Assembly: GCF_041361345.1 (NCBI RefSeq) | Contig: NZ_JBGKAD010000001.1 | Location: forward strand, 2,480,001 to 2,544,000 | Reading direction: 5' to 3' | From: Halobaculum sp. MBLA0147 | GTDB lineage: Archaea > Halobacteriota > Halobacteria > Halobacteriales > Haloferacaceae | DNA: 64,000 nucleotides | In this document: positions 1 to 64,000 of the stretch, in pieces | How the letters are laid out: every line of letters begins with the position of its first letter | Position numbering within the stretch: the stretch's first letter is position 1 | Notes under the pieces: generated by a model | What the model was told of the DNA's origin: nothing | Seen by the model: only the letters and a program-made list of their open reading frames with translations | The model's database searches: none | Program-made: the position numbers and the translations under genes

Positions 1-1440
1 GACGAACACCCGGTCGACGAACCCCTCCGTCGCCTTCTGGAGCATCACCGCACACTCGACGAGTTCGTCCCGGTCCAACGCGATCACCCGGCCCTCGACG
101 GTCTGGCCGAGTTGGTGGCCCGCGCGCCCGACCCGCTGGAGCAGCGACGCGACGGACTTCGGCGACCCCACCTGGACGACCAGGTCGAGGTGTGGCATGT
201 CGATCCCCAACTCCAGGGATGTCGAGGAGGTGACCACGTCTACGTCGCCGGACTTCAGGTCCGCCTCGATCGCCTCGCGCTTCTCCTTCGACATCGAGCC
301 GTGGTGACACCCGGAGTTCGTCTCGTCGTAGGTGTCGAACTTCGTCCGGAGGTTCTCCAGGACACGTTCGGCCCCCGACCGGGTGTTCGTGAACACCAGG
401 GTGTTCTCGTGGGCGGCGATCAGCTCGTGGAGCCGGTCGTAGAAGGCGGCGTCCACCACGTCTCGGGGGGTGTCGATCAGATCGTCCGTCGGACACTCCA
501 ACCGGAGGTCGAAGTCCCGGACGAACCGCGTGTCGACGATCTCGTAGTCGCGGAACCCGTCGTCCGCGCCGGCGTCGTCTCTCTCTGCGTCGTCGACGCT
601 CTCCCTATCGCCGTCGCCACCCACAGTTCCGTCGCCGGCGTCACCGCCCTCCGCGGTCGCCAGCGGTTCCGTCCCGTCCGCGCGGCCGACGAGGAACTTC
701 GCGACGGTCGACAGCGGCTCGACGGTCGCCGAGCAGCCGATCCGCGTCGGGGAGGTCTCGGCCATGTTCTCCAGCCGTTCTAACGAGACGGCGAGGTGGG
801 TGCCGCGTTTGTTCTCCGCCAGCGAGTGGATCTCGTCGACGATCACGTACTCCACCGAGCGGAGTTTCTCCTTGAACTTCGGCGAGTTCAGCAGGATCGC
901 GAGTGTCTCCGGCGTCGTGTTGAGGATGTGTGGCGTCGTCTCCAGCATCTGCTGGCGCTCGCTGTCGGAGGTGTCGCCGTGACGGATCGCGTGGCGGATC
1001 TCCGTCTCGTGGCCGCGCTCCGCCAGCTTCTCGCGGATCCCGTCCAGCGGCTCCGTCAGGTTCCGGTGGATGTCGTTGGCCAACGACTTCAGCGGAGAGA
1101 CGTACAGACAGTAGACGGCGTTGTCGAGCCCGTCGGGCTGCTCGCGCTCCCGCCGGTACAGTTCGTCGATCACCGCCGAGAACGCCGAGAGCGTCTTCCC
1201 GCTGCCGGTCGGCGAGCAGACGAGCGTGTTGGTGCCCTCCTGGATCAGCGGGATCGCCTCCCGCTGTGGCGGCGTGAAGAACCCCTCGTTCTGTGGGACG
1301 AACGCGCCGAACTGCTCGACCCACCACTCCCGGACGGAGGGGGCCAGCCGGTCGAGCACCTCCCCGTCCGTGATCTCGACGGTCGCCGGGTCGAACGCGT
1401 AGTCGGTCGCCGTCGCACCCAACAGCTCCCGGCCAGACAT
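1..1440 (-). CDS. Lhr-like DEAD/DEAH box helicase (C-terminus beyond window)
   Basis: ATP-dependent superfamily 2 helicase of the Lhr type, a family linked to DNA repair and RNA/DNA unwinding. Reading starts at an ATG whose first base is 1440 and stays open to the left edge, so about 480 N-terminal residues are visible and the C-terminal winged-helix/Lhr-specific part is missing. Seen: Walker A SPTGSGKT near residues 76-83, DEIH box in VIVDEIHSL near 202-205, motif III GCSATVEPL, then TNTRSGAERVLENL and QRVGRAGH of the second RecA-like domain. An acidic Gly/Asp-rich insert sits between the two RecA domains (about residues 265-290), probably a haloadaptive loop. The coding frame is certain; only the family subtype could differ. 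Confidence 0.9.
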   Translation of the reverse strand, partial: MSGRELLGATATDYAFDPATVEITDGEVLDRLAPSVREWWVEQFGAFVPQNEGFFTPPQREAIPLIQEGTNTLVCSPTGSGKTLSAFSAVIDELYRREREQPDGLDNAVYCLYVSPLKSLANDIHRNLTEPLDGIREKLAERGHETEIRHAIRHGDTSDSERQQMLETTPHILNTTPETLAILLNSPKFKEKLRSVEYVIVDEIHSLAENKRGTHLAVSLERLENMAETSPTRIGCSATVEPLSTVAKFLVGRADGTEPLATAEGGDAGDGTVGGDGDRESVDDAERDDAGADDGFRDYEIVDTRFVRDFDLRLECPTDDLIDTPRDVVDAAFYDRLHELIAAHENTLVFTNTRSGAERVLENLRTKFDTYDETNSGCHHGSMSKEKREAIEADLKSGDVDVVTSSTSLELGIDMPHLDLVVQVGSPKSVASLLQRVGRAGHQLGQTVEGRVIALDRDELVECAVMLQKATEGFVDRVFV

Positions 1441-1549
1441 ACGGACACACTCGGTCGCGGTGAACAAGTGGGTTGCGACGGTGTCGTGGTGTGGTCGTCG
1501 CAGTCGACACTCCGGCGGCGACGCCACCCGACCTCCGGGTCCGAGCGGT

Positions 1550-1645
1550 CCTGGCTCCGAGTCCGCGTTCGGGTCCACGTCCGGGTCCACACCCGCGTTC
1601 GGGTTCGGGTCCGCGCCCGCGTTCGCGTCCGGGTCCGACCGCGAT
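1550..1645. repeat. Period-6 GC-rich simple repeat in an intergenic region
   Basis: The 339 bp between the helicase start (1440) and the winged-helix gene (1780) contains an imperfect 6 bp periodic stretch built from variants of cgttcg, ggtccg and ggtcca. In one minus frame it would read as alternating Arg-Thr, which is typical of a repeat translated by chance. The rest of the gap holds the likely promoter of the downstream gene (AT-rich aaatactta near 1721-1729). No gene was recognised in the gap. Confidence 0.6.
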
Positions 1646-1779
1646 CCTGCGACACCCACGCTAGCGCGAGTCACACGAGCCGTTCCACACGACGACGAAC
1701 ACAACTACACTCAGTTGGACAAATACTTACCCGTCGCTGTCGGCAGTGTCGGGGCACGGAGCGACGCACGGAGGCACAC

Positions 1780-2139
1780 ATGTCGCAGACACACACCGGC
1801 GAGGGAGGCGAGACGGTGCTGCCGGGACTGAGCGCGTTCCAGCAGAACGTCCTCGCGGTCCTCGCCGACGAGGCGATGTACGGGCTGGCGATCAAACGCG
1901 AACTGGAGACGTACTACGACGACGAGGTGAACCACGGGCGACTGTACCCGAACCTCGACGAACTCGTCGAGTTGGGACTCGTTGAGAAGTCCCAACTGGA
2001 CCGGCGCACCAACCGGTACGCACTCACCGACCGCGGCCGGCGGACGGTGTTGCGGAAGGCCGCGTGGCTCCTCGACAACTACGTCGACGAGTCGACGGGC
2101 CGCGACGACGTGGAACGACTCTTGGACGACGTGGTGTAG
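1780..2139 (+). CDS. PadR-like winged-helix transcriptional regulator
   Basis: A 119-residue protein made almost entirely of one winged helix-turn-helix domain of the PadR type: LSAFQQNVLAVLADEAMYGL opens the first helix, YPNLDELVELGLVEKSQ is the recognition helix and wing entry, and YALTDRGRRTV is the wing. Such proteins are small dimeric DNA-binding repressors. Start chosen at the ATG at 1780, immediately before the conserved domain; the open frame runs far upstream but crosses the repeat and the AT-rich promoter-like segment. It is a single-gene unit, convergent with the rnhA-operon protein. The target is unknown. Confidence 0.8.
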   Translation: MSQTHTGEGGETVLPGLSAFQQNVLAVLADEAMYGLAIKRELETYYDDEVNHGRLYPNLDELVELGLVEKSQLDRRTNRYALTDRGRRTVLRKAAWLLDNYVDESTGRDDVERLLDDVV

Positions 2140-2221
2140 TCGCCGCTGTTGCGTCCGCCTCGGCTACCACGCGGTCGTTCCCAGCGCGCGTCCGTCCCCG
2201 GTGACAGACCGCCTCGTCACG

Positions 2222-2890
2222 TCACAGCGGCGGGTGCTTGTCGGCGGCGGCGAACAGGTGCCGCAGCGACTCCTCGACGACCGCGCGCTGCTCGTCGGTC
2301 GGCCACGCGTTGCGCGGGTAGTACTCCTCCAGGAACTCGGTGACCTCCTCGGGCGTGGCAGTGTCGGCCTCGCGGGCGTAGTGGTTGCTCATGAAGTCCG
2401 CGAACACCCGCGCGTTCCGCCGGTGGACCGCCCCGTGTGCCTCGCCGACGGCCGCCACCAACTCGTCGTTGTGGTCCGCGACGGCGTCCCACTCGTCGGG
2501 GTCGCCCGGGCCCGAGAGGACGAGTTCCCGTGCGCGGTCCGTGTCCTCGACGCGGTCCAGGGCCACCTCGCCGTCGACGAGCCACTCCTCGGGGTACAAC
2601 ACGAGCGTGTCGTCCGTCTCCCGGACGCGACTGGTGAACCCGTACTCTGCGAGCCGCTCGGCGCGGTCCTCGCGGTAGGCGGTCGCCTCCGCGTCGTCGG
2701 TCGCCCGTCGTGCGAGGCGCGTCAGGCGGCGCGCCTCCTCGGCGACGGACTCCGGGAGCGTGTCCTCTGGCGTCTCCTCGGTGTCACTCTCTGTGGCCGC
2801 CGTCTCGCCTGCGGTCGGTTCGCCGGCAGTCGACCCCGCCGCGTCGTCCGGTGCGCCCGTCTCGTCGGTCGGTGTGTCCTCACCCGTCAT
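2222..2890 (-). CDS. Conserved haloarchaeal rnhA-operon protein
   Basis: A 222-residue acidic protein of the family found next to rnhA in haloarchaea; its biochemical role is not known to me. The first 45 residues are a Thr/Asp/Glu-rich disordered tail; from about residue 50 it is helical (ESVAEEARRLTRLARRATDD) followed by a mixed region with EYGFTSRVRETDDTLVLYP and WLVDGEVALDRVEDTDRARE. No catalytic motif is evident. It starts inside the end of rnhA (11 bp overlap), so the two are almost certainly co-transcribed and translationally coupled, with rnhA first. Confidence 0.75.
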   Translation of the reverse strand: MTGEDTPTDETGAPDDAAGSTAGEPTAGETAATESDTEETPEDTLPESVAEEARRLTRLARRATDDAEATAYREDRAERLAEYGFTSRVRETDDTLVLYPEEWLVDGEVALDRVEDTDRARELVLSGPGDPDEWDAVADHNDELVAAVGEAHGAVHRRNARVFADFMSNHYAREADTATPEEVTEFLEEYYPRNAWPTDEQRAVVEESLRHLFAAADKHPPL

Positions 2891-3473
2891 CGAGTGCCTC
2901 GTTGGCGCGTTCGTCTGCGCGTTCGTTCAACTCCCGCGGGACGTGCTCCAGCGACCAGCGGTCGAACTGCTCCAGCAACTCCCGGACGCGGACGCGCCGC
3001 TCCCGCAGGTCCGGGTCGTTCGCGTCCCACTCGCCGCGGACCTGTCTGACGATCAACTGCGAGTCGCCGCGGGCGTCGACCTCGTCGAGTCCGTAGTCGG
3101 CGGCGGCCTCCAGCGCGCGGATCAGGGCCTCGTACTCCGCGCGGTTGTTCGTCGCGGTGCCGATCCGCTCGCCACCCTCGGCGACGATCCCGTCGGCGGT
3201 GACGATGGCCCACCCGACCGCCGCCGGGCCGGGGTTCCCACGACTCGCGCCGTCGAAGTAGACGTGGCCGCGGCCGCCGCCGTCCCGCAGCGGGAGTGTG
3301 AGCGCCTCGGGGTCGGCCCCCTGGACGACCACCTTCCCGTCGTAGGCGACGGCCGTCGCGCCGTCGTGGTCCGCCCGCCACAGTTCGTGGTCCGTGTTCC
3401 CCTGGGCGACCGCGACGCCGGCGTCCACCAACCGCTCGCGGGCCGTCTCCGGGTCGATCTCGACGACTGGCAC
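2880..3473 (-). CDS. rnhA: Ribonuclease HI
   Basis: Cleaves the RNA strand of RNA-DNA hybrids, removing R-loops and Okazaki primers. The C-terminal RNase H fold carries the expected acidic set: D74 in VYFDGASRGNPGP, E113 in NNRAEYEAL, D137 in RGDSQLIV, and a final Asp in ERADERANEA. An N-terminal domain of about 65 residues (PVVEIDPETARERLVDAGVA) precedes it, as in other haloarchaeal RNase HI proteins. The frame is open for 100 codons upstream, but the GTG at 3473 is chosen because the conserved protein begins there. It overlaps the following gene by 11 bp. Confidence 0.9.
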   Translation of the reverse strand: MPVVEIDPETARERLVDAGVAVAQGNTDHELWRADHDGATAVAYDGKVVVQGADPEALTLPLRDGGGRGHVYFDGASRGNPGPAAVGWAIVTADGIVAEGGERIGTATNNRAEYEALIRALEAAADYGLDEVDARGDSQLIVRQVRGEWDANDPDLRERRVRVRELLEQFDRWSLEHVPRELNERADERANEALDDG

Positions 3474-3583
3474 GGGCGTCACTCGGCGGGCGCACAGCGA
3501 AAGCGTTGCGGGTTCGAGCCGCGTGCGCGTGGCCGGACTGGAACCGTCGTGCGAGCGGGGGAGAACCGAGAGGGCGGTGCCGG

Positions 3584-4228
3584 TCACACCACGTCGCCGC
3601 GGACGCTCGCCGACTGCTGGTCGGCGCGGCGTCGTTCGACACTGTCGACGATCTCGGCGATCACGTCGTCGTCGACTTCCAACATCTCGAAAGCGCCCGA
3701 CAGCGTCGGGAACGGCAACTCGCCGCCCCGCAGTTTCGCCAGCGTCTCCTCGGCGCGCCGGCCGTCTGCCCACAACTGGACACCCCGCGGGTCGAGCACC
3801 TGGTCGTACTGCCCGCGTTCGAGTGCGGCACGGAGCCGTCGAGTGACGTTGTCGTCGAACGGCGCGTTACACACCTCCAGGTGGACCGGCTCGCCCTCGG
3901 GGAGCAGGTGTGCGGCCAGACACTTCTCGGGGGCGGCGTACCCCGAGTCGTTGGCCCTGATCCGGTCGGGGTACTCGCGGGCCCACTCGGCGGAGACGGA
4001 CTGGCCGACGCCGTCGACGCCGTGACTCCGACGGAACTCCGCGGCCGCGTCTGCCTCCCCACGGAGGTGGAGGTCCTTCGTCACGTACACGTCGAGTCTG
4101 TCGATCGGGTCGAGTCCCAGCGCCACGTCGCCGTACACCCACACCTCCCGGATCGGCACGGGGTTCGGTCCCTCCTCGACGGTGTCGAGGATCGTCGTCA
4201 CGCGGTCGAGTGCGGCCGAGCGGTCCAT
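3584..4228 (-). CDS. Conserved haloarchaeal protein with nucleotidyltransferase-like motif
   Basis: A 214-residue protein that I recognise only as a conserved haloarchaeal hypothetical (possibly the family called DUF7095; not verified). Residues 28-48 (VWVYGDVALGLDPIDRLDVY) resemble the G-S/D...D-x-D strand of the nucleotidyltransferase fold, where two Asp residues bind metal; here the pattern is degenerate. Later segments EKCLAAHLLPEGEPVHLEVC and LRGGELPFPTLSGAFEMLEV show no further motif. It lies 110 bp upstream of rnhA on the same strand and is divergent from sepF, with which it shares the 169 bp promoter region 4229-4397. Confidence 0.7.
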   Translation of the reverse strand: MDRSAALDRVTTILDTVEEGPNPVPIREVWVYGDVALGLDPIDRLDVYVTKDLHLRGEADAAAEFRRSHGVDGVGQSVSAEWAREYPDRIRANDSGYAAPEKCLAAHLLPEGEPVHLEVCNAPFDDNVTRRLRAALERGQYDQVLDPRGVQLWADGRRAEETLAKLRGGELPFPTLSGAFEMLEVDDDVIAEIVDSVERRRADQQSASVRGDVV

Positions 4229-4397
4229 CGCATCCCGTTCGGTGCCGCGTGGGTTTCGACGTTTCGCTCACCGGCGCGCCGGGTCACCGCCCGGTCGGCG
4301 GCCTCCACGCGTCGGCCGTCGTGTCGGTGCCGTGCCCGGTCGCGAGCGGCCTGCGTCTGACGTAAGTTCTTAACGGCGGCGCACACGAGTGAGTCGT

Positions 4398-4760
4398 ATG
4401 GGGATCATGAGCAAGATTCTCGGCGGCGACGACGGGCGGACCGCCGGGGACTACGTGGAACTCGACACGGAGGACTTCGAGACACAGGCGGGGGCGGCGG
4501 CGATGCAGGTCCACATCGCGGAGTTGAGCGACCAGACGGACCTGATCGACGTGAAAGACGCCATCTACGACGGCGACTTCGTCATCGCGGACATCACGCG
4601 CCACTCCACCAGCGACGGGACGACGGAACACCTGATCGACGAACTCCGGCAGGTCACCAAGGAGGTCGACGGCGACATCGTCCGGAAGGGTGACGACCAG
4701 TTGATCGTCGCCCCCACCGGCGTCAGTATCGCCCGTACGAAGCTCAACGACCAGCCCTGA
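4398..4760 (+). CDS. sepF: Cell division protein SepF
   Basis: Membrane anchor of the archaeal FtsZ ring. The 120-residue protein starts with the amphipathic membrane-targeting helix MGIMSKILGG, followed by a short linker and the SepF core (residues 35-120), including MQVHIAELSDQTDLIDVKDA and VDGDIVRKGDDQLIVAPTG, which forms the FtsZ-binding dimer. Three in-frame starts exist (GTG 4389, ATG 4398, ATG 4407); ATG 4398 is chosen because the targeting helix in haloarchaeal SepF begins MGIM. An AT-rich aagttcttaac segment about 35 bp upstream is the likely promoter element. Monocistronic. Confidence 0.93.
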   Translation: MGIMSKILGGDDGRTAGDYVELDTEDFETQAGAAAMQVHIAELSDQTDLIDVKDAIYDGDFVIADITRHSTSDGTTEHLIDELRQVTKEVDGDIVRKGDDQLIVAPTGVSIARTKLNDQP

Positions 4761-4907
4761 CTGTACGTCGTCTCTGTGATCGGCCCGTTACTGGCCTCGA
4801 CTGTACGTCGTCTCCTCAGGTCGTCGGCCCGCCGCCGAGTGCCGACTCTGTCCTCGTCTCGGTCCGCCGGTCGAAGCTCGCCCGTCGACCACTCACGCGT
4901 ACACTAC

Positions 4908-5681
4908 TCACCCGTCGACGTCCGCCCGCCCGGAGGTGGCAGACTGGAGACGATCGCGGACGGCGGCGGCCTCGTCGACCGGCACGCGCACGTCGAAGGC
5001 GACGCGCTCGTCGTACGTGGCCTCGAAGTCCACGCCGTCACTCGCCAGACTCTCCAAGAGACTGCGGACGTCCCCGGAGTCGTCGTACCCGACGGTGACG
5101 CGGAACCGCTCGTGGGGGACACGCTCGACGACGCCGGCCGCGTCGACCGCCTCCTTCACCGCCCGAGAGTAGGCGCGGGCCAGCCCGCCGACACCGAGGT
5201 TCGTCCCGCCGTAGTACCGCGTCACGACACAGACGAGGTTCCGGAGGTCGCGCTGCTGGAGTACGTTCAACGCCGGGTCGCCCGCCGACCCCGACGGCTC
5301 CCCGTCGTCGCTCGCGTACTCCCGGACCATCCCGTCGCCGGTCGGCGTCCGGCCGATCCCGCCGCCCGCGTCGTCGTCCGCCTCCGGACCGGCGCCTCCG
5401 ACCGCGTCGGCACCGGAGCCACCGGCCGCGTCGCCACCCGAGCCACCCGTCGCATCCCCGTCCGACTCGCCGCCCGCGTCGGGACTCGAACCACTGGTCG
5501 TCGCGGGGACGCGGTAGGCGGGGACGTTGTGGGTCGCGTCGTCGTACTCCGCGCGCACCTCGGCGACGAACGCCTCCGCGGCCGCCGGATCGGCTGCCGG
5601 AGCGACGTGACCGAGGAACTCCGACCCCTGGACGACGAACTCCGCGGTGGCGCGCTCCGCGACGGTCCGGTACGACTCCAT
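4908..5681 (-). CDS. YigZ/IMPACT family protein with low-complexity insert
   Basis: Member of the YigZ/IMPACT family (ribosomal S5 domain 2-like fold; the eukaryotic homologue regulates Gcn2, the prokaryotic role is unsettled). N-terminal part EFLGHVAPA...ATHNVPAYRV and the signature SDDGEPSGSAGDPAL, VTRYYGGTNLGVGGLARAYS are intact, followed by the C-terminal DUF1949-like ferredoxin fold. Between them, at about residues 58-110, sits a Gly/Asp/Ala/Ser-rich insert absent from the usual ~200-residue family, which brings this protein to 257 residues. Start: ATG at 5681, where homology begins; the upstream frame is open by chance. Confidence 0.88.
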   Translation of the reverse strand: MESYRTVAERATAEFVVQGSEFLGHVAPAADPAAAEAFVAEVRAEYDDATHNVPAYRVPATTSGSSPDAGGESDGDATGGSGGDAAGGSGADAVGGAGPEADDDAGGGIGRTPTGDGMVREYASDDGEPSGSAGDPALNVLQQRDLRNLVCVVTRYYGGTNLGVGGLARAYSRAVKEAVDAAGVVERVPHERFRVTVGYDDSGDVRSLLESLASDGVDFEATYDERVAFDVRVPVDEAAAVRDRLQSATSGRADVDG

Positions 5682-5826
5682 ACCCGCGGTTCGACGCCGT
5701 CGTTCAAATGGTTGTCCGGTGCGGGCTCGTCGGCCGCGCCAGTGTCCGGTCGCCGGGGGCGTCGCCACGGGGAGTCGGAACACGACGGCGAGACGGTCTG
5801 GTCGACTCCCGACGACCGGCGCCCGC

Positions 5827-6699
5827 TCACCACTCGCCGAGTGTACGCTGGTCGGAGGCGGCCAACACGGAGCCGTCGCCGGGGTCGCCGTCACCCGGTA
5901 GGGTCGGCGTCGTCCCGAGGGTGTGGAACGACACCTCGAACGTCTCCGGCAGGTCGTCGATCAGGACCCGTGCGATCACCACGTTCCGCTCGTCGGCGAC
6001 CCGCTCGGCGACGGACCGCTGGTTCCGCTCCACGTCACCCTCGCCGGTCTTCACCTCGCAGTCGTACGTCGCCACCAGCGTCCCCCGGTGGCGCGCATCG
6101 ATCCGCAGGTCCGGGTGCCACGCGCCCGACTCGCCCGGCACCGTCACCGGGTCCGGCGACGCGTCGACCGTCACGTCCAACTGTTCCGCGAGCCGCTGCC
6201 GGTTCCGACGCGCCTCGTCGGCGGCGGTGCCCTCACCGCGTGTGGTGGTCTCACTGCGCGTGATCGTCCCGCTGCGGCTCTCGTCTCCGGTCTCGGGTCC
6301 GTCGTCGCCGTCGGCCTCGTGCGGGGCGAGATCCGCGGCGACGAACTGTCGGACGGGACGCGAGACGCCGTCTCCGGCGGTCAACAGTGCCTCCCCGAGC
6401 GCGCCGTACTCGTCGGCCCCGACGCCGAACGTCCACCCGGCTGCGGCGGGCAGCTCCGGCGGGGAGTCGTCGTACCGCGCCGCGCCGACGAGGTAGGCGT
6501 CGGCGGCCGTGTCGTCTTGCGGTGCCACCTGTTGGAGACGGACCGGACCGCCGTCGGCGGCGAACTCCCGCGCGGCCGCCGTGGCCGCCGCACGACTCTC
6601 GTACGACAGCGTCGCCGGCTCGCCGCCGACCGCCGCCGCGACCGCCGGGTTCCGCTCGACCGCGGAGCGTTTCACCGCCACGAGGAACTCGTCCGTCAC
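5827..6699 (-). CDS. Haloarchaeal hypothetical with PD-(D/E)XK-like C-terminus
   Basis: About 290 residues, not assigned to a characterised family. The N-terminal third (DEFLVAVKRSAVERNPAVAA) is helical and mixed, the middle is a charged low-complexity linker, and the C-terminal part contains HPDLRIDAR then TLVATYDCEVKTGEGDVERN. The spacing D...(E-V-K) followed by a polar helix looks like the PD-(D/E)XK nuclease core. Three GTG starts (6711, 6702, 6699) are possible; GAGGTG lies about 8-11 bp before the last two, so 6699 is used. It is not closely coupled to its neighbours. Confidence 0.65.
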   Translation of the reverse strand: MTDEFLVAVKRSAVERNPAVAAAVGGEPATLSYESRAAATAAAREFAADGGPVRLQQVAPQDDTAADAYLVGAARYDDSPPELPAAAGWTFGVGADEYGALGEALLTAGDGVSRPVRQFVAADLAPHEADGDDGPETGDESRSGTITRSETTTRGEGTAADEARRNRQRLAEQLDVTVDASPDPVTVPGESGAWHPDLRIDARHRGTLVATYDCEVKTGEGDVERNQRSVAERVADERNVVIARVLIDDLPETFEVSFHTLGTTPTLPGDGDPGDGSVLAASDQRTLGEW

Positions 6700-6738
6700 C
6701 ACGCCGACCACCTCGGAGCTTCACACACGTCGACCACC

Positions 6739-7476
6739 TCAAAACTCCACACCCTGGACGTACGGCAACTCGCGGATCGCCACGAGCACCTCGCCGGGGA
6801 CCGTCTCGTCGGTGATGAGGTACAGCGCCGGCTCGTCTGCGAACTCCGGGTCGTCCGAGAGCACCTGCCGCAGCGGGACGCCGTGGTCTGCGAGCAGCTC
6901 GGTGATCTCGGCGACGATGCCGGCTCGCTCGGGGTCGCCGACCTCCACCGTCAGGACGGTGAACCCCAACACCGGCGCGAGGTCCATCAGACTCGGGATG
7001 GCGGTGATGTTGCGGAAGATCCGGTTGAGTTCCGCGTCGGCGAGGATGGCGTCCGTCGTCGCGTCGACCACCCGGCGGTCCACGTCCACCTCGCGGGCGA
7101 TCCGCGTGTCCGGAATCTCGATCCCACCGGAGACGACGCGCCCGTCGTCGTTGACGGAGAAGCCACGCTCCAACAGGAGTCTGACGACGGCCTGCTGGCC
7201 CGGCGAGCCGGCGAACTTCTCCATGATCCGTCCGAACTCGTTGTCGGCCGCCTCCGCGGGGTCGCCCGCCGCCGTCACGGCGTCGCCGGACGGGTCGGTG
7301 TCGACTGCCGCCTCGCCGCCGTGGTCGCCACTCGTCGTCGCGTCGTCGCCCGACGTGTCGTCGCTGCGGTCGCCGGTCGTCGTCTCGCCGCGACGCTCCT
7401 CGCCGTCGGAACCCGCCGGGTCACCGTCGTTCGTCTCGTCGCCGTCGGTCTCGGACGGCGCGTCCGCGTCTGTCAT
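6739..7476 (-). CDS. ACT-domain protein, putative regulator of amino acid metabolism
   Basis: A 245-residue protein with an 80-residue Asp/Gly/Thr-rich N-terminal tail (probably disordered), a winged-helix-like segment (residues 85-150: QQAVVRLLLERGFSVNDDGR, DTRIAREVDVDRRVVDATTD) and a C-terminal ACT domain (residues 160-245: LGFTVLTVEVGDPERAGIVA, LADHGVPLRQVLSDDPEF). ACT domains bind amino acids allosterically, and this arrangement matches the archaeal family of predicted amino-acid-responsive regulators. The target is unknown. Divergent from the site-2 protease gene. Confidence 0.8.
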   Translation of the reverse strand: MTDADAPSETDGDETNDGDPAGSDGEERRGETTTGDRSDDTSGDDATTSGDHGGEAAVDTDPSGDAVTAAGDPAEAADNEFGRIMEKFAGSPGQQAVVRLLLERGFSVNDDGRVVSGGIEIPDTRIAREVDVDRRVVDATTDAILADAELNRIFRNITAIPSLMDLAPVLGFTVLTVEVGDPERAGIVAEITELLADHGVPLRQVLSDDPEFADEPALYLITDETVPGEVLVAIRELPYVQGVEF

Positions 7477-7577
7477 CTGTCGGTCGGGTCGTCGGTCCGG
7501 CCCGACAAAAACCCGTGGAGGCGTCTCCGCCCCCGGCGCCGACCCGAATCCATTTCCGCCAGCACCGTCTGTGTCCG

Positions 7578-9365
7578 ATGATGAACACGCTGCTGTTGGT
7601 GCTCGCGGGCGTCCTCGCCTACTCCGCGGCCGCGACCGCGCTGTCGTCGCGCGGCTACCTCCCGGACGCAGTCCGGGTTCAGGGGCCGCTCACGACGATC
7701 CACACGAAGCGTGGCCGCCGGTTCTTGGAGTGGCTCGCCACCCCGCGTCGCTTCTGGCGCGCGTGGAGCAACCTCGGTGTCGGGATCGCGCTGGTCGTCA
7801 TGGCCGGGATGTTCCTCTTCTTGGTCCAGGCCGCGCTCGGCACCGTCCGGAACCCCTCGCCGTCGATCGCGAACGAGCCGTCGAACTTCCTCATCGTCCC
7901 CGGCGTCAACGACTTCCTCCCGCTGGCGGTCGCGCCGGAGATCGCCGCCGGGCTCCTGATCGCGCTCGTCGTCCACGAGGGCGGCCACGGGCTGTTGTGT
8001 CGCGTCGAGGACATCGACATCGACTCGATGGGCGCGGTGTTCTTCACGCTCGTCCCGGTCGGTGCCTTCGTCGAACCGGAAGAGGAGAGCCAGCGTGCGG
8101 CCGACCGCGGCGCGCGCAACCGGATGTTCGCTGCAGGCGTGACGAACAACTTCGCGGTGACGATCCTCGCGTTCGGGCTGCTGTTCGGCCCCGTGATCGG
8201 GGCGATCTCCGTCGCGCCGGGCGTCGCCGTCGCCGGCATCTACCCCGGGACGGCGGCCGACGACGCCGGCCTCGCCGCGGGCGACCGGATCACCGGGATC
8301 GACGGCCAGCCGGTCGCCAACACCTCCGAGATGGAGGCGGCGCTGTCGGCGGCCGACTCCCCGACCGTCACCGTCGAGATCGACGGCGAGGAACGACGAG
8401 AGCTGGAGCGGCGCGTCGTCGCCTTCGGGTCGGCGCCGGACAACCCGGCGAACCTCACCGTCGACCCAGAGGAGTCCGCAATCGAGGTGTACTCCGTGAA
8501 CGGGACGGCCGTCCGCACGGAGGCGGCCTTCGAGCGCGCGGCGGCCGAGCACGAACTCGCCCGCCTGAACACCAGCGCCGGCGAGCGGATCGTCCCGCTG
8601 GGGGCGTCGCTCCCCCGCGTCGCCCCCGACGGCCCGCTGGGGACTACGAGTGACGACCTGGCCAACGCCAGTGTCGTCGTGACTCGCGTCGGTGGCGACC
8701 GCGTGGTCGGCAGCGAGGCGCTCCGCGAGACCCTCGGCGCCTACGAGCCGGGTGACTCCGTCGACGTACGCGTGTACGCCGACGGGCGGTTCGAGACGTA
8801 CACCGTCACACTCGGCGAGGATCGCACCGGCGCGGCGACGCTCGGACAGGCGGACCGCGGGACGAGCGGCGTCGTGGTCGGCGACGTGGGGATCCGGATC
8901 TACCCCGCACAGACGTACCTCGGGCTGCTCGGCGGCGAGAGCGGCTCCCAGCCGTTGTCGGGGATCGTCGACTCGACGCTCGGGCTCGTGTACGTCGCCC
9001 TGATCCTACCGTTGGCGGGATCGGTCGGCCTCCTGGAGTACAACTTCGCGGGGTTCTACGGCGACGTGGCGGGGTTCTACGACGTGACCGGGCCGTTGGG
9101 GGCCTTCGGCGAGACGCCGCTGTTCCTGACCGCGAACCTCCTGTTCTGGACGGCGTGGATCAACCTCCAGTTGGGGATGTTCAACTGTATCCCCGGCTAC
9201 CCGCTGGACGGTGGGCGGATCCTCCGGATGCTCTCGGAGGGTGTCGTCTCGCGACTCCCGGTCGGCGACCGCCACACGCTCGTCCGGACGGTGACGACCT
9301 CCGTCGGGTTGGTGATGTTGGCGGCGCTCTTGGTGATCATGTTCGGCCCGCGGCTGTTGGCGTAG
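7578..9365 (+). CDS. Site-2 protease family membrane metallopeptidase (M50) with PDZ domain
   Basis: Intramembrane zinc protease of about 595 residues. Seen: N-terminal membrane helix (TLLLVLAGVLAYSAAATALS), the zinc site HEGGH at residues 133-137 in a hydrophobic segment, a PDZ domain (GIYPGTAADDAGLAAGDRIT), a second PDZ-like/soluble region, and the distal zinc motif FNCIPGYPLDGGRIL near residues 537-551 followed by further membrane helices. This is the S2P topology that cleaves membrane-bound regulators or leftover signal peptides. ATG at 7578 or 7581 are equally possible. Single gene, divergent from the ACT-domain gene. Confidence 0.9.
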   Translation: MMNTLLLVLAGVLAYSAAATALSSRGYLPDAVRVQGPLTTIHTKRGRRFLEWLATPRRFWRAWSNLGVGIALVVMAGMFLFLVQAALGTVRNPSPSIANEPSNFLIVPGVNDFLPLAVAPEIAAGLLIALVVHEGGHGLLCRVEDIDIDSMGAVFFTLVPVGAFVEPEEESQRAADRGARNRMFAAGVTNNFAVTILAFGLLFGPVIGAISVAPGVAVAGIYPGTAADDAGLAAGDRITGIDGQPVANTSEMEAALSAADSPTVTVEIDGEERRELERRVVAFGSAPDNPANLTVDPEESAIEVYSVNGTAVRTEAAFERAAAEHELARLNTSAGERIVPLGASLPRVAPDGPLGTTSDDLANASVVVTRVGGDRVVGSEALRETLGAYEPGDSVDVRVYADGRFETYTVTLGEDRTGAATLGQADRGTSGVVVGDVGIRIYPAQTYLGLLGGESGSQPLSGIVDSTLGLVYVALILPLAGSVGLLEYNFAGFYGDVAGFYDVTGPLGAFGETPLFLTANLLFWTAWINLQLGMFNCIPGYPLDGGRILRMLSEGVVSRLPVGDRHTLVRTVTTSVGLVMLAALLVIMFGPRLLA

Positions 9366-9684
9366 TCGACGACCTACGGCTGTCGGCGTAGTCGAACGGC
9401 GTTCCGTCTGGGGCTCCGACGCTCGCCGACCGACTCCGGCCTTCGCCGACCGACTCCGACGCTCGGCGGCCGGGCCTGTGGTCGACACCGTTCTGCGCCG
9501 TCCGTGACTCGGGCGCCAGTCGCCACGAGACCACTCAACGCTCGCCTTTAGCTTCCAGCGCGACTTAGTGGGCACCCGCGCTACAGACGGCTGCAGATGT
9601 CCCACAGACGTTCCCGCACACGACACACCGGTGGCTCGCGCCGCCGGACGGTGCCCTCCACTCCGAAGACGGAGGTGACGCGCC

Positions 9685-11724
9685 GTGTCGCGTAGTCGAA
9701 TCGTCCTCGCAGTCGTCCTCGCCCTCGCCTGTCAGACCGTCGTCCTCCCGGCGGCCGCGACCGGTGCGGACGTGAGTGTCGCGCGGTCGACGACGGTCTC
9801 GTCGACCGCGGCGGAACGTGTGTCCGTAGACTCCGTCTCCGACGACGTTCTGGTCGTCGACGACGACGGCGGGACGGCGTACACCACGATCCGAGCGGCG
9901 GTCGAGGCGGCGTCTGACGACGCCACGATCCGCGTCCGACCGGGGGAGTACAGACCTACCGAGGCCGTCACCGTCTCGAAGAACGTGACGATCGTCGCAC
10001 CGGACGACGCACGGATCACCGGTTGGTCGTACCCGAGTGAGGACACGTCGATCAGCGGCGACAGCTTTCCGGCGGCCTTCACCGTCGGAGACCAGGCCGC
10101 GCCGACGATCGAGGGGTTCACCATCCGTGGCCGCCCCGCCGTCGACGCGCGGTCGACCCACGGAGACTTCGTCCTCCGCAACCTGACGGTCGAGCGTCCG
10201 ATCCGGCCGGCAGTCGACGCTACGTCCGCGAGCGGGAACTGGCGCGTCGAAGACGTGACCGTCGTGACGAACGCGACTGGTGTCGACGCACGAGATACGA
10301 CCGGTGCGTGGGTTGTCGAGGACACGAGGACTCAGTACAGTGACGCCGGTGACCGACTGATCCACTCGGCCGTCGAGGCTGGAGGAAGTACGGGTACGTG
10401 GACACTCCGTAACACGACTATCGAGGGATTCCTCGTCGGTGTCGAGGCGGAGTACACCGCCGGCACCTGGGAACTTGCCGGCACTGTGATCCGGAACACG
10501 ACCGTCGCGGCGAGTACGTACCGCTCGACGGGTGCGTGGACGATCACCGACTCGCGGTTCGTGAACACGACCGTCTCCGAGCGGTTCGACTTCCGGATGC
10601 CACCGTTGACCGAAGGTGTCGCGGTGTTCGCAGACGAGACGAACGGCTCGTGGACGATCGACGCTACGTCCTTCCGAGCCAGCGAGACGGCCGACGTGTC
10701 TGCCGTCGACAGCCGGGTCCGTGGTGACGCCCGCGAGAACACCTGGGACGGCGACGACAGCCCCTCCTCGGAGGCGTGTTCTGGCAACGTCTCCTGTGGC
10801 GCGTCACCGGCCTCGTCGGCGAACGACACCGAGTCGGAACCGGACGAGCGCCCCGATGCGACCCGCCTGACGGGTGGCGGTCCGGACACTCCGCTCGCGG
10901 CCGGCGCGGGGCAGGTCGTCGCCGGCACGACGACACTCCTGGCCGGGAAACGACTCCGTGTCGTGCTCCAGTCGACGGACGGCGGGCGTCCGTTCATCCT
11001 GTCCGACACGGCCCGTGTCGACGAGGACGGCCGGTTCGTCGCCGTGTTCAACCTCTCTACGTTCGACGCCGAGCGGGCGTACAGCGTCGAGGTGTCCGGT
11101 CCGAACGAGACACTCGTCGTCCGGAAGGCGACCCTCGCCGACTGCACGGCCACTTCGTGTGGTGTCGGCCCGGCGGCCGACGTGCCGAACGGGACACGGG
11201 TGAACGACACCGACGGCACCGTCGTCGTCGCGCCGGCTCCCGGCCAGGTGGTGAGTGGCCGAACGAACCTGTCGGCCGGAACCCCACTCGTCGTCAGAGC
11301 GACCTACGACGACGGGACACCGTTCCTGAAGAGTCGCGAGGCGACGGTCCGAGCCGACGGTCGGTACCGGACCGTGTTCGACTTCAGCGGGATCGACGAC
11401 GAGACGACCTTCTCCGTGACGGTCCGTGCGAACGACAGTGTCGTCGCGACGACACGGGGGCGTGTCGACTGCGAGGCTTCGTCCACGGCGACCGCCTGCC
11501 CGGACGGGGAGGCGTCGACTGCCTCCGACGACGTCGGTGTCGAGACGACCACCACGCCCCCCACCACACCGACTACGACCGACCCCCCGACCCTGACCGT
11601 CGTCGATTCTCCGAGTGCGACCGACGGTGGTGACGACTGGCCGGTGGTCGGTGTGCTCCTCCTCGGCGGTGGCACGTTCGGTGTGATCGGCGTCGTGCTC
11701 CTCCTCGGGCTCGGCGACCGGTGA
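9685..11724 (+). CDS. Secreted surface protein with beta-helix (pectin lyase-like) domain
   Basis: A 679-residue exported protein. The signal peptide is residues 1-27 (SRSRIVLAVVLALACQTVVL, ending AAA-TGA). Residues 60-320 are parallel beta-helix repeats: TTIRAAVEAASDDATIRVRP then recurring units such as TSGNWRVEDVTVVTNATG and STGTWTLRNTTIEGFLVGVE. Two later Ig-like modules (GQVVAGTTTLLAGKRLRVVL and GQVVSGRTNLSAGTPLVVRA) resemble each other and the BGTF surface module of haloarchaeal S-layer-type proteins. A Thr/Pro stalk near 620 is followed by a C-terminal membrane helix. GTG start at 9685 has ggaggtga just before it. The 319 bp upstream gap holds only short imperfect repeats of gccgaccgactccg. 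Confidence 0.8.
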   Translation: MSRSRIVLAVVLALACQTVVLPAAATGADVSVARSTTVSSTAAERVSVDSVSDDVLVVDDDGGTAYTTIRAAVEAASDDATIRVRPGEYRPTEAVTVSKNVTIVAPDDARITGWSYPSEDTSISGDSFPAAFTVGDQAAPTIEGFTIRGRPAVDARSTHGDFVLRNLTVERPIRPAVDATSASGNWRVEDVTVVTNATGVDARDTTGAWVVEDTRTQYSDAGDRLIHSAVEAGGSTGTWTLRNTTIEGFLVGVEAEYTAGTWELAGTVIRNTTVAASTYRSTGAWTITDSRFVNTTVSERFDFRMPPLTEGVAVFADETNGSWTIDATSFRASETADVSAVDSRVRGDARENTWDGDDSPSSEACSGNVSCGASPASSANDTESEPDERPDATRLTGGGPDTPLAAGAGQVVAGTTTLLAGKRLRVVLQSTDGGRPFILSDTARVDEDGRFVAVFNLSTFDAERAYSVEVSGPNETLVVRKATLADCTATSCGVGPAADVPNGTRVNDTDGTVVVAPAPGQVVSGRTNLSAGTPLVVRATYDDGTPFLKSREATVRADGRYRTVFDFSGIDDETTFSVTVRANDSVVATTRGRVDCEASSTATACPDGEASTASDDVGVETTTTPPTTPTTTDPPTLTVVDSPSATDGGDDWPVVGVLLLGGGTFGVIGVVLLLGLGDR

Positions 11725-11816
11725 CGCGTGTCACTCGGCGAGCCTCCGCGACTGCCGACGCACGTGATCCAGAGCGACGCGACGACTCCCCCACTCGACG
11801 ACCGCCGACACCGATC

Positions 11817-12428
11817 TCAGTCGTCGAACAGGACCGCGAGCAGTCCGGCGACGACGAGCACGCCGAGGAAGAAGGTCAGTCCCGGCTCGAGGAACTCGAA
11901 GACGAGCCAGACGATCCCGTCGGGACTCGCCAGCGACGAACCGCGACTGGCCGCGCCGATGTCGTCGGCGGGCGGGAGCAGCGTCTGGCGGAACCGTTCG
12001 GCGCCCGCCTGGACGAACAGACTCCCGAGCGCGACCGCACCCACCCCGGCGACGAGTCGTCGTAACGAGTCGCGGACGGCCGACGGCGCGGCCGCGTCCC
12101 CGACGAACACCAGCGGGTCGCTCGCCGGACCGTAGACGACCATCTCGTTGCCCTTCTCGGAGTAGACCGTGTCGACCGGCGCGACCAGGGCAGACGACTC
12201 CAGCTCCGAGAGGTGGTACTGGACGTTCTGGACGGTCGTGTCGAGCCGGTCGGCGAGTTCCGTCGTCGTCGCCGGCGACGCCGTCACCGACCGGTAGATC
12301 TCCCGACGAGTGTCCGCCGAGAGCGCGTCCAACACCTCGTCGGCAGCCTCGTCGTCGACCGACAACACCCGCGTGTCACTGTCGGCCTGGGGCTCCCGCG
12401 ACCGGAGTCGCTCGATCGGACTCACCAT
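11817..12428 (-). CDS. ArsR-like winged-helix regulator with C-terminal membrane helices
   Basis: A 203-residue protein. Residues 25-100 form an ArsR-type winged helix (VLDALSADTRREIYRSVTAS, TTELADRLDTTVQNVQYHLS), followed by AEAlike wing YSEKGNEMVVYGPASDPLVF; residues 120-203 contain two hydrophobic stretches (LVAGVGAVALGSLFV and LTFFLGVLVVAGLLAVLF) that would tether it to the membrane. This arrangement is common in haloarchaea and suggests membrane-localised sensing. ATG at 12428 preferred over one 15 codons upstream because the family starts near MVSPIERLRS. It directly follows the subtilase gene on the same strand (45 bp), so they may be co-regulated. Confidence 0.82.
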   Translation of the reverse strand: MVSPIERLRSREPQADSDTRVLSVDDEAADEVLDALSADTRREIYRSVTASPATTTELADRLDTTVQNVQYHLSELESSALVAPVDTVYSEKGNEMVVYGPASDPLVFVGDAAAPSAVRDSLRRLVAGVGAVALGSLFVQAGAERFRQTLLPPADDIGAASRGSSLASPDGIVWLVFEFLEPGLTFFLGVLVVAGLLAVLFDD

Positions 12429-12473
12429 CGTCAGTCGGCGTTGGCCCTCGCGCGAAGTAAGTGCTGTCGCCAC

Positions 12474-13970
12474 TCAAACGACGACTGTAGTGCGCGCCGG
12501 GACGCGATCCGGCGTGGTCGCGTTCCCCGTCGACCCGTCGCTCGCCGTTCGGTTCGTAGCGTCTCGGACGGCACGCACCGGGCGCACCACGCCAGCACCG
12601 TCGCGGTCGAGACGAGTGTCGTTCTCGATTCGTTCGGCCCCCGGTTCGGGTGACGGTGGCGGTGTCGAGCCGGGTGACCCTGGTGTCGCCGTCACCGGGT
12701 CGACCGGCCGCGCGGTCCGTTCGAGCAGTCGCTCGACCGCTCTCGGGGTCGCGTCGGGCCGCACCTCCAACAGGAGCGCGGCGACGCCGGCGACGTACGG
12801 AGCCGCCGCCGAGGAGCCGACGAGTCCACGCGGGACGGCCCGCGTCCGTAGCCGGTCGGGTGCGACGAGGTCGACGCCGGGGCCGCGGGGAGCGCCGACG
12901 GAACTGAACGGCTCGACGCGCGCGTCGCGCTCGTCGTACGCACCGACGGCGAGAACACCGTCCCCGGTCGCCGGCGCGACGAGACTCCCGGCGGGCGTCG
13001 TCGGCCGCACCTCGTGTGTCGGCGACTCGATCCGGATCGGGACACCGCGTGCCGCCGTTGGACCACGGAGTCGGAGGAGGTACTCCCCATCCGGGTCCAC
13101 GTCGGTGACGATCCGTTCGTTGGGTGTCCCGTCGTCCGGGAACGGCCGCGAGCGAGCGACGAGCCGACTCCGGTCGCCGTCGACGCGGTACAGCCGAAGG
13201 TCGAACGCCGTCCCGACCCGCTCTCGCGGCCACGAGAGCCACACCCGGAGCCGGTCCACGTCACCCGCGAGCCGGAGCGTCGTCCGGTCGCCGAACCGGT
13301 GGATGCCGTCTCCCCGTGGCCGGAACGCCCCACGCCAGTGACGGGTGGCGAGGTTCCCCGCCGGGGCGACGACGACGACCCCGCGGTCGACGGCCGCGGC
13401 TGCGGCGCGTGCCACCCGCGAGGAGCCGTCGCCGGGTTTCCCGTACGCCGCGACGGGGGCGACGATCACGTCCACGTCGCGGTCCAGCAGCCACGCCACG
13501 GCCGTACGGACGCCGTCCGTCGACCCGACGCGTGCCAGGTACAACTCGGCGTCCGGTGCGGTCCGCGCGACGAGTGCCGCCGCCGCGGTCCCGTGGTCGT
13601 TGCGTCCGCCACCGGCGACCCCGCCCGTGGGAGCGAAGCTCCGACTCTCTGCGATTCGTCCCGCGAGTGGTCGCCGGTCGGTCTCGAACCCCGTCGCGTC
13701 GATCACACCGACGGTGACGTTCGAGCCGGTGACGTCCCGTCGGTGGAGGCGGTCGAGCGAAGCCGGGAGCGACACACCCGACCGTTCTGGGCTCGGCGTG
13801 GTCGCTGCGTCCGCCGGCGGTGACCCGTCGTCGCCGGCGGTGTCGTCGACCGCGAGGAGTGCACTCCCGACCACGCTACTCAGCACCACCCCGACGAGGA
13901 CGACGACCACGGCTACGCGTCGACGCGTCCGTGACTCTGCGTGGAGGGCCGTGTCGCGCACTGTCTTCAC
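12474..13970 (-). CDS. Membrane-anchored S8 (subtilisin-like) serine protease
   Basis: A 498-residue protease with a basic N-terminus and one membrane helix (residues 18-41, VAVVVVLVGVVLSSVVGS). The catalytic triad is visible: D91 in VGVIDATGF, H126 in NDHGTAAAALV and Ser in GSSAAAPYVAGVAALL near residue 390; oxyanion Asn in VVVAPAGN. A jelly-roll-like insert (TTLRLAGDVDRLRVWLSWPR) lies between Asn and Ser regions. The usual G-T-S-x-A signature reads GSSAAAP, still compatible with activity. The C-terminal 60 residues are Pro/Thr-rich. The substrate is unknown; the upstream ArsR-like gene may regulate it. Confidence 0.85.
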   Translation of the reverse strand: MKTVRDTALHAESRTRRRVAVVVVLVGVVLSSVVGSALLAVDDTAGDDGSPPADAATTPSPERSGVSLPASLDRLHRRDVTGSNVTVGVIDATGFETDRRPLAGRIAESRSFAPTGGVAGGGRNDHGTAAAALVARTAPDAELYLARVGSTDGVRTAVAWLLDRDVDVIVAPVAAYGKPGDGSSRVARAAAAAVDRGVVVVAPAGNLATRHWRGAFRPRGDGIHRFGDRTTLRLAGDVDRLRVWLSWPRERVGTAFDLRLYRVDGDRSRLVARSRPFPDDGTPNERIVTDVDPDGEYLLRLRGPTAARGVPIRIESPTHEVRPTTPAGSLVAPATGDGVLAVGAYDERDARVEPFSSVGAPRGPGVDLVAPDRLRTRAVPRGLVGSSAAAPYVAGVAALLLEVRPDATPRAVERLLERTARPVDPVTATPGSPGSTPPPSPEPGAERIENDTRLDRDGAGVVRPVRAVRDATNRTASDGSTGNATTPDRVPARTTVVV

Positions 13971-14015
13971 CGTCCGTTCGGCTCGTCAGTGGCAGCGACG
14001 GTGTGTCGGCGCCGA

Positions 14016-14738
14016 TCAGCCGTCGTTCGTCTCTGTGGACCCGTCGACGCCGCCGTCCGTCTCGACGTCTGCGCCGTTCTGCACGGCGTCCGGGTCGTCT
14101 ACACTGTTCTCGTCGGCGACGGACCCGTCGTCGCCGACAGCTTCGGTCTCGTCGTCGACACCGTCGGTACGAGACTCGGTGTCGGCGACGGTGGACTCCC
14201 GCTCGTCACCGTCGTCCGACTGCCCTTCGCCGTGTCCGTGACGGGCCGCGAACTCGGCCGGCGTGGCGTCCGGCCGCTCGAACTCGCCGAAGTCGCGCTC
14301 GTGGTGGCGGATCACCTGCTCGGCGATCCACGCGGAGTGGTCGTCGTCGAAACACCACGCGTCGTCGGGTGTCTCCACCTCGAACCGCTCGTCGGTGGCG
14401 AAGGCGACGTAGACGTGGTAGAACCCCAAGATCACGTCCGCGAACTCCTCGGCTTGGTCGCCGGACTCTCGGCGCTTCTCAGCGAGGTGGTCGTGGCCGG
14501 CGTCGGTCAACGCGAAGTACTTCCGGTCCGGTTCGTCCTCGCGTTCGATCCGCTCGGCCCAGCCCTCGTCCTCGAACTTGTAGAGGATCGGGTAGACGGA
14601 GCCGTACGACGGCTCCCAGTGGCCGCCGCTGATCTCCTCGATCTCCTTGAGGATCTCGTAGCCGTACCGCGGACGCTCCTCCAACAACTCCAGCATCAGG
14701 TACGAGATGAGCCCACGCGGGGGGCCGCTCTTCCGCAT
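14016..14738 (-). CDS. PadR family transcriptional regulator with acidic tail
   Basis: A 240-residue regulator. Residues 5-95 form a canonical PadR winged helix (RGLISYLMLELLEERPRYGY, SGGHWEPSYGSVYPILYKFE, KYFALTDAGHDHL). Residues 100-165 form a helical C-terminal region (DQAEEFADVILGFYHVYVAF) and the last 75 residues are an Asp/Glu/Ser/Thr low-complexity tail. The frame extends upstream, but ATG 14738 sits immediately before MRKSGPPRGLISY, the usual PadR start. It is divergent from the DUF106 gene; the 175 bp between them includes an AT-rich gaactttttgt at 14879-14889 that would serve the DUF106 gene. Confidence 0.88.
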   Translation of the reverse strand: MRKSGPPRGLISYLMLELLEERPRYGYEILKEIEEISGGHWEPSYGSVYPILYKFEDEGWAERIEREDEPDRKYFALTDAGHDHLAEKRRESGDQAEEFADVILGFYHVYVAFATDERFEVETPDDAWCFDDDHSAWIAEQVIRHHERDFGEFERPDATPAEFAARHGHGEGQSDDGDERESTVADTESRTDGVDDETEAVGDDGSVADENSVDDPDAVQNGADVETDGGVDGSTETNDG

Positions 14739-14913
14739 CGGCCTCACTTTCCGCCGGTTCGCGCCTAAGCGTTTCGATGGCCGCAGACTGGAACGACGAG
14801 GAGCGTCGTGCGGACCCGCTCTCGTCCCGACTCGACTCCCTCGCGTCGACCGCTCTCTCGCGGGCCGAGTACGCGCCCCGAACTTTTTGTCGCGCCGGTC
14901 GGATACGACGCGT

Positions 14914-15573
14914 GTGCCACTCGAGAACCCCTCCACTTGGACGACTCTGGACAAGGCCGTGGCCGTGACCGCGCTCGTGTTGGCCTCCGGCTACGCCGTG
15001 GGGCCGGTCCGCGAGTTGGTGATCGCCGGCGTCTCCGGACTCGTCGGCCCGCTCGCGGTCTGGCTCCCGTTCTCCGGCCTCGTGGCGGTGTTGGGTGGCG
15101 TCTCCGGACTCGCCGGCACCGCGGCACGCGCCTACGCGCAAGACCGGGCGCTCGTCGAACGTGCCAGGGCCAGGACGGAGGAACTCCGCGAAGAACTCGC
15201 CGCCGCGACCAGTGACGCAGACGATACGGACGGCGGTAGAGACGGCACGAGTGCCGGCGGTGCGGACGACGTGGCCGCCCTCCAGGCGGAACTCCGCGAG
15301 CAGACGCTCACGGTGGTCTCCGAGAGTGTCAAGCCGGCCGCCTACGGCGCGGCGGTGTCGATCCCGGCGTTCCTCTGGCTCCGGTGGGCGGTCGCCGCGC
15401 CGGCCGCGGCGGTCGTGCCGGCCGCGACGACGCTACCCGTCGTCGGGACGATCGCGTGGTCGGCGACGCTCGTCGGCCCGCTCAAACTGTGGCTCGTCTG
15501 GTACCTCGGCGCGTCGCTGTCCGTCGGCGCGCTCTCGCGGCGCCTCGCTGCCCGACTCGGCCCGACGGCCTGA
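14914..15573 (+). CDS. DUF106 (EMC3/TMCO1-like) membrane insertase-family protein
   Basis: A 219-residue integral membrane protein of the archaeal DUF106 family, distant relatives of YidC/Oxa1, EMC3 and TMCO1 that insert membrane proteins. Three hydrophobic segments plus a charged coiled-coil loop: AVAVTALVLASGYAVG, FSGLVAVLGGVSGLAGTA, then the coiled coil (ALVERARARTEELREELAAA), an acidic insert, KPAAYGAAVSIPAFLWLRW and the last helix TLVGPLKLWLVWYLGASL. Start GTG at 14914; no leader beyond about 10-25 bp from the AT-rich promoter-like box, as is usual in haloarchaea. Confidence 0.85.
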   Translation: MPLENPSTWTTLDKAVAVTALVLASGYAVGPVRELVIAGVSGLVGPLAVWLPFSGLVAVLGGVSGLAGTAARAYAQDRALVERARARTEELREELAAATSDADDTDGGRDGTSAGGADDVAALQAELREQTLTVVSESVKPAAYGAAVSIPAFLWLRWAVAAPAAAVVPAATTLPVVGTIAWSATLVGPLKLWLVWYLGASLSVGALSRRLAARLGPTA

Positions 15574-15663
15574 CTCGACGGTCCACGCCGGCGGCTCTCA
15601 CCCCCACGCCAGCGACAGCCGCTCTGTCACCGGGCGGGATCGCCCTCGGCCACTGCCGCCGAC

Positions 15664-17355
15664 TCAGGCCTCGCGACGCAGCCGTTCGACGACGAACTCC
15701 CGCTCGAGTTCGCCCAGGAACTCACCGAGTCGCGGTCCCTGCGTGTCGTCGAAGAACAGCCGGTAGCCCGCCTCGAAGAACGCGGACACGTCCACGTCGT
15801 GGCGCTTGGCCGCCTCGTACACCTCACCCTGGATCGCCTCGCCGTCGTGGCCCTCGGCGACGAAGTCGGCCAAGTCGTCCAGCGCGGCCTCGGTGGCGGC
15901 GTCGAAGTCGTGGGCCGGCAGCGCCGTCTGCAGCCGGTAGTTGTAGGCGTTGTCACACCGCTCGGCCCACTCGCGGGCCCGTTCCACGCGTTCGAGTGCG
16001 GCGTCGATCGCCCACTCCGGGGTGTCTGCGTCGAAGTGCCCCTCGTCGCGGGCCAGCTGCACGCGGAACTCGCGGTCCTCGACCATCCCGAGCACCGCCG
16101 CGAACGTGAACGGGAGCCGGACGCGATCGGGTCGCACCTCGTCGACGAGGAACGGGTACGCGCGCTCGGCCAACGCCTCGAGTTCCGGCTGTGCCTCCTC
16201 CTCGCCGAAGTAGATCCGCTCGAAGCGGTCGAACTCGTCGACGAGTTGGTCGAGGCGACTCACGTCGAAGTCCTTCGCTCGCCCGGGGTTCCGGAGGAAG
16301 AAGTACTTCACCACCGCCGGCTCGATCAGCTTCGCCACCTCCTCGACCGTGACGACGTGGCCCGACGACGAGGAGAGCGCCTCCCCGTCGAGCGTGAACC
16401 ACTCGTAGACGAACGGGACCGGCGGCTCCTCGTCGAACACCTCGCGGGCGATCCGCTCGCCGGAAGGCCACGATCCCTCCGCGTGGTCCTTCCCGAACGG
16501 CTCGCAGTCGACGCCCAGCGTCGACCACTGGGCCGGCCACTCGAAGCGCCACGGGAGCTTCCCCGCTCGCAGGGAGACGCGTCCGGTCGCGCCACACCCC
16601 TCGATCTCCTCGTCGCCGGCGTCGAACCCCGTACACGCGAACCCGATCGTCCGCTCGTCGAGGTCCACGTCGGACACGTCGTCGGTGAGCGTGCCACACT
16701 CTGGACACTGTGCGACGAACGGGAGGTCGTCGGCGCTGGCCGAGGCCTGGAACTCCGCGAGCACCGCGGCGGCGGTCTCCGCGTCGCCCACCACCGTGTC
16801 GACGGCGTCGTCGAACCGTCCCGACTCGTAGAGCTCCGTGTTCGACTCGAACGTCACCGGCACGTCGAGCAGGGCCGCGCTGTCGCGCAACAGGCCGGTG
16901 AAGTGGTCGCCGTAGGAGTCGTGACAGTCTCCGAACGGGTCCGGCACGTCCGTGTACGGGACGCCGAGGTTCCGCCCGAGCGCGCCGGCGTCCACCTCGC
17001 CGAGGCCGACGATCTCCCAGTCGGCCGTCGCGAGGTTGTGTGGCACCTTCCGCAACGCGTCGCGGTCGTCGCTGGTGAACACCTGTTCGACCTCGTAGCC
17101 GCGTTCCCGCAGCACCTCGGCGACGAAGTACCCCCGGAGAATCTCGTTGAAGTGCCCGAGGTGGGGGATGCCGGACGGGGAGACACCGCCCTTGATCACG
17201 ATGGGTTCCTCGGGGTCGCGTGCCAGGATCTCGTCCGCGAGCTCGTCCGCCCAGAACACACGGTACGCCTCGCCGTCCCCGTCGTCGTCCGCCCGCGTGC
17301 CGGCACCCGGCGTGGGGGCCGGTGTCGCCTCCTCGTCGGCGTCGTCCGTACTCAT
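15664..17355 (-). CDS. lysS: Lysyl-tRNA synthetase, class I
   Basis: Charges tRNA-Lys; archaeal class I form of 563 residues. Seen: HLGH at 65-68 (HIGH motif), a zinc-knuckle Cys pair CPEC at 217-220 with more Cys at 241 and 254 (zinc insertion), and the position of the KMSKS loop at about 326-332, which reads ALSSSSG instead of the usual KMSSSKG. The C-terminal anticodon-binding cage covers 400-563. ATG 17355 is chosen over MCM at 17361. A disordered N-terminal tail of 25 residues precedes the domain. It lies 130 bp downstream of pyrH on the same strand, so an operon is likely. Confidence 0.94.
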   Translation of the reverse strand: MSTDDADEEATPAPTPGAGTRADDDGDGEAYRVFWADELADEILARDPEEPIVIKGGVSPSGIPHLGHFNEILRGYFVAEVLRERGYEVEQVFTSDDRDALRKVPHNLATADWEIVGLGEVDAGALGRNLGVPYTDVPDPFGDCHDSYGDHFTGLLRDSAALLDVPVTFESNTELYESGRFDDAVDTVVGDAETAAAVLAEFQASASADDLPFVAQCPECGTLTDDVSDVDLDERTIGFACTGFDAGDEEIEGCGATGRVSLRAGKLPWRFEWPAQWSTLGVDCEPFGKDHAEGSWPSGERIAREVFDEEPPVPFVYEWFTLDGEALSSSSGHVVTVEEVAKLIEPAVVKYFFLRNPGRAKDFDVSRLDQLVDEFDRFERIYFGEEEAQPELEALAERAYPFLVDEVRPDRVRLPFTFAAVLGMVEDREFRVQLARDEGHFDADTPEWAIDAALERVERAREWAERCDNAYNYRLQTALPAHDFDAATEAALDDLADFVAEGHDGEAIQGEVYEAAKRHDVDVSAFFEAGYRLFFDDTQGPRLGEFLGELEREFVVERLRREA

Positions 17356-17485
17356 ACACACCTCTCGGCTCCGGGCGGTCGTGTACGTGTCGGTCTCGGG
17401 CGGATCGGTCGGTGGTGTACGTATCGGGTTCGGAGGAGTGCGATGCGCGTCGAAGACGAGCCGGGGGCCTGCTCCCCGAGACGCG

Positions 17486-18199
17486 TCAGTGGGCCCAGTA
17501 GCTCGGCTCGTCGGTCCCCTCGGGGACCACGTCCGTGCCGGTGTGTGCGCCGGTGAGAATCGCGTCTTCGACGGCCTGTGGGTCCGTCCCGTCGAGGACG
17601 ATCGTCCGCATCCCGGCCCGTTCGATCAGCTTCGCGGCGGGGAGGTCGACCGGTGCGGAGGCGCCGGCGTCGCGACTCATCGGCGCGATCCGTTCGACCA
17701 ACTCCGTCGGAGTCAGCGTGTCGAACTTCCGTGCGTCGTCGTGTTCCGCCGGGTCGGCGTCGTACACCCCGTCGGCCCCCGTCCCGTACACGAGCAGGTC
17801 CGCGCCGACGGACTCCGCGAGGACGGCGGCGACGGCGTCGGTGGTCAACCCCGGCGTCACGCCGCCCATCACGGCCGTGTCGCCGCGCCGGATCGCCGTC
17901 TCGGCGTCGTCGTAGCCGGTCGCCAGCGTCGGGTCGAGCCCCTCGCCGAACCCGGCCGCGAGGAGCCGCGCGTTGAGTCGTGTGACACCGATCCCGAGCC
18001 GGTCGAGCGCCACCTCGTTGGCCCCGAGCCCGCGTGCGGCACCGATGTACTCCCGAGCGACGCCGCCCCCACCGACGACGACACCCACGTCACACCCCTC
18101 GCGAGCCACGCGCTCGATGGCGTCGGCGTGTCCAGCCACCCGATCGGCGTCGAGGTCGGGCGCGAGCACACTCCCACCCAGCGACAGTACCACTCTCAT
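17486..18199 (-). CDS. pyrH: UMP kinase
   Basis: Phosphorylates UMP to UDP in pyrimidine nucleotide synthesis. The 237-residue protein has the amino-acid-kinase fold: VVLSLGGSVL at the N-terminus (phosphate-binding GGS), VGVVVGGGGVAREYIGAARG, TAVMGGVTPGLTTDAVAAVL and the nucleotide site LLVYGTGADGVYDADP. Length and motifs match archaeal PyrH. It is the first gene of a likely pyrH-lysS operon. The 234 bp region to its right (18200-18433) is shared with the divergent methyltransferase gene and contains the AT-rich gtacttttgtac at 18371-18382. Confidence 0.93.
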   Translation of the reverse strand: MRVVLSLGGSVLAPDLDADRVAGHADAIERVAREGCDVGVVVGGGGVAREYIGAARGLGANEVALDRLGIGVTRLNARLLAAGFGEGLDPTLATGYDDAETAIRRGDTAVMGGVTPGLTTDAVAAVLAESVGADLLVYGTGADGVYDADPAEHDDARKFDTLTPTELVERIAPMSRDAGASAPVDLPAAKLIERAGMRTIVLDGTDPQAVEDAILTGAHTGTDVVPEGTDEPSYWAH

Positions 18200-18433
18200 C
18201 GTTCACCGATACCTCCCCGTCTCCTGTTAAGACTCCCGAAGCGCCCCGGCGCTCGACCCCGTCGACCGCCGACGGTCCCACCCCTGCCGACGCGTCGGCG
18301 GCGAGAGAATCGGGCCCCGATCACGACACCACGCTCTCCGAGGACGACCCGTGGTCGATACACGCCTGCGAAGTACTTTTGTACCCGCTGACGTACAACT
18401 CTGTACAACGATGGTCACGGAGGTGGCGCGGTC

Positions 18434-19156
18434 GTGGGGACCACGGTGACGGGGAGCGACGCGAGCGACCGGTACGAGATCGACGACGTGGCGTTCCTCG
18501 GCCGGACGTTCGCGGAGTACCGGCGGATGCTCGGGTTGGAGGCCGTCGAACTGTCCGGCCGACGTGTCCTCGACTGTCCGGGCGGCGCCTGCGGGTTCAC
18601 CGCGGGGGCTCGGGCACGCGGTGCGGACGCGTACGCAGTCGACCCGGTGTACGGCCCACCGGTCGAGCACGTGGCGGACAGAGCACGCCGGGACCTGCAC
18701 CGGGCGGTCGACGCACTCGACGAGGTCGAACACCTGTACGTGTGGGACGTGTACGACGACCCGGCGGACCTCGCCTCCCACCGGTGGAGTGCGCTCGGGC
18801 GGTTCCTGGCGGACTACGCCGACCACGGTGACCGCTATCTCCCGGCAGCGCTCCCGCGGCTCCCGTTCCCAGACGACACGTTCGACTTGGTGTGTTCGGC
18901 GCACCTCCTGTTCCTGTACGCCGATCACTTCGACCACGAGTTCCACGTCCGTGCGCTCCGGGAACTGTGTCGTGTCGCCCGTGGAGAGGTGCGACTGTTC
19001 CCGTTGGTCGACCTCGCGACGGAACGGTACGACGGACTCGACGATCTACTCTTGTGGCTCGAACGTGCCGGGCACGACCCGACGGTCCGGCCGGTCGACT
19101 TCGAGTTCCAGCGCGGCGCCGACGAGTGTCTCGTGATCGACGCCGCGACTGGGTGA
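18434..19156 (+). CDS. Class I SAM-dependent methyltransferase-like protein
   Basis: A 240-residue protein with a Rossmann methyltransferase layout: motif I VLDCPGGACGFTAGARARGA (residues 38-57; the usual GxGxG is replaced by PGGACG), acidic VDP after strand 2, and RLPFPDDTFDLVCSAHLLF (motif IV-like), followed by LRELCRVARGEVRLFPL. This fits small-molecule methyltransferases; the substrate is unknown. GTG at 18434 is chosen because ggaggtg ends about 8 bp before it. The upstream promoter region carries two copies of tgtacaac-like sequence near 18391-18408. Confidence 0.78.
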   Translation: MGTTVTGSDASDRYEIDDVAFLGRTFAEYRRMLGLEAVELSGRRVLDCPGGACGFTAGARARGADAYAVDPVYGPPVEHVADRARRDLHRAVDALDEVEHLYVWDVYDDPADLASHRWSALGRFLADYADHGDRYLPAALPRLPFPDDTFDLVCSAHLLFLYADHFDHEFHVRALRELCRVARGEVRLFPLVDLATERYDGLDDLLLWLERAGHDPTVRPVDFEFQRGADECLVIDAATG

Positions 19157-19216
19157 CGCTCCGGCTCGCCGGCGGCGTGCGCAAACGGTATCTCCGTCCC
19201 GACCGGACCGAGACGT

Positions 19217-20116
19217 ATGCAGACGCTCGGACTCGTCGGTGCAGTGCCGCCGGGGGTGGTGTCGACCGCCGTCGACCGACTGGACGGCGACGTGGCACTC
19301 GTGACGGCCGAGTCGGCGGGGAGAGACGACGAGACGACCGAGTCGGTGGCGCCCGGGTCCGAGGCGGGTCCCGCGGACACGACCGTCACGCTCGAACCGG
19401 ACGGGACGAGTCGGACGGTGGTCGCGGACGACGACGTGGCGGCCGTCCTCGACCGGCTGGCACCGGCCCACGACTACGCGCTCGTGGTCGGCGCCTCGCG
19501 GCTCCGTCTCCCGACCGTCGTCGTGGGCGGCGAGCCCGACCCACTCGTTCCGAGCGCGGAGGCGGACTTCTTGACGGCTCACGCACCGACGGGTGCCGAT
19601 GCGGCGGACCGTGCCGTCCCGGGGGACGTCGTCGCTCGCTACGAGGACTCGTCGACACTGACGCCGGAGCGGGTGGTAGACCACGTTGAGGACGCCGAGG
19701 CGTACGTCACACTGGGGACGTTGGTCCAGCGTGTGACGGATACGCCGGACGCCGACCGGGGCGGTGCCGTCGCGACGTTCACCGGGCGCGTCCGGGCTCG
19801 CGACGACCCCGACGACGACCGGACGACACACCTCACCTTCGAGAGGTACGAGGGGGTCGCCGCCGAGCGACTGGCGACCATCGAGTCGGAGTTGACCGAC
19901 CGCGAGGGCGTCTTGGCCGTCGAGACGCACCACCGGACCGGCGTGATCCCGGCGGAGACGGACATCGTCTTCGTCGTCGTGCTCGCCGGCCACCGGGAAG
20001 AGGCGTTCGCGGCCGTCTCCGACGGCATCGATCGGCTGAAAGACGAGGTGCCGATCTTCAAACGCGAGTCGACCGTCGACGAGGAGTTCTGGGTCCACGA
20101 ACGCGACGGCGAGTGA
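19217..20116 (+). CDS. moaE: Molybdopterin synthase catalytic subunit with N-terminal extension
   Basis: Adds sulfur from MoaD-type carriers to precursor Z to form molybdopterin. Residues 150-295 are MoaE: GGAVATFTGRVRARDDPDDD, LTFERYEGVAAERLATIESE, VETHHRTGVIPAETDIVFVV and the catalytic-Lys region RLKDEVPIFKRES. The first ~145 residues (GLVGAVPPGVVSTAVDRLDG..., DYALVVGASRLRLPTVVVGG) resemble a degenerate MobB-like domain without an intact P-loop, a layout seen in haloarchaeal MoaE. The matching sulfur carrier could be samp1 at 55514. Separated by 60 bp from the methyltransferase gene. Confidence 0.88.
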   Translation: MQTLGLVGAVPPGVVSTAVDRLDGDVALVTAESAGRDDETTESVAPGSEAGPADTTVTLEPDGTSRTVVADDDVAAVLDRLAPAHDYALVVGASRLRLPTVVVGGEPDPLVPSAEADFLTAHAPTGADAADRAVPGDVVARYEDSSTLTPERVVDHVEDAEAYVTLGTLVQRVTDTPDADRGGAVATFTGRVRARDDPDDDRTTHLTFERYEGVAAERLATIESELTDREGVLAVETHHRTGVIPAETDIVFVVVLAGHREEAFAAVSDGIDRLKDEVPIFKRESTVDEEFWVHERDGE

Positions 20117-20205
20117 CCGGCCGCCGTCGCTCGTCGTCGACTCACCCGACGAAGTCGGGGATCCGCCGACCGAGCCTACCGTCGCTCCCCAGCGACGCCG
20201 TGGCC

Positions 20206-20292
20206 GACCGGCCGAACGAGGGCACCGTCGACCGGCCGAACGAGGGCACCGTCGACCGGCCGAACGAGGGCACCGTCGACCGGCCGAACGAG
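20206..20292. repeat. 24 bp direct repeat, 3.6 copies
   Basis: Three perfect tandem copies (20206-20229, 20230-20253, 20254-20277) and a 15 bp partial copy of a 24 bp unit beginning gaccggccgaacgagggcac. It lies just downstream of moaE. The unit length is a multiple of three, but no credible gene contains it. The remaining intergenic DNA up to 20570 (about 280 bp) is noticeably AT-richer than its surroundings, with ttttcttgataac and gcattgtaaaatgtc; I see no gene in it. Confidence 0.85.
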
Positions 20293-20531
20293 GCCGTTCG
20301 CGCGGTCGGGCCGTGTCGCGCAACCTGTTCTCTCCCACGGACGAGAAATTTTCTTGATAACACTGGCGTACGAGCACGTCAGACGGACGGCATCTGCAAC
20401 CTCCGAAGACGAGTTCAGAACGCATTGTAAAATGTCTAGTCCGATTTGAGGCGCTCGTAAAGAGTTCGTTTTCCACCGTTTTACCGTGGGATTCGGCTGA
20501 ACGGAACCGAATTCCGCCGAACGGTCTCGGC

Positions 20532-20539
20532 TTTATATG
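20532..20539 (+). promoter_or_regulatory. TATA-box of the DUF7123-like gene
   Basis: The sequence tttatatg lies 32-39 bp before the ATG at 20571, in a good position for an archaeal TATA box with transcription starting about 25 bp downstream, giving a leader of only about ten bases. Confidence 0.65.
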
Positions 20540-20570
20540 ACCCTCGGGTCGGTACGGGTGAGTGAGGCCC

Positions 20571-20831
20571 ATGAGCACGACAGCAGACCCCTCCGCTGCA
20601 GACACGGACAGCCCCTCCAAGGAAGCCCGCCTGGAGCAGTACCTCCTCGAGCGCGCCCAGGACGGCGAGATGTACTTCAAGAGCAAGTTCATCGCGGACG
20701 AGGTCGGGCTCTCGCCGAAGGAGATCGGCGCCCTGATGGTCAAGCTCAAAGACTCCGCCTCGCGGCTGACCATCGAGAAGTGGTCGTACACGAGCGCGAC
20801 CACGTGGCGGATCGAGCCGACCGAGGCCTGA
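20571..20831 (+). CDS. Small winged-helix protein, DUF7123-like
   Basis: An 86-residue protein. After 20 disordered residues it forms a compact helix-turn-helix: ARLEQYLLERAQDGEMYFKS, FIADEVGLSPKEIGALMVKL, then SRLTIEKWSYTSATTWRIEP as the wing. Conserved among haloarchaea, where it is annotated as a domain of unknown function (DUF7123 as far as I recall). It is probably a DNA-binding or regulatory protein. ATG 20571 was chosen over one three codons upstream because of the short-leader promoter. Single gene. Confidence 0.8.
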   Translation: MSTTADPSAADTDSPSKEARLEQYLLERAQDGEMYFKSKFIADEVGLSPKEIGALMVKLKDSASRLTIEKWSYTSATTWRIEPTEA

Positions 20832-21060
20832 CGACCCGATCGACGACCACGGACACACGGTAGCTCCCCGACCCGACCGCACGCGCGGTCGAACACGGTC
20901 CTCGCGGTTGGTCCCCGCGAGTCACGTTCTCTTCGACGCGACACGGCAGTGGCGACGCTCGTCGAGTCCCGCCGTGGAGCGCGCTGCGAGTGCCACGGTG
21001 AAACTCGCTTCGAGTACCGCTGCGGAAGGACTTTTCCCCGCGCACGGCTAATCCGAGTCG

Positions 21061-22197
21061 ATGAGTGCCGCGGACACGGACTCGGTCCCCACCCCACCGG
21101 AACTCGAGGAAGTCTTCCACCTGACACAGGTCCGCGACGACGGCGACCGGATCGTCTACTACGGCGTCTCCGAACTCCCAGAGCGGGAACTCGTCGAGCG
21201 ACTCTGGGAGCCGTTCCGCGAGGCAGGGTACGACGTACAGGCGGCCGACACCGGCACCGGCCGGGACGTGATCGTCGCCCGCCGGTACTCTACCGGTGTC
21301 GAGGGGGTGCCGTGGGTCAACGTCGCGCTGTTGGTCGCGACGGTGCTCTCGACGCTGTTCGTCGGCGCGGTCGGTTGGTACTACGTCCCCTTCGAGACGG
21401 TCACTGCGAACCCGCTGGCGGCACTGGAGGCGTGGCCGTTCACCGCGGCGGTGTTGGGTGTCCTGTTGACCCACGAACTGGGTCACTACGCCATGGGACG
21501 GTACCACGGCGTCGACGTGTCTCTCCCGTACGTGATCCCGTTCTTCCTCCCGTTCGGCACGATGGGGGCGATCATCCGGATGCGGAGCCGGATGCCCGAC
21601 CGGCGGGCGCTGTTCGACATCGGTGTCGCCGGTCCGCTGGCGGGGCTCGTCGCCACGGTCGTCGTCACCGCGATCGGCCTGTTCCTCGGGCCGATGGAGG
21701 TGCCGGCCGGTACCGTCACCGAGGGGACGCGAGTGATCGTGTTCAACAACCCACCACTGCTGGAGCTGCTCGCCACCCTCACCGGCCAGCCCGCTGCCTA
21801 CACCGACCCCGGCCAGGTCGCGCACCCGGTGATCATGGGTGGGTGGATCGGGATGTTCTTCACACTCCTGAACCTGCTGCCGGTCGGGCAACTCGACGGT
21901 GGACACATCCTGCGGGCCATCGTCGGCGAGCGCCAGGAGACGGTCGCCGCGGTCGTCCCGCTCGTGTTGTTCGGACTCGCCGGCTACCTCCACTTCGTCC
22001 GCGGACTGGGCCTCAACGAGTCCGTCGGCCTGTGGGGGTTCTGGGGGCTGTTCGCCGCGTTCATCGCCTACCGCGGCCCGGCCCACCCGATCGACGACTC
22101 GCGACTCGACGACCGCCGCGTCGCGCTCGGCGTCGTCACCTTCGCGTTGGGGCTGCTCTGTTTCATGCTCGTCCCCATCGAGGTCGCGACGTTGTGA
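21061..22197 (+). CDS. Site-2 protease family membrane protein (M50)
   Basis: A 378-residue intramembrane metallopeptidase lacking a PDZ domain. A soluble N-terminal domain (residues 1-85; VFHLTQVRDDGDRIVYYGVS) is followed by membrane helices, the zinc motif HELGH at 138-142 (LGVLLTHELGHYAMGRYHGV), the conserved PFFLPFGTMGAIIRMRSRMP loop, and the distal motif NLLPVGQLDGGHILRAI near 271-287. This is the compact archaeal S2P type, and it is the second M50 gene in the window besides the one at 7578. It converges with thiL with a gap of 12 bp. Confidence 0.9.
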   Translation: MSAADTDSVPTPPELEEVFHLTQVRDDGDRIVYYGVSELPERELVERLWEPFREAGYDVQAADTGTGRDVIVARRYSTGVEGVPWVNVALLVATVLSTLFVGAVGWYYVPFETVTANPLAALEAWPFTAAVLGVLLTHELGHYAMGRYHGVDVSLPYVIPFFLPFGTMGAIIRMRSRMPDRRALFDIGVAGPLAGLVATVVVTAIGLFLGPMEVPAGTVTEGTRVIVFNNPPLLELLATLTGQPAAYTDPGQVAHPVIMGGWIGMFFTLLNLLPVGQLDGGHILRAIVGERQETVAAVVPLVLFGLAGYLHFVRGLGLNESVGLWGFWGLFAAFIAYRGPAHPIDDSRLDDRRVALGVVTFALGLLCFMLVPIEVATL

Positions 22198-22209
22198 GGC
22201 GACACCCGG

Positions 22210-23148
22210 TCAGTTCCCGTGTGTCCACCCGTCGTCCGCGACGGACGCGCCGTCGAGTGTGACCCCCGACGCGGTCACCTCGCCGATCCGCGACAGCGCG
22301 ACGGGACAGTCGGCCCGTGCGTCGGCCAGCGACTCGGGCGGCACCGTACACAGCAACTCGAAGTCCTCGCCGACGGTCGTCGCCATCCCCAGTCGGTCCT
22401 CGTCGTCGCTCGCGGTCTCGTCGACGGCCGGGTGGATCGGCAGCGACTCGCTCGTGATCGCGAACCCGCAGTCGCTCGCGTCGGCCAGTTGGTGGAGCGA
22501 GCGCGCGAGACCGTCGCTCACGTCCATCGCGGCCGTCGCGTACGGGCGGAGGGCGCGTCCGGCCGCGACACGCGGCTCGAACCGGAAGAGCTCGTTCCCG
22601 CGGTCCGTCGCGCCGTCCGCGAACAGTCGCAACGCGGCCGCCGTTCGCCCGAGTCGACCGGTGACACAGACGGCGTCGCCGACGGCTGCCCCGTCGCGCC
22701 GCAGTGGTGCCGGCGTGTGGTCCCGTGACTGGCTCTCCTCCGTCCCAGCCGCCGTCTCCGTCTGGTCCGGTTCCCGGAGGTGACCCAGTGCCGTCGTCGC
22801 GGTGGTGAACTCCTCGGTCTCGTCGAGGTCGCCACCGACGTACTCGGCGTCGACGGCGGCACACACGTCGCGAGCGCCACGGACGAACGCCCGGAGTTCT
22901 GCGGCGTCGAACGTCGGCGCGCCGTACACTGCCACGGCGGCCGTCGCGGCGGCTCCAGTCGCGGCCACGTCCGACAGCGACGCCCCGACGGCACGCCACC
23001 CGGCGGTGTAGCGGGTCACCCCGTCCGGGAAGTCCGTCGTCTCGTGGAGCATGTCCGTCGTGAGCACGGCGTCGCCGACGACCGCTGCGTCGTCGCCGGC
23101 CGTCGGGAGTTCGCTGGCGAGCAGCCCCAGCGCGTCGCGTTCGTCCAT
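22210..23148 (-). CDS. thiL: Thiamine-monophosphate kinase
   Basis: Phosphorylates thiamine monophosphate to thiamine pyrophosphate. The 312-residue protein belongs to the AIR synthase-like fold: GDDAAVVGDAVLTTDMLHET, TAGWRAVGASLSDVAATGAA, DAVCVTGRLGRTAAALRLFA, AMDVSDGLARSLHQLADASD and TTVGEDFELLCTVPPES are all diagnostic of ThiL. An acidic and polar insert lies at about residues 130-150. ATG 23148 directly precedes the conserved DERDALGLLA. Monocistronic; convergent with the M50 gene. Confidence 0.92.
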   Translation of the reverse strand: MDERDALGLLASELPTAGDDAAVVGDAVLTTDMLHETTDFPDGVTRYTAGWRAVGASLSDVAATGAAATAAVAVYGAPTFDAAELRAFVRGARDVCAAVDAEYVGGDLDETEEFTTATTALGHLREPDQTETAAGTEESQSRDHTPAPLRRDGAAVGDAVCVTGRLGRTAAALRLFADGATDRGNELFRFEPRVAAGRALRPYATAAMDVSDGLARSLHQLADASDCGFAITSESLPIHPAVDETASDDEDRLGMATTVGEDFELLCTVPPESLADARADCPVALSRIGEVTASGVTLDGASVADDGWTHGN

Positions 23149-23330
23149 ACGGCCGGCTTCGGCGTGGCGCGGGGAAACGGGTTCGGATTCCTGCCACTCC
23201 CGACACCCGGTGTCGACGACTCACTCGAGAACGCGACGACGTCGGGCTCCCTCTTCGAGACGACCGGTGTCGGTCCGTCCCGACGACGGGTGTCCGTCTC
23301 GACTCGTCTACTCCGGCTCCTCTCGAGCAG

Positions 23331-23352
23331 TATTGCAATATATACACAATAC
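23331..23352 (+). promoter_or_regulatory. Palindrome and TATA region before the amidotransferase gene
   Basis: A perfect 10 bp palindrome tattgcaata at 23331-23340 runs directly into tatacacaatactta, an AT-rich segment 30-50 bp before the GTG at 23382 that fits an archaeal TATA box. A palindrome overlapping the core promoter is a typical operator position. The rest of the 233 bp gap to thiL shows nothing else. Confidence 0.55.
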
Positions 23353-23381
23353 TTATCGTCACCCACCGCGTACGGCCTCGT

Positions 23382-24098
23382 GTGAGCCTCGAGATCGCAG
23401 TCGTCGACGCGTCGGTCGGAGGGACGCCGGCACGGCGAAACCTCGAACGGGAACTGTCGGCGTCGACGACGGTGTTCGCGGCGAGTACGGGTGAGATCCC
23501 TCCGACCCCGACGAGTCCGGAGTGGACGTTCGACGCCGTCGTCGTGAGTGGGTCACAGACGGCCGTCTACGACTGGATTCACGAACTCACCGAGTGGGGA
23601 CGCCGCGTCTACGAGGCGGGTGTCCCCGCACTCGGCATCTGTTGGGGGCACCAGTTCTTCGCACAGGCACTCGGTGGGCGCGTCGTGGACATGCACGAGT
23701 ACGAACTGGGGTACGAGCAGATCGAACGTGTCGGGGCGGACCCGCTGTTCGACGGCGTCGACGAGACCTTCACCAGCTTCGAGACACACTCCGACCGTGT
23801 CGCCGCACTCCCGCCGGGGGCGACGGTGTTGGCACGGAACGACGTCGGGGTACAGGCGTACCGGGTGGGTGACACCTACGGCGTCCAGTTCCACCCCGAG
23901 TACGACCGCGAGACCGCGACGTGGGTCGTCGACGGGAAGGACCTGCCCACGGAACGACTCGAGGCCGTTCGAGCGGGGATCACGGACGACGCGGTCGCCG
24001 CCGCGGCAGCGACGAAGACGGTCTTCGACAACTTCCTCGAGATCGCGGCGACGAGCCAGCCGACGGTCGTCGCCCGCGGCGCTCGGGGGAGTCGCTGA
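23382..24098 (+). CDS. Class I glutamine amidotransferase
   Basis: A 238-residue protein with the triad GATase fold: nucleophile C87 in ALGICWGHQFFAQALGG, and His/Glu in YGVQFHPEYD near residue 170. Such stand-alone domains resemble the GuaA amidotransferase domain and gamma-glutamyl-transfer hydrolases; the substrate is not evident. GTG 23382 gives a short leader from the promoter. Residues 215-238 are a helical tail. The next gene (DUF2892) is convergent. Confidence 0.85.
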   Translation: MSLEIAVVDASVGGTPARRNLERELSASTTVFAASTGEIPPTPTSPEWTFDAVVVSGSQTAVYDWIHELTEWGRRVYEAGVPALGICWGHQFFAQALGGRVVDMHEYELGYEQIERVGADPLFDGVDETFTSFETHSDRVAALPPGATVLARNDVGVQAYRVGDTYGVQFHPEYDRETATWVVDGKDLPTERLEAVRAGITDDAVAAAAATKTVFDNFLEIAATSQPTVVARGARGSR

Positions 24099-24140
24099 GC
24101 CGGTCTCGCCTCGGGAGGGTAGCCACGGGTCGACCTCGTC

Positions 24141-24362
24141 TCAGAACCGCTGCCGGAGCGTGTCGACGCCGAGGAGCCCGTACAACGGACACGTGTTCAC
24201 CGCACCCGTCACCAGCAACACCAGTGCGACGACACCGAGGGCGGGCGACGCGAGTGTCGGTAACGGGACGCTCCCGGCGAGCACCGCGAGTGACACGACT
24301 CCGAGGACGGCACCGAGCAACACGCGGACGGTCCCGTCCGCCTCTCCGACGTTCTGTTGCAT
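24141..24362 (-). CDS. Small DUF2892-type membrane protein
   Basis: A 73-residue protein: short charged start (MQQNVGEADGTVRVLLGAVL), two hydrophobic helices separated by SVPLPTLASP, then LLVTGAVNTCPLYGLLGVDT, the conserved C-P-L-Y-x-L-L-G motif of DUF2892, often linked to rhodanese or thiol chemistry. ATG at 24362; a much longer frame in the same phase is open by chance through the gene on the other strand and should not be used. Divergent from the Bat-like regulator, with ctgtacaatact just upstream as a candidate promoter. Confidence 0.82.
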   Translation of the reverse strand: MQQNVGEADGTVRVLLGAVLGVVSLAVLAGSVPLPTLASPALGVVALVLLVTGAVNTCPLYGLLGVDTLRQRF

Positions 24363-24491
24363 ACTGTACAATACTCTCAGTAGAACAACAATCTCCGTGA
24401 TCCGGCAAGCCTCGTGGGGTACCGCTCGCCGCGTCGACGCACAGACTCGACGGGTCCGTACGTTGAAGTACGCAACACGGATAGCCTCGGT

Positions 24492-27400
24492 GTGACCGAG
24501 ACCGTCGATCTCCTCGCGAGTGCGGACGTACTCGTCGTCGGTGTCCCCGACTGGACGGACACACTCCGAACTGCGATCGATGCACTCGAGCCACCCGAGC
24601 GGGGTCCCGGTGGGACCGTCCAGTCCGTCGCGAGTGTCGACGCGGCCGTCGAGACGCTCGCCGTGGAGTCGATCGACTGTGTCGTCACTGCAGCCGAGGT
24701 GGACGGCGTGACGTGTCCCGAACTCGTCGAGACGCTCACGACGGCCGTCGAGACCGCTCCGGTCGTGCTCGCCACGGCCGACGGGAGCGAGCGACTCGCG
24801 AGTGCGGCCACTGCAGCGGGTGCGAGCGACTACGTCAGGTTGTGTCGTGACGAACACACCGAGGACGGTGCCTCGACGGAGCCGCCTCTGGACGACCTCT
24901 TGGATCGTGTCGAACGTCGGTTGCGATCGGCGCGACGCGACGTGACGCGTCGCCGACGTGCGCGACAGTTCGACGCGATCTTCCACGATACGCGGACGGC
25001 GACGTGGGTGTTGCGCCCCGACGGGACGGTCCGACGCGTCAACGAGACGGCACTGGCGGCGGTCGACGGCTCCGTGTCGGACGTGGTCGGGACGAAACTG
25101 TGGGCACGCGAGTGGTGGAGTGACGGTGGACAGACACGGGGCGACGGTGGGCAGACGCGGGATGGTGGTGGGCAGACGCGGAGCGACGGGCGGACGAGTA
25201 CGGACGTGCGTGACGCGGTCGAGCGTGCGGGCGACGACGAGTACGTCGAGCTGGTCGTCGGGTTCCAGCCGTGGGACGGGAGCGAACGCCTCTTGGAGCT
25301 GTCGATCAGGCCAGTCACCGACGGGGCTGGCAGTGTCGTCGCCATCGTCGTCGAGGGTGTCGACGTGACCGACCGCGTCGAACTCGAACGCGACCTCCGC
25401 GCGTCGGAGCGACTCCACCGACTCACGCTCAACAACATGACGGACACGGTGTTGATGACCGACGAGGACGGGTCGTACACGTACGTTTGTCCGAACGCAC
25501 ACTTCATCTTCGGGTACACGGCGGCGGAGATCGAGGCGATGGGCTCGGTCGAGGACCTCCTCGGCGAAGATCTGTTCGACCCCGACGAACTCGCCGAGAA
25601 GGAGGTGTTGAAGAACATCGAGTGTACGGCGACGGACAAGGCGGGCCGCGAACACACACTCCTGGTGAACGTTCGGTCGGTGTCCGTTCGCGACGGCGAG
25701 ATCCTGTTCAGTTGTCGAGACATCACGAAACGGAAACGACGAGAGGAGGCACTCACGACGCTGCAGGCGACGGCTCGGGAACTGCTGTACGCCGAGACGA
25801 CCCACGAGATCGCAACGCAGGTCGTCGCCGACACGGAGGCGGCACTCGGCGTCGAGGCGTGTGGCGTGTTCCTGTTCGACGAGACGGCGAACCGTCTCCA
25901 GTTGGTCGCGAGCGACGACCGGTTCGAGACACTCCACGGTCCGCCGCCGAACGTCCGTGTCGGCGACGACGGACTCGTCGGTCACAGTTTCGTGACGGGC
26001 GAGACACGGTTCTTCGACGACGTTCACGACGCCGACCGACTCCAGAATCGAGCGACGGACCTCCGGAGTGCGGCGTTCGTCCCACTCGGGGACCACGGCG
26101 TGGCGGTCGTCGGCTCCGCTCGCATCGGCGAGTTCGACGGGGTCACACGCGAACTCGTTGACCTGTTCGCGGCGACGGCGGAGGCGGCACTCGACCGTGT
26201 CACCAGGGAGTCACGACTTCGCGAACAGGAGCGTGAACTCTCTCAACAGAACGCACGACTCTCAGAATTGAACCGCGTCAACGAGACGATCAGAGAGATC
26301 GACCAAGCGTTGGTCCGTGCCGAAACTCGTCGCGAGATCGAACAGACGGTGTGTGACCGACTGACGGACGGAGACCGGTTCGCGTTCGCGTGGATCGGCC
26401 GTGCGGACCGGGCGGAGACGGCGGTCGAACCGCGTGCGTGGAGCGGCACCGGCGGTGACTACCTGGACAGTCTCTCGCTCGCGGTGGACTCGGAGGATGG
26501 TGATCCGAGTACTCGGGCGGTACGGACCGGCGAGACGGTCGTCGTCGACGACGTCGCGGCGGACCTCCGCGACGAGACGTGGCGGCGCGAGGCGCTCGCG
26601 CGCGACTTCCTCTCCGTGGTGAGTCTCCCACTGGTGTACAACGACGTCGTCCACGGTGTGTTGACCGTCTACGGCTCTGTACACGGTGCGTTCGACGAGA
26701 CGACGCGGACCGTCCTCGGGGAGTTGCGCGAGACGGTCGCGTCGGCGTTGGCCGGCATCGGACGGAAGAACGCGCTCGTCTCTCCGACGGTCGTCCGGAC
26801 GGAGTACGCTATCGGCGACCCGACGTTCGCGCCGACACGGCTGGCACGCGAGGTCGCACGGGAGACGGCGACGACGGGCGACCCGGAACTCACGTACCGT
26901 GGTCGTGCACGACAGACGGACGACGGGACGGAGGTGTTCCTCGCGGTGGACCACGCGCCGACGGAGGCGGTCGAGGCGGCGGCGGATCGCCTGGTGATGT
27001 TCGGGGACGTGCAGGTCGTCTCCGAAGACGGACATGGTGGCGTCATCCGTGTTCGACTCGCCGAACCGTTCTTCGCGCTCGGGCTCGCAGACCACGGTGC
27101 AGTCCTCCAGAGTGTCACTGCGACCGCCGACGGTGCGACCGTTGTCGTCGACGTGCCGGACGGCGTCACCGTGGGTGAGATCTCCGACTTCGTACGGACG
27201 CGGTTCGAGGACGTGTCGCTCCGCTCGAAACGGGAACTCGATCGCGACGTGGACTACGGCGTCGCCTCGGAGTTCCTCGACACCGTGACCGACCGGCAAC
27301 TCGAGGTTGCACAGACGGCCTACTACGCCGGGTTCTTCGAGTCCCCGCGCGGGAGTACCGGCGAGGAGGTCGCGGCTCGACTCGACATCTCCTCGACGGC

Positions 27401-27497
27401 GTTCTACCGGCACGTCAGGACGGTCCAACGGAAACTGTTCGACACGCTGTTCGACGAGGAGTCTGCTCCGTCACTCCGATCCGACGCCGTTCGGTAG
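24492..27497 (+). CDS. Bat-like sensor/HTH transcriptional regulator (PAS, GAF, HTH-10)
   Basis: A cytoplasmic multidomain regulator of about 1001 residues of the bacterio-opsin activator family. Order: degenerate receiver-like domain (1-115; VLVVGVPDWTDTLRTAIDAL without phospho-acceptor context), PAS (155-290; FDAIFHDTRTATWVLRPDGT), PAS (300-425; LTLNNMTDTVLMTDEDGSYT), GAF (430-590; VEACGVFLFDETANRLQLVA), coiled coil, GAF (610-750; RFAFAWIGRADRAETAVEPR), Bat linker domain, and C-terminal HTH-10 (945-1000; LTDRQLEVAQTAYYAGFFES, ISSTAFYRHVRTVQRKLFD). GTG 24492 is the preferred start; GTG and ATG further upstream lie in the divergent promoter region. A 21 bp repeat encodes DGGQTR units inside the first PAS. 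Confidence 0.9.
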   Translation: MTETVDLLASADVLVVGVPDWTDTLRTAIDALEPPERGPGGTVQSVASVDAAVETLAVESIDCVVTAAEVDGVTCPELVETLTTAVETAPVVLATADGSERLASAATAAGASDYVRLCRDEHTEDGASTEPPLDDLLDRVERRLRSARRDVTRRRRARQFDAIFHDTRTATWVLRPDGTVRRVNETALAAVDGSVSDVVGTKLWAREWWSDGGQTRGDGGQTRDGGGQTRSDGRTSTDVRDAVERAGDDEYVELVVGFQPWDGSERLLELSIRPVTDGAGSVVAIVVEGVDVTDRVELERDLRASERLHRLTLNNMTDTVLMTDEDGSYTYVCPNAHFIFGYTAAEIEAMGSVEDLLGEDLFDPDELAEKEVLKNIECTATDKAGREHTLLVNVRSVSVRDGEILFSCRDITKRKRREEALTTLQATARELLYAETTHEIATQVVADTEAALGVEACGVFLFDETANRLQLVASDDRFETLHGPPPNVRVGDDGLVGHSFVTGETRFFDDVHDADRLQNRATDLRSAAFVPLGDHGVAVVGSARIGEFDGVTRELVDLFAATAEAALDRVTRESRLREQERELSQQNARLSELNRVNETIREIDQALVRAETRREIEQTVCDRLTDGDRFAFAWIGRADRAETAVEPRAWSGTGGDYLDSLSLAVDSEDGDPSTRAVRTGETVVVDDVAADLRDETWRREALARDFLSVVSLPLVYNDVVHGVLTVYGSVHGAFDETTRTVLGELRETVASALAGIGRKNALVSPTVVRTEYAIGDPTFAPTRLAREVARETATTGDPELTYRGRARQTDDGTEVFLAVDHAPTEAVEAAADRLVMFGDVQVVSEDGHGGVIRVRLAEPFFALGLADHGAVLQSVTATADGATVVVDVPDGVTVGEISDFVRTRFEDVSLRSKRELDRDVDYGVASEFLDTVTDRQLEVAQTAYYAGFFESPRGSTGEEVAARLDISSTAFYRHVRTVQRKLFDTLFDEESAPSLRSDAVR
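25122..25184 (+). repeat. 21 bp in-frame tandem repeat encoding GGQTR units
   Basis: Three consecutive 21 bp units (25122-25142, 25143-25163, 25164-25184) with small differences, encoding DGGQTRG, DGGQTRD and GGGQTRS, followed by a decayed fourth unit DGRTS. They sit in a surface loop of the first PAS domain of the Bat-like regulator, so copy-number change would not disrupt the frame. Confidence 0.8.
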
Positions 27498-27625
27498 TCC
27501 TCGGGTCGACTCGACACGGTTCGGTGGCGCCTGGATCGACTCGACCCGACACGGTTCGGTGGCCCCCGGATCGACTCGACGCCGTTCGGCAGTCTCCAGT
27601 TCGATCCGACACTGTTGGATAATCA
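27470..27625. repeat. Imperfect tandem repeats after the Bat-like gene
   Basis: Four to five imperfect copies of a 35-45 bp unit containing gatcgactcgac and gacacggttcggtggc begin within the last codons of the Bat-like gene and continue to about 27625 in the 225 bp gap before the zinc-ribbon gene. The last copies are more diverged. The remaining part of the gap (27626-27722) shows no gene. Confidence 0.6.
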
Positions 27626-27722
27626 ACCCCTCTCGACACCGGGTGTTCGACTTTCAACGTCAAACTACACCCGAACCCGTCCCCGACGGCGAGTCGCGTC
27701 CCGCGGAGGGACGTGGTGACTC

Positions 27723-27866
27723 ATGAGAGACGTAGACCAGCGACCCGAGGCGGAGACGCCCTACGAGTGTTTCGGCTGTGGAACGATAGTCCGAACGACG
27801 GATCACCCGGGAGAGTGTCCCGACTGTGGTGACCCGATGCGGAACCGACGGACACCGATCGAGTGA
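27723..27866 (+). CDS. Small rubrerythrin-like zinc-ribbon protein
   Basis: A 47-residue protein with two Cys pairs, [10 protein letters not shown] (C16, C19) and [12 protein letters not shown] (C32, C35), which form a zinc ribbon like that of rubredoxin/rubrerythrin. It belongs to a widespread haloarchaeal family annotated as rubrerythrin-like domain proteins (DUF7129, as I recall). ATG 27723; stop at 27864-27866 is two bases before the ATG of glutamate dehydrogenase, so the two are co-translated. A role in metal handling or protein interaction is possible but not shown. Confidence 0.85.
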
Positions 27867-27868
27867 CG

Positions 27869-29188
27869 ATGGCGTCGACAGACACGACACACGACGACGA
27901 GACGACGACGGACGACTCGACGACCGACGGATCGACGACCGACGAGACGGACGAGTCGATGTTGGAGACGGCACGTCGACAGCTCTCGCGGGCTGCCGCA
28001 CACGTCGACATCGATCCGAACGTCGTCGAACGACTCGAACACGCCAAACAGGTCCACGAAGTGACCATCCCGATCGAACTCGACGACGGGACCGTCGAGG
28101 TGTTCACCGGGTACCGCGCACAACACGACAGTGTCCGCGGGCCCCACAAGGGTGGACTCCGGTACCACCCCGAGGTCACACGCGACGAGTGCGTGGGGCT
28201 CGGAATGTGGATGACGTGGAAGTGTGCCGTCATGGACCTGCCGTTCGGCGGCGCGAAGGGTGGCGTCGCGGTGAACCCCAAACGGCTGAGTCGCGACGAG
28301 AAGGAACGACTGACACGCCGGTTCGCACAGGAGATCCGCGACGTGATCGGTCCACACGAGGATATCCCGGCCCCGGACATGGGGACCGATCCCCAGACGA
28401 TGGCGTGGTTCATGGACGCCTACTCGATGCAGGAGGGGGAGACGGCACCGGGTGTCGTCACCGGGAAACCACCACTCGTCGGCGGTAGTGAGGGGCGCGA
28501 AGAGGCCCCCGGTCGGAGTGTCGCGATCGTCACGCGGGCGATGTGTGACCACTACGACTGGCCACTCGCCGACACCACCGTGGCGGTACAGGGGTACGGG
28601 AGCGTCGGCGGCAACGCCGCCCGCCTCCTCGACGAGTGGGGAGCGACGATCGTCGCGGTCAGCGACGTGAACGGTGCGATGTACGATCCCGACGGGATCG
28701 ACACCACGTCGGTCCCGCTCCACGACGAAGAGCCGGAGGCGGTCACCGACACCGCCGAGCAGGTGATCTCCAACGAGACACTCCTCGAACTCGACGTCGA
28801 CGTGTTGATCCCCGCCGCACTCGGGAACGTCCTGACGGCCGAGAACGCCGCGGACGTACGTGCGGACCTGGTCGTCGAGGGTGCGAACGGCCCGACGACG
28901 TCCCGAGCAGACGAGATCCTCGCCGAGCGAGGTGTGCCGGTGCTCCCCGACATCCTCGCCAACGCCGGTGGTGTGACGGTGAGTTACTTCGAGTGGCTCC
29001 AAGACATCAACCGGCGAACGTGGTCGCGAGAGCGCGTCAACGAGGAGTTGGAGACGGAGGTGTTGTCGGCGTGGCGGGCCGTTCGGGACGAACGGGAACG
29101 CCACGACGTGACGTGGCGTGACGCCGCCTACGTCGTCGCGCTCCAGCGTGTCGCCGAAGCCCACGAGATCCGCGGGCTCTGGCCGTGA
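27869..29188 (+). CDS. gdh: Glutamate dehydrogenase (Glu/Leu/Phe/Val family)
   Basis: Interconverts glutamate and 2-oxoglutarate plus ammonia with NAD(P). The 439-residue protein has a 35-residue acidic tail, then the substrate domain: [20 protein letters not shown], catalytic region [40 protein letters not shown], and a Rossmann coenzyme domain with [21 protein letters not shown]-terminal [14 protein letters not shown] ends the family. ATG 27869 chosen (a GTG lies two codons earlier). It sits between the zinc ribbon and the NAD kinase fusion with gaps of 2 and 7 bp: one operon. Coenzyme preference cannot be read off safely. Confidence 0.93.
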
Positions 29189-29195
29189 TCGACCC

Positions 29196-30977
29196 GTGCA
29201 CGCGAGACGACTGACGACGACCGACCGGATCGTCGCGGTCGTCAGCCCCGACAGTGACCGTCCGGTCCGTCGGCTCGAACGGTGGACGACGGAACACGGT
29301 GTGGCTCTGACGACCGTCCCCGTCGGAGAGTCTCCACCCGGACTCTCGCGAGACGGGGAGGCGACCCTGGGTGTCGCCGTCGGTGGCGACGGCACGTTCC
29401 TCCAGGCCGTCCGTCAGTTCGCGCCCCACGGCATTCCAATACTCGGTGTCGACACGGGGACACTCGCGTTCCTCGTCCGCGTCCCGGCAGACGGCGTCGG
29501 CGCGGCACTCACGGAGATCGTACTCGGCCGCGCGGCGGTCGAACGACGTCCTCGTCTCACTGTCGCGGCGTCCGACCTCTCGACGACCGCACTGAACGAC
29601 GTCGTCGTCCGTCCCCGGCCCCCGGACGATCCCGTCGACCGGAAGACGGTGGGGATCGACGTGTACGTCGACCGGGAGTACGTCGGCGAGTACCACGGCG
29701 GTGGCGTGGTCGTCTCCACGGCGACCGGGTCGACTGGACTCGCGTTGTCCGCCGGTGGTCCGATCCACGACCCACGCGCCAGTGAGGCCGTCCAGATCGT
29801 CCCACTGGAGACGCACTCGTTGGGTGTCCGGCCACTCGTGGTCGGTCCCGACACACCGATCACCGTCGTCCCCGACGGACCGACCACGCTGCGTGTCGAC
29901 GGTGGACAACGGTACCGCGAACTGGAACCCGGAACGCCACTCCACGTCGACGGGACGGCACCACCGGCCGAACTCGTCACGACGCGTCTCGACGACCAGT
30001 TCTACGACACACTCGAGGCACGACTCGGGTGGAGCGTCCGCGACGACGACGACCCACGGACGGACCCGACACCACCCACGACCCCCACTCGGGTGGATGC
30101 CGACGGTTCGACGCGATCGGTGACTCCCGTTCGGACGGACGCCGTCGACCCGACACGCCCGACGGAGACGGACGATCCGGCCCGTGTGTCCGGAGCCGAC
30201 CCCGACGTCCCGGTCGACCTCTCTCGGGCACTCCGCGTGGCCGTCGACGCCGTCGAGAGTGTCGCCGAACCACTCCGACGACGGCACGGGGACGTCGACA
30301 CGGAACACCACAAGACGGACAGCGCGGACATCGTCACCGACGCCGACCGCCTCGCGGAGGAGACGATCACGGCGACGCTCGACGCCGAGTTCCCCCAGTG
30401 TGCGTGTCTCTCCGAGGAGTGTGGTGCGACACGCGGTGACGGTGCCGCCACCTGGATCGTCGACCCGCTCGACGGAACCAGCAACTACGCGAACGGCAAC
30501 CCCAACTACTGCGTCTCCGTCGGACTGGTCGCCGACGGAGTGCCGGTACTCGGCGTCGTTCACGCCCCCGAGACGGGTGACCTGTGGACCGAGATCCGCG
30601 ACAGGTTCGCTCGACTGAACGGCGACCCCGTCTCGACGACGGATCGCGAGGCACTCTCCGAGAGTGTCCTGATGTCCGGCTACGACCCGGGCGGTGCGTT
30701 CCTCCGGGAGTTCTACGACGACGCTCGCGGCATCCGTCGACTCGGCTCCGCGGGGCTCCACCTCTGTCACCTCGCGAGTGGTGCGACCGACGCCGTGTGG
30801 GAGTACGACACCGCGCCGTGGGACGTCGCCGCGGGTGTCGTCGTCGCACGCGCGGCCGGCGCGACGTTGACCGGCCTCGACGGGGAGCCGTTCGAGTTCG
30901 ACGCGTGGGGGAGACGCACACCGTTGCTCGGAACCAACGGCCCACTCCACGACAGTCTCTCGACTCGGACACCTTGA
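29196..30977 (+). CDS. Fused NAD kinase - inositol monophosphatase-family protein
   Basis: A 593-residue two-domain protein. N-terminal NAD kinase (1-280): GGDGT at 63-67 in VAVGGDGTFLQAV, the NE/D motif as ALNDVVVRP (134-135), and GGGVVVSTATGSTGLALSAG. A Thr/Asp/Pro-rich linker spans about 285-345. C-terminal inositol-monophosphatase-like domain (350-593): HKTDSADIVTDADRLAEETI, metal Glu in LSEECG, DPLDGTSNYANGNPNYC and WDVAAGVVVARAAGATLTG, all magnesium-site motifs. In Methanocaldococcus a fused NADP phosphatase/NAD kinase (MJ0917) has the opposite domain order. Inference: makes and removes NADP, controlling coenzyme for the adjacent dehydrogenase. GTG 29196 is the only start compatible with the operon spacing. 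Confidence 0.9.
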   Translation: MHARRLTTTDRIVAVVSPDSDRPVRRLERWTTEHGVALTTVPVGESPPGLSRDGEATLGVAVGGDGTFLQAVRQFAPHGIPILGVDTGTLAFLVRVPADGVGAALTEIVLGRAAVERRPRLTVAASDLSTTALNDVVVRPRPPDDPVDRKTVGIDVYVDREYVGEYHGGGVVVSTATGSTGLALSAGGPIHDPRASEAVQIVPLETHSLGVRPLVVGPDTPITVVPDGPTTLRVDGGQRYRELEPGTPLHVDGTAPPAELVTTRLDDQFYDTLEARLGWSVRDDDDPRTDPTPPTTPTRVDADGSTRSVTPVRTDAVDPTRPTETDDPARVSGADPDVPVDLSRALRVAVDAVESVAEPLRRRHGDVDTEHHKTDSADIVTDADRLAEETITATLDAEFPQCACLSEECGATRGDGAATWIVDPLDGTSNYANGNPNYCVSVGLVADGVPVLGVVHAPETGDLWTEIRDRFARLNGDPVSTTDREALSESVLMSGYDPGGAFLREFYDDARGIRRLGSAGLHLCHLASGATDAVWEYDTAPWDVAAGVVVARAAGATLTGLDGEPFEFDAWGRRTPLLGTNGPLHDSLSTRTP

Positions 30978-31179
30978 CTGTCGACCCACCCTAGACGCGA
31001 GCGTCCGACCGCTCGCGGACCGTCCCGCCGCCACGGCACCACCCGAGTCCGACGTGTTCCGACGACTCGCCCGGCCGCCACGTCGACGATCCGTCTCCCC
31101 TCCACTCGGACGACTCCCCACCCACCGCGTGCGCCCCACTTCGCCGGGTTGATACCGACTCGCGTCGGAGCGGGGAGTC

Positions 31180-32205
31180 GTGAACGGCGATCAGTTGCGC
31201 GCCACCGTGCTGGGGTTCCTCGCGGCCGGTGGCGTCCTCGGGGTGTTGGTCTACTCGCTCGACGTGGGCGAGTTGACGGCCAACCTCGTGCGTGCGGAGC
31301 CGCCGGTGCTCGCACTCGTCGTCGGTGCGATCCTCCTGTGGCTCCTCGCGTGGGGGTTCGCACTCCGGACCGTACTGGGCGTCCTCGGCGTCGACATCCC
31401 ACCGCACCTCGCCTTCTTCGTGTTCAACGGCGCGATGTTCGCCAACAACGTCACGCCGTTCGGGCAGGCCGGCGGCGAGCCCGTGACCGCGCTGTTGATC
31501 TCCGCGGTGACGGACACGGAGTACGAGCGGAGCCTCGCGGCCATCGCCAGCGTCGACACGCTGAACTTCTTCCCCTCCATCGCGTTCGCGCTGCTCGGGG
31601 CCGCCTACTACGCCACACAGGCGACGTTCGGCCGGCGACTCCGGGTGGCGACGGGAATCGCGGTCGTCCTCGCGGTGGCGGTCCCCGTCGTCGGCTACCT
31701 CGGGTGGCGCAACCGCGACCGCCTGCGTGGGTTCGTCACCGGGCGACTGACGCCGCTCGTCCAGCGTGTCGCGCGACTGGTCCCGGGCGTCTCCGAACCG
31801 AGTACGGACACCGTCGAACACCGCGTGGACCACTTCCTCGGCGCGATCGAGCGCGTGGCGACGGACCCGCGGGGCCTCGTGATCGCGCTCTCGGCGTCCA
31901 CGCTCGGGTGGCTGTGTCAGATGGTCGGGCTCTGGCTCGCCTTCCGCGCGCTAGACACACCGGTCGACATCACGGTGGTGATGTTCGCGGTGCCGATGGG
32001 GGCCATCGCCGGTGCGACGCCGACTCCCGGCGGCTCCGGGTTCATCGAGAGTGTGCTCACGGGGCTGTTGGTCGTCGTCTTGACCGTCCCGCAGGCGACC
32101 GTGGGTGCGGCAGTCATCCTCTTCCGAGCAGCGGTGTTCGGCGTCCCCGTGCTCCTCGGTGGACTCGTGGTCTCGTGGATCGGCGTCGACGTGTACGGGC
32201 AGTGA
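31180..32205 (+). CDS. Lysylphosphatidylglycerol synthase TM-region family membrane protein
   Basis: A 341-residue polytopic protein of the UPF0104/LPG-synthase transmembrane (AglD C-terminal) family. Eight or so helices, with conserved APPVLALVVGAILLWLLAWG-like start, the FFVFNGAMFANNVTPFGQAG signature (G-x-G-E-P region GGEPVTALLIS) and GAIAGATPTPGGSGFIESVL. No catalytic aminoacyl-transfer domain is attached, so it is more likely a lipid-carrier flippase or scramblase than an aminoacylating enzyme. GTG 31180 has gcgggga(g) 5-9 bp upstream. The 202 bp gap 30978-31179 before it holds no gene. Confidence 0.85.
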   Translation: MNGDQLRATVLGFLAAGGVLGVLVYSLDVGELTANLVRAEPPVLALVVGAILLWLLAWGFALRTVLGVLGVDIPPHLAFFVFNGAMFANNVTPFGQAGGEPVTALLISAVTDTEYERSLAAIASVDTLNFFPSIAFALLGAAYYATQATFGRRLRVATGIAVVLAVAVPVVGYLGWRNRDRLRGFVTGRLTPLVQRVARLVPGVSEPSTDTVEHRVDHFLGAIERVATDPRGLVIALSASTLGWLCQMVGLWLAFRALDTPVDITVVMFAVPMGAIAGATPTPGGSGFIESVLTGLLVVVLTVPQATVGAAVILFRAAVFGVPVLLGGLVVSWIGVDVYGQ

Positions 32206-32341
32206 CCCTTCGCGACCGGGTCGCTTCGGGCGTGTCTCGACGTGGCGGCTCCTCAGGGCGTGTGCGAGACGAGTGTGTGGGGTCGCCACGGGCCCGAGCC
32301 GATACGACGATTTTAAACTGCGTGGTTGCGAATCGGGCCGT

Positions 32342-32797
32342 ATGGTCACCCTCTACGACGTTCCGGCGGAGGACCTCATCGAGGAGGTCGCCGACCGGCT
32401 CGAAGACCGTATCGAGGAACCGGAGTGGGCAGAGTTCGTCAAGACGGGCGTCGACCGCGAACTCCCGCCCCAGCAGGACGACTTCTGGTACCGACGCGCG
32501 GCGTCGCTGCTCCGGAAGGTCGCCGACCAGGAGCCGGTCGGTGTCGGCACGCTGGCGACCGACTACGGCGGCGCCAAGCAGGGATCGACGCGGTACCGTG
32601 TCGCTCCGCCGAGCAACGTCGACGGCTCCCGGAACGTCATCCGGACGATCCTCCAGTCGCTGGAGGAGGAGGACCTCGTCGAGACCGCACAGGGCGAGGG
32701 CCGTCGGATCACCGACGAGGGCCGATCGTTCCTCGACGAGGTCGCCGGGGACGTGCTCGACGACCTCGACCGGCCGGAACTCGAACGCTACGCGTAA
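32342..32797 (+). CDS. rps19e: Small ribosomal subunit protein eS19
   Basis: Ribosomal protein S19e, needed for 40S/30S-type small subunit maturation. The 151-residue protein starts MVTLYDVPAEDLIEEVADRL and contains KTGVDRELPPQQDDFWYRRA, SLLRKVADQEPVGVGTLATD, GGAKQGSTRYRVAPPSN and the C-terminal helix RRITDEGRSFLDEVAGDVLD, all matching the family. An AT-rich gattttaaactgc lies about 22 bp before the ATG and is the likely promoter. It heads the conserved archaeal group rps19e - PDCD5 - PP-loop protein. Confidence 0.96.
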   Translation: MVTLYDVPAEDLIEEVADRLEDRIEEPEWAEFVKTGVDRELPPQQDDFWYRRAASLLRKVADQEPVGVGTLATDYGGAKQGSTRYRVAPPSNVDGSRNVIRTILQSLEEEDLVETAQGEGRRITDEGRSFLDEVAGDVLDDLDRPELERYA

Positions 32798-32959
32798 CGC
32801 GACCGCCGGAGTCGTCGCGAGGCGCCCGGTCGAACACCCCGCCACCGACCGACGGTCGTTCTGTCGGTGGGGACGACTCGCTCGGTGACGAGCCGCCGCT
32901 CCGTCCGACTCTGCGGCTCCGAAATCGTTTTGCGTCTCACGACCGAATTCCTCGGTGAC

Positions 32960-33313
32960 ATGAGCCAGAACCCCGAGGACGACGAGCGACTGCAGGAGCT
33001 CCGCGAGAAGAAACGCGAGCAACTGAGAGAGCAGGCACAGGGTGGCGGCGACGACGAGGCGCGCCAGGCGGCACAGGAGCGCGCCGAGGCCCAACAGGAG
33101 GCGCTGCTCAAACAGCACCTCACCGACGGGGCACGCCAGCGGCTCAACGCCGTCGAGATGAGCAAGCCCGACTTCGCCAAACAGGCGAAACAGCAGGTCC
33201 TCGCGGTGGCTCGCAGCGGCCAGATCGACGGGAAGATCGACGAGGATCAGATGAAGCGCCTGCTGAAGGAACTGAAGCCCGACGACTCCGGGTTCAACGT
33301 CCGGCGTCGGTGA
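32960..33313 (+). CDS. DNA-binding protein of the PDCD5 family
   Basis: A 117-residue helical protein homologous to human programmed cell death 5 and archaeal MTH1615-type proteins: N-terminal charged helix [20 protein letters not shown], a Gly-rich break, core helices [40 protein letters not shown], and [20 protein letters not shown]. It binds DNA in vitro in related archaea and is conserved next to rps19e. ATG 32960 is chosen although the frame is open upstream. It precedes the PP-loop gene by 10 bp. Confidence 0.93.
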
Positions 33314-33323
33314 CCCGTCGGGG

Positions 33324-33917
33324 ATGGATCTCGCCTTACTCTACAGCGGCGGCAAGGACTCCTCGTTGGCCGCGCTCCTGTTGGACCGGTTCTACGACGT
33401 GGAGTTGGTCACCGCACACTTCGGGGTCACGGACGACTGGGAGCACGCCCGACGTGCCGCCGAGTCGCTCGGGTTCCCGTTCGACACACACGAACTCGAC
33501 CGCTCGGTGGCCGAGGAGGCCGTCGAGACGATGCGGACGGACGGCTACCCACGCAACGGGATCCAGCGCGTCCACGAACACGCGCTGGAGTCGGTCGCCG
33601 AACGAGACGTGGTCGCCGTCGCCGACGGCTCGCGGCGCGACGACCGCGTGCCGAGTGTCTCGCGGGCGTTCGCACAGTCGCTGGAGGACCGCCACGACGT
33701 CGACTACCTCTCGCCACTGGCGGGGTTCGGCCGCTCGGCGGTCGACAGTCTCGTCGCCGCCGAGTTGGAGGTCGAGGTGGGTCCAAGCGAGGAGATCCCG
33801 AAGGCGGACTACGAGGGGGAACTCCGCGCACTGTTGACGGACCGCCACGGTGAGGGGACGGTCGCCGAGGTGTTCCCCGACCACGAGCAGACGTACGTCC
33901 GCGGTCCCGTCGAGTAG
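33324..33917 (+). CDS. PP-loop superfamily ATP-pyrophosphatase (alpha-hydrolase type)
   Basis: A 197-residue protein of the adenine nucleotide alpha-hydrolase fold: P-loop LLYSGGKDSSLAALLLDRFY at residues 5-24 is diagnostic, followed by VTAHFGVTDDWEHARRAAES and GYPRNGIQRVHEHALESVAE; DGSRRDDRVPSVSRAFAQSL is a second conserved loop. Members adenylate carbonyls in tRNA thiolation, diphthamide synthesis and amide formation; the target is unknown here. Its constant position behind rps19e and PDCD5 suggests a translation-related job. Ends 52 bp before the aminopeptidase. Confidence 0.85.
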   Translation: MDLALLYSGGKDSSLAALLLDRFYDVELVTAHFGVTDDWEHARRAAESLGFPFDTHELDRSVAEEAVETMRTDGYPRNGIQRVHEHALESVAERDVVAVADGSRRDDRVPSVSRAFAQSLEDRHDVDYLSPLAGFGRSAVDSLVAAELEVEVGPSEEIPKADYEGELRALLTDRHGEGTVAEVFPDHEQTYVRGPVE

Positions 33918-33968
33918 CGACACGCGACGGACCGCGGGACCTATGCCCACGGTGGCCGAGGGGTCGGT

Positions 33969-35069
33969 GTGGACGAACGCGTCTCCGAGCACGCCGAGGT
34001 GCTCGTCGACTGGAGTGCACGCGTCGAGGCCGGTGACGACGTGGTTCTCGCCGTCGCCGAGGGGAGCCACGACCTCGCGGTCGCGGTCGCCGAGGAGTTG
34101 GGTGACCGCGGCGCGAACGTCGTCACGGTCTACGACAGCGACGAGGTGGATCGCGCGTACAAACTGGCACACGACGGCGACTTCGACGCGGACCCGGGCC
34201 ACGAACTCGCACTGTACCGCAACGCGGACGTGGTGCTCCGCCTCGGTCGCGGTCGCAACACGGCCGCCGAGGCGGACGTGCCCGGCGAGACGGAACAGGC
34301 GTACCGGCGGCGTCGCCAGGAGATCCGCGAGGCGCGGATGGACACGGACTGGGTGTCGACGGTTCACCCGAGTCGGTCGCTGGCCCAACAGGCGGGGATG
34401 TCGTACGAGGCGTACCGCGACTTCGTCTACGACGCCGTGCTCCGCGACTGGGAGTCGTTGGCCGAGGAGATGGCCCAGATGAAAGAGCGCCTCGACGCGG
34501 GCAGCGAGGTCCGGATCGAGTCGGGCGACGACGAGATCACGATGCGAGTCGACGGGCGGACGGCGGTCAACTCCGCCGCCAGCGTCGCCTACGACTCCCA
34601 CAACCTCCCGAGCGGCGAGGTGTTCACGGCGCCGTACGCCACCGAGGGGTCGCTGACGTTCGACGTGCCGATGACGATCCAGTCGCGGCGCGTCCGGAAC
34701 GCCCGGCTCGTGTTCGAGGACGGCGAGGTCGTCGACTACAGTGCCGAGACGGGTGAGGACGCGCTGCGGGACGTGCTGGAGACGGACGAGGGTGCTCGCC
34801 GGCTCGGCGAGCTGGGCATCGGGATGAACCGCGGCATCGACCGCGTGACGGACAACATCCTCTTCGACGAGAAGATGGGCGACACGGTCCACCTCGCGGT
34901 CGGCCGTGCCTACGACGCCTGTCTCCCCGACGGCGAGCAGGGGAACGACTCCGCGGTCCACGTCGACCTGATCAGCGACGTGAGCGAGGACTCCCGCCTG
35001 CTCGTCGACGGCGAGGTCGTCCAACGGAACGGCACCTTCCGGTGGGAAGACGGGTTCGAGAGCTCCTGA
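33969..35069 (+). CDS. Aminopeptidase, M29 family
   Basis: Cytosolic metallo-aminopeptidase of the AmpS/AmpT (M29) family, 366 residues. Recognisable segments: WSARVEAGDDVVLAVAEGSH near the N-terminus, FTAPYATEGSLTFDVPMTIQ, the metal-binding region ELGIGMNRGIDRVTDNILFD (Glu near 271) with DEKMGDTVHLAVGRAYDACL and NDSAVHVDLISDV (His/Asp). GTG 33969 is used. It is the last core gene before the accessory island; the 75 bp that follow to 35144 have no gene. Confidence 0.9.
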   Translation: MDERVSEHAEVLVDWSARVEAGDDVVLAVAEGSHDLAVAVAEELGDRGANVVTVYDSDEVDRAYKLAHDGDFDADPGHELALYRNADVVLRLGRGRNTAAEADVPGETEQAYRRRRQEIREARMDTDWVSTVHPSRSLAQQAGMSYEAYRDFVYDAVLRDWESLAEEMAQMKERLDAGSEVRIESGDDEITMRVDGRTAVNSAASVAYDSHNLPSGEVFTAPYATEGSLTFDVPMTIQSRRVRNARLVFEDGEVVDYSAETGEDALRDVLETDEGARRLGELGIGMNRGIDRVTDNILFDEKMGDTVHLAVGRAYDACLPDGEQGNDSAVHVDLISDVSEDSRLLVDGEVVQRNGTFRWEDGFESS

Positions 35070-35144
35070 TCGCGTCGGTTGGAGAGGTCGTGGGTCTGTG
35101 GATGTCGCCGGTGCTCGTCTCGTGTCTCCGACTAGGGTGTCCGC

Positions 35145-36107
35145 TCACCCGAAGAGGTCGGTGGGTTGGGCGTCGGGGCTGTGGAACTCGGGGTAGACAT
35201 CGAAGTTGTGGTACAGTCGGGCGGCGTGGAACGAGCCGAGGCCGAGTACCTGGAACGGTTCGGGCGGCGCGAGGCCGAGGGTGACGTACGCGTCGCGAAT
35301 CTGGCACTTCAGGTGGTGATCGAGGAACGACTGGAACTCGTCGATCGGCCCGGGGTCGACCGGCGCGAGTTCGAGTGTGGCGTCCGGCTCGCGGTCGAGT
35401 GGGTCGCTCCCACGGTCGGTGGTGAGTTCACCCGCCTGCGGATAGGCGACGTGGACGCCGGAGACGACGCCGTTCCGCATGTCCGCTGGGAGTTCGAACG
35501 GCGTCAGTTCGAGGCGCGTTCCGAGCGACTCGGCGAATGCGGTCCACTCCTCGAGCACGTCTGCGGACACGTCGTCGAACGACTGTGTCTCTAGGCCGTC
35601 TTCGAGATCGAGACCGTGTTCCCCCGCGACGCGCTCGGCAGTCTCGCGGAGTTGGTCGTCGCGGAGGTCGGCACCGAGGTACACGTCGAGTTTGTACAGG
35701 ACGGTCTCGGCAGAGACACCGGCCGGCAGCGGACGCGGACGCGGCACGGTGTCGTCGTGGTGGCTCCGGAGTTGCTGGTGGAACTCGCTGAACAGGCCCC
35801 GGAACGTGTCTGCGGAGAGGTCGGCGACGGCACGCCGAACCGTGTCAAGGTGTTCGGGGCGCTCCGCCCGCGGGAGTGTGTCGTACCCACGCTGGCGGTG
35901 GACGTAGTACCGGGCGAACTTTCGGGTCTGCTCGTTCAGTTCGTTCTCCTCGTCCGTTCGGTCCCGTGGGTGGTCAGCGTACTCGCTGCAGAGATGCCCA
36001 TCAATTCCACCGTCGTAACCCACCCCTACCTTGTGTTCGGCGCCGCGGTTGTCGGTGACCAAGACACCAAACCCGTCGTCTACTTCCTTCTTGATACTCG
36101 CTTTCAT
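35145..36107 (-). CDS. Cassette 4 partner protein (paralogue of the immunity-like family)
   Basis: A 320-residue soluble protein of unknown function and one of four paralogues in this island (others at 36651, 38418, 40154). No signal peptide or membrane helix. A conserved N-terminal region (residues 1-125) holds GVLVTDNRGAEHKVGV, FARYYVHRQRGYDTLP and LRSHHDDTVPRP; the middle (150-235) is variable; the C-terminal ~80 residues are conserved again: LDREPDATLELAPVDPG, LDHHLKCQIRDAYVTLGLA and PEPFQVLGLGSF. Starts 2 bp after the stop of its glycine-zipper partner, so it is translationally coupled. Inferred to neutralise or escort that partner; could equally be a co-effector. Confidence 0.75.
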   Translation of the reverse strand: MKASIKKEVDDGFGVLVTDNRGAEHKVGVGYDGGIDGHLCSEYADHPRDRTDEENELNEQTRKFARYYVHRQRGYDTLPRAERPEHLDTVRRAVADLSADTFRGLFSEFHQQLRSHHDDTVPRPRPLPAGVSAETVLYKLDVYLGADLRDDQLRETAERVAGEHGLDLEDGLETQSFDDVSADVLEEWTAFAESLGTRLELTPFELPADMRNGVVSGVHVAYPQAGELTTDRGSDPLDREPDATLELAPVDPGPIDEFQSFLDHHLKCQIRDAYVTLGLAPPEPFQVLGLGSFHAARLYHNFDVYPEFHSPDAQPTDLFG

Positions 36108-36109
36108 CG

Positions 36110-36646
36110 CTAGAAGGCCACTTTCTCACTACTTCGGTATTCGTCTCCTCGCTTCATAGCTTCGAGTTCGGCTTCGAGCCGTCGAAGACGTTGATACATC
36201 TCGGTGGAGGCACCGTCGGGGCTGTTATCCGTGAGCCAGCCGAGCGCCTCCTTGGTCAGGTCACTGGCGGCACCACCGACTGCCGCACCAGCCGCGGCTC
36301 CCATCGTTGTCCCGGCGACTGGGACGACCGATCCGAGTAGTGCCCCCGCTCCCGCACCGGCGAGGGAGCCGGCAGCACCGAGCAGCATCTTCCGGCCGCC
36401 GTCGAACTCGTTGACACCGGGACTCGCCTGGACGAACGCCGCGTACATCTCTTCCTGCCGGTTCTTGATCTGTGTGACCTCCTTCGCGAGGATCTCCGGG
36501 TCGGCTGGTACCGTCTGGGAGTCGTCACCGCTCACACGGTCGGCTACCGCCTCGCGAGCCGCCTCGACGCGCTCTTGCCCGGGGTACCGTTGGAGGTGTA
36601 CCTGGGTATCGGACAGACCTCTCGACTGTGCTCGTTCCACGTTCAT
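36110..36646 (-). CDS. Cassette 4 glycine-zipper protein (orphan C-terminal module)
   Basis: A 178-residue protein, homologous only to the C-terminal third of the full-length protein at 41104-42402. Its first residues MNVERAQSRGLSDTQVHLQR keep just the end of the shared junction (compare KLSDTEVHVQR). A heptad-like helix follows (ILAKEVTQIKNRQEEMYAAF, 51-70), then a long Gly/Ala zipper (88-128; GAAGSLAGAGAGALLGSVVP, AAAGAAVGGAASDL) able to insert in membranes, and a charged helical tail ending KVAF. ATG 36646 is 4 bp after the preceding stop. Looks like a displaced effector module without its trafficking domain; toxicity is not shown. Confidence 0.75.
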   Translation of the reverse strand: MNVERAQSRGLSDTQVHLQRYPGQERVEAAREAVADRVSGDDSQTVPADPEILAKEVTQIKNRQEEMYAAFVQASPGVNEFDGGRKMLLGAAGSLAGAGAGALLGSVVPVAGTTMGAAAGAAVGGAASDLTKEALGWLTDNSPDGASTEMYQRLRRLEAELEAMKRGDEYRSSEKVAF

Positions 36647-36650
36647 GTCC

Positions 36651-37595
36651 TCACAGTGGTGAAGCCTCGAGTGCGGTCTGTTCGTGGAAGTTGGGGTAGA
36701 GGTCGTAGTCGTCGTACCGGCGTGTGGCACGGAACTTGCCGAACCCATGAACACGGAACTGTTCGGGTGGGAGGAGTCCCTTCGCGACGTAGCAGTCGCG
36801 CACTTGACACCGGAGGTGGTAGTCCAGGAAGTCTCGGAACTCGGCGAGCGTGTCGGGTGCGTACGGGAACAGTTCGAGCGTCGCGTCGGGGTCGCGCTCG
36901 CTCGGCACCTCAGACTTCTCGACGACGTGTTCGCCGCGAGCGTTCGGATACCCGACGTGGATGCCGGAAACCGCACTCACCTCGAAGGCCAACTCGTCCG
37001 CCGGTGTCGTCTCGACGAGGTCCTCGCCGAACTCCCGCCACGCGTCGAGTGCATCCTGCGACACCTCACTCGGGTCGTCGAGGGCCTCGGCGTCGGTCAC
37101 GTCCAGTCCGTGTGCCGTCGCTAGCTCTGTTGCGCCGTCGGTCTCGGCGAGGTCGACGCCGAGGAACACGTCCAGCGAGTAGACGACGTTGTCTTCGCCC
37201 GGGACGGCAGGTGGCAGTTCGAGCGGGCGATCGACCGACGCGTCGTCGTGGCTCCGCAGTTGGCGGTAGAGCGAGCCGAAGTACTCCTCGAACGACTCCT
37301 CGGAGAGGGTCGCGATACTCCGGCGGACGGCGTCGACGAACTCCGGCGTCTTCGATCGCTCACTCGGTCCGTAGCCGAACTCCCTGAACGCGTAGTACCA
37401 CCCGTACTGTTCGGCTTGGTGACAGTGTTGATTCTCACTACGTGTTCGATTCTTCGGATCGTCGTCGTACGTCTCACAGACGTATCCGACTACCGAGCCG
37501 TCCTGCTCGACTCCGACCCTGTGTTCTCCTTCGTCGTTGTCTGTGACCAACAGTCCGACACCTCTCTCTGTCTGTTTTCGTAGTTTTGCGTCCAT
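36651..37595 (-). CDS. Cassette 3 partner protein (paralogue)
   Basis: A 314-residue paralogue of the proteins at 35145, 38418 and 40154. Shared marks: GVGLLVTDNDEGEHRVGVEQ near the start, YYAFREFGYGPS, LYRQLRSHDDASVDRPLELP, VVYSLDVFLGVDLAE, and the C-terminal DPDATLELFPYAPDTLAEFR, YHLRCQVRDCYVAKGLLPPE and QFRVHGFGKF. Middle residues 150-225 diverge from the siblings. No membrane segment. It starts 2 bp after the stop of the cassette 3 glycine-zipper gene and ends 4 bp before the start of cassette 4, consistent with one polycistronic message. Confidence 0.75.
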   Translation of the reverse strand: MDAKLRKQTERGVGLLVTDNDEGEHRVGVEQDGSVVGYVCETYDDDPKNRTRSENQHCHQAEQYGWYYAFREFGYGPSERSKTPEFVDAVRRSIATLSEESFEEYFGSLYRQLRSHDDASVDRPLELPPAVPGEDNVVYSLDVFLGVDLAETDGATELATAHGLDVTDAEALDDPSEVSQDALDAWREFGEDLVETTPADELAFEVSAVSGIHVGYPNARGEHVVEKSEVPSERDPDATLELFPYAPDTLAEFRDFLDYHLRCQVRDCYVAKGLLPPEQFRVHGFGKFRATRRYDDYDLYPNFHEQTALEASPL

Positions 37596-37597
37596 CG

Positions 37598-38149
37598 TCA
37601 GAAGTCGGTCAACTCGTCGTCCCGTCGCTCTGGGCCCTGCTTCAGTTCGGCGTACATCTGCCGAATCTCGTGGTACATCTGTTCGAGTTCGACGGCCTCG
37701 CTGTTGGGACGGTTAGCGTCCATGAACTCGACGCCCTGCTTGGTGAGATCGGAGACCGCTCCAGAGAGTGCGGCACCCGTCGCGGCACCGATTGCAGTGC
37801 CAGCGCCGGGGACGACCGACCCAGCGACGGCACCCAACGCAGCACCAGTTCCCATCCCGGCCAGCGACCCGAGTACGCCCTTGGTAGCGGTCTTCCCCCA
37901 GTCGCGGCCCCCTGCAGCGCCCGGTTCGGCCGTGGTCAGTGCGTCCATCATCTGTGCCTGTCGCTGTTTGATCTGTGCCACCTCCTCGGCGAGTGTCTCT
38001 GGATTCGCCGGAACACTGCCGGTGTCGTCGGTTCCGACTCTGTTCGAGAGTTCTTCACGGGCTGCCTCGACGCGCTCTTGCCCGGGGTACCGCTGAACGT
38101 GTACCTCGGCGTCGGAGAGCTTCTGAATCCCGAGTTTTCCACCGGCCAT
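37598..38149 (-). CDS. Cassette 3 glycine-zipper protein (orphan C-terminal module)
   Basis: A 183-residue protein starting MAGGKLGIQKLSDAEVHVQR. The ATG corresponds to an internal Met of the full-length protein (RVMSGGKLGIQKLSDTEVH), so translation begins inside the junction remnant; recognisable remnant coding (GEGTARRV) continues just upstream of the start but then decays. Then a segment near-identical to cassette 4 (YPGQERVEAAREE), a helix (LAEEVAQIKQRQAQMMDALT), a Gly/Ala zipper (about 85-125; GSLAGMGTGAALGAVAGSVV, AIGAATGAALSGAV) and a charged tail ending LTDF. The frame is open to 38386, but that stretch contains a TATA-like element and no conserved residues. Confidence 0.75.
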   Translation of the reverse strand: MAGGKLGIQKLSDAEVHVQRYPGQERVEAAREELSNRVGTDDTGSVPANPETLAEEVAQIKQRQAQMMDALTTAEPGAAGGRDWGKTATKGVLGSLAGMGTGAALGAVAGSVVPGAGTAIGAATGAALSGAVSDLTKQGVEFMDANRPNSEAVELEQMYHEIRQMYAELKQGPERRDDELTDF

Positions 38150-38340
38150 CACGCGCCGTGCGGTTCCCTCACCCCTCCACCCTAGGTTGAGGTAGAACCC
38201 GATTTTCAAGTGTTGAGCTTTTGAGCCGAGCCTTGAGGTGTTCGGACCGGCTCTGTTCGTGTTCTCGAATGGTGCCAAACATCTCGGCTGTGGGAAATGG
38301 GACTGCATTTGTCTCGTATCTCCCACGATACAGTCACTCG

Positions 38341-38352
38341 ATATATCTCTTA
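38341..38352 (-). promoter_or_regulatory. Possible internal promoter of cassettes 3-4
   Basis: The 268 bp between the stop at 38418 and the cassette 3 start at 38149 is AT-rich. Read on the minus strand it contains ctaagagatatat at 38341-38353, a reasonable TATA box about 190 bp before the start. Apart from the decayed remnant just upstream of cassette 3, I see nothing coding here. Confidence 0.35.
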
Positions 38353-38417
38353 GCACCGTGTACAGCCTCGAAGAGTGAAACAACACGACTCACGAGTGTG
38401 GTCGCCTCAGTGGAATG

Positions 38418-39371
38418 TTACGACTGGTACCCGGGGATGTCGGCGTCGAAGTCGTAGTAGTTCGGGTAGAAGTCGCTTGCACCGTAACCCTGTGTCGGAG
38501 CGTGTTTCCCCGGTCCCAGTACCCGGAAGGCGGGCGGTGGTTCCTCGCCCATCACGATGTAGAAGTCCCGCACCTGACTGACGAGGTGCCGGAGCAGGAG
38601 TGGTTTGAGAGTGTCGAGCGTCTCCGGTTCCAGTTGCGGGAGTTCGACTCTGGCGTCCGGTTTCTCGTCCGTCGGTCCGCCACCACCACCGACGCGGTGA
38701 GATTCGTCGTTTGCGTCGTAGTACATCACACCCAACTCGGAGGTGTCGGCGACTTCGTAGGGTGGGAACTCGAAGGAGGTGTCGTTCGCCTCGGCTCTCA
38801 CCGTCCCGAGAATCCCGTCAAGTGTGCGATCGAGGAGCGAGCCACGAGAGACGCTCGCGAGAACGTCCGCTGCACTGTCCGCGATGCACTCCTCAAACTC
38901 GTCGACGGCTCCGCGGATGTCGTCTACGTCGGCGTCCAAGTACAGTTCCTGTTCGTACACGACGGCTTCGTCCGCACCGACGGTGGAGGGAAGCCGGAGT
39001 GGTCTGTCGACATCTTCGAAGTGGCTCCGACACTGCTGGCGGAACGTTCCGAACAACTCGTCGACCTCTTCGTCGGAGAGACGCCACAGCGCCATCGCCG
39101 TCGCTGCGACGCGGTCCGGGTTCCAGTGGCCCTCCAGCGTGTCATAGTCGGTGTTCCGGTACACGTAGTACCGTGCGTACTTGCGTGCCTGGGAGACGTT
39201 CTCGTCTTCGTCTCTACTCCTCTTTTCAGGATCGTCCGGATAGCCAGACTGTGAGTGCGCGTATATATTCCCACTCTCCTTTTCCATCTCTACCTGGTGT
39301 GTGACACCATTGTTGTCGGTTATTTTCGTCCCGATGTCTATTTCGTCTTCTCCAATAATATTTCCTTTCAT
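38418..39371 (-). CDS. Cassette 2 partner protein (most diverged paralogue)
   Basis: A 317-residue relative of the other three partner proteins. Conserved: IGTKITDNNGVTHQVEMEKE, QARKYARYYVYRNTDYDTLE, LFGTFRQQCRSHFEDVDRPL, VVYEQELYLDADVDD, PDARVELPQLEPETLDTLKP, HLVSQVRDFYIVMGEEPPPA and FRVLGPGKH. The middle is clearly different, including an IADSAADVLASVSRGSLLDR helix and a poly-Gly run (VGGGGGPTDE). The 5' end is strikingly AT-rich (39240-39370), unlike the chromosome average. Starts one base after the stop of the cassette 2 glycine-zipper gene. Confidence 0.72.
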   Translation of the reverse strand: MKGNIIGEDEIDIGTKITDNNGVTHQVEMEKESGNIYAHSQSGYPDDPEKRSRDEDENVSQARKYARYYVYRNTDYDTLEGHWNPDRVAATAMALWRLSDEEVDELFGTFRQQCRSHFEDVDRPLRLPSTVGADEAVVYEQELYLDADVDDIRGAVDEFEECIADSAADVLASVSRGSLLDRTLDGILGTVRAEANDTSFEFPPYEVADTSELGVMYYDANDESHRVGGGGGPTDEKPDARVELPQLEPETLDTLKPLLLRHLVSQVRDFYIVMGEEPPPAFRVLGPGKHAPTQGYGASDFYPNYYDFDADIPGYQS

Positions 39372-39372
39372 A

Positions 39373-40056
39373 TTAGAACTTTACGTTGTCTCTGGTTTTG
39401 GCATTCATATCGTCTCTCTCGTCCTCGCTGCCGAAGATGTTCTTGACCCGATCAATGACCGAGCCTCTATTCTTTACCATTGCAGAGGTCCCGCCCGCGG
39501 CCGTCGCGGCGACGACACCCGCTGCGAGAGCGACCGGAAGTCCGACCGACCCGGCAGTTGCCAGCCCAGTCCATATTGCTCCCTGTTTGAGCGCCTCTGT
39601 TCCACCGGCCTTCACGAGTTCGCCGAGTGCACCGTACGTGCCGGCCTCTCCGACTTTCTCGAGTGCTCCTTTCTGATCGCCGTCCACCAGCGCTTCGAGA
39701 TTCACGTCGCCACTCTCCGCGCCGTCACCGGCCATCGACTCGAACAGCGCGGCCTGGTTCTGCTCGACGACCTCCAACCGACGGGCCAACTCGTCGACAG
39801 AGGCGGAGTCGAAGCTCTCGCTCTCCGAAGAGCCACTCAGCGGGTTGAACCGATCGAGTGCGCGCTGAACGTGTACGTCGGCGTCGGAGAGCTTCTGGAT
39901 GCCGAGCTTCCCGCCACTCATCACGCGTTGTGCGGTCTCCTCGGCCTCCCGCTCCAACTCGGGATCTGGGTCGATCTCCAGTTGCACGTCTTCTTCGGGG
40001 AGCATCGAGAGGCCACCACCGGTCTGTCGCGACCCTCCACGGCATCCGATTGCCAT
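39373..40056 (-). CDS. Cassette 2 protein: truncated DUF4157 remnant plus glycine-zipper module
   Basis: A 227-residue protein. Residues 10-64 (SRQTGGGLSMLPEEDVQLEI then DPELEREAEETAQRVMSGGK, LGIQKLSDADVHVQR) match residues 226-281 of the full-length protein, so the N-terminal domain and the HExxH site are missing and homology begins exactly at the QTGG after that site. Next a predicted coiled coil (DELARRLEVVEQNQAALFES), a hydrophobic Gly/Ala stretch (about 155-195; TAGSVGLPVALAAGVVAATA) and a basic tail ending NVKF. ATG 40056 or an internal ATG (MLPEED) could start it. The 97 bp gap upstream may carry its own promoter. Confidence 0.72.
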   Translation of the reverse strand: MAIGCRGGSRQTGGGLSMLPEEDVQLEIDPDPELEREAEETAQRVMSGGKLGIQKLSDADVHVQRALDRFNPLSGSSESESFDSASVDELARRLEVVEQNQAALFESMAGDGAESGDVNLEALVDGDQKGALEKVGEAGTYGALGELVKAGGTEALKQGAIWTGLATAGSVGLPVALAAGVVAATAAGGTSAMVKNRGSVIDRVKNIFGSEDERDDMNAKTRDNVKF

Positions 40057-40153
40057 CGTGTACCCACAGTTATCGCTACAGGAAAAGTAACTACGGATCG
40101 GTTGTACAAACGGAGAGGGTGTATTCCGACCCAGTGGCGACGAGACCCCTCGG

Positions 40154-41104
40154 TCAGATCGTGTCCAGCACGTCGGGATCGTCGTAGCGTGGGTACATAT
40201 CGAGGAACCGGTAGGCGACGACGGACTCGAGTCGCCCGCTGCCGATCACGCGGAACTGTTCGGGTGGTTGCAGTCCCATCCGGACGTAGCTGTCGCGGAT
40301 CTGGCACTTGAGGTGGTGGTCGACGAACGCGCGGAACTGCTCGAAGTCACCCGGGTCGACTGGCGCGAGCTCGAGCGTCGCGTCCGGCTCGCGGTCGAGT
40401 GGGTCGGTCTCGGGACCCAGCACTTCGTAGTCCCCGCCGTCGATGTAACTCGCGTACAGCGGTGAGGCGGCGTCGACGTACGTCTCTCCCGAGAGGTCCA
40501 CGTCGCGGTCGACCAGCGTCTCGCGGAGGTCGTCGGTGAACGCCTCCCAGCGGTCGAGGACGCTCTGTGACTGGTGGTCGACCGCGTGATCCTCCTTCGA
40601 CAGGTCGACATCGTGGGCCGCGGCGATGTCTTCGGCGACGGCGGAGACCTCGGAGTCGAGCAGGTCGACACCGAGGTAGATGTCCGTCCGGTACAGCATG
40701 TGGTCCGCACCGGGTGCCTCACGCGGGATCGCCATCGCTCGCGGCGTGTCGTCGTGGTAGCTCGCCATCTGCTGGTAGAGATCCCCGAGCAGGTCGCGAG
40801 CACGCTCGTCCGAGAGGTTCTGGAGGACCGTCCGGACGGCGTCGAGGCGCTCCGGATGGTACTGCGGATGGGCCGTGTCGTATCCGCGCTCTTTGTAGAC
40901 GTAGTAGCGGGCGAAACGCCGAGCCTGTTCTACCCGCTCGTTTTCGTTACCCGTTCGCTGCCTCGGGTCATCTGCACATATGTCTTGACCGTGTCCTGTG
41001 ATCTCCCCATTTTGCTTTACCTCTATCAGGTGTTCTTCGTCACCGTTATCTATGATACTCAATCCGATCGTACCTCCTTGTTCCCCTGTTATCATCCCGT
41101 CCAT
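40154..41104 (-). CDS. Cassette 1 partner protein (cognate of the full-length DUF4157 protein)
   Basis: A 316-residue soluble protein, founder-position member of the four paralogues: IGLSIIDNGDEEHLIEVKQN, QARRFARYYVYKERGYDTAH, LYQQMASYHDDTPRAMAIPR, LYRTDIYLGVDLLDSEVSAV, and C-terminal LDREPDATLELAPVDPGDFE, VDHHLKCQIRDSYVRMGLQP and EQFRVIGSGRL. Its ends are closest to the cassette 4 partner, while residues 150-235 are its own. The ATG overlaps the stop of the upstream DUF4157 gene by one base (TGATG type), the strongest coupling in the island. Function unknown; immunity, chaperone or co-effector are all open. Confidence 0.75.
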   Translation of the reverse strand: MDGMITGEQGGTIGLSIIDNGDEEHLIEVKQNGEITGHGQDICADDPRQRTGNENERVEQARRFARYYVYKERGYDTAHPQYHPERLDAVRTVLQNLSDERARDLLGDLYQQMASYHDDTPRAMAIPREAPGADHMLYRTDIYLGVDLLDSEVSAVAEDIAAAHDVDLSKEDHAVDHQSQSVLDRWEAFTDDLRETLVDRDVDLSGETYVDAASPLYASYIDGGDYEVLGPETDPLDREPDATLELAPVDPGDFEQFRAFVDHHLKCQIRDSYVRMGLQPPEQFRVIGSGRLESVVAYRFLDMYPRYDDPDVLDTI

Positions 41105-42402
41105 CAGCGGTCACCCCTACTCTCCGCAACGCCCTCAACGCCAGACGTCGTAGCTCCACTGAGAACTGATCTGACCTTCTCCTCGATAAGTTGGTCGAGG
41201 TAACTCCTAGTGTCATCGACTTGCTGGTTGACGGCGGCGGTGGCGTCGTCGAAGTTTCGTTCGTAAACGGCACCGGCTGCTCCACCGAGTGCACCACCGA
41301 CGACGGTTCCGACAGCCTGCCCCGTGACCGTGCCAACGCCAGGCGCGAGAGCAGTCCCAATCACACCGCCAGCCACACCACCGAGGGCACCCATCGTTCC
41401 CTTTCCTGCTTCGACACCGAGTTTCTTGTCGGCACGGTCAGGGGCCTGGAGTTCGTTCACGTCACGACGGAGCTGTCGGACCTCTTCGACTAGTTCGTCG
41501 GGGTTGATGTCTACCGACTCCGAGCCCGACGAGTGGATTTCGCTTCCGAATCCGAAGAACCGCTGGACGTGCACCTCGGTGTCCGAGAGCTTCTGGATGC
41601 CGAGTTTTCCGCCACTCATCACGCGCTGTGCAGTTTCCTCGGCCTCCCGCTCCAACTCGGGGTCGGGACCGATCTCCAGTTGCACACCCTTCTGCGGCAG
41701 CGTCGAGAGATCACCACCGGTCTGCTGGCGGACGTGCGCCAACTCGTGGGCCAGGACGTGCTGTCCCTCTGCGGACTCGGGATCGTACTCGCCAGCGCCG
41801 AAGGCGACGTGGTTGCCGACGGTGAACGCCCGCGCGTTGATCTGGTCGGCCGCCGCAGCAGCTTTCGGTCCAGTGTGAATCCGTACGTCACCCAACGAGT
41901 CGCCCATCCGCTCTTCGACCGCGCGCTGGATCGAGGTGTCCAGCGGCCGGCCGGGTGAGGAGATCACCCCCCGTACCGTGTCGGGAACGCCAGCATCTCC
42001 GTCGGGACCGCGACGCCGATCTCTGTTGACTTTCCCGGTGTTGTCCATCCGGGAGAGGCGGTTGAAGTGCTCGATGTCCCAGGGAACGGGCGTGCCCTTC
42101 CGGTCGCGGAACCGCTGCATCTTGGTCTTGTGACCCATCGCGCCGATGGGGATGCCCTCGTCGATCCACCGGAGAACCTGCCCGCCGTACCCCTTCTCCA
42201 ACCGCTGGAGTTCCTGGAGTTCGTCGACACTCGACACCTCCCGGCCGTAGTACTCCTCGATGTCTTCCTTCGTCGTCGGGCCGACCGTACTCGGGCCCAC
42301 GTCCGCACGCGACGGCCACCGTTGCGAGCCGTCACTCTCCTCGGACTGTCCACTGTCCGTCTCGGTCACCTTCCCTCGATCACGGAGTGCTTGGTACCCC
42401 AT
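41104..42402 (-). CDS. eCIS-core (DUF4157) protein with glycine-zipper C-terminal module
   Basis: A 432-residue protein. Residues 1-40 are disordered; 41-140 form a helical domain (KEDIEEYYGREVSSVDELQE, AMGHKTKMQRFRDRKGTPVP); 145-230 are DUF4157/eCIS core: SSPGRPLDTSIQRAVEERMG, DVRIHTGPKAAAAADQINAR, FGAGEYDPESAEGQHVLAHE and the zinc-type motif HELAH at 219-223. Residues 238-281 are the junction shared with the downstream modules. A helix (301-318) and a Gly/Ala zipper (333-380; GTMGALGGVAGGVIGTALAP, VGTVVGGALGGAAGAV) follow, then a charged tail. DUF4157 is known to mark cargo of extracellular contractile injection systems; no such machine is encoded nearby, so this is inferred cargo. Confidence 0.82.
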   Translation of the reverse strand: MGYQALRDRGKVTETDSGQSEESDGSQRWPSRADVGPSTVGPTTKEDIEEYYGREVSSVDELQELQRLEKGYGGQVLRWIDEGIPIGAMGHKTKMQRFRDRKGTPVPWDIEHFNRLSRMDNTGKVNRDRRRGPDGDAGVPDTVRGVISSPGRPLDTSIQRAVEERMGDSLGDVRIHTGPKAAAAADQINARAFTVGNHVAFGAGEYDPESAEGQHVLAHELAHVRQQTGGDLSTLPQKGVQLEIGPDPELEREAEETAQRVMSGGKLGIQKLSDTEVHVQRFFGFGSEIHSSGSESVDINPDELVEEVRQLRRDVNELQAPDRADKKLGVEAGKGTMGALGGVAGGVIGTALAPGVGTVTGQAVGTVVGGALGGAAGAVYERNFDDATAAVNQQVDDTRSYLDQLIEEKVRSVLSGATTSGVEGVAESRGDR

Positions 42403-42574
42403 CGTCTCTTGCTGTCATCTGTGTCTGCGTGTGACTTGATTCTTCCTACTAAGTGTGGATTCAGTGATAGAGTGAGACCAGTCATCACTCGGTGACGACT
42501 ACGAGTCACCACACACCGACAGCTAATCCCAACACAACCACAGCTATTAACAACAAGCGAGCACAACGCCGAGA

Positions 42575-42646
42575 CACGACACTGCGGGGTCGTCACTGTA
42601 GCAAAGTGGCGGGGTGCTGGAGACACCCCACCTCCGCAGTGTCGTG
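42575..42646. repeat. 13 bp inverted repeat with inner hairpin at the island edge
   Basis: Perfect inverted repeat cacgacactgcgg (42575-42587) / ccgcagtgtcgtg (42634-42646) enclosing 46 bp that hold a second stem, ggggtg (42611-42616) / cacccc (42624-42629). It ends 16 bp before the ATG of the next plus-strand gene, in the 259 bp gap upstream of the divergent DUF4157 gene. It could be an operator, an RNA leader structure or a recombination site. The rest of the gap is AT-rich (ttgattcttcctactaagtg; aactattaacaac-like) without a gene. Confidence 0.6.
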
Positions 42647-42661
42647 GAAGCCGCCACGACA

Positions 42662-43117
42662 ATGTGTTCGAACGATTCTCCGTCTGAAAAGGATGACGGG
42701 ACGACCGAGGTACAGCCACTGCTCGACAGCTACGACACCCACCTGGAGACACTGCGCCTGCTCCCACTCCCGCAGTACCGCACCAGGGAACTCCACGCCG
42801 CGACAGAAGCGGTCCGCGACAGACTCGCGACGAGCGGATTCGTCCCTCCGAGCCAGCTTCAACACCTCTTGTGCGTCGTCGCGGAGGCGATCGACGACGT
42901 ACGCGCCGCCGCGATGGGCGAACCCGACCGTCTCCCCGAAGCGCCACGCCACCCGGTCGGCACACCGCGTGACGAGTACGCGATGACGCCCGAGGAACGC
43001 GAGACCGCGCTCGACGGGCTCACGAGCCTCCAGTTCACGCTCGTCGAGACGCCCACGCTCCCCGACGGCTGGCGCGAGCGACTCGCCGGCCACGACGCCG
43101 ACGCAGCACCGTCGTAG
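42662..43117 (+). CDS. Hypothetical protein next to the cassette island
   Basis: A 151-residue protein I cannot assign. Residues 1-20 are polar; 25-95 are predicted helical (LLDSYDTHLETLRLLPLPQY, RELHAATEAVRDRLATSGFV, QLQHLLCVVAEAIDDVRAAA); a second region from 115 (TPEERETALDGLTSLQFTLV, PDGWRERLAG) follows a short linker. No membrane helix, no metal or nucleotide motif. ATG 42662 is chosen rather than one 16 codons upstream, which lies inside the inverted repeat. Divergent from the DUF4157 gene and convergent with orc; it may belong to the island or to the core. Confidence 0.6.
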   Translation: MCSNDSPSEKDDGTTEVQPLLDSYDTHLETLRLLPLPQYRTRELHAATEAVRDRLATSGFVPPSQLQHLLCVVAEAIDDVRAAAMGEPDRLPEAPRHPVGTPRDEYAMTPEERETALDGLTSLQFTLVETPTLPDGWRERLAGHDADAAPS

Positions 43118-43199
43118 GAGACACCCACACCCCGGGTAGAACTCTCACCCGCGACGACACACGCGGCGACGCCCGACGCCACCCCCTGCGACACCCGTC

Positions 43200-44345
43200 C
43201 TACTCCCGGTCCAACCGCTCGGCGACGGCGTCGGGCTCGTACGCCAGCGCGATCGACCGCGAGCGACCGCGCCCCTCCACGTCGGCGTACTCCGTCTCGA
43301 CGAGCCCGAGCTGTTCCAGCTTCTTGACGATCTCGGAGTAGCGGGTGTACCCCAGGTCCGTCCGGTCGTGGAACACCTCGTAGACGTTGCCGGCCTGGTC
43401 GCCGCCGTGGTCGACCAACACCTCCACGAGCGCGGTCTCGGACTCCGAGAGCCCGCGGAGACTCCGCGAGAGGTGGACGAACTTCGACTTCTCGTAAGCC
43501 TCCTCGACGTCCTCGACGGCGACGGTCCGGGAGGCGCGCATCTCCGCGTTCAACCCCGCGCGCCGGAGCAGGTCGATCCCGACGCGCAGGTCGCCGGACT
43601 CGCCGGTGAGTTCGGCGACGCGGTCCAACTCCGGCGCACCCAACACGCCGTCGTGGAACCCGCGGTCGGCCCGCTCGCGGAGGATGTCGACGATCTCGTC
43701 GGTGTCGTACACCGGGAAGTATACCTCCTCCGGGCGGAACACCGACTGGACGCGCGAGTCCAACTCGTCGATCACACCGAGAGACAGATCCGAGGAGACG
43801 CAGATCACGCCGATCTTCGCCCCCTGGTTCGCCTGCTGGTGGGCCTCGTGGGCGCGCAACAGCGAGTACAAGGTGTCCGACGCCTCGTTCTCGTAGAACA
43901 GGTAGTTCACGTCGTCCAACGCGACCACCAACACCTCCCCGGCGTCGGCGAGTTCGTCGGTGATCTGGCCGAACAGCTTCTTGAACGAGACGCCCGAGGA
44001 CGGGGGCTCGTAGTCGAAGACTCCCTCGAAGATCCGCGAGAAGACGGCGTACCGCGTCGCGTCCACCTGACAGTTGACACGCACCGTCCGCACGTCCGAC
44101 TGGCCGCCGAGTTCCCCGAACAGCTTCTGGACGGCGGTGGTCTTCCCGGTGCCGGGCGGCCCGCGGACGACGCTGTTGAGCGGCCGCGACCCACGCACCG
44201 CGGGCCGGAGCGCGTACTTCAGCGACTCCAGTTGCTTCTCGCGGTGCTGGAACGTCTCCGGGACGTAGTCGATCTCGAAGACGTGCTCGTCTCTGAACAC
44301 GGACTCGTCCCACGCCAACATCCCCTCCTCGGGGTCACTGGGCAT
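43200..44345 (-). CDS. orc: Orc1/Cdc6 family replication initiator
   Basis: AAA+ origin-binding protein of 381 residues. Seen: Walker A GPPGTGKTT at 62-70, Walker B VVALDDVNYLFYEN near 139-152, sensor 1 VICVSSDLSLG, sensor 2-type helix GESGDLRVGIDLLRRAGLNA, and a C-terminal winged helix (FHDRTDLGYTRYSEIVKKLE). The frame runs open 173 codons upstream, but ATG 44345 sits at the family start (MPSDPEEGMLAWDESVFRDE). Haloarchaea carry several orc paralogues, some next to origins; no convincing origin recognition box repeats were found around it here. Confidence 0.92.
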   Translation of the reverse strand: MPSDPEEGMLAWDESVFRDEHVFEIDYVPETFQHREKQLESLKYALRPAVRGSRPLNSVVRGPPGTGKTTAVQKLFGELGGQSDVRTVRVNCQVDATRYAVFSRIFEGVFDYEPPSSGVSFKKLFGQITDELADAGEVLVVALDDVNYLFYENEASDTLYSLLRAHEAHQQANQGAKIGVICVSSDLSLGVIDELDSRVQSVFRPEEVYFPVYDTDEIVDILRERADRGFHDGVLGAPELDRVAELTGESGDLRVGIDLLRRAGLNAEMRASRTVAVEDVEEAYEKSKFVHLSRSLRGLSESETALVEVLVDHGGDQAGNVYEVFHDRTDLGYTRYSEIVKKLEQLGLVETEYADVEGRGRSRSIALAYEPDAVAERLDRE

Positions 44346-44562
44346 CACCCGAGTCGTCACTCTCCGCGCACTTAATCGTTCGGCGCGACCTCGGTGGAAG
44401 TGGAGATCCGGCGCTCGAAGTCCGAGACGGGTTACAACGACAGTCTCGGTTCCAGTATCAGTCTGCTGTTCGGACGGTCGACGGACGGGCGTATGACGGA
44501 CTGCAGGTGGCGCGGCCGGCGGAGGTGTCGACAGTTGGCGCGGCCGGCGGGGGTGTCCACAG

Positions 44563-44811
44563 GTGGCGGGACTACCGGTGACGGAGACTGCAGGCGGCGC
44601 GACCGCCGGTCGAGTCTTCTCGCTCGGTCGCACTCGTTCGCACGTGTCCGTCTGGAACAGACTCGACGCGGTCGGCCCGACGACGCCGACCGTCGTCGGC
44701 GTGACCCTCCTCGTGATCTCCGAGCCGGCGACCTCGGCGTTCGGAGCCGGCCTGATGCTGTTGGGCACGCGTGGTGAGTCTCGCGGTGGGAGGACTGACG
44801 ATGAACGGTGA
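44563..44811 (+). CDS. Possible small membrane protein
   Basis: An 82-codon frame from GTG 44563 with one hydrophobic segment (TVVGVTLLVISEPATSAFGA) and a charged C-terminus. No homologue recognised. The region just upstream (44505-44570) has two copies of tggcgcggccggcggrggtgtc, and the codon usage is not distinctive, so this may be chance. It is the only candidate gene in the 526 bp between orc and the MutS-like gene; otherwise I see nothing there. Confidence 0.25.
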   Translation: MAGLPVTETAGGATAGRVFSLGRTRSHVSVWNRLDAVGPTTPTVVGVTLLVISEPATSAFGAGLMLLGTRGESRGGRTDDER

Positions 44812-44871
44812 GCGGTGACCCCTGCCACGGGCCCCGACGCGACGGCGCGACGACCCGACCGCACGGCCCAC

Positions 44872-47061
44872 TCAGAACTTCTCCAGCAGCGAGCCGTAGA
44901 ACGCGCCCTCGCCCCCGTCGGCGGCGTCGGAGAGCTTCTCGACGATCAGCTCGGGCGTCGAACGCGCGAGGTGGTCCTTCTTCGGCGAGCGGTCGACGAC
45001 CAACTCGCCGTCCTCCAGGCCGATCGCCTCGATCCCGTCGATCGCCACGTCGAAGGCGGCCGTCTCGGCGATCTCGCGGGCCATGTGCGAGACGAACACC
45101 GCCGTCGCACCCTGCTCGTCGAGTCGTTCGAGGATGCCAGCGATGATCTTCGCCGACGCGCCGGGTTCCGTGATCGACTCCAGTTCGTCGACCAGGACGA
45201 GTCGCCCGTCCGCGCCGGTCGCCAACTCCCCGAACTCCCGCAGCGTCGACTCGAAGGCCCCGGCGTCCAGCGTCCCCTGCGACTTCGCGTAGTAGTGGAG
45301 ACCGGAGACACGCCGGAGCGTGACCGCCTGGGCGGGCACCGGCAGGCCGGTGTGAGCCAGCGTGGCGACGAGCGCCACGAGGTCCAGCGTCGATGTCTTC
45401 CCGCCGGAGTTGACCCCGGAGAGGATCGTCACGCCGGAGACTCCGTAGTCGACCGGCTCCACGTCGGCGAACGCCTCGTCGATCAGCGGCGACTTCCCAC
45501 CCTGGATCGCGAGGTCCGGCGGCCCGTCCCCGTCGAGGACGTCCGCGGCGACGGGCTCGGCCGTCGGGCCCGACGCGGGGGCGGCGCCTCCACCGCCCTC
45601 GGCGTCCACCTCACTCGTCGCTCCCGGCCCGACCCCGGGCGTCGCGACGCCGCCGTCGCCGTCGGCGGCTACCGGCGTGTCGCCCTCGTCCGTCGGCGCG
45701 CGAGCCTGCGGGTCGTCCGGGATCGCGTCGTCGACGAACGACGGGAGCACACAGTCGAAGTCCTCGGCGAACCGCGCCACGGCGAGTTCCACGTCGAGTT
45801 CCAGCGCGTCCGCGACGAGTCGCTCCGCGTCGTCTCGCAGCGCCGCGATCTCGTCGGCGAGGTCCGACTTCAGCCGCGCCGCCCGCCGGTCGCGAGCGGT
45901 CTTCAACTCCGTCCGGAGCCGCGCCAAGGGATCTTCGTTGTGTTCGACCGGGAACGTCGGCTCTCCGCCGAAGACGCGTTCGGCGATCTCCGCCTCGCCG
46001 GTGTCCAACGCGAGCGCGTCGACGAACTGCTCGCGTGCCTGCCGGACCGCCTCGTCGTACTCGTCGGCCAACTCGCGAGCGAGCAGTGAGTCCACGCGCG
46101 CGCCCTGCTCGACCAACGAGAGGAAGTCCTGGCCCTCGATGGTCACGTCGCGCTCGCGGATGACGGTCCGGAGGTGGTCGTTGGCGACGCTCGCGGCGGT
46201 GCTCGCGGCCGCGTCGAGGTCGTCGACGGCCGTCGCCAGCCGGTCCAGTTCCTCGTCGCCGACGATCTCCCCGTCCGCGTCGACACGTGCGAGCACGTCC
46301 CGGAGCGTCTCTGGGTCGAGCGCGGGCTCGCTGCCGGCGGCCTCGTGGACGTCGAGTGCGGCCCGCAGGCGCTCGCGGTTCTCGGCGACGAACGCGAGCA
46401 GTCGCTCCGGGACGACCTCCGCCGGCCGGTCTTCGGCGTCCGTGAGTACGCGGACGTCTCCCTCCACGTCCACGCCGGCGAACGTCTCGTCCAACACGAT
46501 CACGGTCGGGTACGAGCGGGCCAACTCGGCGAGGTCGCCGGCGTCCTCGACCACCTCGACCGGGAGCTCGGGGAAGGCGGTGTCGGCCTCGGCGAACCGC
46601 TCCGCGTCGGCGGTCGCCAGCGCCCGGTCGCGGACGCGCAACTGCTCGGGTTCCGCGAGCGGCTCGACACCCTCCAGCGCGGCGAGGACGTCCGGATCGG
46701 GCTCGCGTCGCATCGCCCGTGCGGCCCACGCGCGTACCTCCGCGATCCGCTCGGGGACGGCACTGGGGTACAGCGTCGCCAACCGCTTGCGGGCGTAGTC
46801 CGTGACGGCGCGGTCGCGCACCAGCGCCAGTGCCTCGTCGTGGACTTCTTTCGCACGGTCGGTCGCGGCCCAGCCGCCGGGGTCGTCGTGGCGGGCGCGG
46901 ATCGCACCCCGCGCGATCACGGCGGCACGCCCCTCGGAGATCCCCGGGGCGCGGGCGATCCGTGCCACGTCGCCGTTCCGGAGCGCGGCCTCCGCGTCGT
47001 CTAGCTCGGCGAGCGCGTCGGCCGTCTTCTCGCCGACCCCCGGAATCGACGTGAGTTCCAT
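44872..47061 (-). CDS. MutS-like ATPase with N-terminal helix-hairpin-helix (MutS5-type)
   Basis: A 729-residue DNA-related ATPase of the archaeal MutS5-like type. N-terminal helix-hairpin-helix (MELTSIPGVGEKTADALAEL; second hairpin near 35), long helical/coiled-coil lever region (80-430), an acidic Gly-rich linker near 490-540, then the MutS ATPase: Walker A GVNSGGKTSTLDLVALVATL near 565, RRVSGLHYYAKSQGTLDAGA, Walker B LVLVDELESITEPGASAKII and VFVSHMAREIAE. Lacks the MutS mismatch-reading domain I, so a role in recombination or branched DNA is more likely than canonical mismatch repair. ATG 47061 fits the hairpin start. The 289 bp between it and the DUF433 gene show no further gene. Confidence 0.88.
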   Translation of the reverse strand: MELTSIPGVGEKTADALAELDDAEAALRNGDVARIARAPGISEGRAAVIARGAIRARHDDPGGWAATDRAKEVHDEALALVRDRAVTDYARKRLATLYPSAVPERIAEVRAWAARAMRREPDPDVLAALEGVEPLAEPEQLRVRDRALATADAERFAEADTAFPELPVEVVEDAGDLAELARSYPTVIVLDETFAGVDVEGDVRVLTDAEDRPAEVVPERLLAFVAENRERLRAALDVHEAAGSEPALDPETLRDVLARVDADGEIVGDEELDRLATAVDDLDAAASTAASVANDHLRTVIRERDVTIEGQDFLSLVEQGARVDSLLARELADEYDEAVRQAREQFVDALALDTGEAEIAERVFGGEPTFPVEHNEDPLARLRTELKTARDRRAARLKSDLADEIAALRDDAERLVADALELDVELAVARFAEDFDCVLPSFVDDAIPDDPQARAPTDEGDTPVAADGDGGVATPGVGPGATSEVDAEGGGGAAPASGPTAEPVAADVLDGDGPPDLAIQGGKSPLIDEAFADVEPVDYGVSGVTILSGVNSGGKTSTLDLVALVATLAHTGLPVPAQAVTLRRVSGLHYYAKSQGTLDAGAFESTLREFGELATGADGRLVLVDELESITEPGASAKIIAGILERLDEQGATAVFVSHMAREIAETAAFDVAIDGIEAIGLEDGELVVDRSPKKDHLARSTPELIVEKLSDAADGGEGAFYGSLLEKF

Positions 47062-47350
47062 CGGTGTGGTCGCTTCGTCGGCTCCGACAAAAAACGTTCG
47101 CGGGACACGACGCCGGTCTGACTCGGCCGCCGACACCTCCCGTGCTCGCTCCACTCCCCGGCGTTCAAGTACCGAGACGGAACCAGACACCCCAGATGAT
47201 CCGAGACCACTCGCAGACACTCGATCGGGATAGGACACCGGGGCACGACGAGCGATCCGATCACGACGGGACACACGACACTCGGAGTAGCCTGCCGACG
47301 ACGTCGGGCCACCCGGAGAGCTTTGTCGGTGGCGCTCGGACCCGTGCAGT

Positions 47351-47662
47351 ATGAGCACCACGGACGCCGACCCCGACGACACACCGGACGGCGAGACGCC
47401 GCGCGTCGTCCAGACGGACGACGTGTTGGGTGGCCGGCCGCGCCTCGAAGGCCGTCGCGTCGGCGTGTACACGCTCTACAGTCGCTCCGCCGACGGCGAG
47501 CGGACGCCGAGGGAGTTGGCCGAGGCGTACGATCTCTCCGTCGCCGAAGTTCACACGGCGCTGGCGTACGCGGCTGCGAACCCCGACCAGATGGCCAGCA
47601 TCGCCGAACGGTCCGGAGCGCCGACCGACGCCGGAGAGCGGATAGTGCGACCGGACGAGTAG
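47351..47662 (+). CDS. DUF433 protein, putative antitoxin
   Basis: A 103-residue protein of the DUF433 (COG2442) family: DVLGGRPRLEGRRVGVYTLY matches the conserved G-x-P-x-i-x-G-x-R-i-x-V segment, followed by the winged-helix part RTPRELAEAYDLSVAEVHTA and YAAANPDQMASIAERSG. DUF433 proteins are DNA-binding antitoxins usually encoded directly before a DUF5615 PIN-like toxin, as here. First gene of the pair; likely autoregulating. Acidic N-terminal tail of about 20 residues is a haloarchaeal addition. Confidence 0.85.
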   Translation: MSTTDADPDDTPDGETPRVVQTDDVLGGRPRLEGRRVGVYTLYSRSADGERTPRELAEAYDLSVAEVHTALAYAAANPDQMASIAERSGAPTDAGERIVRPDE

Positions 47663-47790
47663 CACGGCGCGCCCGTTCGGACGGTGGTGAGTCGGACGGG
47701 GAGTCTGACGAGGAGACACCCGTTCGCTCTTCGGACACAGAGACACGTCCACTCCATCCCGACGGTGGTCCCTCTCCGGACCAGTTCGAC

Positions 47791-48126
47791 GTGCTCGCCG
47801 ACGAGTGTATCGAGCCGAAGTGGACGACGGCGCTCCGCGGGGCCGGGTACGAGGTGACACGGGTCCGGGACCAGCCGGAGCTCGGTGCCGGCGCGTCTGA
47901 CGAAGCAGTCGTCACGTTCGCGGCGGGCCACGATCTCGTCGTCGTCACCGGCGACCGGAGCGACTACACAGATCCCGCGTGTACCGACCACGCCGGTATC
48001 GTCGTCGTCGGTACCGACCGCGACCCGTCGGGCGAGGAGGTGCGCGAGGCGTTCGAACGGATTCGCGAGGCGTACCCGGATCTCTCCGGGCGTGTCGCGT
48101 ACGTCTCCGACTGGACACGGGACTGA
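47791..48126 (+). CDS. DUF5615 PIN-like toxin (VapC-related)
   Basis: A 111-residue PIN-like protein: VLADECIEPKWTTALRGAGY carries the first acidic residues (D4, E5), DEAVVTFAAGHDLVVVTGDR the central TxD motif (VVTGDRSDY), and HAGIVVVGTDRDPSGEEVRE the last. DUF5615 proteins are predicted RNases paired with DUF433. GTG 47791 is the only in-frame start after the antitoxin gene that matches the family N-terminus (usually M-R-x-L-A-D-E); this leaves an unusual 128 bp gap. The frame is open upstream, so a longer N-terminus cannot be ruled out. Confidence 0.78.
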   Translation: MLADECIEPKWTTALRGAGYEVTRVRDQPELGAGASDEAVVTFAAGHDLVVVTGDRSDYTDPACTDHAGIVVVGTDRDPSGEEVREAFERIREAYPDLSGRVAYVSDWTRD

Positions 48127-48190
48127 CTTCTGCCACACGGACCCGCAGAACGACCCGACTCCGACTCACTACCCGTCGTCCGTCACCGGG

Positions 48191-49309
48191 TTACTCTGCC
48201 TCGCCTCCGTCCGCGTCTGTCTCCGCGACACAGTCGCGCAGCGGTCCCATCACGTCCTCGACGACGGCGTACGGGTCCGTCTCGCGGTCGACGACCTGTC
48301 CGGCGAGTGCGTCGACGCCGCCCCGCTCGGCGAGTACGTCCTCCAACAGCGCCGCGGTGTCGGCCCGCAGGAGTTGGCGGATCTCCTCGGCGTACCGCGT
48401 GCGGGCCTGCTCGTCGAGCTTCCCGCTGTCGACGAGCCACTCGCGGTGCTCGTCGAACGTCTCGATCAACTCCGTCACGCCGTCCCCCTCCGTCGCGACC
48501 GTCTCGACGACGGCCGGGTCCCACGCCGCCTCGTCGCCGTCGTCGAGACTCGCCGCCTCCAGTCGATCGTCGCCCACCGGCCCGTGGTGGCCGGTGTTCA
48601 GGTTCTTGACGGGGTTCTCGCGCATGTGGAGCATCTCTTCGAGCTCTGCGACGGTGCGACTCGCGCCGTCCATGTCGGCCTTGTTGACGACGAACACGTC
48701 GCCGATCTCCAAGATCCCGGCCTTCAGCATCTGGACGTCGTCGCCCGACCCCGGTTGGACGAGCACACACACCGTCTCGGCGGTCTTGACCACGTCCACC
48801 TCGTTCTGTCCGGCGCCGACCGTCTCGACGACGATCCGGTCTTTCCCGAACGCGTCGAGCGCCTTCACCGCGTCGGAGGTGGCGGTCGACAGCCCGCCGA
48901 GACTCCCCCGAGCGGACATCGACCGGAAGAACACGTCCATGTCCCCGACGTTCGAGGCCATCCGGATGCGGTCGCCCAACACCGCGCCGCCGGTGTACGG
49001 CGAGGAGGGGTCGACGGCGATCACGCCGACGGTCTCCCCGCGGTCGCGGTACGCCTCCGCGAGTTTGTCGACCAGCGTCGACTTCCCGGCGCCCGGCGAG
49101 CCGGTGACCCCGACGACGCTCGCGGAGCCGGTGTGGTCGTGGAGTTGGGAGACGATCTCGCGGTAGCCCGGCGCGCGGTTCTCGATCTTCGTGATGACGC
49201 GGGCCAGCGCCCGGTGGCGACCGTCCAGCAGGTCGCGGATCAACGCCGCGTGCTGACCGGTCGGCTCCGGCGACGGGGACTCGACGCCGTCTGGGTCCGC
49301 ACTCGTCAT
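48191..49309 (-). CDS. meaB: Methylmalonyl-CoA mutase-associated GTPase MeaB
   Basis: G3E-family GTPase chaperone that loads and protects adenosylcobalamin in methylmalonyl-CoA mutase. 372 residues with P-loop GVTGSPGAGKSTLVDKLAEA at 67-86, VGVIAVDPSSPYTGGAVLGD, RIRMASNVGDMDVFFRSMSA, VETVGAGQNEVDVVKTAETV and NKxD-type VVNKADMDGASR. The C-terminal dimerisation helix ends DCVAETDADGGEAE. Overlaps the upstream B12-subunit gene by 4 bp (ATGA), a fixed pairing. The large mutase subunit is not in the window. Confidence 0.92.
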   Translation of the reverse strand: MTSADPDGVESPSPEPTGQHAALIRDLLDGRHRALARVITKIENRAPGYREIVSQLHDHTGSASVVGVTGSPGAGKSTLVDKLAEAYRDRGETVGVIAVDPSSPYTGGAVLGDRIRMASNVGDMDVFFRSMSARGSLGGLSTATSDAVKALDAFGKDRIVVETVGAGQNEVDVVKTAETVCVLVQPGSGDDVQMLKAGILEIGDVFVVNKADMDGASRTVAELEEMLHMRENPVKNLNTGHHGPVGDDRLEAASLDDGDEAAWDPAVVETVATEGDGVTELIETFDEHREWLVDSGKLDEQARTRYAEEIRQLLRADTAALLEDVLAERGGVDALAGQVVDRETDPYAVVEDVMGPLRDCVAETDADGGEAE

Positions 49310-49731
49310 CTGTCTTCGGGGACGTTCGCCTCGACGAACTCGATGGTCTCCTCCATCGGCGTCCCCGGGCCGAAGATCTCCGCGACGCCCAACTCCTTGA
49401 GCTTCTCGCGGTCCTCGTCGGGGACGATCCCGCCGACGAGCAACAGCGTGTCCTCGAACGCGCCGTACTCTTCGAGCCCGTCGACGATCTTCGGCACCAG
49501 CGTGTTGTGCGCCCCCGAGAGGATGGAGATCCCGAGCACGTCCACGTCCTCTTGGACGGCCGCCTGGACGATCTCGTCGGGCGCCCGGTGGAGCCCGGAG
49601 TAGATCACCTCGAAGCCGGCGTCGCGGAACGCCCGTGCGATGACGTGTGCGCCGCGGTCGTGGCCGTCGAGTCCGACCTTGGCGATGAGACACCGGATCG
49701 TCCGCCCGTCCCGTTCCTGCTGTGTACTCAT
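49306..49731 (-). CDS. Methylmalonyl-CoA mutase B12-binding subunit
   Basis: A 141-residue stand-alone cobalamin domain: VGLDGHDRGAHVIARAFRDA with the axial-His motif D22-x-H24-x-x-G27, GISILSGAHNTLVPKIVDGL (S-x-L loop) and LLLVGGIVPDEDREKLKELG (GG loop). In archaea the mutase is split into a large TIM-barrel subunit and this small subunit; together they interconvert methylmalonyl- and succinyl-CoA in propionate and 3-hydroxypropionate-type metabolism. ATG 49731; first gene of the pair with meaB. Confidence 0.92.
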   Translation of the reverse strand: MSTQQERDGRTIRCLIAKVGLDGHDRGAHVIARAFRDAGFEVIYSGLHRAPDEIVQAAVQEDVDVLGISILSGAHNTLVPKIVDGLEEYGAFEDTLLLVGGIVPDEDREKLKELGVAEIFGPGTPMEETIEFVEANVPEDR

Positions 49732-49867
49732 GCGGTCGTCTTCGGTCGGGGCGGTGTTTACTCTGACGGAGTTTCGTGTCCGAGTTGTGTCTGCGGTCGT
49801 CACCGACGGACACTCGCGTCGGGTCACCGTGTGCCGCACCGAGACCACGGAGGAGCCGACGGTCGCC

Positions 49868-50023
49868 GCCACAGAGGAGGCTCGGATCGGTGTCACGGCG
49901 CCCGCGGCCACGGAGGAGGCTCGGATCGGTGTCACGGCGCCCGCGGCCACAGAGGAGGCTCGGATCGGTGTCACGGCGCCCGCGGCCACGGAGGAGGCTC
50001 GGATCGGTGTCACGGCGCCCGTG
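49868..50023. repeat. 39 bp tandem repeat, four copies
   Basis: Four head-to-tail 39 bp units at 49868, 49907, 49946 and 49985, differing only at single positions (acagagg/acggagg; last unit ends gtg instead of gcg). The unit starts gccacagaggaggctcggat. It would encode AATEEARIGVTAP on the plus strand, but no credible gene surrounds it. It lies in the 443 bp gap between the mutase subunit gene and the membrane protein gene at 50175; no spacer sequences, hence not CRISPR. Confidence 0.9.
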
Positions 50024-50174
50024 ACCCGACGGCGTGGACGGTCGTCTCGTCGACAGCCCGTCTCTCTCCACCGAGACACTCGGGTTCGTTCCGTCGGTGT
50101 CACGTCGGTCGAACGACGCCGTGTCGGAACCTTTTCGACTGCGGGCGGACTCACCCAGGGCGTGAGGCGAGACC

Positions 50175-51107
50175 GTGGTCTCGACTGAGCGATTCGCCCT
50201 CGTGGCGCGGGCCGCCCGCGACGGGTTCCGACACGGCGTCGGGACGCCGTCGATGCTGGTCGTGTCGGCCGTCGCAGTCGTCGTCTGTGGTGGTCTGCTC
50301 GTGGTGACGGTCCCACTCGTCGTCGTCCCCCTGGTCGGAATCGTCCTCGGACTCCTCGTCCGTGCGCTCGTGGTGCCGGCGACACTCGCTGGACTCGTCG
50401 CGACAGCCGTCGCGGCGCTCGAAGGCGACCGATCCGGTGACACACCGGGGGCAGGCGGACTCCGCGCGTTCCCGACCGCCGCCCGCCGCCACCTCCGAGC
50501 GATCGGTGGTGCCGGCGTGACTCGGTTCGCGGTCGACGTGGGACTCGTCGGGGTGAGTGTCACCACGGTGTACGTCGCTGCCGTGGGACTCGCCCTCTCG
50601 GACGCCGCCGGCGGCGGGGCATCGGTCGCCGCCGCCGTGTACGGGTTCGGACTCGGTCTGGCGGTGATCGCACTCGGCTACGGGGTGGGAGTCGTCTGCT
50701 TCCAGTTCGTCGACACGGCCGTCGTGATCGGCGGCGCCGACACGACGGACGCGTTCCGCGAGTCGGTCCGACTCCTACGGGCGGCGCCCGGGACCGTCCT
50801 GACGTACACGTTCGCTCGACTCCTCCCCGGCGTCGCCGCCGTCGCCGTCCTCCGACTCGTCGCCTGGCCGCTCGTCCGACCGACGGTCGAGACCGCCACG
50901 GTCGAGACGGGACGCGTGGCCGCCGCCGGCGTGATCACGCTGCTCGTCGCGACCGTGGTCGTCGCGTTCTCCGTGGTGTTCCACGTCTCCGTCTACCGTC
51001 GACTCGCGCCCCCTCGGGACGCGGCCGACTCGCCGACGGACTCCCCAGGGACGGAACACCCGACGGAGACGAACGACGTGACGCCGACGGACGACCGGTG
51101 GGCGTGA
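50175..51107 (+). CDS. Haloarchaeal polytopic membrane protein (DUF7847-like)
   Basis: A 310-residue membrane protein, not assigned with certainty. Six or so hydrophobic segments: SAVAVVVCGGLLVVTVPLVV, VGIVLGLLVRALVVPATLAG, DVGLVGVSVTTVYVAAVGLA, YGFGLGLAVIALGYGVGVVC, FARLLPGVAAVAVLRLVAWP and AAGVITLLVATVVVAFSVVF. The order resembles haloarchaeal DUF7847-type proteins, which are predicted integral membrane proteins. C-terminal 35 residues are Asp/Thr-rich. GTG 50175 starts the frame at VSTERFALVARAA. Confidence 0.7.
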   Translation: MVSTERFALVARAARDGFRHGVGTPSMLVVSAVAVVVCGGLLVVTVPLVVVPLVGIVLGLLVRALVVPATLAGLVATAVAALEGDRSGDTPGAGGLRAFPTAARRHLRAIGGAGVTRFAVDVGLVGVSVTTVYVAAVGLALSDAAGGGASVAAAVYGFGLGLAVIALGYGVGVVCFQFVDTAVVIGGADTTDAFRESVRLLRAAPGTVLTYTFARLLPGVAAVAVLRLVAWPLVRPTVETATVETGRVAAAGVITLLVATVVVAFSVVFHVSVYRRLAPPRDAADSPTDSPGTEHPTETNDVTPTDDRWA

Positions 51108-51180
51108 CACGCCGCTCTCGTCGCCCGGTTTCACGCTCGTCTCCCGTACTTTTTTGTAGGGGCACGGAGAGGGGTCGGCT

Positions 51181-51639
51181 ATGAGTCGTGCACGCCCCCA
51201 GATGGGAACGCAAGGTGACGTGTTGGGTGCCCGGATCGCCGCGTTGTTGATCGACCTGTTGATAACGACCGTCGTCGGCGTCGTGATCGTCCTCCTGTTC
51301 CTCGCCGTCGGGATCGGCTCGGGGAGTCGTGCGTTGACGGGAATCCTGACGGTTCTCCTCATTCCCATCAGCCTCGTGTTGCAGTTCGGCTACTTCATCT
51401 ACTTCGAGGCGGAACGCGGGCAGACACCCGGCAAGAGCGTGATGGACATCGTCGTCGTCACCGAAGACGGCGGGGACCTCGACTACGGGACCTCGGCGAT
51501 CCGGAACATCCTCCGGATCGTCGACCAGCTCGGCGTCGTGATTCCGTACCTCGTCGGGCTCCTCCTGATCCTCGTCACCGACGACAGCCAGCGGATCGGC
51601 GACCTCGTCGCCGACACCGTCGTCGTGAAGACGGAGTGA
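51181..51639 (+). CDS. RDD family membrane protein
   Basis: A 152-residue RDD-family membrane protein: GARIAALLIDLLITTVVGVV (the R and D of the signature), VLLFLAVGIGSG, LIPISLVLQFGYFIYFEAER, RGQTPGKSVMDIVVVTEDGG and RNILRIVDQLGVVIPYLVGL with DDSQRIGDLVADTVVV at the end. Function of the family is largely unknown; some members are proposed Na+/H+ antiporter-like transporters. ATG 51181, with acttttttgta 35 bp upstream as a likely promoter. Confidence 0.88.
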   Translation: MSRARPQMGTQGDVLGARIAALLIDLLITTVVGVVIVLLFLAVGIGSGSRALTGILTVLLIPISLVLQFGYFIYFEAERGQTPGKSVMDIVVVTEDGGDLDYGTSAIRNILRIVDQLGVVIPYLVGLLLILVTDDSQRIGDLVADTVVVKTE

Positions 51640-51722
51640 GGCGTCGGGTCGACCGTCGGCGCCGCGTTCTCTCGCCGTCCGTCGGCGGGTCGTCGACGAG
51701 TTCGTAGTCGTCGCCGCCCAGC

Positions 51723-53549
51723 TCAGACGTGCTCGTCGAGGAACCCGACGACGGCGCGGTACGCCTCGATCTGGTTCTCGAGCTTGGAGAAGCCGTGGCC
51801 CTCGTCCTCGAAGATCAGCTTCCGGACAGGCACGTCACGATCGTCGAGTTCGGCGACGATCTGTTCGGCCTCGCTCACGGGCACCCGCGGGTCGTTCTCG
51901 CCGTGGAGCACGAACAGCGGGGCCTGCACGTTCTCGACGTGGTTGATCGGCGAGATCGACTCGAGGAACTCCCGGTCCTCCTCGAGACTGCCGTACTCCG
52001 CCTCGCGGAGTTCGCGGCGCCAGTCGCCGGTGTTCTCGAGGAAGGTGACGAAGTTGGCGATGCCGACCACGTCGACGCCGGCGGCCCACCGCTCGGGGTA
52101 CTCCGTCAGCGCCGACAATACCATGAACCCGCCGTAGGAGCCACCCATGACCGCGATCCGGTCTGGGTCGACACTGGGATGCTCGGCCAGCCAGTCGGCT
52201 GCCGCCGCCAGGTCCGCGACGGAGTCCATCCGCTTGTCCACGTCGTCGAGGTGAGAGTACGCACGGCCGTACCCCGACGAGCCGCGGACGTTCGGCTCGA
52301 AGACCGCGTACCCCTGCGAGAGGAGGTACTGTTTGACGCCCGCGAAGGAGGGGCGGCGCTGTGCCTCCGGGCCGCCGTGGACGTCGACGACGACGGGGAG
52401 CTCGCCCGTCTCGTCGCCCGGCGTCGAGAAGAACCCGGGGATGTCGCGCTCGTCGAAGGTTGGGTAGTGGACCAACTCCGGTTCGACGAACGTCTCCGGC
52501 GGGACACCGGCGGTGCCGGCGTGTGTCCACCGCTCCGTCTCCCCGGTCGTGGCGTCGACGAGGAAGACGTTCGTGTTCACCGTGCGGCCGCTCACCCACG
52601 TGGCGAACTGCTCGCCGTCGTCGGCGAACGAGACGCCACCGGCGACACCGCGGGGGAGCGACGGCTCCGCGAGCGTCTCGATCGTCGTCGGGTCGGCGAA
52701 CTCGCCGACGGTCGTCTCCGTGTAACCGTCGACGTTACGGGAGTAAACCACGCGTCCGGTGTCCTCGTCGACGGTGACGCCGTCGACGTTCCACTCCTCG
52801 TCGGCGACGACCGTCTCGAGACTCCCGTCCGCGAGGTCCAGTCGCGCGAGTCGCAACAGGTCGCGGTCGTGGTCGGTGACGGCGTACACCGCCTCGCCGT
52901 CGGGGCCCCACTGTGCGCTCCCGAAGCGTGCCTCCCCGTCGTGTGGGGTCAGGTGCTCGAACGCGCCGGTCTCGAGGTCGAGCACGTAGAGGTCGTGGTC
53001 GAAACTGGCGTGGGCGCGGTGGACGAGCAGCCGGTCGTCGTCGGGGCTCCACCCGAGCACGGAGAGCCAGCCGTCGCCCTCGTGGACCAACTCGGCGTCC
53101 TCGGGGCCGCCGCCGCGCGGTTGGACGTACACGTCGAACACGTCGCCCGCCCGGCGGTTGGAGGCGAACGCGAACCGCTCGCCGTCGTGGCTCCAGCCGC
53201 CCCACCGGTGTTTCGCGTCCGGCGTCGCCGTCCACTCGTGGACGCGGCCGGTGTCGGGGTTCAGGCGGTACAGTTGCTGTCGCTCGTCACCACCTTGGTC
53301 CATCCCGAAGGCGAGTTCGCGCCGTTCCGGCGACCAGTCGAGGAACGACACCGGCTCGTCGTAGAAGGTCCGCTGTGTCGGCCACCCACCCGGCTCGTCG
53401 ACGGTCCACACCTGTGCGGTCCCGGTCGTGTCCATCCGGAACGCCAGCGTCCCGTCCGGTGCGAGGTCGGGGCCGCTGGCGCGTCTGATCCGGAGGTACC
53501 GCGCCACGTCGTACCCCTCGTCGTGCTCGCTCGCGTCTGTGTCTGTCAC
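51723..53549 (-). CDS. S9 family peptidase (prolyl oligopeptidase / acylaminoacyl-peptidase type)
   Basis: Cytosolic serine peptidase acting on short peptides, 608 residues. An N-terminal seven-bladed beta-propeller (30-350; repeats like LDWSPERRELAFGMDQGGDE, GGWSHDGERFAFASNRRAGD, LGWSPDDDRLLVHRAHASFD) precedes an alpha/beta-hydrolase domain with VDVHGGPEAQRRPSFAGVKQ, nucleophile in MGGSYGGFMVLSALTEYPER, acid in VLHGENDPRVPVSEAEQIVA and His in EDEGHGFSKLENQIEAYRAV. GTG 53549 is the preferred start (a second GTG two codons upstream). Divergent from the PGF-CTERM gene. Confidence 0.92.
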   Translation of the reverse strand: MTDTDASEHDEGYDVARYLRIRRASGPDLAPDGTLAFRMDTTGTAQVWTVDEPGGWPTQRTFYDEPVSFLDWSPERRELAFGMDQGGDERQQLYRLNPDTGRVHEWTATPDAKHRWGGWSHDGERFAFASNRRAGDVFDVYVQPRGGGPEDAELVHEGDGWLSVLGWSPDDDRLLVHRAHASFDHDLYVLDLETGAFEHLTPHDGEARFGSAQWGPDGEAVYAVTDHDRDLLRLARLDLADGSLETVVADEEWNVDGVTVDEDTGRVVYSRNVDGYTETTVGEFADPTTIETLAEPSLPRGVAGGVSFADDGEQFATWVSGRTVNTNVFLVDATTGETERWTHAGTAGVPPETFVEPELVHYPTFDERDIPGFFSTPGDETGELPVVVDVHGGPEAQRRPSFAGVKQYLLSQGYAVFEPNVRGSSGYGRAYSHLDDVDKRMDSVADLAAAADWLAEHPSVDPDRIAVMGGSYGGFMVLSALTEYPERWAAGVDVVGIANFVTFLENTGDWRRELREAEYGSLEEDREFLESISPINHVENVQAPLFVLHGENDPRVPVSEAEQIVAELDDRDVPVRKLIFEDEGHGFSKLENQIEAYRAVVGFLDEHV

Positions 53550-53680
53550 GGGCACCGCTACTCCGGGCCACGTCGAAAACGTTCGGGTGGCGGGTGTCGT
53601 CTCCCGGCAGTTTCGACCACGGGCCCACTGCCGACACCCACGGCACAAAGCCTTTGCCGGAATTCCGCGAAGCGCCGCAC

Positions 53681-54694
53681 GTGACACGAGAACGCACGTT
53701 GATCGTCGCCGCGCTGGTGATCCTCCTGAGCGCCACGGCGGCGGCGGTCGCGGTCCCCGGCGTGCTCGCCGAACGACGCGAGCCGGAGCGACCGGGGTAC
53801 GTCGACATCGCGGAGGTCCCCGTCACGCCGGGCGAGGTGTCCGGCGAGACGGCGGAGCTGCGACTCCTCGCCCGACTGGATCACGAGGGTGGTCCCGCGG
53901 AGAACGTCTCCGTCCGCTTCCGCGCCTACGACGCGGCGTCCGGGCTCCTCCAGACCGAGCGGACCGTCGCCGTCGGGACGCTCGACGACGACCGGAGCGT
54001 CCAGGTGAACGGGTCGCTGCGCGTCGAGCGCGAGGGCGGGTACGTGTTGGAGACGACGGTGTTCCGCGACGGGGAGGTCGTCGACGAGCAACGGCGGACC
54101 GTCTCCGGCGTCGAGGCGCTGGTGCCGCCGTACGCGCGCTCGGCGGTGCGGTTCACCGACCGCGAGGCGCTCCCGGCGGTCGCCGTCGCCGTCGCGGACG
54201 CCGGCGGGAACCGGACGACGCTCGAACTCGCCGCCTCGTTGACGAACGGTGGGGACGCACCGAGCGGCGACCTCCGGGTCGAGTTCGTCCTCAGACAGGC
54301 CGACTCGAACGTGCGGGCCGCCCGCGCGAGCGAGGCCGTCGGCTCGATCCGCCCCGGTCGGACGGCCGAGACGACGACGCGACTCGCCGTCCCGACCGGC
54401 TACAACTACTTCGTCGACGTGGTGTTGTACCGCGACGACGTGGTGATCGACACCGCTCGCTCCGTCGCGAACCTCGCGCCCGAGGAACGGCTCTCGGCCG
54501 ACGAGACCGTCCGCGAGGTGAAGTTCGACGTGGGCGACTTCGACCCCGAGGCCGGCCCCGACGGAGAGGACCGCCGTCCGGACGCAACGGTCACGGAACA
54601 GTCCTCCGGCGGTGCGGCGCCCGGCTTCGGTCCCGCGGTCGCCGTCGTCGCACTGGCAGCCGTCGCGCTGCTCGCACGGAGGGTAGACCGATGA
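53681..54694 (+). CDS. PGF-CTERM-anchored surface protein (DUF7490-like)
   Basis: A 337-residue exported protein. N-terminal signal (ERTLIVAALVILLSATAAAV, 4-23), two Ig-like domains (YVDIAEVPVTPGEVSGETAE... VSVRFRAYDAASGLLQTERT; and LELAASLTNGGDAPSGDLRV), a Glu/Asp-rich stalk, and the archaeosortase tail APGFGPAVAVVALAAVALLA-RR at 314-335, the PGF-CTERM type recognised and lipid-anchored in haloarchaea. GTG 53681 starts right before the signal. Its last four bases overlap the ATG of the next gene, so the two form one unit; both are divergent from the S9 peptidase. Confidence 0.87.
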   Translation: MTRERTLIVAALVILLSATAAAVAVPGVLAERREPERPGYVDIAEVPVTPGEVSGETAELRLLARLDHEGGPAENVSVRFRAYDAASGLLQTERTVAVGTLDDDRSVQVNGSLRVEREGGYVLETTVFRDGEVVDEQRRTVSGVEALVPPYARSAVRFTDREALPAVAVAVADAGGNRTTLELAASLTNGGDAPSGDLRVEFVLRQADSNVRAARASEAVGSIRPGRTAETTTRLAVPTGYNYFVDVVLYRDDVVIDTARSVANLAPEERLSADETVREVKFDVGDFDPEAGPDGEDRRPDATVTEQSSGGAAPGFGPAVAVVALAAVALLARRVDR

Positions 54695-55143
54695 ACGAGG
54701 AGACGACCGAGTCGACGAACGACGCGGTCCCCGAGTCTGCGTCGACGAGCGGCGACGCGACCGACACGGAGTCCGCGTCGGCAGCCGCCGACTCCTCGGA
54801 GACGGAGTCGACGCCCCCAGACGCCGCAGACGCGAGCACGAGAACCACGGAGTCACCCGAGGCGGGTCCGGGGACTGCCGACTCCTCCGAGGCGAGTTCG
54901 ACCGCGGACACCGGGCGTGGGGTCCTCGGAGACACGTTCGGTCGGTGGGTGAACTACCTCCTGTTGGCCGGGCTCTCCTTGGTCGTCCTGATCGCCGGCT
55001 TCCGCGTGTACCTCGCGGTCGACGCGCTGATCCGGCGGTTCGTCGCGTCGGAGTTCCAGCAGGTGTTCTACGGCGTGTTCAACCTCGCGCTCCTGCTGTT
55101 GGCGGTCGCCGGCATCCTCGTCCAACGCCGACGGATGCGGTGA
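54691..55143 (+). CDS. Small membrane protein coupled to the PGF-CTERM protein
   Basis: A 150-residue protein: the first 75 residues are Glu/Ser/Thr/Ala-rich and probably extended; then two membrane helices, RWVNYLLLAGLSLVVLIAGF and QVFYGVFNLALLLLAVAGIL, separated by the short hydrophilic VYLAVDALIRRFVASEF. No enzymatic motif. The ATGA overlap with the upstream PGF-CTERM gene argues that the pair works together at the membrane, for example as a surface-anchoring or transport subunit. Unknown family. Confidence 0.7.
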   Translation: MNEETTESTNDAVPESASTSGDATDTESASAAADSSETESTPPDAADASTRTTESPEAGPGTADSSEASSTADTGRGVLGDTFGRWVNYLLLAGLSLVVLIAGFRVYLAVDALIRRFVASEFQQVFYGVFNLALLLLAVAGILVQRRRMR

Positions 55144-55320
55144 GACTGGCGTCCGTCTGGTGTCGTCCCCGAGTCACGCCGCCGTCGTCCGGCGACACGT
55201 CGTCGTCGTCACCTCGGCGTCGCGACTGGCGAACTGGGTGTGGAAAACCGGTGGAAGCCCGGCGGACGGGGGGGTTTGAGAGGCACACGGTGTCCGCTGC
55301 TCCCACCGTACATCTGTGAA

Positions 55321-55377
55321 GGCGGGTCGCACACATAACCGTTCGGTGAACTGTGCTTCACCAAGTGTCTGCCCGCC
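55321..55377 (+). ncRNA. Possible structured RNA upstream of samp1
   Basis: Nested complementarity: ggcggg (55321-55326) pairs with cccgcc (55372-55377), acac (55331-55334) with gtgt (55365-55368), and inside ggtgaa (55345-55350) with ttcacc (55357-55362) around a 6-nt loop. It sits in the otherwise gene-free 370 bp (55144-55513) before samp1, about 137 bp upstream of its ATG. It could be a leader structure, a small RNA or a chance fold in GC-rich DNA; not a tRNA, and no standard riboswitch was recognised. Confidence 0.3.
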
Positions 55378-55513
55378 GACAGGTACGGGACTCGTAACCA
55401 CCGGAAGATACCGCCGAGTGGCACGTGTACCGTCTGCGGGTCGGAGTCGGACCCGTCGATCACGGGGCGGTATCGTGTCGGCTGGCCGTGACTCGTTCCC
55501 GGACGCAACGCTG

Positions 55514-55807
55514 ATGAGCGTCACACTCCGAGTTCGTGGTGTGCAGTGGAGACTGTTCGCGGACCTGGCCGAGGTCGCCGGCACGGACGAGCCGACACCG
55601 GCGGGTGACCCCGAGACGGTCGGCGAGGCGTTGGACGCGCTGTTGGAGGCGTACCCCGCACTCGCCGAGCGCGTGCTCGACGACGACGGGACGCTCCGGA
55701 CGCACGTGAACCTCCTCCACGAGGGCGAGCCACCGGCGGACGGACGCGCGACTCCGGTCGACCCGGACGACGAGCTGGCGCTGTTCCCGCCCGTGTCGGG
55801 TGGGTGA
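55514..55807 (+). CDS. samp1: Ubiquitin-like small archaeal modifier protein 1
   Basis: A 97-residue beta-grasp protein closely matching Haloferax SAMP1: VQWRLFADLAEVAGTDEPTP at the start, VGEALDALLEAYPALAERVL in the helix, and the end DDELALFPPVSGG with the terminal di-Gly that is adenylated by UbaA and attached to lysines (protein sampylation) or used as a MoaD-type sulfur carrier. Thus it is a plausible sulfur donor for MoaE (19217). ATG 55514; the upstream frame is open by chance. Convergent with the pilin gene at 55891. Confidence 0.93.
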   Translation: MSVTLRVRGVQWRLFADLAEVAGTDEPTPAGDPETVGEALDALLEAYPALAERVLDDDGTLRTHVNLLHEGEPPADGRATPVDPDDELALFPPVSGG

Positions 55808-55890
55808 CGGGCTCGCGTCCCTCCCCGACCGCCCGACGACCCACGAGTCGGGAGTGCTCCGACTGCTGTCGTGTCGAGCGACGAGACGGG

Positions 55891-56517
55891 TCAGTCCTCG
55901 CCGACGGTGCCGACGGCGATGGCGAACTCCGAGCCGTCGGGGGACCGCCACACGACTCGGACCCGCTCGCCGGCCTGGATCACGTCGTACGCCTGCGGCG
56001 CGTTCCGTTCCTGAATCACCAGCCGGTCACCGGTGTCGATTCCGTCGCCCCACTCGTTGACGACGTTCGCCGAGTCGCCGTCGGCGTCACCCGGCGGCCC
56101 CGACCCGGGTTTGTTGAGGTCGTTGAACGGCCCGGCGTCGACCTGGACGACGAGTCCCTCCAGAGTGACCACGACGTCGCCACTGCCACCCACGTCGCCG
56201 ATCTGCGAGTTGTTGTACACTTCGTCCGGGCCGACGGTGACGGTGATCTGTCCGCGGCCGAACGTCTCGCCGGCGACGTGTTCGAACACCAAGGCGTCGT
56301 CCTTCGGGACGCCGTTCCCGATCCGCTCGCTCTCGATCGTCACCTGTGTCTGCGGGGGTGGTTCGGGCGTCTCGGAGAGGCTCCCGAGAACGAGTCCGCC
56401 GACGGTCGCCGCCAGGATCACCACGAGTGCGACGAGCAGCACCGTCGCGATCACCGGCGAGACACCACGATCGACGGACGGGGACGGCACGTTCTGGAGC
56501 GGGGGACCAGCCGACAT
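55891..56517 (-). CDS. Type IV pilin-like protein
   Basis: A 208-residue archaeal pilin/DUF1628-type protein. Prepilin signal: short positive N-terminus and VDRGVSPVIATVLLVALVVI (residues 16-35), where cleavage by PibD after Gly (DRG|VSPV) would expose the hydrophobic helix. Residues 60-208 form a beta-rich head with QVTIESERIGNGVPKDDALV, VNEWGDGIDTGDRLVIQERN and RVVWRSPDGSEFAIAVGTV. ATG 56517 is chosen, five codons before PSVDRGV. Divergent from a second pilin gene 108 bp away, sharing a promoter region. Confidence 0.85.
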   Translation of the reverse strand: MSAGPPLQNVPSPSVDRGVSPVIATVLLVALVVILAATVGGLVLGSLSETPEPPPQTQVTIESERIGNGVPKDDALVFEHVAGETFGRGQITVTVGPDEVYNNSQIGDVGGSGDVVVTLEGLVVQVDAGPFNDLNKPGSGPPGDADGDSANVVNEWGDGIDTGDRLVIQERNAPQAYDVIQAGERVRVVWRSPDGSEFAIAVGTVGED

Positions 56518-56625
56518 AAGTGTACCTCTCGCGTCGGTGACACGCCGCAGTGCTCGTCGCTCGAAGCCGTCGCACGACTCGAGAGAGACGGTACGTTCTT
56601 GTCGAGTCACCGCCGACTGTGTGTG

Positions 56626-57147
56626 ATGCGCGACACACGCGACCGTGGGGTCTCACCGGTGATCGCGACCGTCTTGTTGGTCGCGGTGGTGGTCGTGATC
56701 GGAGCGACCGTCGGCGTGTTCGTGACGGACCTCGCCTCGCAATCGCAGGTCGAGAACCCACGGGCCGCACTCACCGTCGAGCAAGTGACGTTCACCGAGG
56801 CCGCGGAGACGGACCCGGACTACAAGGGAGGCTGTGCGGTCGGCTACGAGGTCGGCTTCGAAGTGACGCTGCGCGCCCTCGACCGCGCCGACCGCATCTA
56901 CGTGATCGTCCGCTCGGAGACGGGTGAACGACTCAAGACCGTCTGGGACGACCCCACCGTCGCGGACGTCGGGGAGACGAAGTTCCTCGCCAACGAGGAC
57001 ACCGGCAACGCAGCCGGTGTCGACGTAGACATCGGGAAAGACGGCTCCGACGACTGGGCGCTGTGCCCCGACGAGTCCGCCACGCTCGAGTTCTACGGCC
57101 AGGTGGGCGAACGGACGTGGCAACTCACGAGTTACGAGTACAACTGA
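56626..57147 (+). CDS. Type IV pilin-like protein
   Basis: A 173-residue pilin with the same prepilin motif: RDTRDRGVSPVIATVLLVAV at residues 2-21, then a hydrophobic helix and a head domain with two Cys (KGGCAVGYEV at about 68 and DWALCPDESATLEFY near 146) that could pair. C-terminus ends WQLTSYEYN. Head differs from the 55891 pilin, so the two are likely distinct subunits rather than copies. ATG 56626; a GTG one codon upstream is possible. Confidence 0.85.
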   Translation: MRDTRDRGVSPVIATVLLVAVVVVIGATVGVFVTDLASQSQVENPRAALTVEQVTFTEAAETDPDYKGGCAVGYEVGFEVTLRALDRADRIYVIVRSETGERLKTVWDDPTVADVGETKFLANEDTGNAAGVDVDIGKDGSDDWALCPDESATLEFYGQVGERTWQLTSYEYN

Positions 57148-57207
57148 GAACGGTCGTCAATCTCGGTCTCTCTCGACTCCGCCGTTCGGTTCCAGTAAGA
57201 TTTCTGA

Positions 57208-57278
57208 TGGGACCGCCGTGATTCGAACACGGGTCCGACGCACCCCATGCGCCGAGGATACCGCTACCCTACGGTCCC
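57208..57278 (-). tRNA. tRNA-Pro (anticodon GGG)
   Basis: Read on the minus strand: acceptor GGGACCG pairs with CGGTCCC, D-arm TAGGGTAGCGGTATCC, anticodon stem GGCGC/GCGTC with loop ATGGGGT giving anticodon GGG (Pro, CCC/CCU codons), T-arm CCGTG-TTCGAAT-CACGG and discriminator A. No intron. 71 nt without CCA, which is not encoded. Lies between the pilin gene and the aspartoacylase-family gene with gaps of about 60 and 50 bp. Confidence 0.95.
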
Positions 57279-57329
57279 GTACCCGAGACGACACGAGGCT
57301 GCGGATTAAGCGTGTCGTTTCGCCGGCCG

Positions 57330-58499
57330 TCACTCCGCGTCGCGCGGCACCACGAGATCCCCGTCGTCGCGGACGGCCATGCTCGCGACGGCTTCGCCCT
57401 CGTAGACGGCCAGTCCCTCGCTGTGACCGATCACGTAGCCGTCGTGGTCGCTCTCGACCGTCTCTAGAACGGTGCCGTGTGGGTCGACGACCTCCGCGAC
57501 GGTGTCACCGTCTTCGACCGGCTCGCCCGGCTGGACGACGTGTCGTGCCAGCCCGGCGGTCTCCGCCCGTGGGCCGACGAACCGCCGCACCGGGAACGAC
57601 ACCGGCGCGTCCGGCACCGTCGCGCCCGGGTCGGGGAGATCATCGGGGACGGCCTCGACGAGCCCGAACTCGGCGGCGACGCCGAACACGCCCGCCACGC
57701 CGGCCGCTCTGGCGTCCGGTTCGACGACGCTGTGGCCGCCGAGTTCCAGCGTGACTGCGGGGACGCCGGCGGTGTTGGTCGCCGCACCGGCCGTCGAGCG
57801 CTGGAGCGACTGCCCGAGGTACTCCGCGGCGGGGTACTCCGTGAGCGTCGGCAACCCGACACTGTCGACGATCCGCTGGAGGTCGTCGGCGAGCGACTCG
57901 GCGGCGGCCTCGTCGCGTACGTCGCCGTACAACACCCGGTCCCGGATGACGAACGGCACGGACCCGACCTGTGCGGTGTGGCAGTCCAGCAGGAGGTCCG
58001 CCGAGTCGGCGAACACCTCGTACAGCGTCGTGTCGATCCGTTCCTGCGTCTCGGGTGGCCGTTGATCGTCGCGCTCCGTGTCGGGGAAGTAGCGGTTCGG
58101 GTCCTGGTCGCCGTAGTAGGTGGTCCGTTCGTTCCGCCGGAGCCCGGCGGGGCTGACGACCGGGACGACGACGACGGCACCGGCGAGGTCGGCGACGCGG
58201 TCGCGGACGCGCCCCGCCACGTCCTGTGCGACCGCGACGCCGGTCGCCTCGTCACCGTGGACACCGCCGGTGACCCACAGCGTCGGTCCGTCTGCGGCCC
58301 CGTTGGCGACCGTCACCGGGAGCCGTTCGCCATCGCCGGTCGGGAGGTCGGTCACGTGGAGCCAGCCGTCGGCACTCTCGCCGGATGCCGCCGTCGCCGT
58401 CCCGACGGAGAGTCCGTCGTCGTCGGCCGTCTCGGCGTCGTCTCTCGCCCCGTTCCCCCGTTCCGCCGTGTGCGGCTCGTCGTCGCTCGTGTCGGTCAC
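57330..58499 (-). CDS. Succinylglutamate desuccinylase/aspartoacylase family hydrolase
   Basis: Zinc-dependent carboxypeptidase-like hydrolase of about 389 residues. Zinc motif TGGVHGDEATG (H and E), then substrate loop GLRRNERTTYYGDQDPNRYF, LLLDCHTAQVG with the third zinc His, and VTLELGGHSVVEPDARAAGV with the catalytic Glu. An acidic N-terminal tail (1-45) precedes the domain, and residues 300-389 form a barrel-sandwich-like C-terminal domain. Substrates of the family range from N-acetylaspartate to succinylglutamate; not determinable here. GTG 58499 is used. Confidence 0.88.
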   Translation of the reverse strand: MTDTSDDEPHTAERGNGARDDAETADDDGLSVGTATAASGESADGWLHVTDLPTGDGERLPVTVANGAADGPTLWVTGGVHGDEATGVAVAQDVAGRVRDRVADLAGAVVVVPVVSPAGLRRNERTTYYGDQDPNRYFPDTERDDQRPPETQERIDTTLYEVFADSADLLLDCHTAQVGSVPFVIRDRVLYGDVRDEAAAESLADDLQRIVDSVGLPTLTEYPAAEYLGQSLQRSTAGAATNTAGVPAVTLELGGHSVVEPDARAAGVAGVFGVAAEFGLVEAVPDDLPDPGATVPDAPVSFPVRRFVGPRAETAGLARHVVQPGEPVEDGDTVAEVVDPHGTVLETVESDHDGYVIGHSEGLAVYEGEAVASMAVRDDGDLVVPRDAE

Positions 58500-58863
58500 A
58501 CTCGTCGGTCGCCCCCACACCACTAATTCTCCCCGCCCGCGGCAGTCGGCAGTCACCGCGACCACGCTGGCGAGTGTGCGGCAGCCGCCGCGACCGCACC
58601 GCCGGGTGTGTCAAACTCTGCCAACGTCTCTGGTGGGCGTCGGTCGACACGCCCGACGGGGTCACGACGCTCTCTCTGGGGTCGTCGCTCGCGAATCGCC
58701 GGCGGGTGGCGTGGTCGTCTCTCGTCGTCCGGTGTCGTCCCCCGTCGTCTCCGCGGTGCGGTGGGCCAACTGTTATGGGGGTGGCGGTGGTATAGATATT
58801 AGATATGTGTGGGACTTGGCCGAGTGGAGGGAGCCGAGTGCGGGCGTCGCGGGAGGCGGCCAC

Positions 58864-59817
58864 ATGGTAGCCGACGACCAGATCGAGCGGAGCAAGCAGA
58901 TCCAACAGCGCACCGGCAAGACGTTCCACTTCGCCACGCGGCTGCTCCCCGAGCGGGTCCGACACCCGACGTACGTGTTGTACGCGTTCTTCCGGGTGGC
59001 AGACGAGGTCGTCGACGCGGCCGAGACCGCCCCACCGCCCGAACAGCGCGCCGAACTCGAACGACTCCGCGAGGCGGCGCTGGGTCGCCGCGAGACGGAC
59101 GACGAGGTGTTGCGCGCCTTCTCCGAGCTGCGGGAGTCACACGGCATCGCGGCAGAGGACGTGGAGGTCTTCATCGACGCGATGGAGACGGACATCGACA
59201 AGGACCGCTACGAGACCTACGACGAGTTGGAGACGTACATGGACGGGTCCGCCTCGGCGGTCGGGCGGATGATGACCGCTGTGATGGACCCCGACGACCC
59301 CGAGACGGCGCTGACACACGCAACCGCGCTCGGCGAGGCGTTCCAGATGACGAACTTCCTCCGGGACGTGGGCGAAGACGTCGTCGAGCGTGACCGCATC
59401 TACCTCCCGCGTGACACGCTCGCCCAGTACGGGGTCTCGGAGTCGCAACTGTTGAACTTCGAGTTCGACGACGACGTGGCCGCGGCGATCAGCCACGAGA
59501 TGCGCCGCACCGAGCAGTTGTACAAGGAGGGCGTCGCGGGGATCAAGTACCTCCCCGAAGACTGCCAGTTCGCCGTCCTCCTCGCCTCGGTGTTGTACGC
59601 GGACCACCACCGGCTGATCGAGAACCGCGGCTACGACACGCTCACGGCGACCCCAGAGCTGAGCACGCTCCGGAAGGTGTCGCTGCTCGCGAAGACGCGG
59701 TGGGCGTGGTACCGGACGAAGGACCCCGAGGCGGTGTTCCGTCGCGTCTCGACCGTCCCCTACGGCGACACCCCTCGCTCGGGCTCCGGTCACGGCGAGG
59801 GGATGCCCGTCCGCTGA
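58864..59817 (+). CDS. crtB: Phytoene/squalene synthase family enzyme
   Basis: Condenses two geranylgeranyl diphosphates to phytoene, the first committed step to haloarchaeal carotenoids (bacterioruberin). 317 residues with the aspartate-rich motifs AFFRVADEVVDAAETAPPPE (residues 41-60) and the second site LRDVGEDVVERDRIYLPRDT near 174-193; also GEAFQMTNFLRD. C-terminal tail is disordered. ATG 58864 follows an AT-rich promoter-like tatagatattagatatg (58790-58805); the 360 bp region 58500-58863 otherwise holds no gene. Confidence 0.92.
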   Translation: MVADDQIERSKQIQQRTGKTFHFATRLLPERVRHPTYVLYAFFRVADEVVDAAETAPPPEQRAELERLREAALGRRETDDEVLRAFSELRESHGIAAEDVEVFIDAMETDIDKDRYETYDELETYMDGSASAVGRMMTAVMDPDDPETALTHATALGEAFQMTNFLRDVGEDVVERDRIYLPRDTLAQYGVSESQLLNFEFDDDVAAAISHEMRRTEQLYKEGVAGIKYLPEDCQFAVLLASVLYADHHRLIENRGYDTLTATPELSTLRKVSLLAKTRWAWYRTKDPEAVFRRVSTVPYGDTPRSGSGHGEGMPVR

Positions 59818-59890
59818 CTCCGTCACGACGGTCTCCGCTCCCACTCTCCGCTCTCAGACCCGAACGAGTCACGCCGACTCAGCCGTGTCC

Positions 59891-60283
59891 TCACTCGCGC
59901 GGAATCACGCGCATCGGACGGTCGGAGCCGAGGAGGAGTCGCTGTGCGGTGCTGCCGAAGATGGCCTTCCCGGCGGGCGAGCGGTCGCGGACGGTGAAGA
60001 CGAGTTCGTCGGCGCCGATCTCCTCGGCGTGGGTCAGTACGTCCTCCTCCGGCTGGTTCCCGCGGACGAACTGGTGTGTCTCGACGAGCACCGACTTCGG
60101 GAGCGCCTCCTCGAGTGTCTCCAGTGCCGCCTCCCCTTCGCGGATCTCGTCGCTCGTCGTCTCGTCGCCGCCCACCTGCGAGTTCACCGCGTGGATCTCG
60201 TCGTCCGCGTCGACCCGGTCCGCGAGGTAGTCGGCGAGCAGCTCGCTGGTCTCCGTCGCGTCCGTCGCTACGAGGTAGCGCAT
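59891..60283 (-). CDS. Universal stress protein (UspA-like)
   Basis: A single-domain UspA protein of 130 residues: MRYLVATDATETSELLADYL at the N-terminus, a mobile loop rich in Gly/Asp/Glu, and VRGNQPEEDVLTHAEEIGAD followed by the ATP-site motif VFTVRDRSPAGKAIFGSTAQ RLLLGSDRPMRVIP (split here only for reading). Binds ATP in relatives and responds to stress. Monocistronic. Confidence 0.88.
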   Translation of the reverse strand: MRYLVATDATETSELLADYLADRVDADDEIHAVNSQVGGDETTSDEIREGEAALETLEEALPKSVLVETHQFVRGNQPEEDVLTHAEEIGADELVFTVRDRSPAGKAIFGSTAQRLLLGSDRPMRVIPRE

Positions 60284-60411
60284 ACCCGCCGGTTCGACTG
60301 CTCCCGTGTTAAAGTGGGGGCGTCGTCACCGACGGGTGGGACTGGGAGTGGCGGCCCCACGCCGACGCGTGCCCGAACCTGTTAACTCCGGGTGGGGCGA
60401 ACCGAGCGGCG

Positions 60412-60588
60412 ATGGCGTACACCGTCCGGTACCAGAACGGGCGCAGAGTGACGAACAAGACGTTCCCGGACGCGGTGAAGAAGGACATCGTCGACGGCTA
60501 CGTCGTCCTCTACGACTCTAACGGCCGCGAGATCCGGACGTTCAGCCCCGACGTGTTCGTCACCGGTGCCCCCGGAGACAGTCTCTGA
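60412..60588 (+). CDS. Small hypothetical protein, 58 residues
   Basis: MAYTVRYQNGRRVTNKTFPD... then KKDIVDGYVVLYDSNGREIR, TFSPDVFVTGAPGDSL: a compact beta-rich protein with one likely helix. No family recognised. Start ATG 60412 with gcgg(cg)atg context; the gene is followed by cctttttc (60595-60601), a T-rich stop signal. It is too short and too ordinary in composition to be sure, but the sequence is not low-complexity and the frame is clean. Confidence 0.6.
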   Translation: MAYTVRYQNGRRVTNKTFPDAVKKDIVDGYVVLYDSNGREIRTFSPDVFVTGAPGDSL

Positions 60589-60594
60589 AACCGA

Positions 60595-60691
60595 CCTTTT
60601 TCACTCCTCGGGGTGGCCGCCTGCGGCGGCCACCCGAGGAAAAAAGCTCGACCAAAAAGGGCCGCGAGCGCGCCAGACGGCGCGCTCGCGG
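60595..60691. terminator. Two strong consecutive hairpins with T/A runs
   Basis: Hairpin 1: 60606-60621 pairs with 60625-60639 (15 bp with one bulged G, loop tgc), flanked by cctttttc and aaaaaa. Hairpin 2: ccgcgagcgcgcc (60662-60674) / ggcgcgctcgcgg (60679-60691), 13 bp perfect, loop agac. Read on the minus strand, hairpin 2 is followed by cctttttgg and then a tttttt run, which makes it a good terminator for the flpA message; the T run at 60595-60601 serves the plus-strand small gene. The convergent position supports a bidirectional terminator. Confidence 0.65.
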
Positions 60692-60699
60692 TGGATTAC

Positions 60700-60845
60700 G
60701 GTGCTGCGGCCGCGACCGCCCCGCTCCGCTGCCGCCCCGCTCCGCTCCGCAACCGCCCCGCCCCGCTGTCGCTCCCCACGCCCCGCTCCGCCGCCGCCCC
60801 ACACCGGCCCACCACTGTACTACCGCCCCGCACCGCCACGGCTCG
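60700..60845. repeat. C-rich low-complexity region (G-rich on the minus strand)
   Basis: Many variants of cgccccgctccg and ccgcaccg in tandem without fixed period; minus strand reads repeated gggg/cggagc tracts. Together with 60595-60691 this fills the 329 bp between the small gene and flpA. No gene seen. Runs of four G on one strand could fold into G-quadruplexes or slip during replication. Confidence 0.7.
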
Positions 60846-60917
60846 GCTCTCCCGTCTCCCAACGCGTTCGCACCCGACGACTCGCACGTCGCCGCCCCGT
60901 CGTCCCCCGCCGACCGG

Positions 60918-61586
60918 TCACTTCGGCGTCGCGACGACCGCGAGGTGCGCGTCGTGGAACGGCTCCAGTCGCGCCTCGGCACGGATCTCGTACGCCTCGG
61001 CGAGGGTCTCGCGCACCTCGGCGAACACCGCCTCCGGCTCGGCCGTCACGTCCTCGCTGCGTGCCTTCACCGCGAGCACCAACCGCCCGTCGTCCGCGAG
61101 GAACTGCGCGTTCCGGACGGCCACGGCCGCCTGTCCGCGCGTCGCCACGTCTTGGACGATCGCGTCCACGTCCGCCTCGACGACGTGCGCGTACGTCGCC
61201 GGCTCGCGCGCGTCCTTCACCAACGGGAACAGCCGCGGCCGCGACTCGCAGGCGTCCAACAGGTCTCGAACCGGCCGCGCCGCGAACTCGACGGCGTACG
61301 TCCGCCCCGCGACATCCGCCACGTGACTCACCGTCGTCCCGTTGGCCGCTCCGAGGTACAACACGGTGTCGCCCGCCGCGATCCCCGTGTCGAGACCGGC
61401 GGCGACCGTCGCGGCCAGCTTCGAGCGGTGTGGGTCCCACGCCCGCCACCCGTCGGCGGTCGCCTCCCCGTACACCGGCTCGCCGCGCGTCGCCAACTGC
61501 GACTCCTCGTGGCCCGTGAACGACCGCCGCTGCACGCCTGCCGGGAGCGGGCCGTCGCCACCGAGCGTCGCCGCCTCGTCACTCAC
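60918..61586 (-). CDS. flpA: Fibrillarin-like 2'-O-methyltransferase
   Basis: Catalytic subunit of box C/D RNPs, methylating rRNA/tRNA 2'-OH with SAM. 222 residues with GDTVLYLGAANGTTVSHVAD (SAM motif), YAVEFAARPVRDLLDACESR, LVKDAREPATYAHVVEADVD (with catalytic Lys/Asp), and VDAIVQDVATRGQAAVAVRN, VLAVKARSEDVTAEPEAVFA. GTG 61586 is chosen: GGAGG lies 8 bp before it, and it overlaps the nop5 stop by 8 bp. Operon nop5-flpA as in most archaea. Confidence 0.93.
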   Translation of the reverse strand: MSDEAATLGGDGPLPAGVQRRSFTGHEESQLATRGEPVYGEATADGWRAWDPHRSKLAATVAAGLDTGIAAGDTVLYLGAANGTTVSHVADVAGRTYAVEFAARPVRDLLDACESRPRLFPLVKDAREPATYAHVVEADVDAIVQDVATRGQAAVAVRNAQFLADDGRLVLAVKARSEDVTAEPEAVFAEVRETLAEAYEIRAEARLEPFHDAHLAVVATPK

Positions 61587-62511
61587 CGTCACCACCTCCC
61601 GTCCGTGCCCGGATCGTGCGGATGCGCTCGTCCAACTCCCGCTCCAGCTCCGGACGCCGGTCTCCGGCGTAGTGGTCCACCCGCGCCGCGATGGAGAGCT
61701 TCCCGGCGAGCGCGCGAGCCGCCGACCCACGGTCGTCCGGGTGCGTGTTTCGGACGTAGTCGTGGGTGTAGATCACGCCGTGTTTCGGCGACGGCGCGTT
61801 CCCACGGAGGTGCGCGAACAGCGCGTCTTCGGCACCGAGCACCTGGAGGGTGCCCGACGGCTGCTTCGCCAACTCCTCCAGCCCGCCGGCCAACGAGAGG
61901 AGCCGTGCGGCGAGTCGCGACCCGGCGAGTGCGGCGAGGTTCGGCGCGACCGTCGGGGCGTGTTCCGCGACGTACGCCGCCAGCGCGTCCGCCTCGTCGG
62001 CCACCGCTGCCACACGCGCCGCCAGCGACACCACGCGCCGCTCCGCCGGACCCTCGGGGTCTCGCCGTGCGAGTGCTCGTGCGTACGCGACCCCGGCGTC
62101 CGCCTCGTCCGACTCGACTCCGACATCGGCCGCCGTCGTCTCCTCCTCGTCGGCGGTGGTGTCTGCCGTCTCCGGGTCGAGGTCGAACAGACTCCCACCC
62201 CACTCGGTCACGCGCTCGGCGAGTTCGTTCGCGGTGCGGCGGGCGTCGTCCATCGCCCGCACCGCGTGGATCAGTTGCTGGTCGTCGGCTCGTTCCCGTT
62301 CGCGGACGGTCTCGCGGGCGGCCTCCCGCGTCGCCGCGCGGAGCCGCGACTCGTAGTCGTCGGTGTCCGTCGCGACCCCTCTCTCGACGGCCAGCGCCGG
62401 CCAGTCGGCCGGTGCGTCCGCGCCACCCGTCCGGACGCGGTCCGACGGCGATCCGTCGTCGCCCGCGAACCACGCCGCGTCCGCTCCGGTGTCGGCGTCC
62501 TCGTCTGTCAT
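61579..62511 (-). CDS. nop5: Nop5/Nop56-type box C/D RNP scaffold protein
   Basis: Scaffold that bridges fibrillarin and L7Ae on guide RNAs, 310 residues. N-terminal domain about 20-100, a coiled coil (about 100-180, LRAATREAARETVRERERAD), then the Nop domain: LVSLAARVAAVADEADALAA-type helices and the signature GTLQVLGAEDALFAHLRGNA, PSPKHGVIYTHDYVRNTHPD, DRGSAARALAGKLSIAARVD. Haloarchaeal Nop5 is shorter than other archaeal versions but complete. ATG 62511; overlaps flpA. Confidence 0.93.
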   Translation of the reverse strand: MTDEDADTGADAAWFAGDDGSPSDRVRTGGADAPADWPALAVERGVATDTDDYESRLRAATREAARETVRERERADDQQLIHAVRAMDDARRTANELAERVTEWGGSLFDLDPETADTTADEEETTAADVGVESDEADAGVAYARALARRDPEGPAERRVVSLAARVAAVADEADALAAYVAEHAPTVAPNLAALAGSRLAARLLSLAGGLEELAKQPSGTLQVLGAEDALFAHLRGNAPSPKHGVIYTHDYVRNTHPDDRGSAARALAGKLSIAARVDHYAGDRRPELERELDERIRTIRARTGGGDGE

Positions 62512-62629
62512 ACACTCGTCTTCGGCTCCCGGGGTGAAGGGTTTCCCCTTCGCGCGACCCGACGGACTCGCTGGGGGTCACTCCATCACCGGGTCTCGTC
62601 TCGCCTCCCTCGTCGTCCCGTCGTCCGTG

Positions 62630-63568
62630 TCACACCTCGTCTGGATTGGGGAGTACCGCGCCGTCGGCTAACTCCGACTCCGAGAGGTGACGAGTGTTGA
62701 CCGCCAACACCGGTACGTCGGCGTGTCTGATCGCCCGTTCCGTCGTGGAGCCGAGCAGGAACCGACTCACGCCCGTCCGCCCGTGGCTCCCCATGGCGAT
62801 CAGATCGACGCCCGGCTCCTCGGCGTACTCCAACACGTCGCGCGCCGGGAACCCCTCGACGACGCTCGTCGTCGTCTCGAACCCCGCCTCGCGGGCCACC
62901 GCCGCGACGCGATCCACCGCGGTCTGTCCGCTCTCGCGCAGCTGATCGGCCAGATCCGTCGCGACCGACGCCGACCCGCCGCCGGTCGTGTCGGACACGT
63001 CGACGACGTTGACGACGTGGACTCGTGCGTCCGCGATCCCGGCCATCGCCAGCCCGTGTTCGACGGCCGCCTCGGCCGCCGGACTGCCGTCCGTCGGGAG
63101 CAGTACCTCGTCGAACGATCCCGGCGTCGTCTCGCGGGCGTCGGCACGTACCGTCAACACCGGCGCGGCGGCGTGCCGGACCACCCCTTCGGTCACGCTG
63201 CCGGCGACGTACCGGCGGACACCGGTCCGTCCGTGCGTCCCCATCACCAGCACGTCGGCGTCGATCTCCTCGGCGTAGTCGACGATGGTCTCCGTCGGAT
63301 CGCCGTGGACGAGTTCCGTCTCGAGGTCGTCCTCGGTGGTCGCCGTCTCGCGGACGGCGTCGAGTGTCGACTCGCCGGCAGTCTCCAGTCGCTCGGCGAC
63401 CGACGCCTCGGACTCGCGCGTCCCGAACACACCCGACTCGCCCGCGGTGTCGACGACGTGGATCGCGTGGACGGCCGCGTCGAAGGCGCGCCCGAGTGCC
63501 AGCGCGTGGTCGACCGCCGTCGCCGCGTGCTCGCTCCCGTCCGTCGGGACCAGGACTCTGTCGTACAC
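62630..63568 (-). CDS. Universal stress protein with two UspA domains
   Basis: A tandem UspA protein of 312 residues. Domain 1: VYDRVLVPTDGSEHAATAVD (1-20) to VLVMGTHGRTGVRRYVAGSV ending HAAAPVLTVRA; domain 2: SFDEVLLPTDGSPAAEAAVE to LIAMGSHGRTGVSRFLLGST TERAIRHADVPVLAVN. Both carry the ATP-binding G-x2-G-x9-G-S/T pattern. GTG 63568 gives the usual MYDRILVPTDG-like start; two other GTGs lie upstream (63577, 63583). C-terminal tail of 25 residues after the second domain. Confidence 0.9.
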   Translation of the reverse strand: MYDRVLVPTDGSEHAATAVDHALALGRAFDAAVHAIHVVDTAGESGVFGTRESEASVAERLETAGESTLDAVRETATTEDDLETELVHGDPTETIVDYAEEIDADVLVMGTHGRTGVRRYVAGSVTEGVVRHAAAPVLTVRADARETTPGSFDEVLLPTDGSPAAEAAVEHGLAMAGIADARVHVVNVVDVSDTTGGGSASVATDLADQLRESGQTAVDRVAAVAREAGFETTTSVVEGFPARDVLEYAEEPGVDLIAMGSHGRTGVSRFLLGSTTERAIRHADVPVLAVNTRHLSESELADGAVLPNPDEV

Positions 63569-63737
63569 ACCCGACACTGCCACGAGCGTGGGGATAAGTC
63601 GAGCGGCCGCGGGCCACCTCCTGTCGGACCCACGCCGACGAGCCAGACGAGAGTACACCGAGTTCACACGCGGACGCGACCCCGACCGTCGGCCCCGCCA
63701 CCACCGCACTTAATATCGCCCGCCGACACCCGCGTCC

Positions 63738-64000
63738 GTGCGACTCGTTCAGGTGATGGTCCCGACGGGGCGGCGCGAGGCGGTCGTCGACGTCTTGGAC
63801 GAGGCGGGGGTCGACTACGTGCTCTCCGACGAGACGAGTGGTCGCGAGTACACCGCCGTCGTCTCGTTCCCGCTGCCGACCGCGGCCGTCGAGCCGATCC
63901 TCGAAGACCTCCGCGAGGCGGGGCTCGAACGCGACGCCTACACCGTCGTCGTCGACGCGGAGACGGTCGTCTCCGACCGCTTCGAGCGGCTCGAAGCCGC
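63738..64000 (+). CDS. DUF389 (TIGR00341) membrane protein, N-terminal part
   Basis: Starts at GTG 63738 with VRLVQVMVPTGRREAVVDVL, continues DEAGVDYVLSDETSGREYTA and VVSFPLPTAAVEPILEDLRE, and is still open at the window end, so only the soluble N-terminal ferredoxin-like domain (about 87 residues) is visible. The missing part should hold the membrane domain of DUF389/TIGR00341 proteins, whose function is not known. Divergent from the tandem UspA gene, with acttaatatcgcc near 63708-63720 as likely promoter. Confidence 0.85.
   Translation, partial: MRLVQVMVPTGRREAVVDVLDEAGVDYVLSDETSGREYTAVVSFPLPTAAVEPILEDLREAGLERDAYTVVVDAETVVSDRFERLEA

Follow-up and report, generated by a model that had tools for sequence, protein, structure and literature searches.

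Proteins that join NAD kinase to a phosphatase of opposing activity have been described in methanogens. According to the accessible part of one report, MJ0917 and MMP1489 are NAD kinase/NADPase enzymes, and the phosphatase of MJ0917 shows fructose-1,6-bisphosphatase (FBPase) activity without inositol monophosphatase (IMPase) activity (PMC8553519). These enzymes are built from the same two domain families as the protein described here, on a single chain of similar length, but their domain order is opposite. In Haloferax volcanii, two NAD kinase paralogues are known (nadK1, HVO_2363, and nadK2, HVO_0837), and no fusion is mentioned in the accessible portion of that account (PMC8305020). A search of published work, mostly open-access, found no title on a haloarchaeal NAD kinase/phosphatase fusion, which is weak evidence of absence.

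The stretch of DNA analysed here (hereafter the window) comprises 64,000 nucleotides of a haloarchaeal genome (G000, contig C1:2480001-2544000). One of its open frames contains the Pfam domains NAD_kinase (aa 56-111), NAD_kinase_C (aa 134-252) and Inositol_P (aa 343-569), confirming a sequence-only reading that had recognized an NAD kinase fused N-terminally to an inositol-phosphatase-family domain (Table 1). Scores exceeded the gathering thresholds for the kinase half (PF01513 and PF20143, 45.2 and 63 bits versus 25.5 and 23.7) and for the phosphatase half (PF00459, 183.6 versus 27 bits; whole-protein E-value 7e-54). Haloarchaeal relatives share a conserved N-terminus (M-x-x-R-[RT]-L-x-T) that aligns at the GTG at 29196, and this codon was for that reason taken as the start. 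In an AlphaFold model built with 60 sequences (mean pLDDT 80.3, pTM 0.50), two mostly confident domains are separated by residues of pLDDT below 50 (aa 280-301 and 304-336), and the predicted placement of the domains relative to each other should not be trusted. The linker (aa 283-341) has 59 residues in the window copy and 17-75 in 59 relatives. Foldseek matched plain IMPases/SuhB and NAD kinases, each across one half of the protein. An Rfam search gave no match.

Table 1. Features of the fusion gene and its surroundings in the window
Feature	Coordinates	Strand	Details
NAD kinase - IMPase-family phosphatase fusion	29196..30977	+	593 aa, GTG start, one open frame
NAD kinase half	29196..30062	+	aa 1-289: GGDGT 63-67, ND 134-135, GSTGL 178-182, DG 235-236
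Linker region	30063..30218	+	low confidence in AlphaFold model
IMPase-family phosphatase half	30222..30977	+	aa 343-593: T-D-A-D 381-384, EE 407-408, DPLDGT 423-428, WD 542-543
gdhB, glutamate dehydrogenase GdhB	27869..29188	+	439 aa; ends 7 bp before fusion
Rubrerythrin-like zinc-ribbon gene	27723..27866	+	47 aa; ends 2 bp before gdhB
Block of about 8 kb	23185..31139		amidotransferase-like gene, PAS/GAF regulator-like gene, zinc ribbon, gdhB, fusion

The reversal of domain order relative to the MJ0917-type enzyme, also pointed out in that reading, was borne out by the NCBIfam model for bifunctional NADP phosphatase/NAD kinase (NF010678). This profile has the phosphatase at its N-terminal and the kinase at its C-terminal side; the kinase half of the fusion (aa 60-248) aligns to profile positions 354-541 and the phosphatase half to positions 45-259. 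The score of the fusion, 156.5 bits, lies below the cut-off of 493. For the phosphatase half, the models for histidinol-phosphatase (HisN, 140.7 bits), FBPase/IMPase (124.4 bits) and CysQ (115.5 bits) outscore NF010678. These best models, the plain IMPases found as nearest structures by Foldseek and the FBPase activity also reported for MJ0917 in the accessible part of PMC8553519 would all suit a phosphatase of other specificity, for fructose-1,6-bisphosphate, inositol phosphate, PAP or histidinol phosphate, fused to NAD kinase for co-expression or folding and using NADP as a minor substrate at most. We consider this rather unlikely: all three models score under their cut-offs, the window genome contains three more IMPase-family genes, and the repeated association with NAD kinase, found in two orders as described below, points to NAD(P) metabolism.

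We take GGDGT, N-E/D and GSTAY to be motifs of NAD kinases, and EE, DPLDGT and WD to be motifs of the IMPase metal site. The claim of intact signature residues in both domains is right for GGDGT, N-D/E, EE, DPLDGT and WD, all found in the window copy together with the DG pair of the kinase and the T-D-A-D motif of the phosphatase, but not for GSTAY, which reads GSTGL in this protein and lacks the tyrosine. The same pattern extends over the fusion clade. GGDGT, N-[DE] and DG are conserved in 34/34 rows of one alignment (A1) and in 59-60 of the 60 rows of a second, overlapping one (A2), while the tyrosine of GSTAY is present in none of the 34 or the 60; the site reads G-[SA]-T-G with I, V, L, M or R as the next residue and in no case Y. 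By comparison, GST[AG]Y was found in 45 of 49 stand-alone NAD kinase rows, the other four giving no match to the search pattern. One locus cut by a contig end (L072) was left out of A1; A2 took in 59 of a set of 70 relatives, from which three short frames (L171, L179 and L189) had already been excluded. The window copy is divergent, with 36-50% identity to the 33 other fusions, and carries unique changes, such as Q70 where every other row has E.

The clade-wide absence of the tyrosine and the further changes of the window copy raise the question of whether only the phosphatase works, with the kinase half binding NAD(P) as a degenerate or regulatory domain, the more so as the window genome has other NAD kinase genes. 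The conservation of GGDGT, N-[DE] and DG throughout the clade makes this improbable, as do the Haloquadratum-type genomes, in which the search turned up no further ordinary NAD kinase gene.

The genome complements bear on this point. Including the fusion, the window genome has four NAD-kinase-family genes, so that the fusion is probably an accessory copy in this strain; the PF01513 paralogue of this genome, L001, also matches DAGK_cat. PF20143 matches were counted in 42 genomes. Among the 21 that carry the fusion, 16 have four matches, one has five (two of them fusions), one has three and three have two (G060, G087 and G018, the last being 70% complete); among the 21 non-carriers, 20 have three matches and one (G003) has two. 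Replacement of a stand-alone NAD kinase by the fusion as a rule was rejected on these counts, as carriers mostly have four matches against three in nearly all non-carriers. Only the fusion and one PF01513 paralogue of 367-436 aa, of the COG3199 type, were found in G060 (99% complete) and G087 (one contig, 99% complete), and likewise in the Haloquadratum walsbyi assemblies J07HQW1 and J07HQW2. Stand-alone NAD kinases are apparently missing from G060, G087, G511 and G512 (loci L255-L257 and L259). In Haloquadratum and in one Halovivax-like genome (G087), no ordinary NAD kinase other than the fusion was found. G087 has the genus code of G134, a genome whose matches agree with those from the Halovivax asiaticus genome that contains L134. 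As these genomes hold no NAD-kinase-family gene besides the fusion and the PF01513 paralogue, the kinase half probably works; judged by gene content, the fusion is likely to be the sole NAD kinase of Haloquadratum-type genomes, and it seems to serve as the main one in Haloquadratum.

The fusion belongs to one haloarchaeal/Marine Group IV clade. In an unrooted tree, the kinase halves form one group (support 100/100), distinct from a group of 27 rows of stand-alone NAD kinases of haloarchaea (100/100) and from one of 11 rows of other archaeal NAD kinases (98/93). Haloarchaeal stand-alone enzymes, such as nadK1 and nadK2 of Haloferax, are of the same kinase family but lack the fused phosphatase, retain GSTAY and lie in a clade apart from the fusion kinase; the window genome, too, has stand-alone copies. 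The phosphatase halves also form a single group in a quick tree with long branches (SH-aLRT 98). The trees give the window copy no firm place within the clade: it is outermost in the quick kinase tree under midpoint rooting, and in the phosphatase tree it stands on a long branch beside L121. The trees used 28 of the 70 fusion relatives. Before the quick trees, eight kinase loci that were duplicate, partial or awkward (L002, L004, L080, L083, L223, L233, L249 and L250) and 11 duplicate or partial phosphatase loci were dropped, and 7 further kinase rows, long or redundant, before the final kinase tree.

Outside the order, an IMPase-family frame lies directly upstream of the NAD kinase gene, on the same strand and abutting or overlapping it, at nine of 12 loci examined mostly with short flanks (L236-L242, L246 and L247), and no such frame was found at the other three. 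The domains of NF010678 follow this same order, and those of the fusion the opposite one. No such upstream frame was seen at any of the stand-alone NAD kinase loci of haloarchaea that were examined: of 34 loci scanned, 32 showed the kinase, and the sole phosphatase match was the window fusion itself (L233). Since the fusion kinase represents a lineage other than that of the archaeal NAD kinases preceded by an IMPase-like gene, through which alone the kinase lineage of MJ0917 was compared, and since the two orders are opposed, NAD kinase and IMPase-family phosphatase have probably been coupled twice, independently and in opposite orders. Such a double coupling favours the pairing of NAD kinase with NADP phosphatase.

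Within the order, the fusion was detected in 34 of 195 genomes (35 loci, one of them cut by a contig end; G078 carries two). In the family, it is present in 11 of 170 genomes, and in the genus, the window genome is the sole carrier among four. In a phylum sample of 392 genomes, no row from outside the order scored above 121.3 bits among the matches listed; in the search of the order, the weaker half of an uncut fusion still reached 188 bits. Of 80 loci retained from named genomes, 73 match both halves; they come from Natrialbaceae, Halovenus, Halorussus, Haladaptatus, Halostella, Haloquadratum and Marine Group IV bins. One contig of a bin labelled Chloroflexi (L175) bears a fusion of Marine Group IV type; as its fusion groups with Marine Group IV, the bin is probably mislabelled. 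Ten plasmid records cover at least 80% of the query; seven are annotated, all as 'inositol monophosphatase family protein', and three have no annotation. The plasmid proteins of Haloterrigena turkmenica and Natronorubrum bangense are full-length members, 43-48% identical over 99% of the query, and the window copy differs from the plasmid members so annotated only by its divergence and its neighbourhood. The family is widespread but little noticed in haloarchaea, a variant of the NADP phosphatase/NAD kinase theme.

The position of the fusion behind a glutamate dehydrogenase gene, with a zinc-ribbon gene ahead of both, had been read as a locally controlled NAD/NADP balance for ammonium assimilation. 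The arrangement itself is as described: the upstream gene matches the NCBIfam model GdhB_Halo (785.9 bits, cut-off 620), and gaps of only 2 and 7 bp make one transcript of zinc ribbon, gdhB and fusion plausible in this strain. A bacterial promoter and terminator scan, ill-suited to archaea, gave nothing. Elsewhere, gdhB was found beside the fusion at none of 34 other loci of the order, 73 loci of named genomes and 9 further loci of the family, with flanks of at most about 9, 6 and 9 kb, respectively, shorter at contig ends, in three sets that overlap in genomes. A conserved gdhB-fusion operon was rejected on this ground. None of the neighbours of the fusion was found to be widely conserved, the largest shared neighbour cluster covering six loci (the ORF clustering lost the fusion itself in 6 of 35), and the other gdhB loci tested showed neither the zinc ribbon nor the amidotransferase-like gene next to gdhB.

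Comparison with a congener, G196, indicates how the neighbourhood may have arisen. Its flanks are collinear with window positions 15267-23184 and 31140-32796, and about 78 bp stand in place of the 7,955 bp of the block. The block is also absent from this site in two genomes of the same family, G138 and G060, although the alignment of G060 is patchy near the site; the contig of G197 ends there, G195 gave no match and G115 was left out. Inside the block, upstream of the zinc ribbon, lies a large frame (24414-27497) named PAS/GAF-type regulator-like from its translation, and no gene of a mobile element was noticed. A second glutamate dehydrogenase (50% identity) is present in the window genome and is the only type with a full-length match in three congeners, and orthologues of gdhB (64-76%) occur in all 5 genomes of family f7 that were searched. 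On the simplest reading, the window lineage gained a block holding both gdhB and the fusion, and their adjacency looks like a local accident of inserted DNA. In Halobacterium, the accessible part of an expression study suggests an NAD+-linked, catabolic role for GdhB (PMC2880973), which also speaks against ammonium assimilation. Despite the short gaps, a local unit with gdhB that tunes NAD/NADP for this purpose is accordingly very improbable.

Taken together, the data make it reasonably probable that the fusion is a bifunctional NAD kinase/NADP phosphatase of a haloarchaeal clade. The N-terminal half would phosphorylate the 2'-hydroxyl of NAD with phosphate from ATP or polyphosphate, and the C-terminal half, a predicted Mg2+-dependent phosphatase of the IMPase fold, would remove this phosphate from NADP; a flexible linker would tether two independently folded domains, and the NADP pool would be set from both sides by a single chain. 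This pair of activities, with NADP as the presumed substrate of the phosphatase, is supported by homology, by the conservation of motifs and by the coupling of these families on two occasions, apparently independently. Counting against it are the NF010678 score below the cut-off, the higher scores of other phosphatase models, the lost tyrosine of GSTAY and the divergence of the window copy. More tentatively, and with somewhat less than an even chance, Haloquadratum and some other haloarchaea may have as their only ordinary NAD kinase a self-opposing chain that has dropped the GSTAY tyrosine and arose independently of the methanogen enzyme, in the opposite order.

If true, NAD kinase and an opposing phosphatase have been joined twice, in both orders, and an 'intrinsic NADPase' would be a recurring solution and not peculiar to methanogens. 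There would also be testable grounds for re-annotating the family, the listed plasmid members of which bear the name of the phosphatase only. Organisms of the Haloquadratum type would be those in which a second NAD kinase may not bypass the opposing activities.
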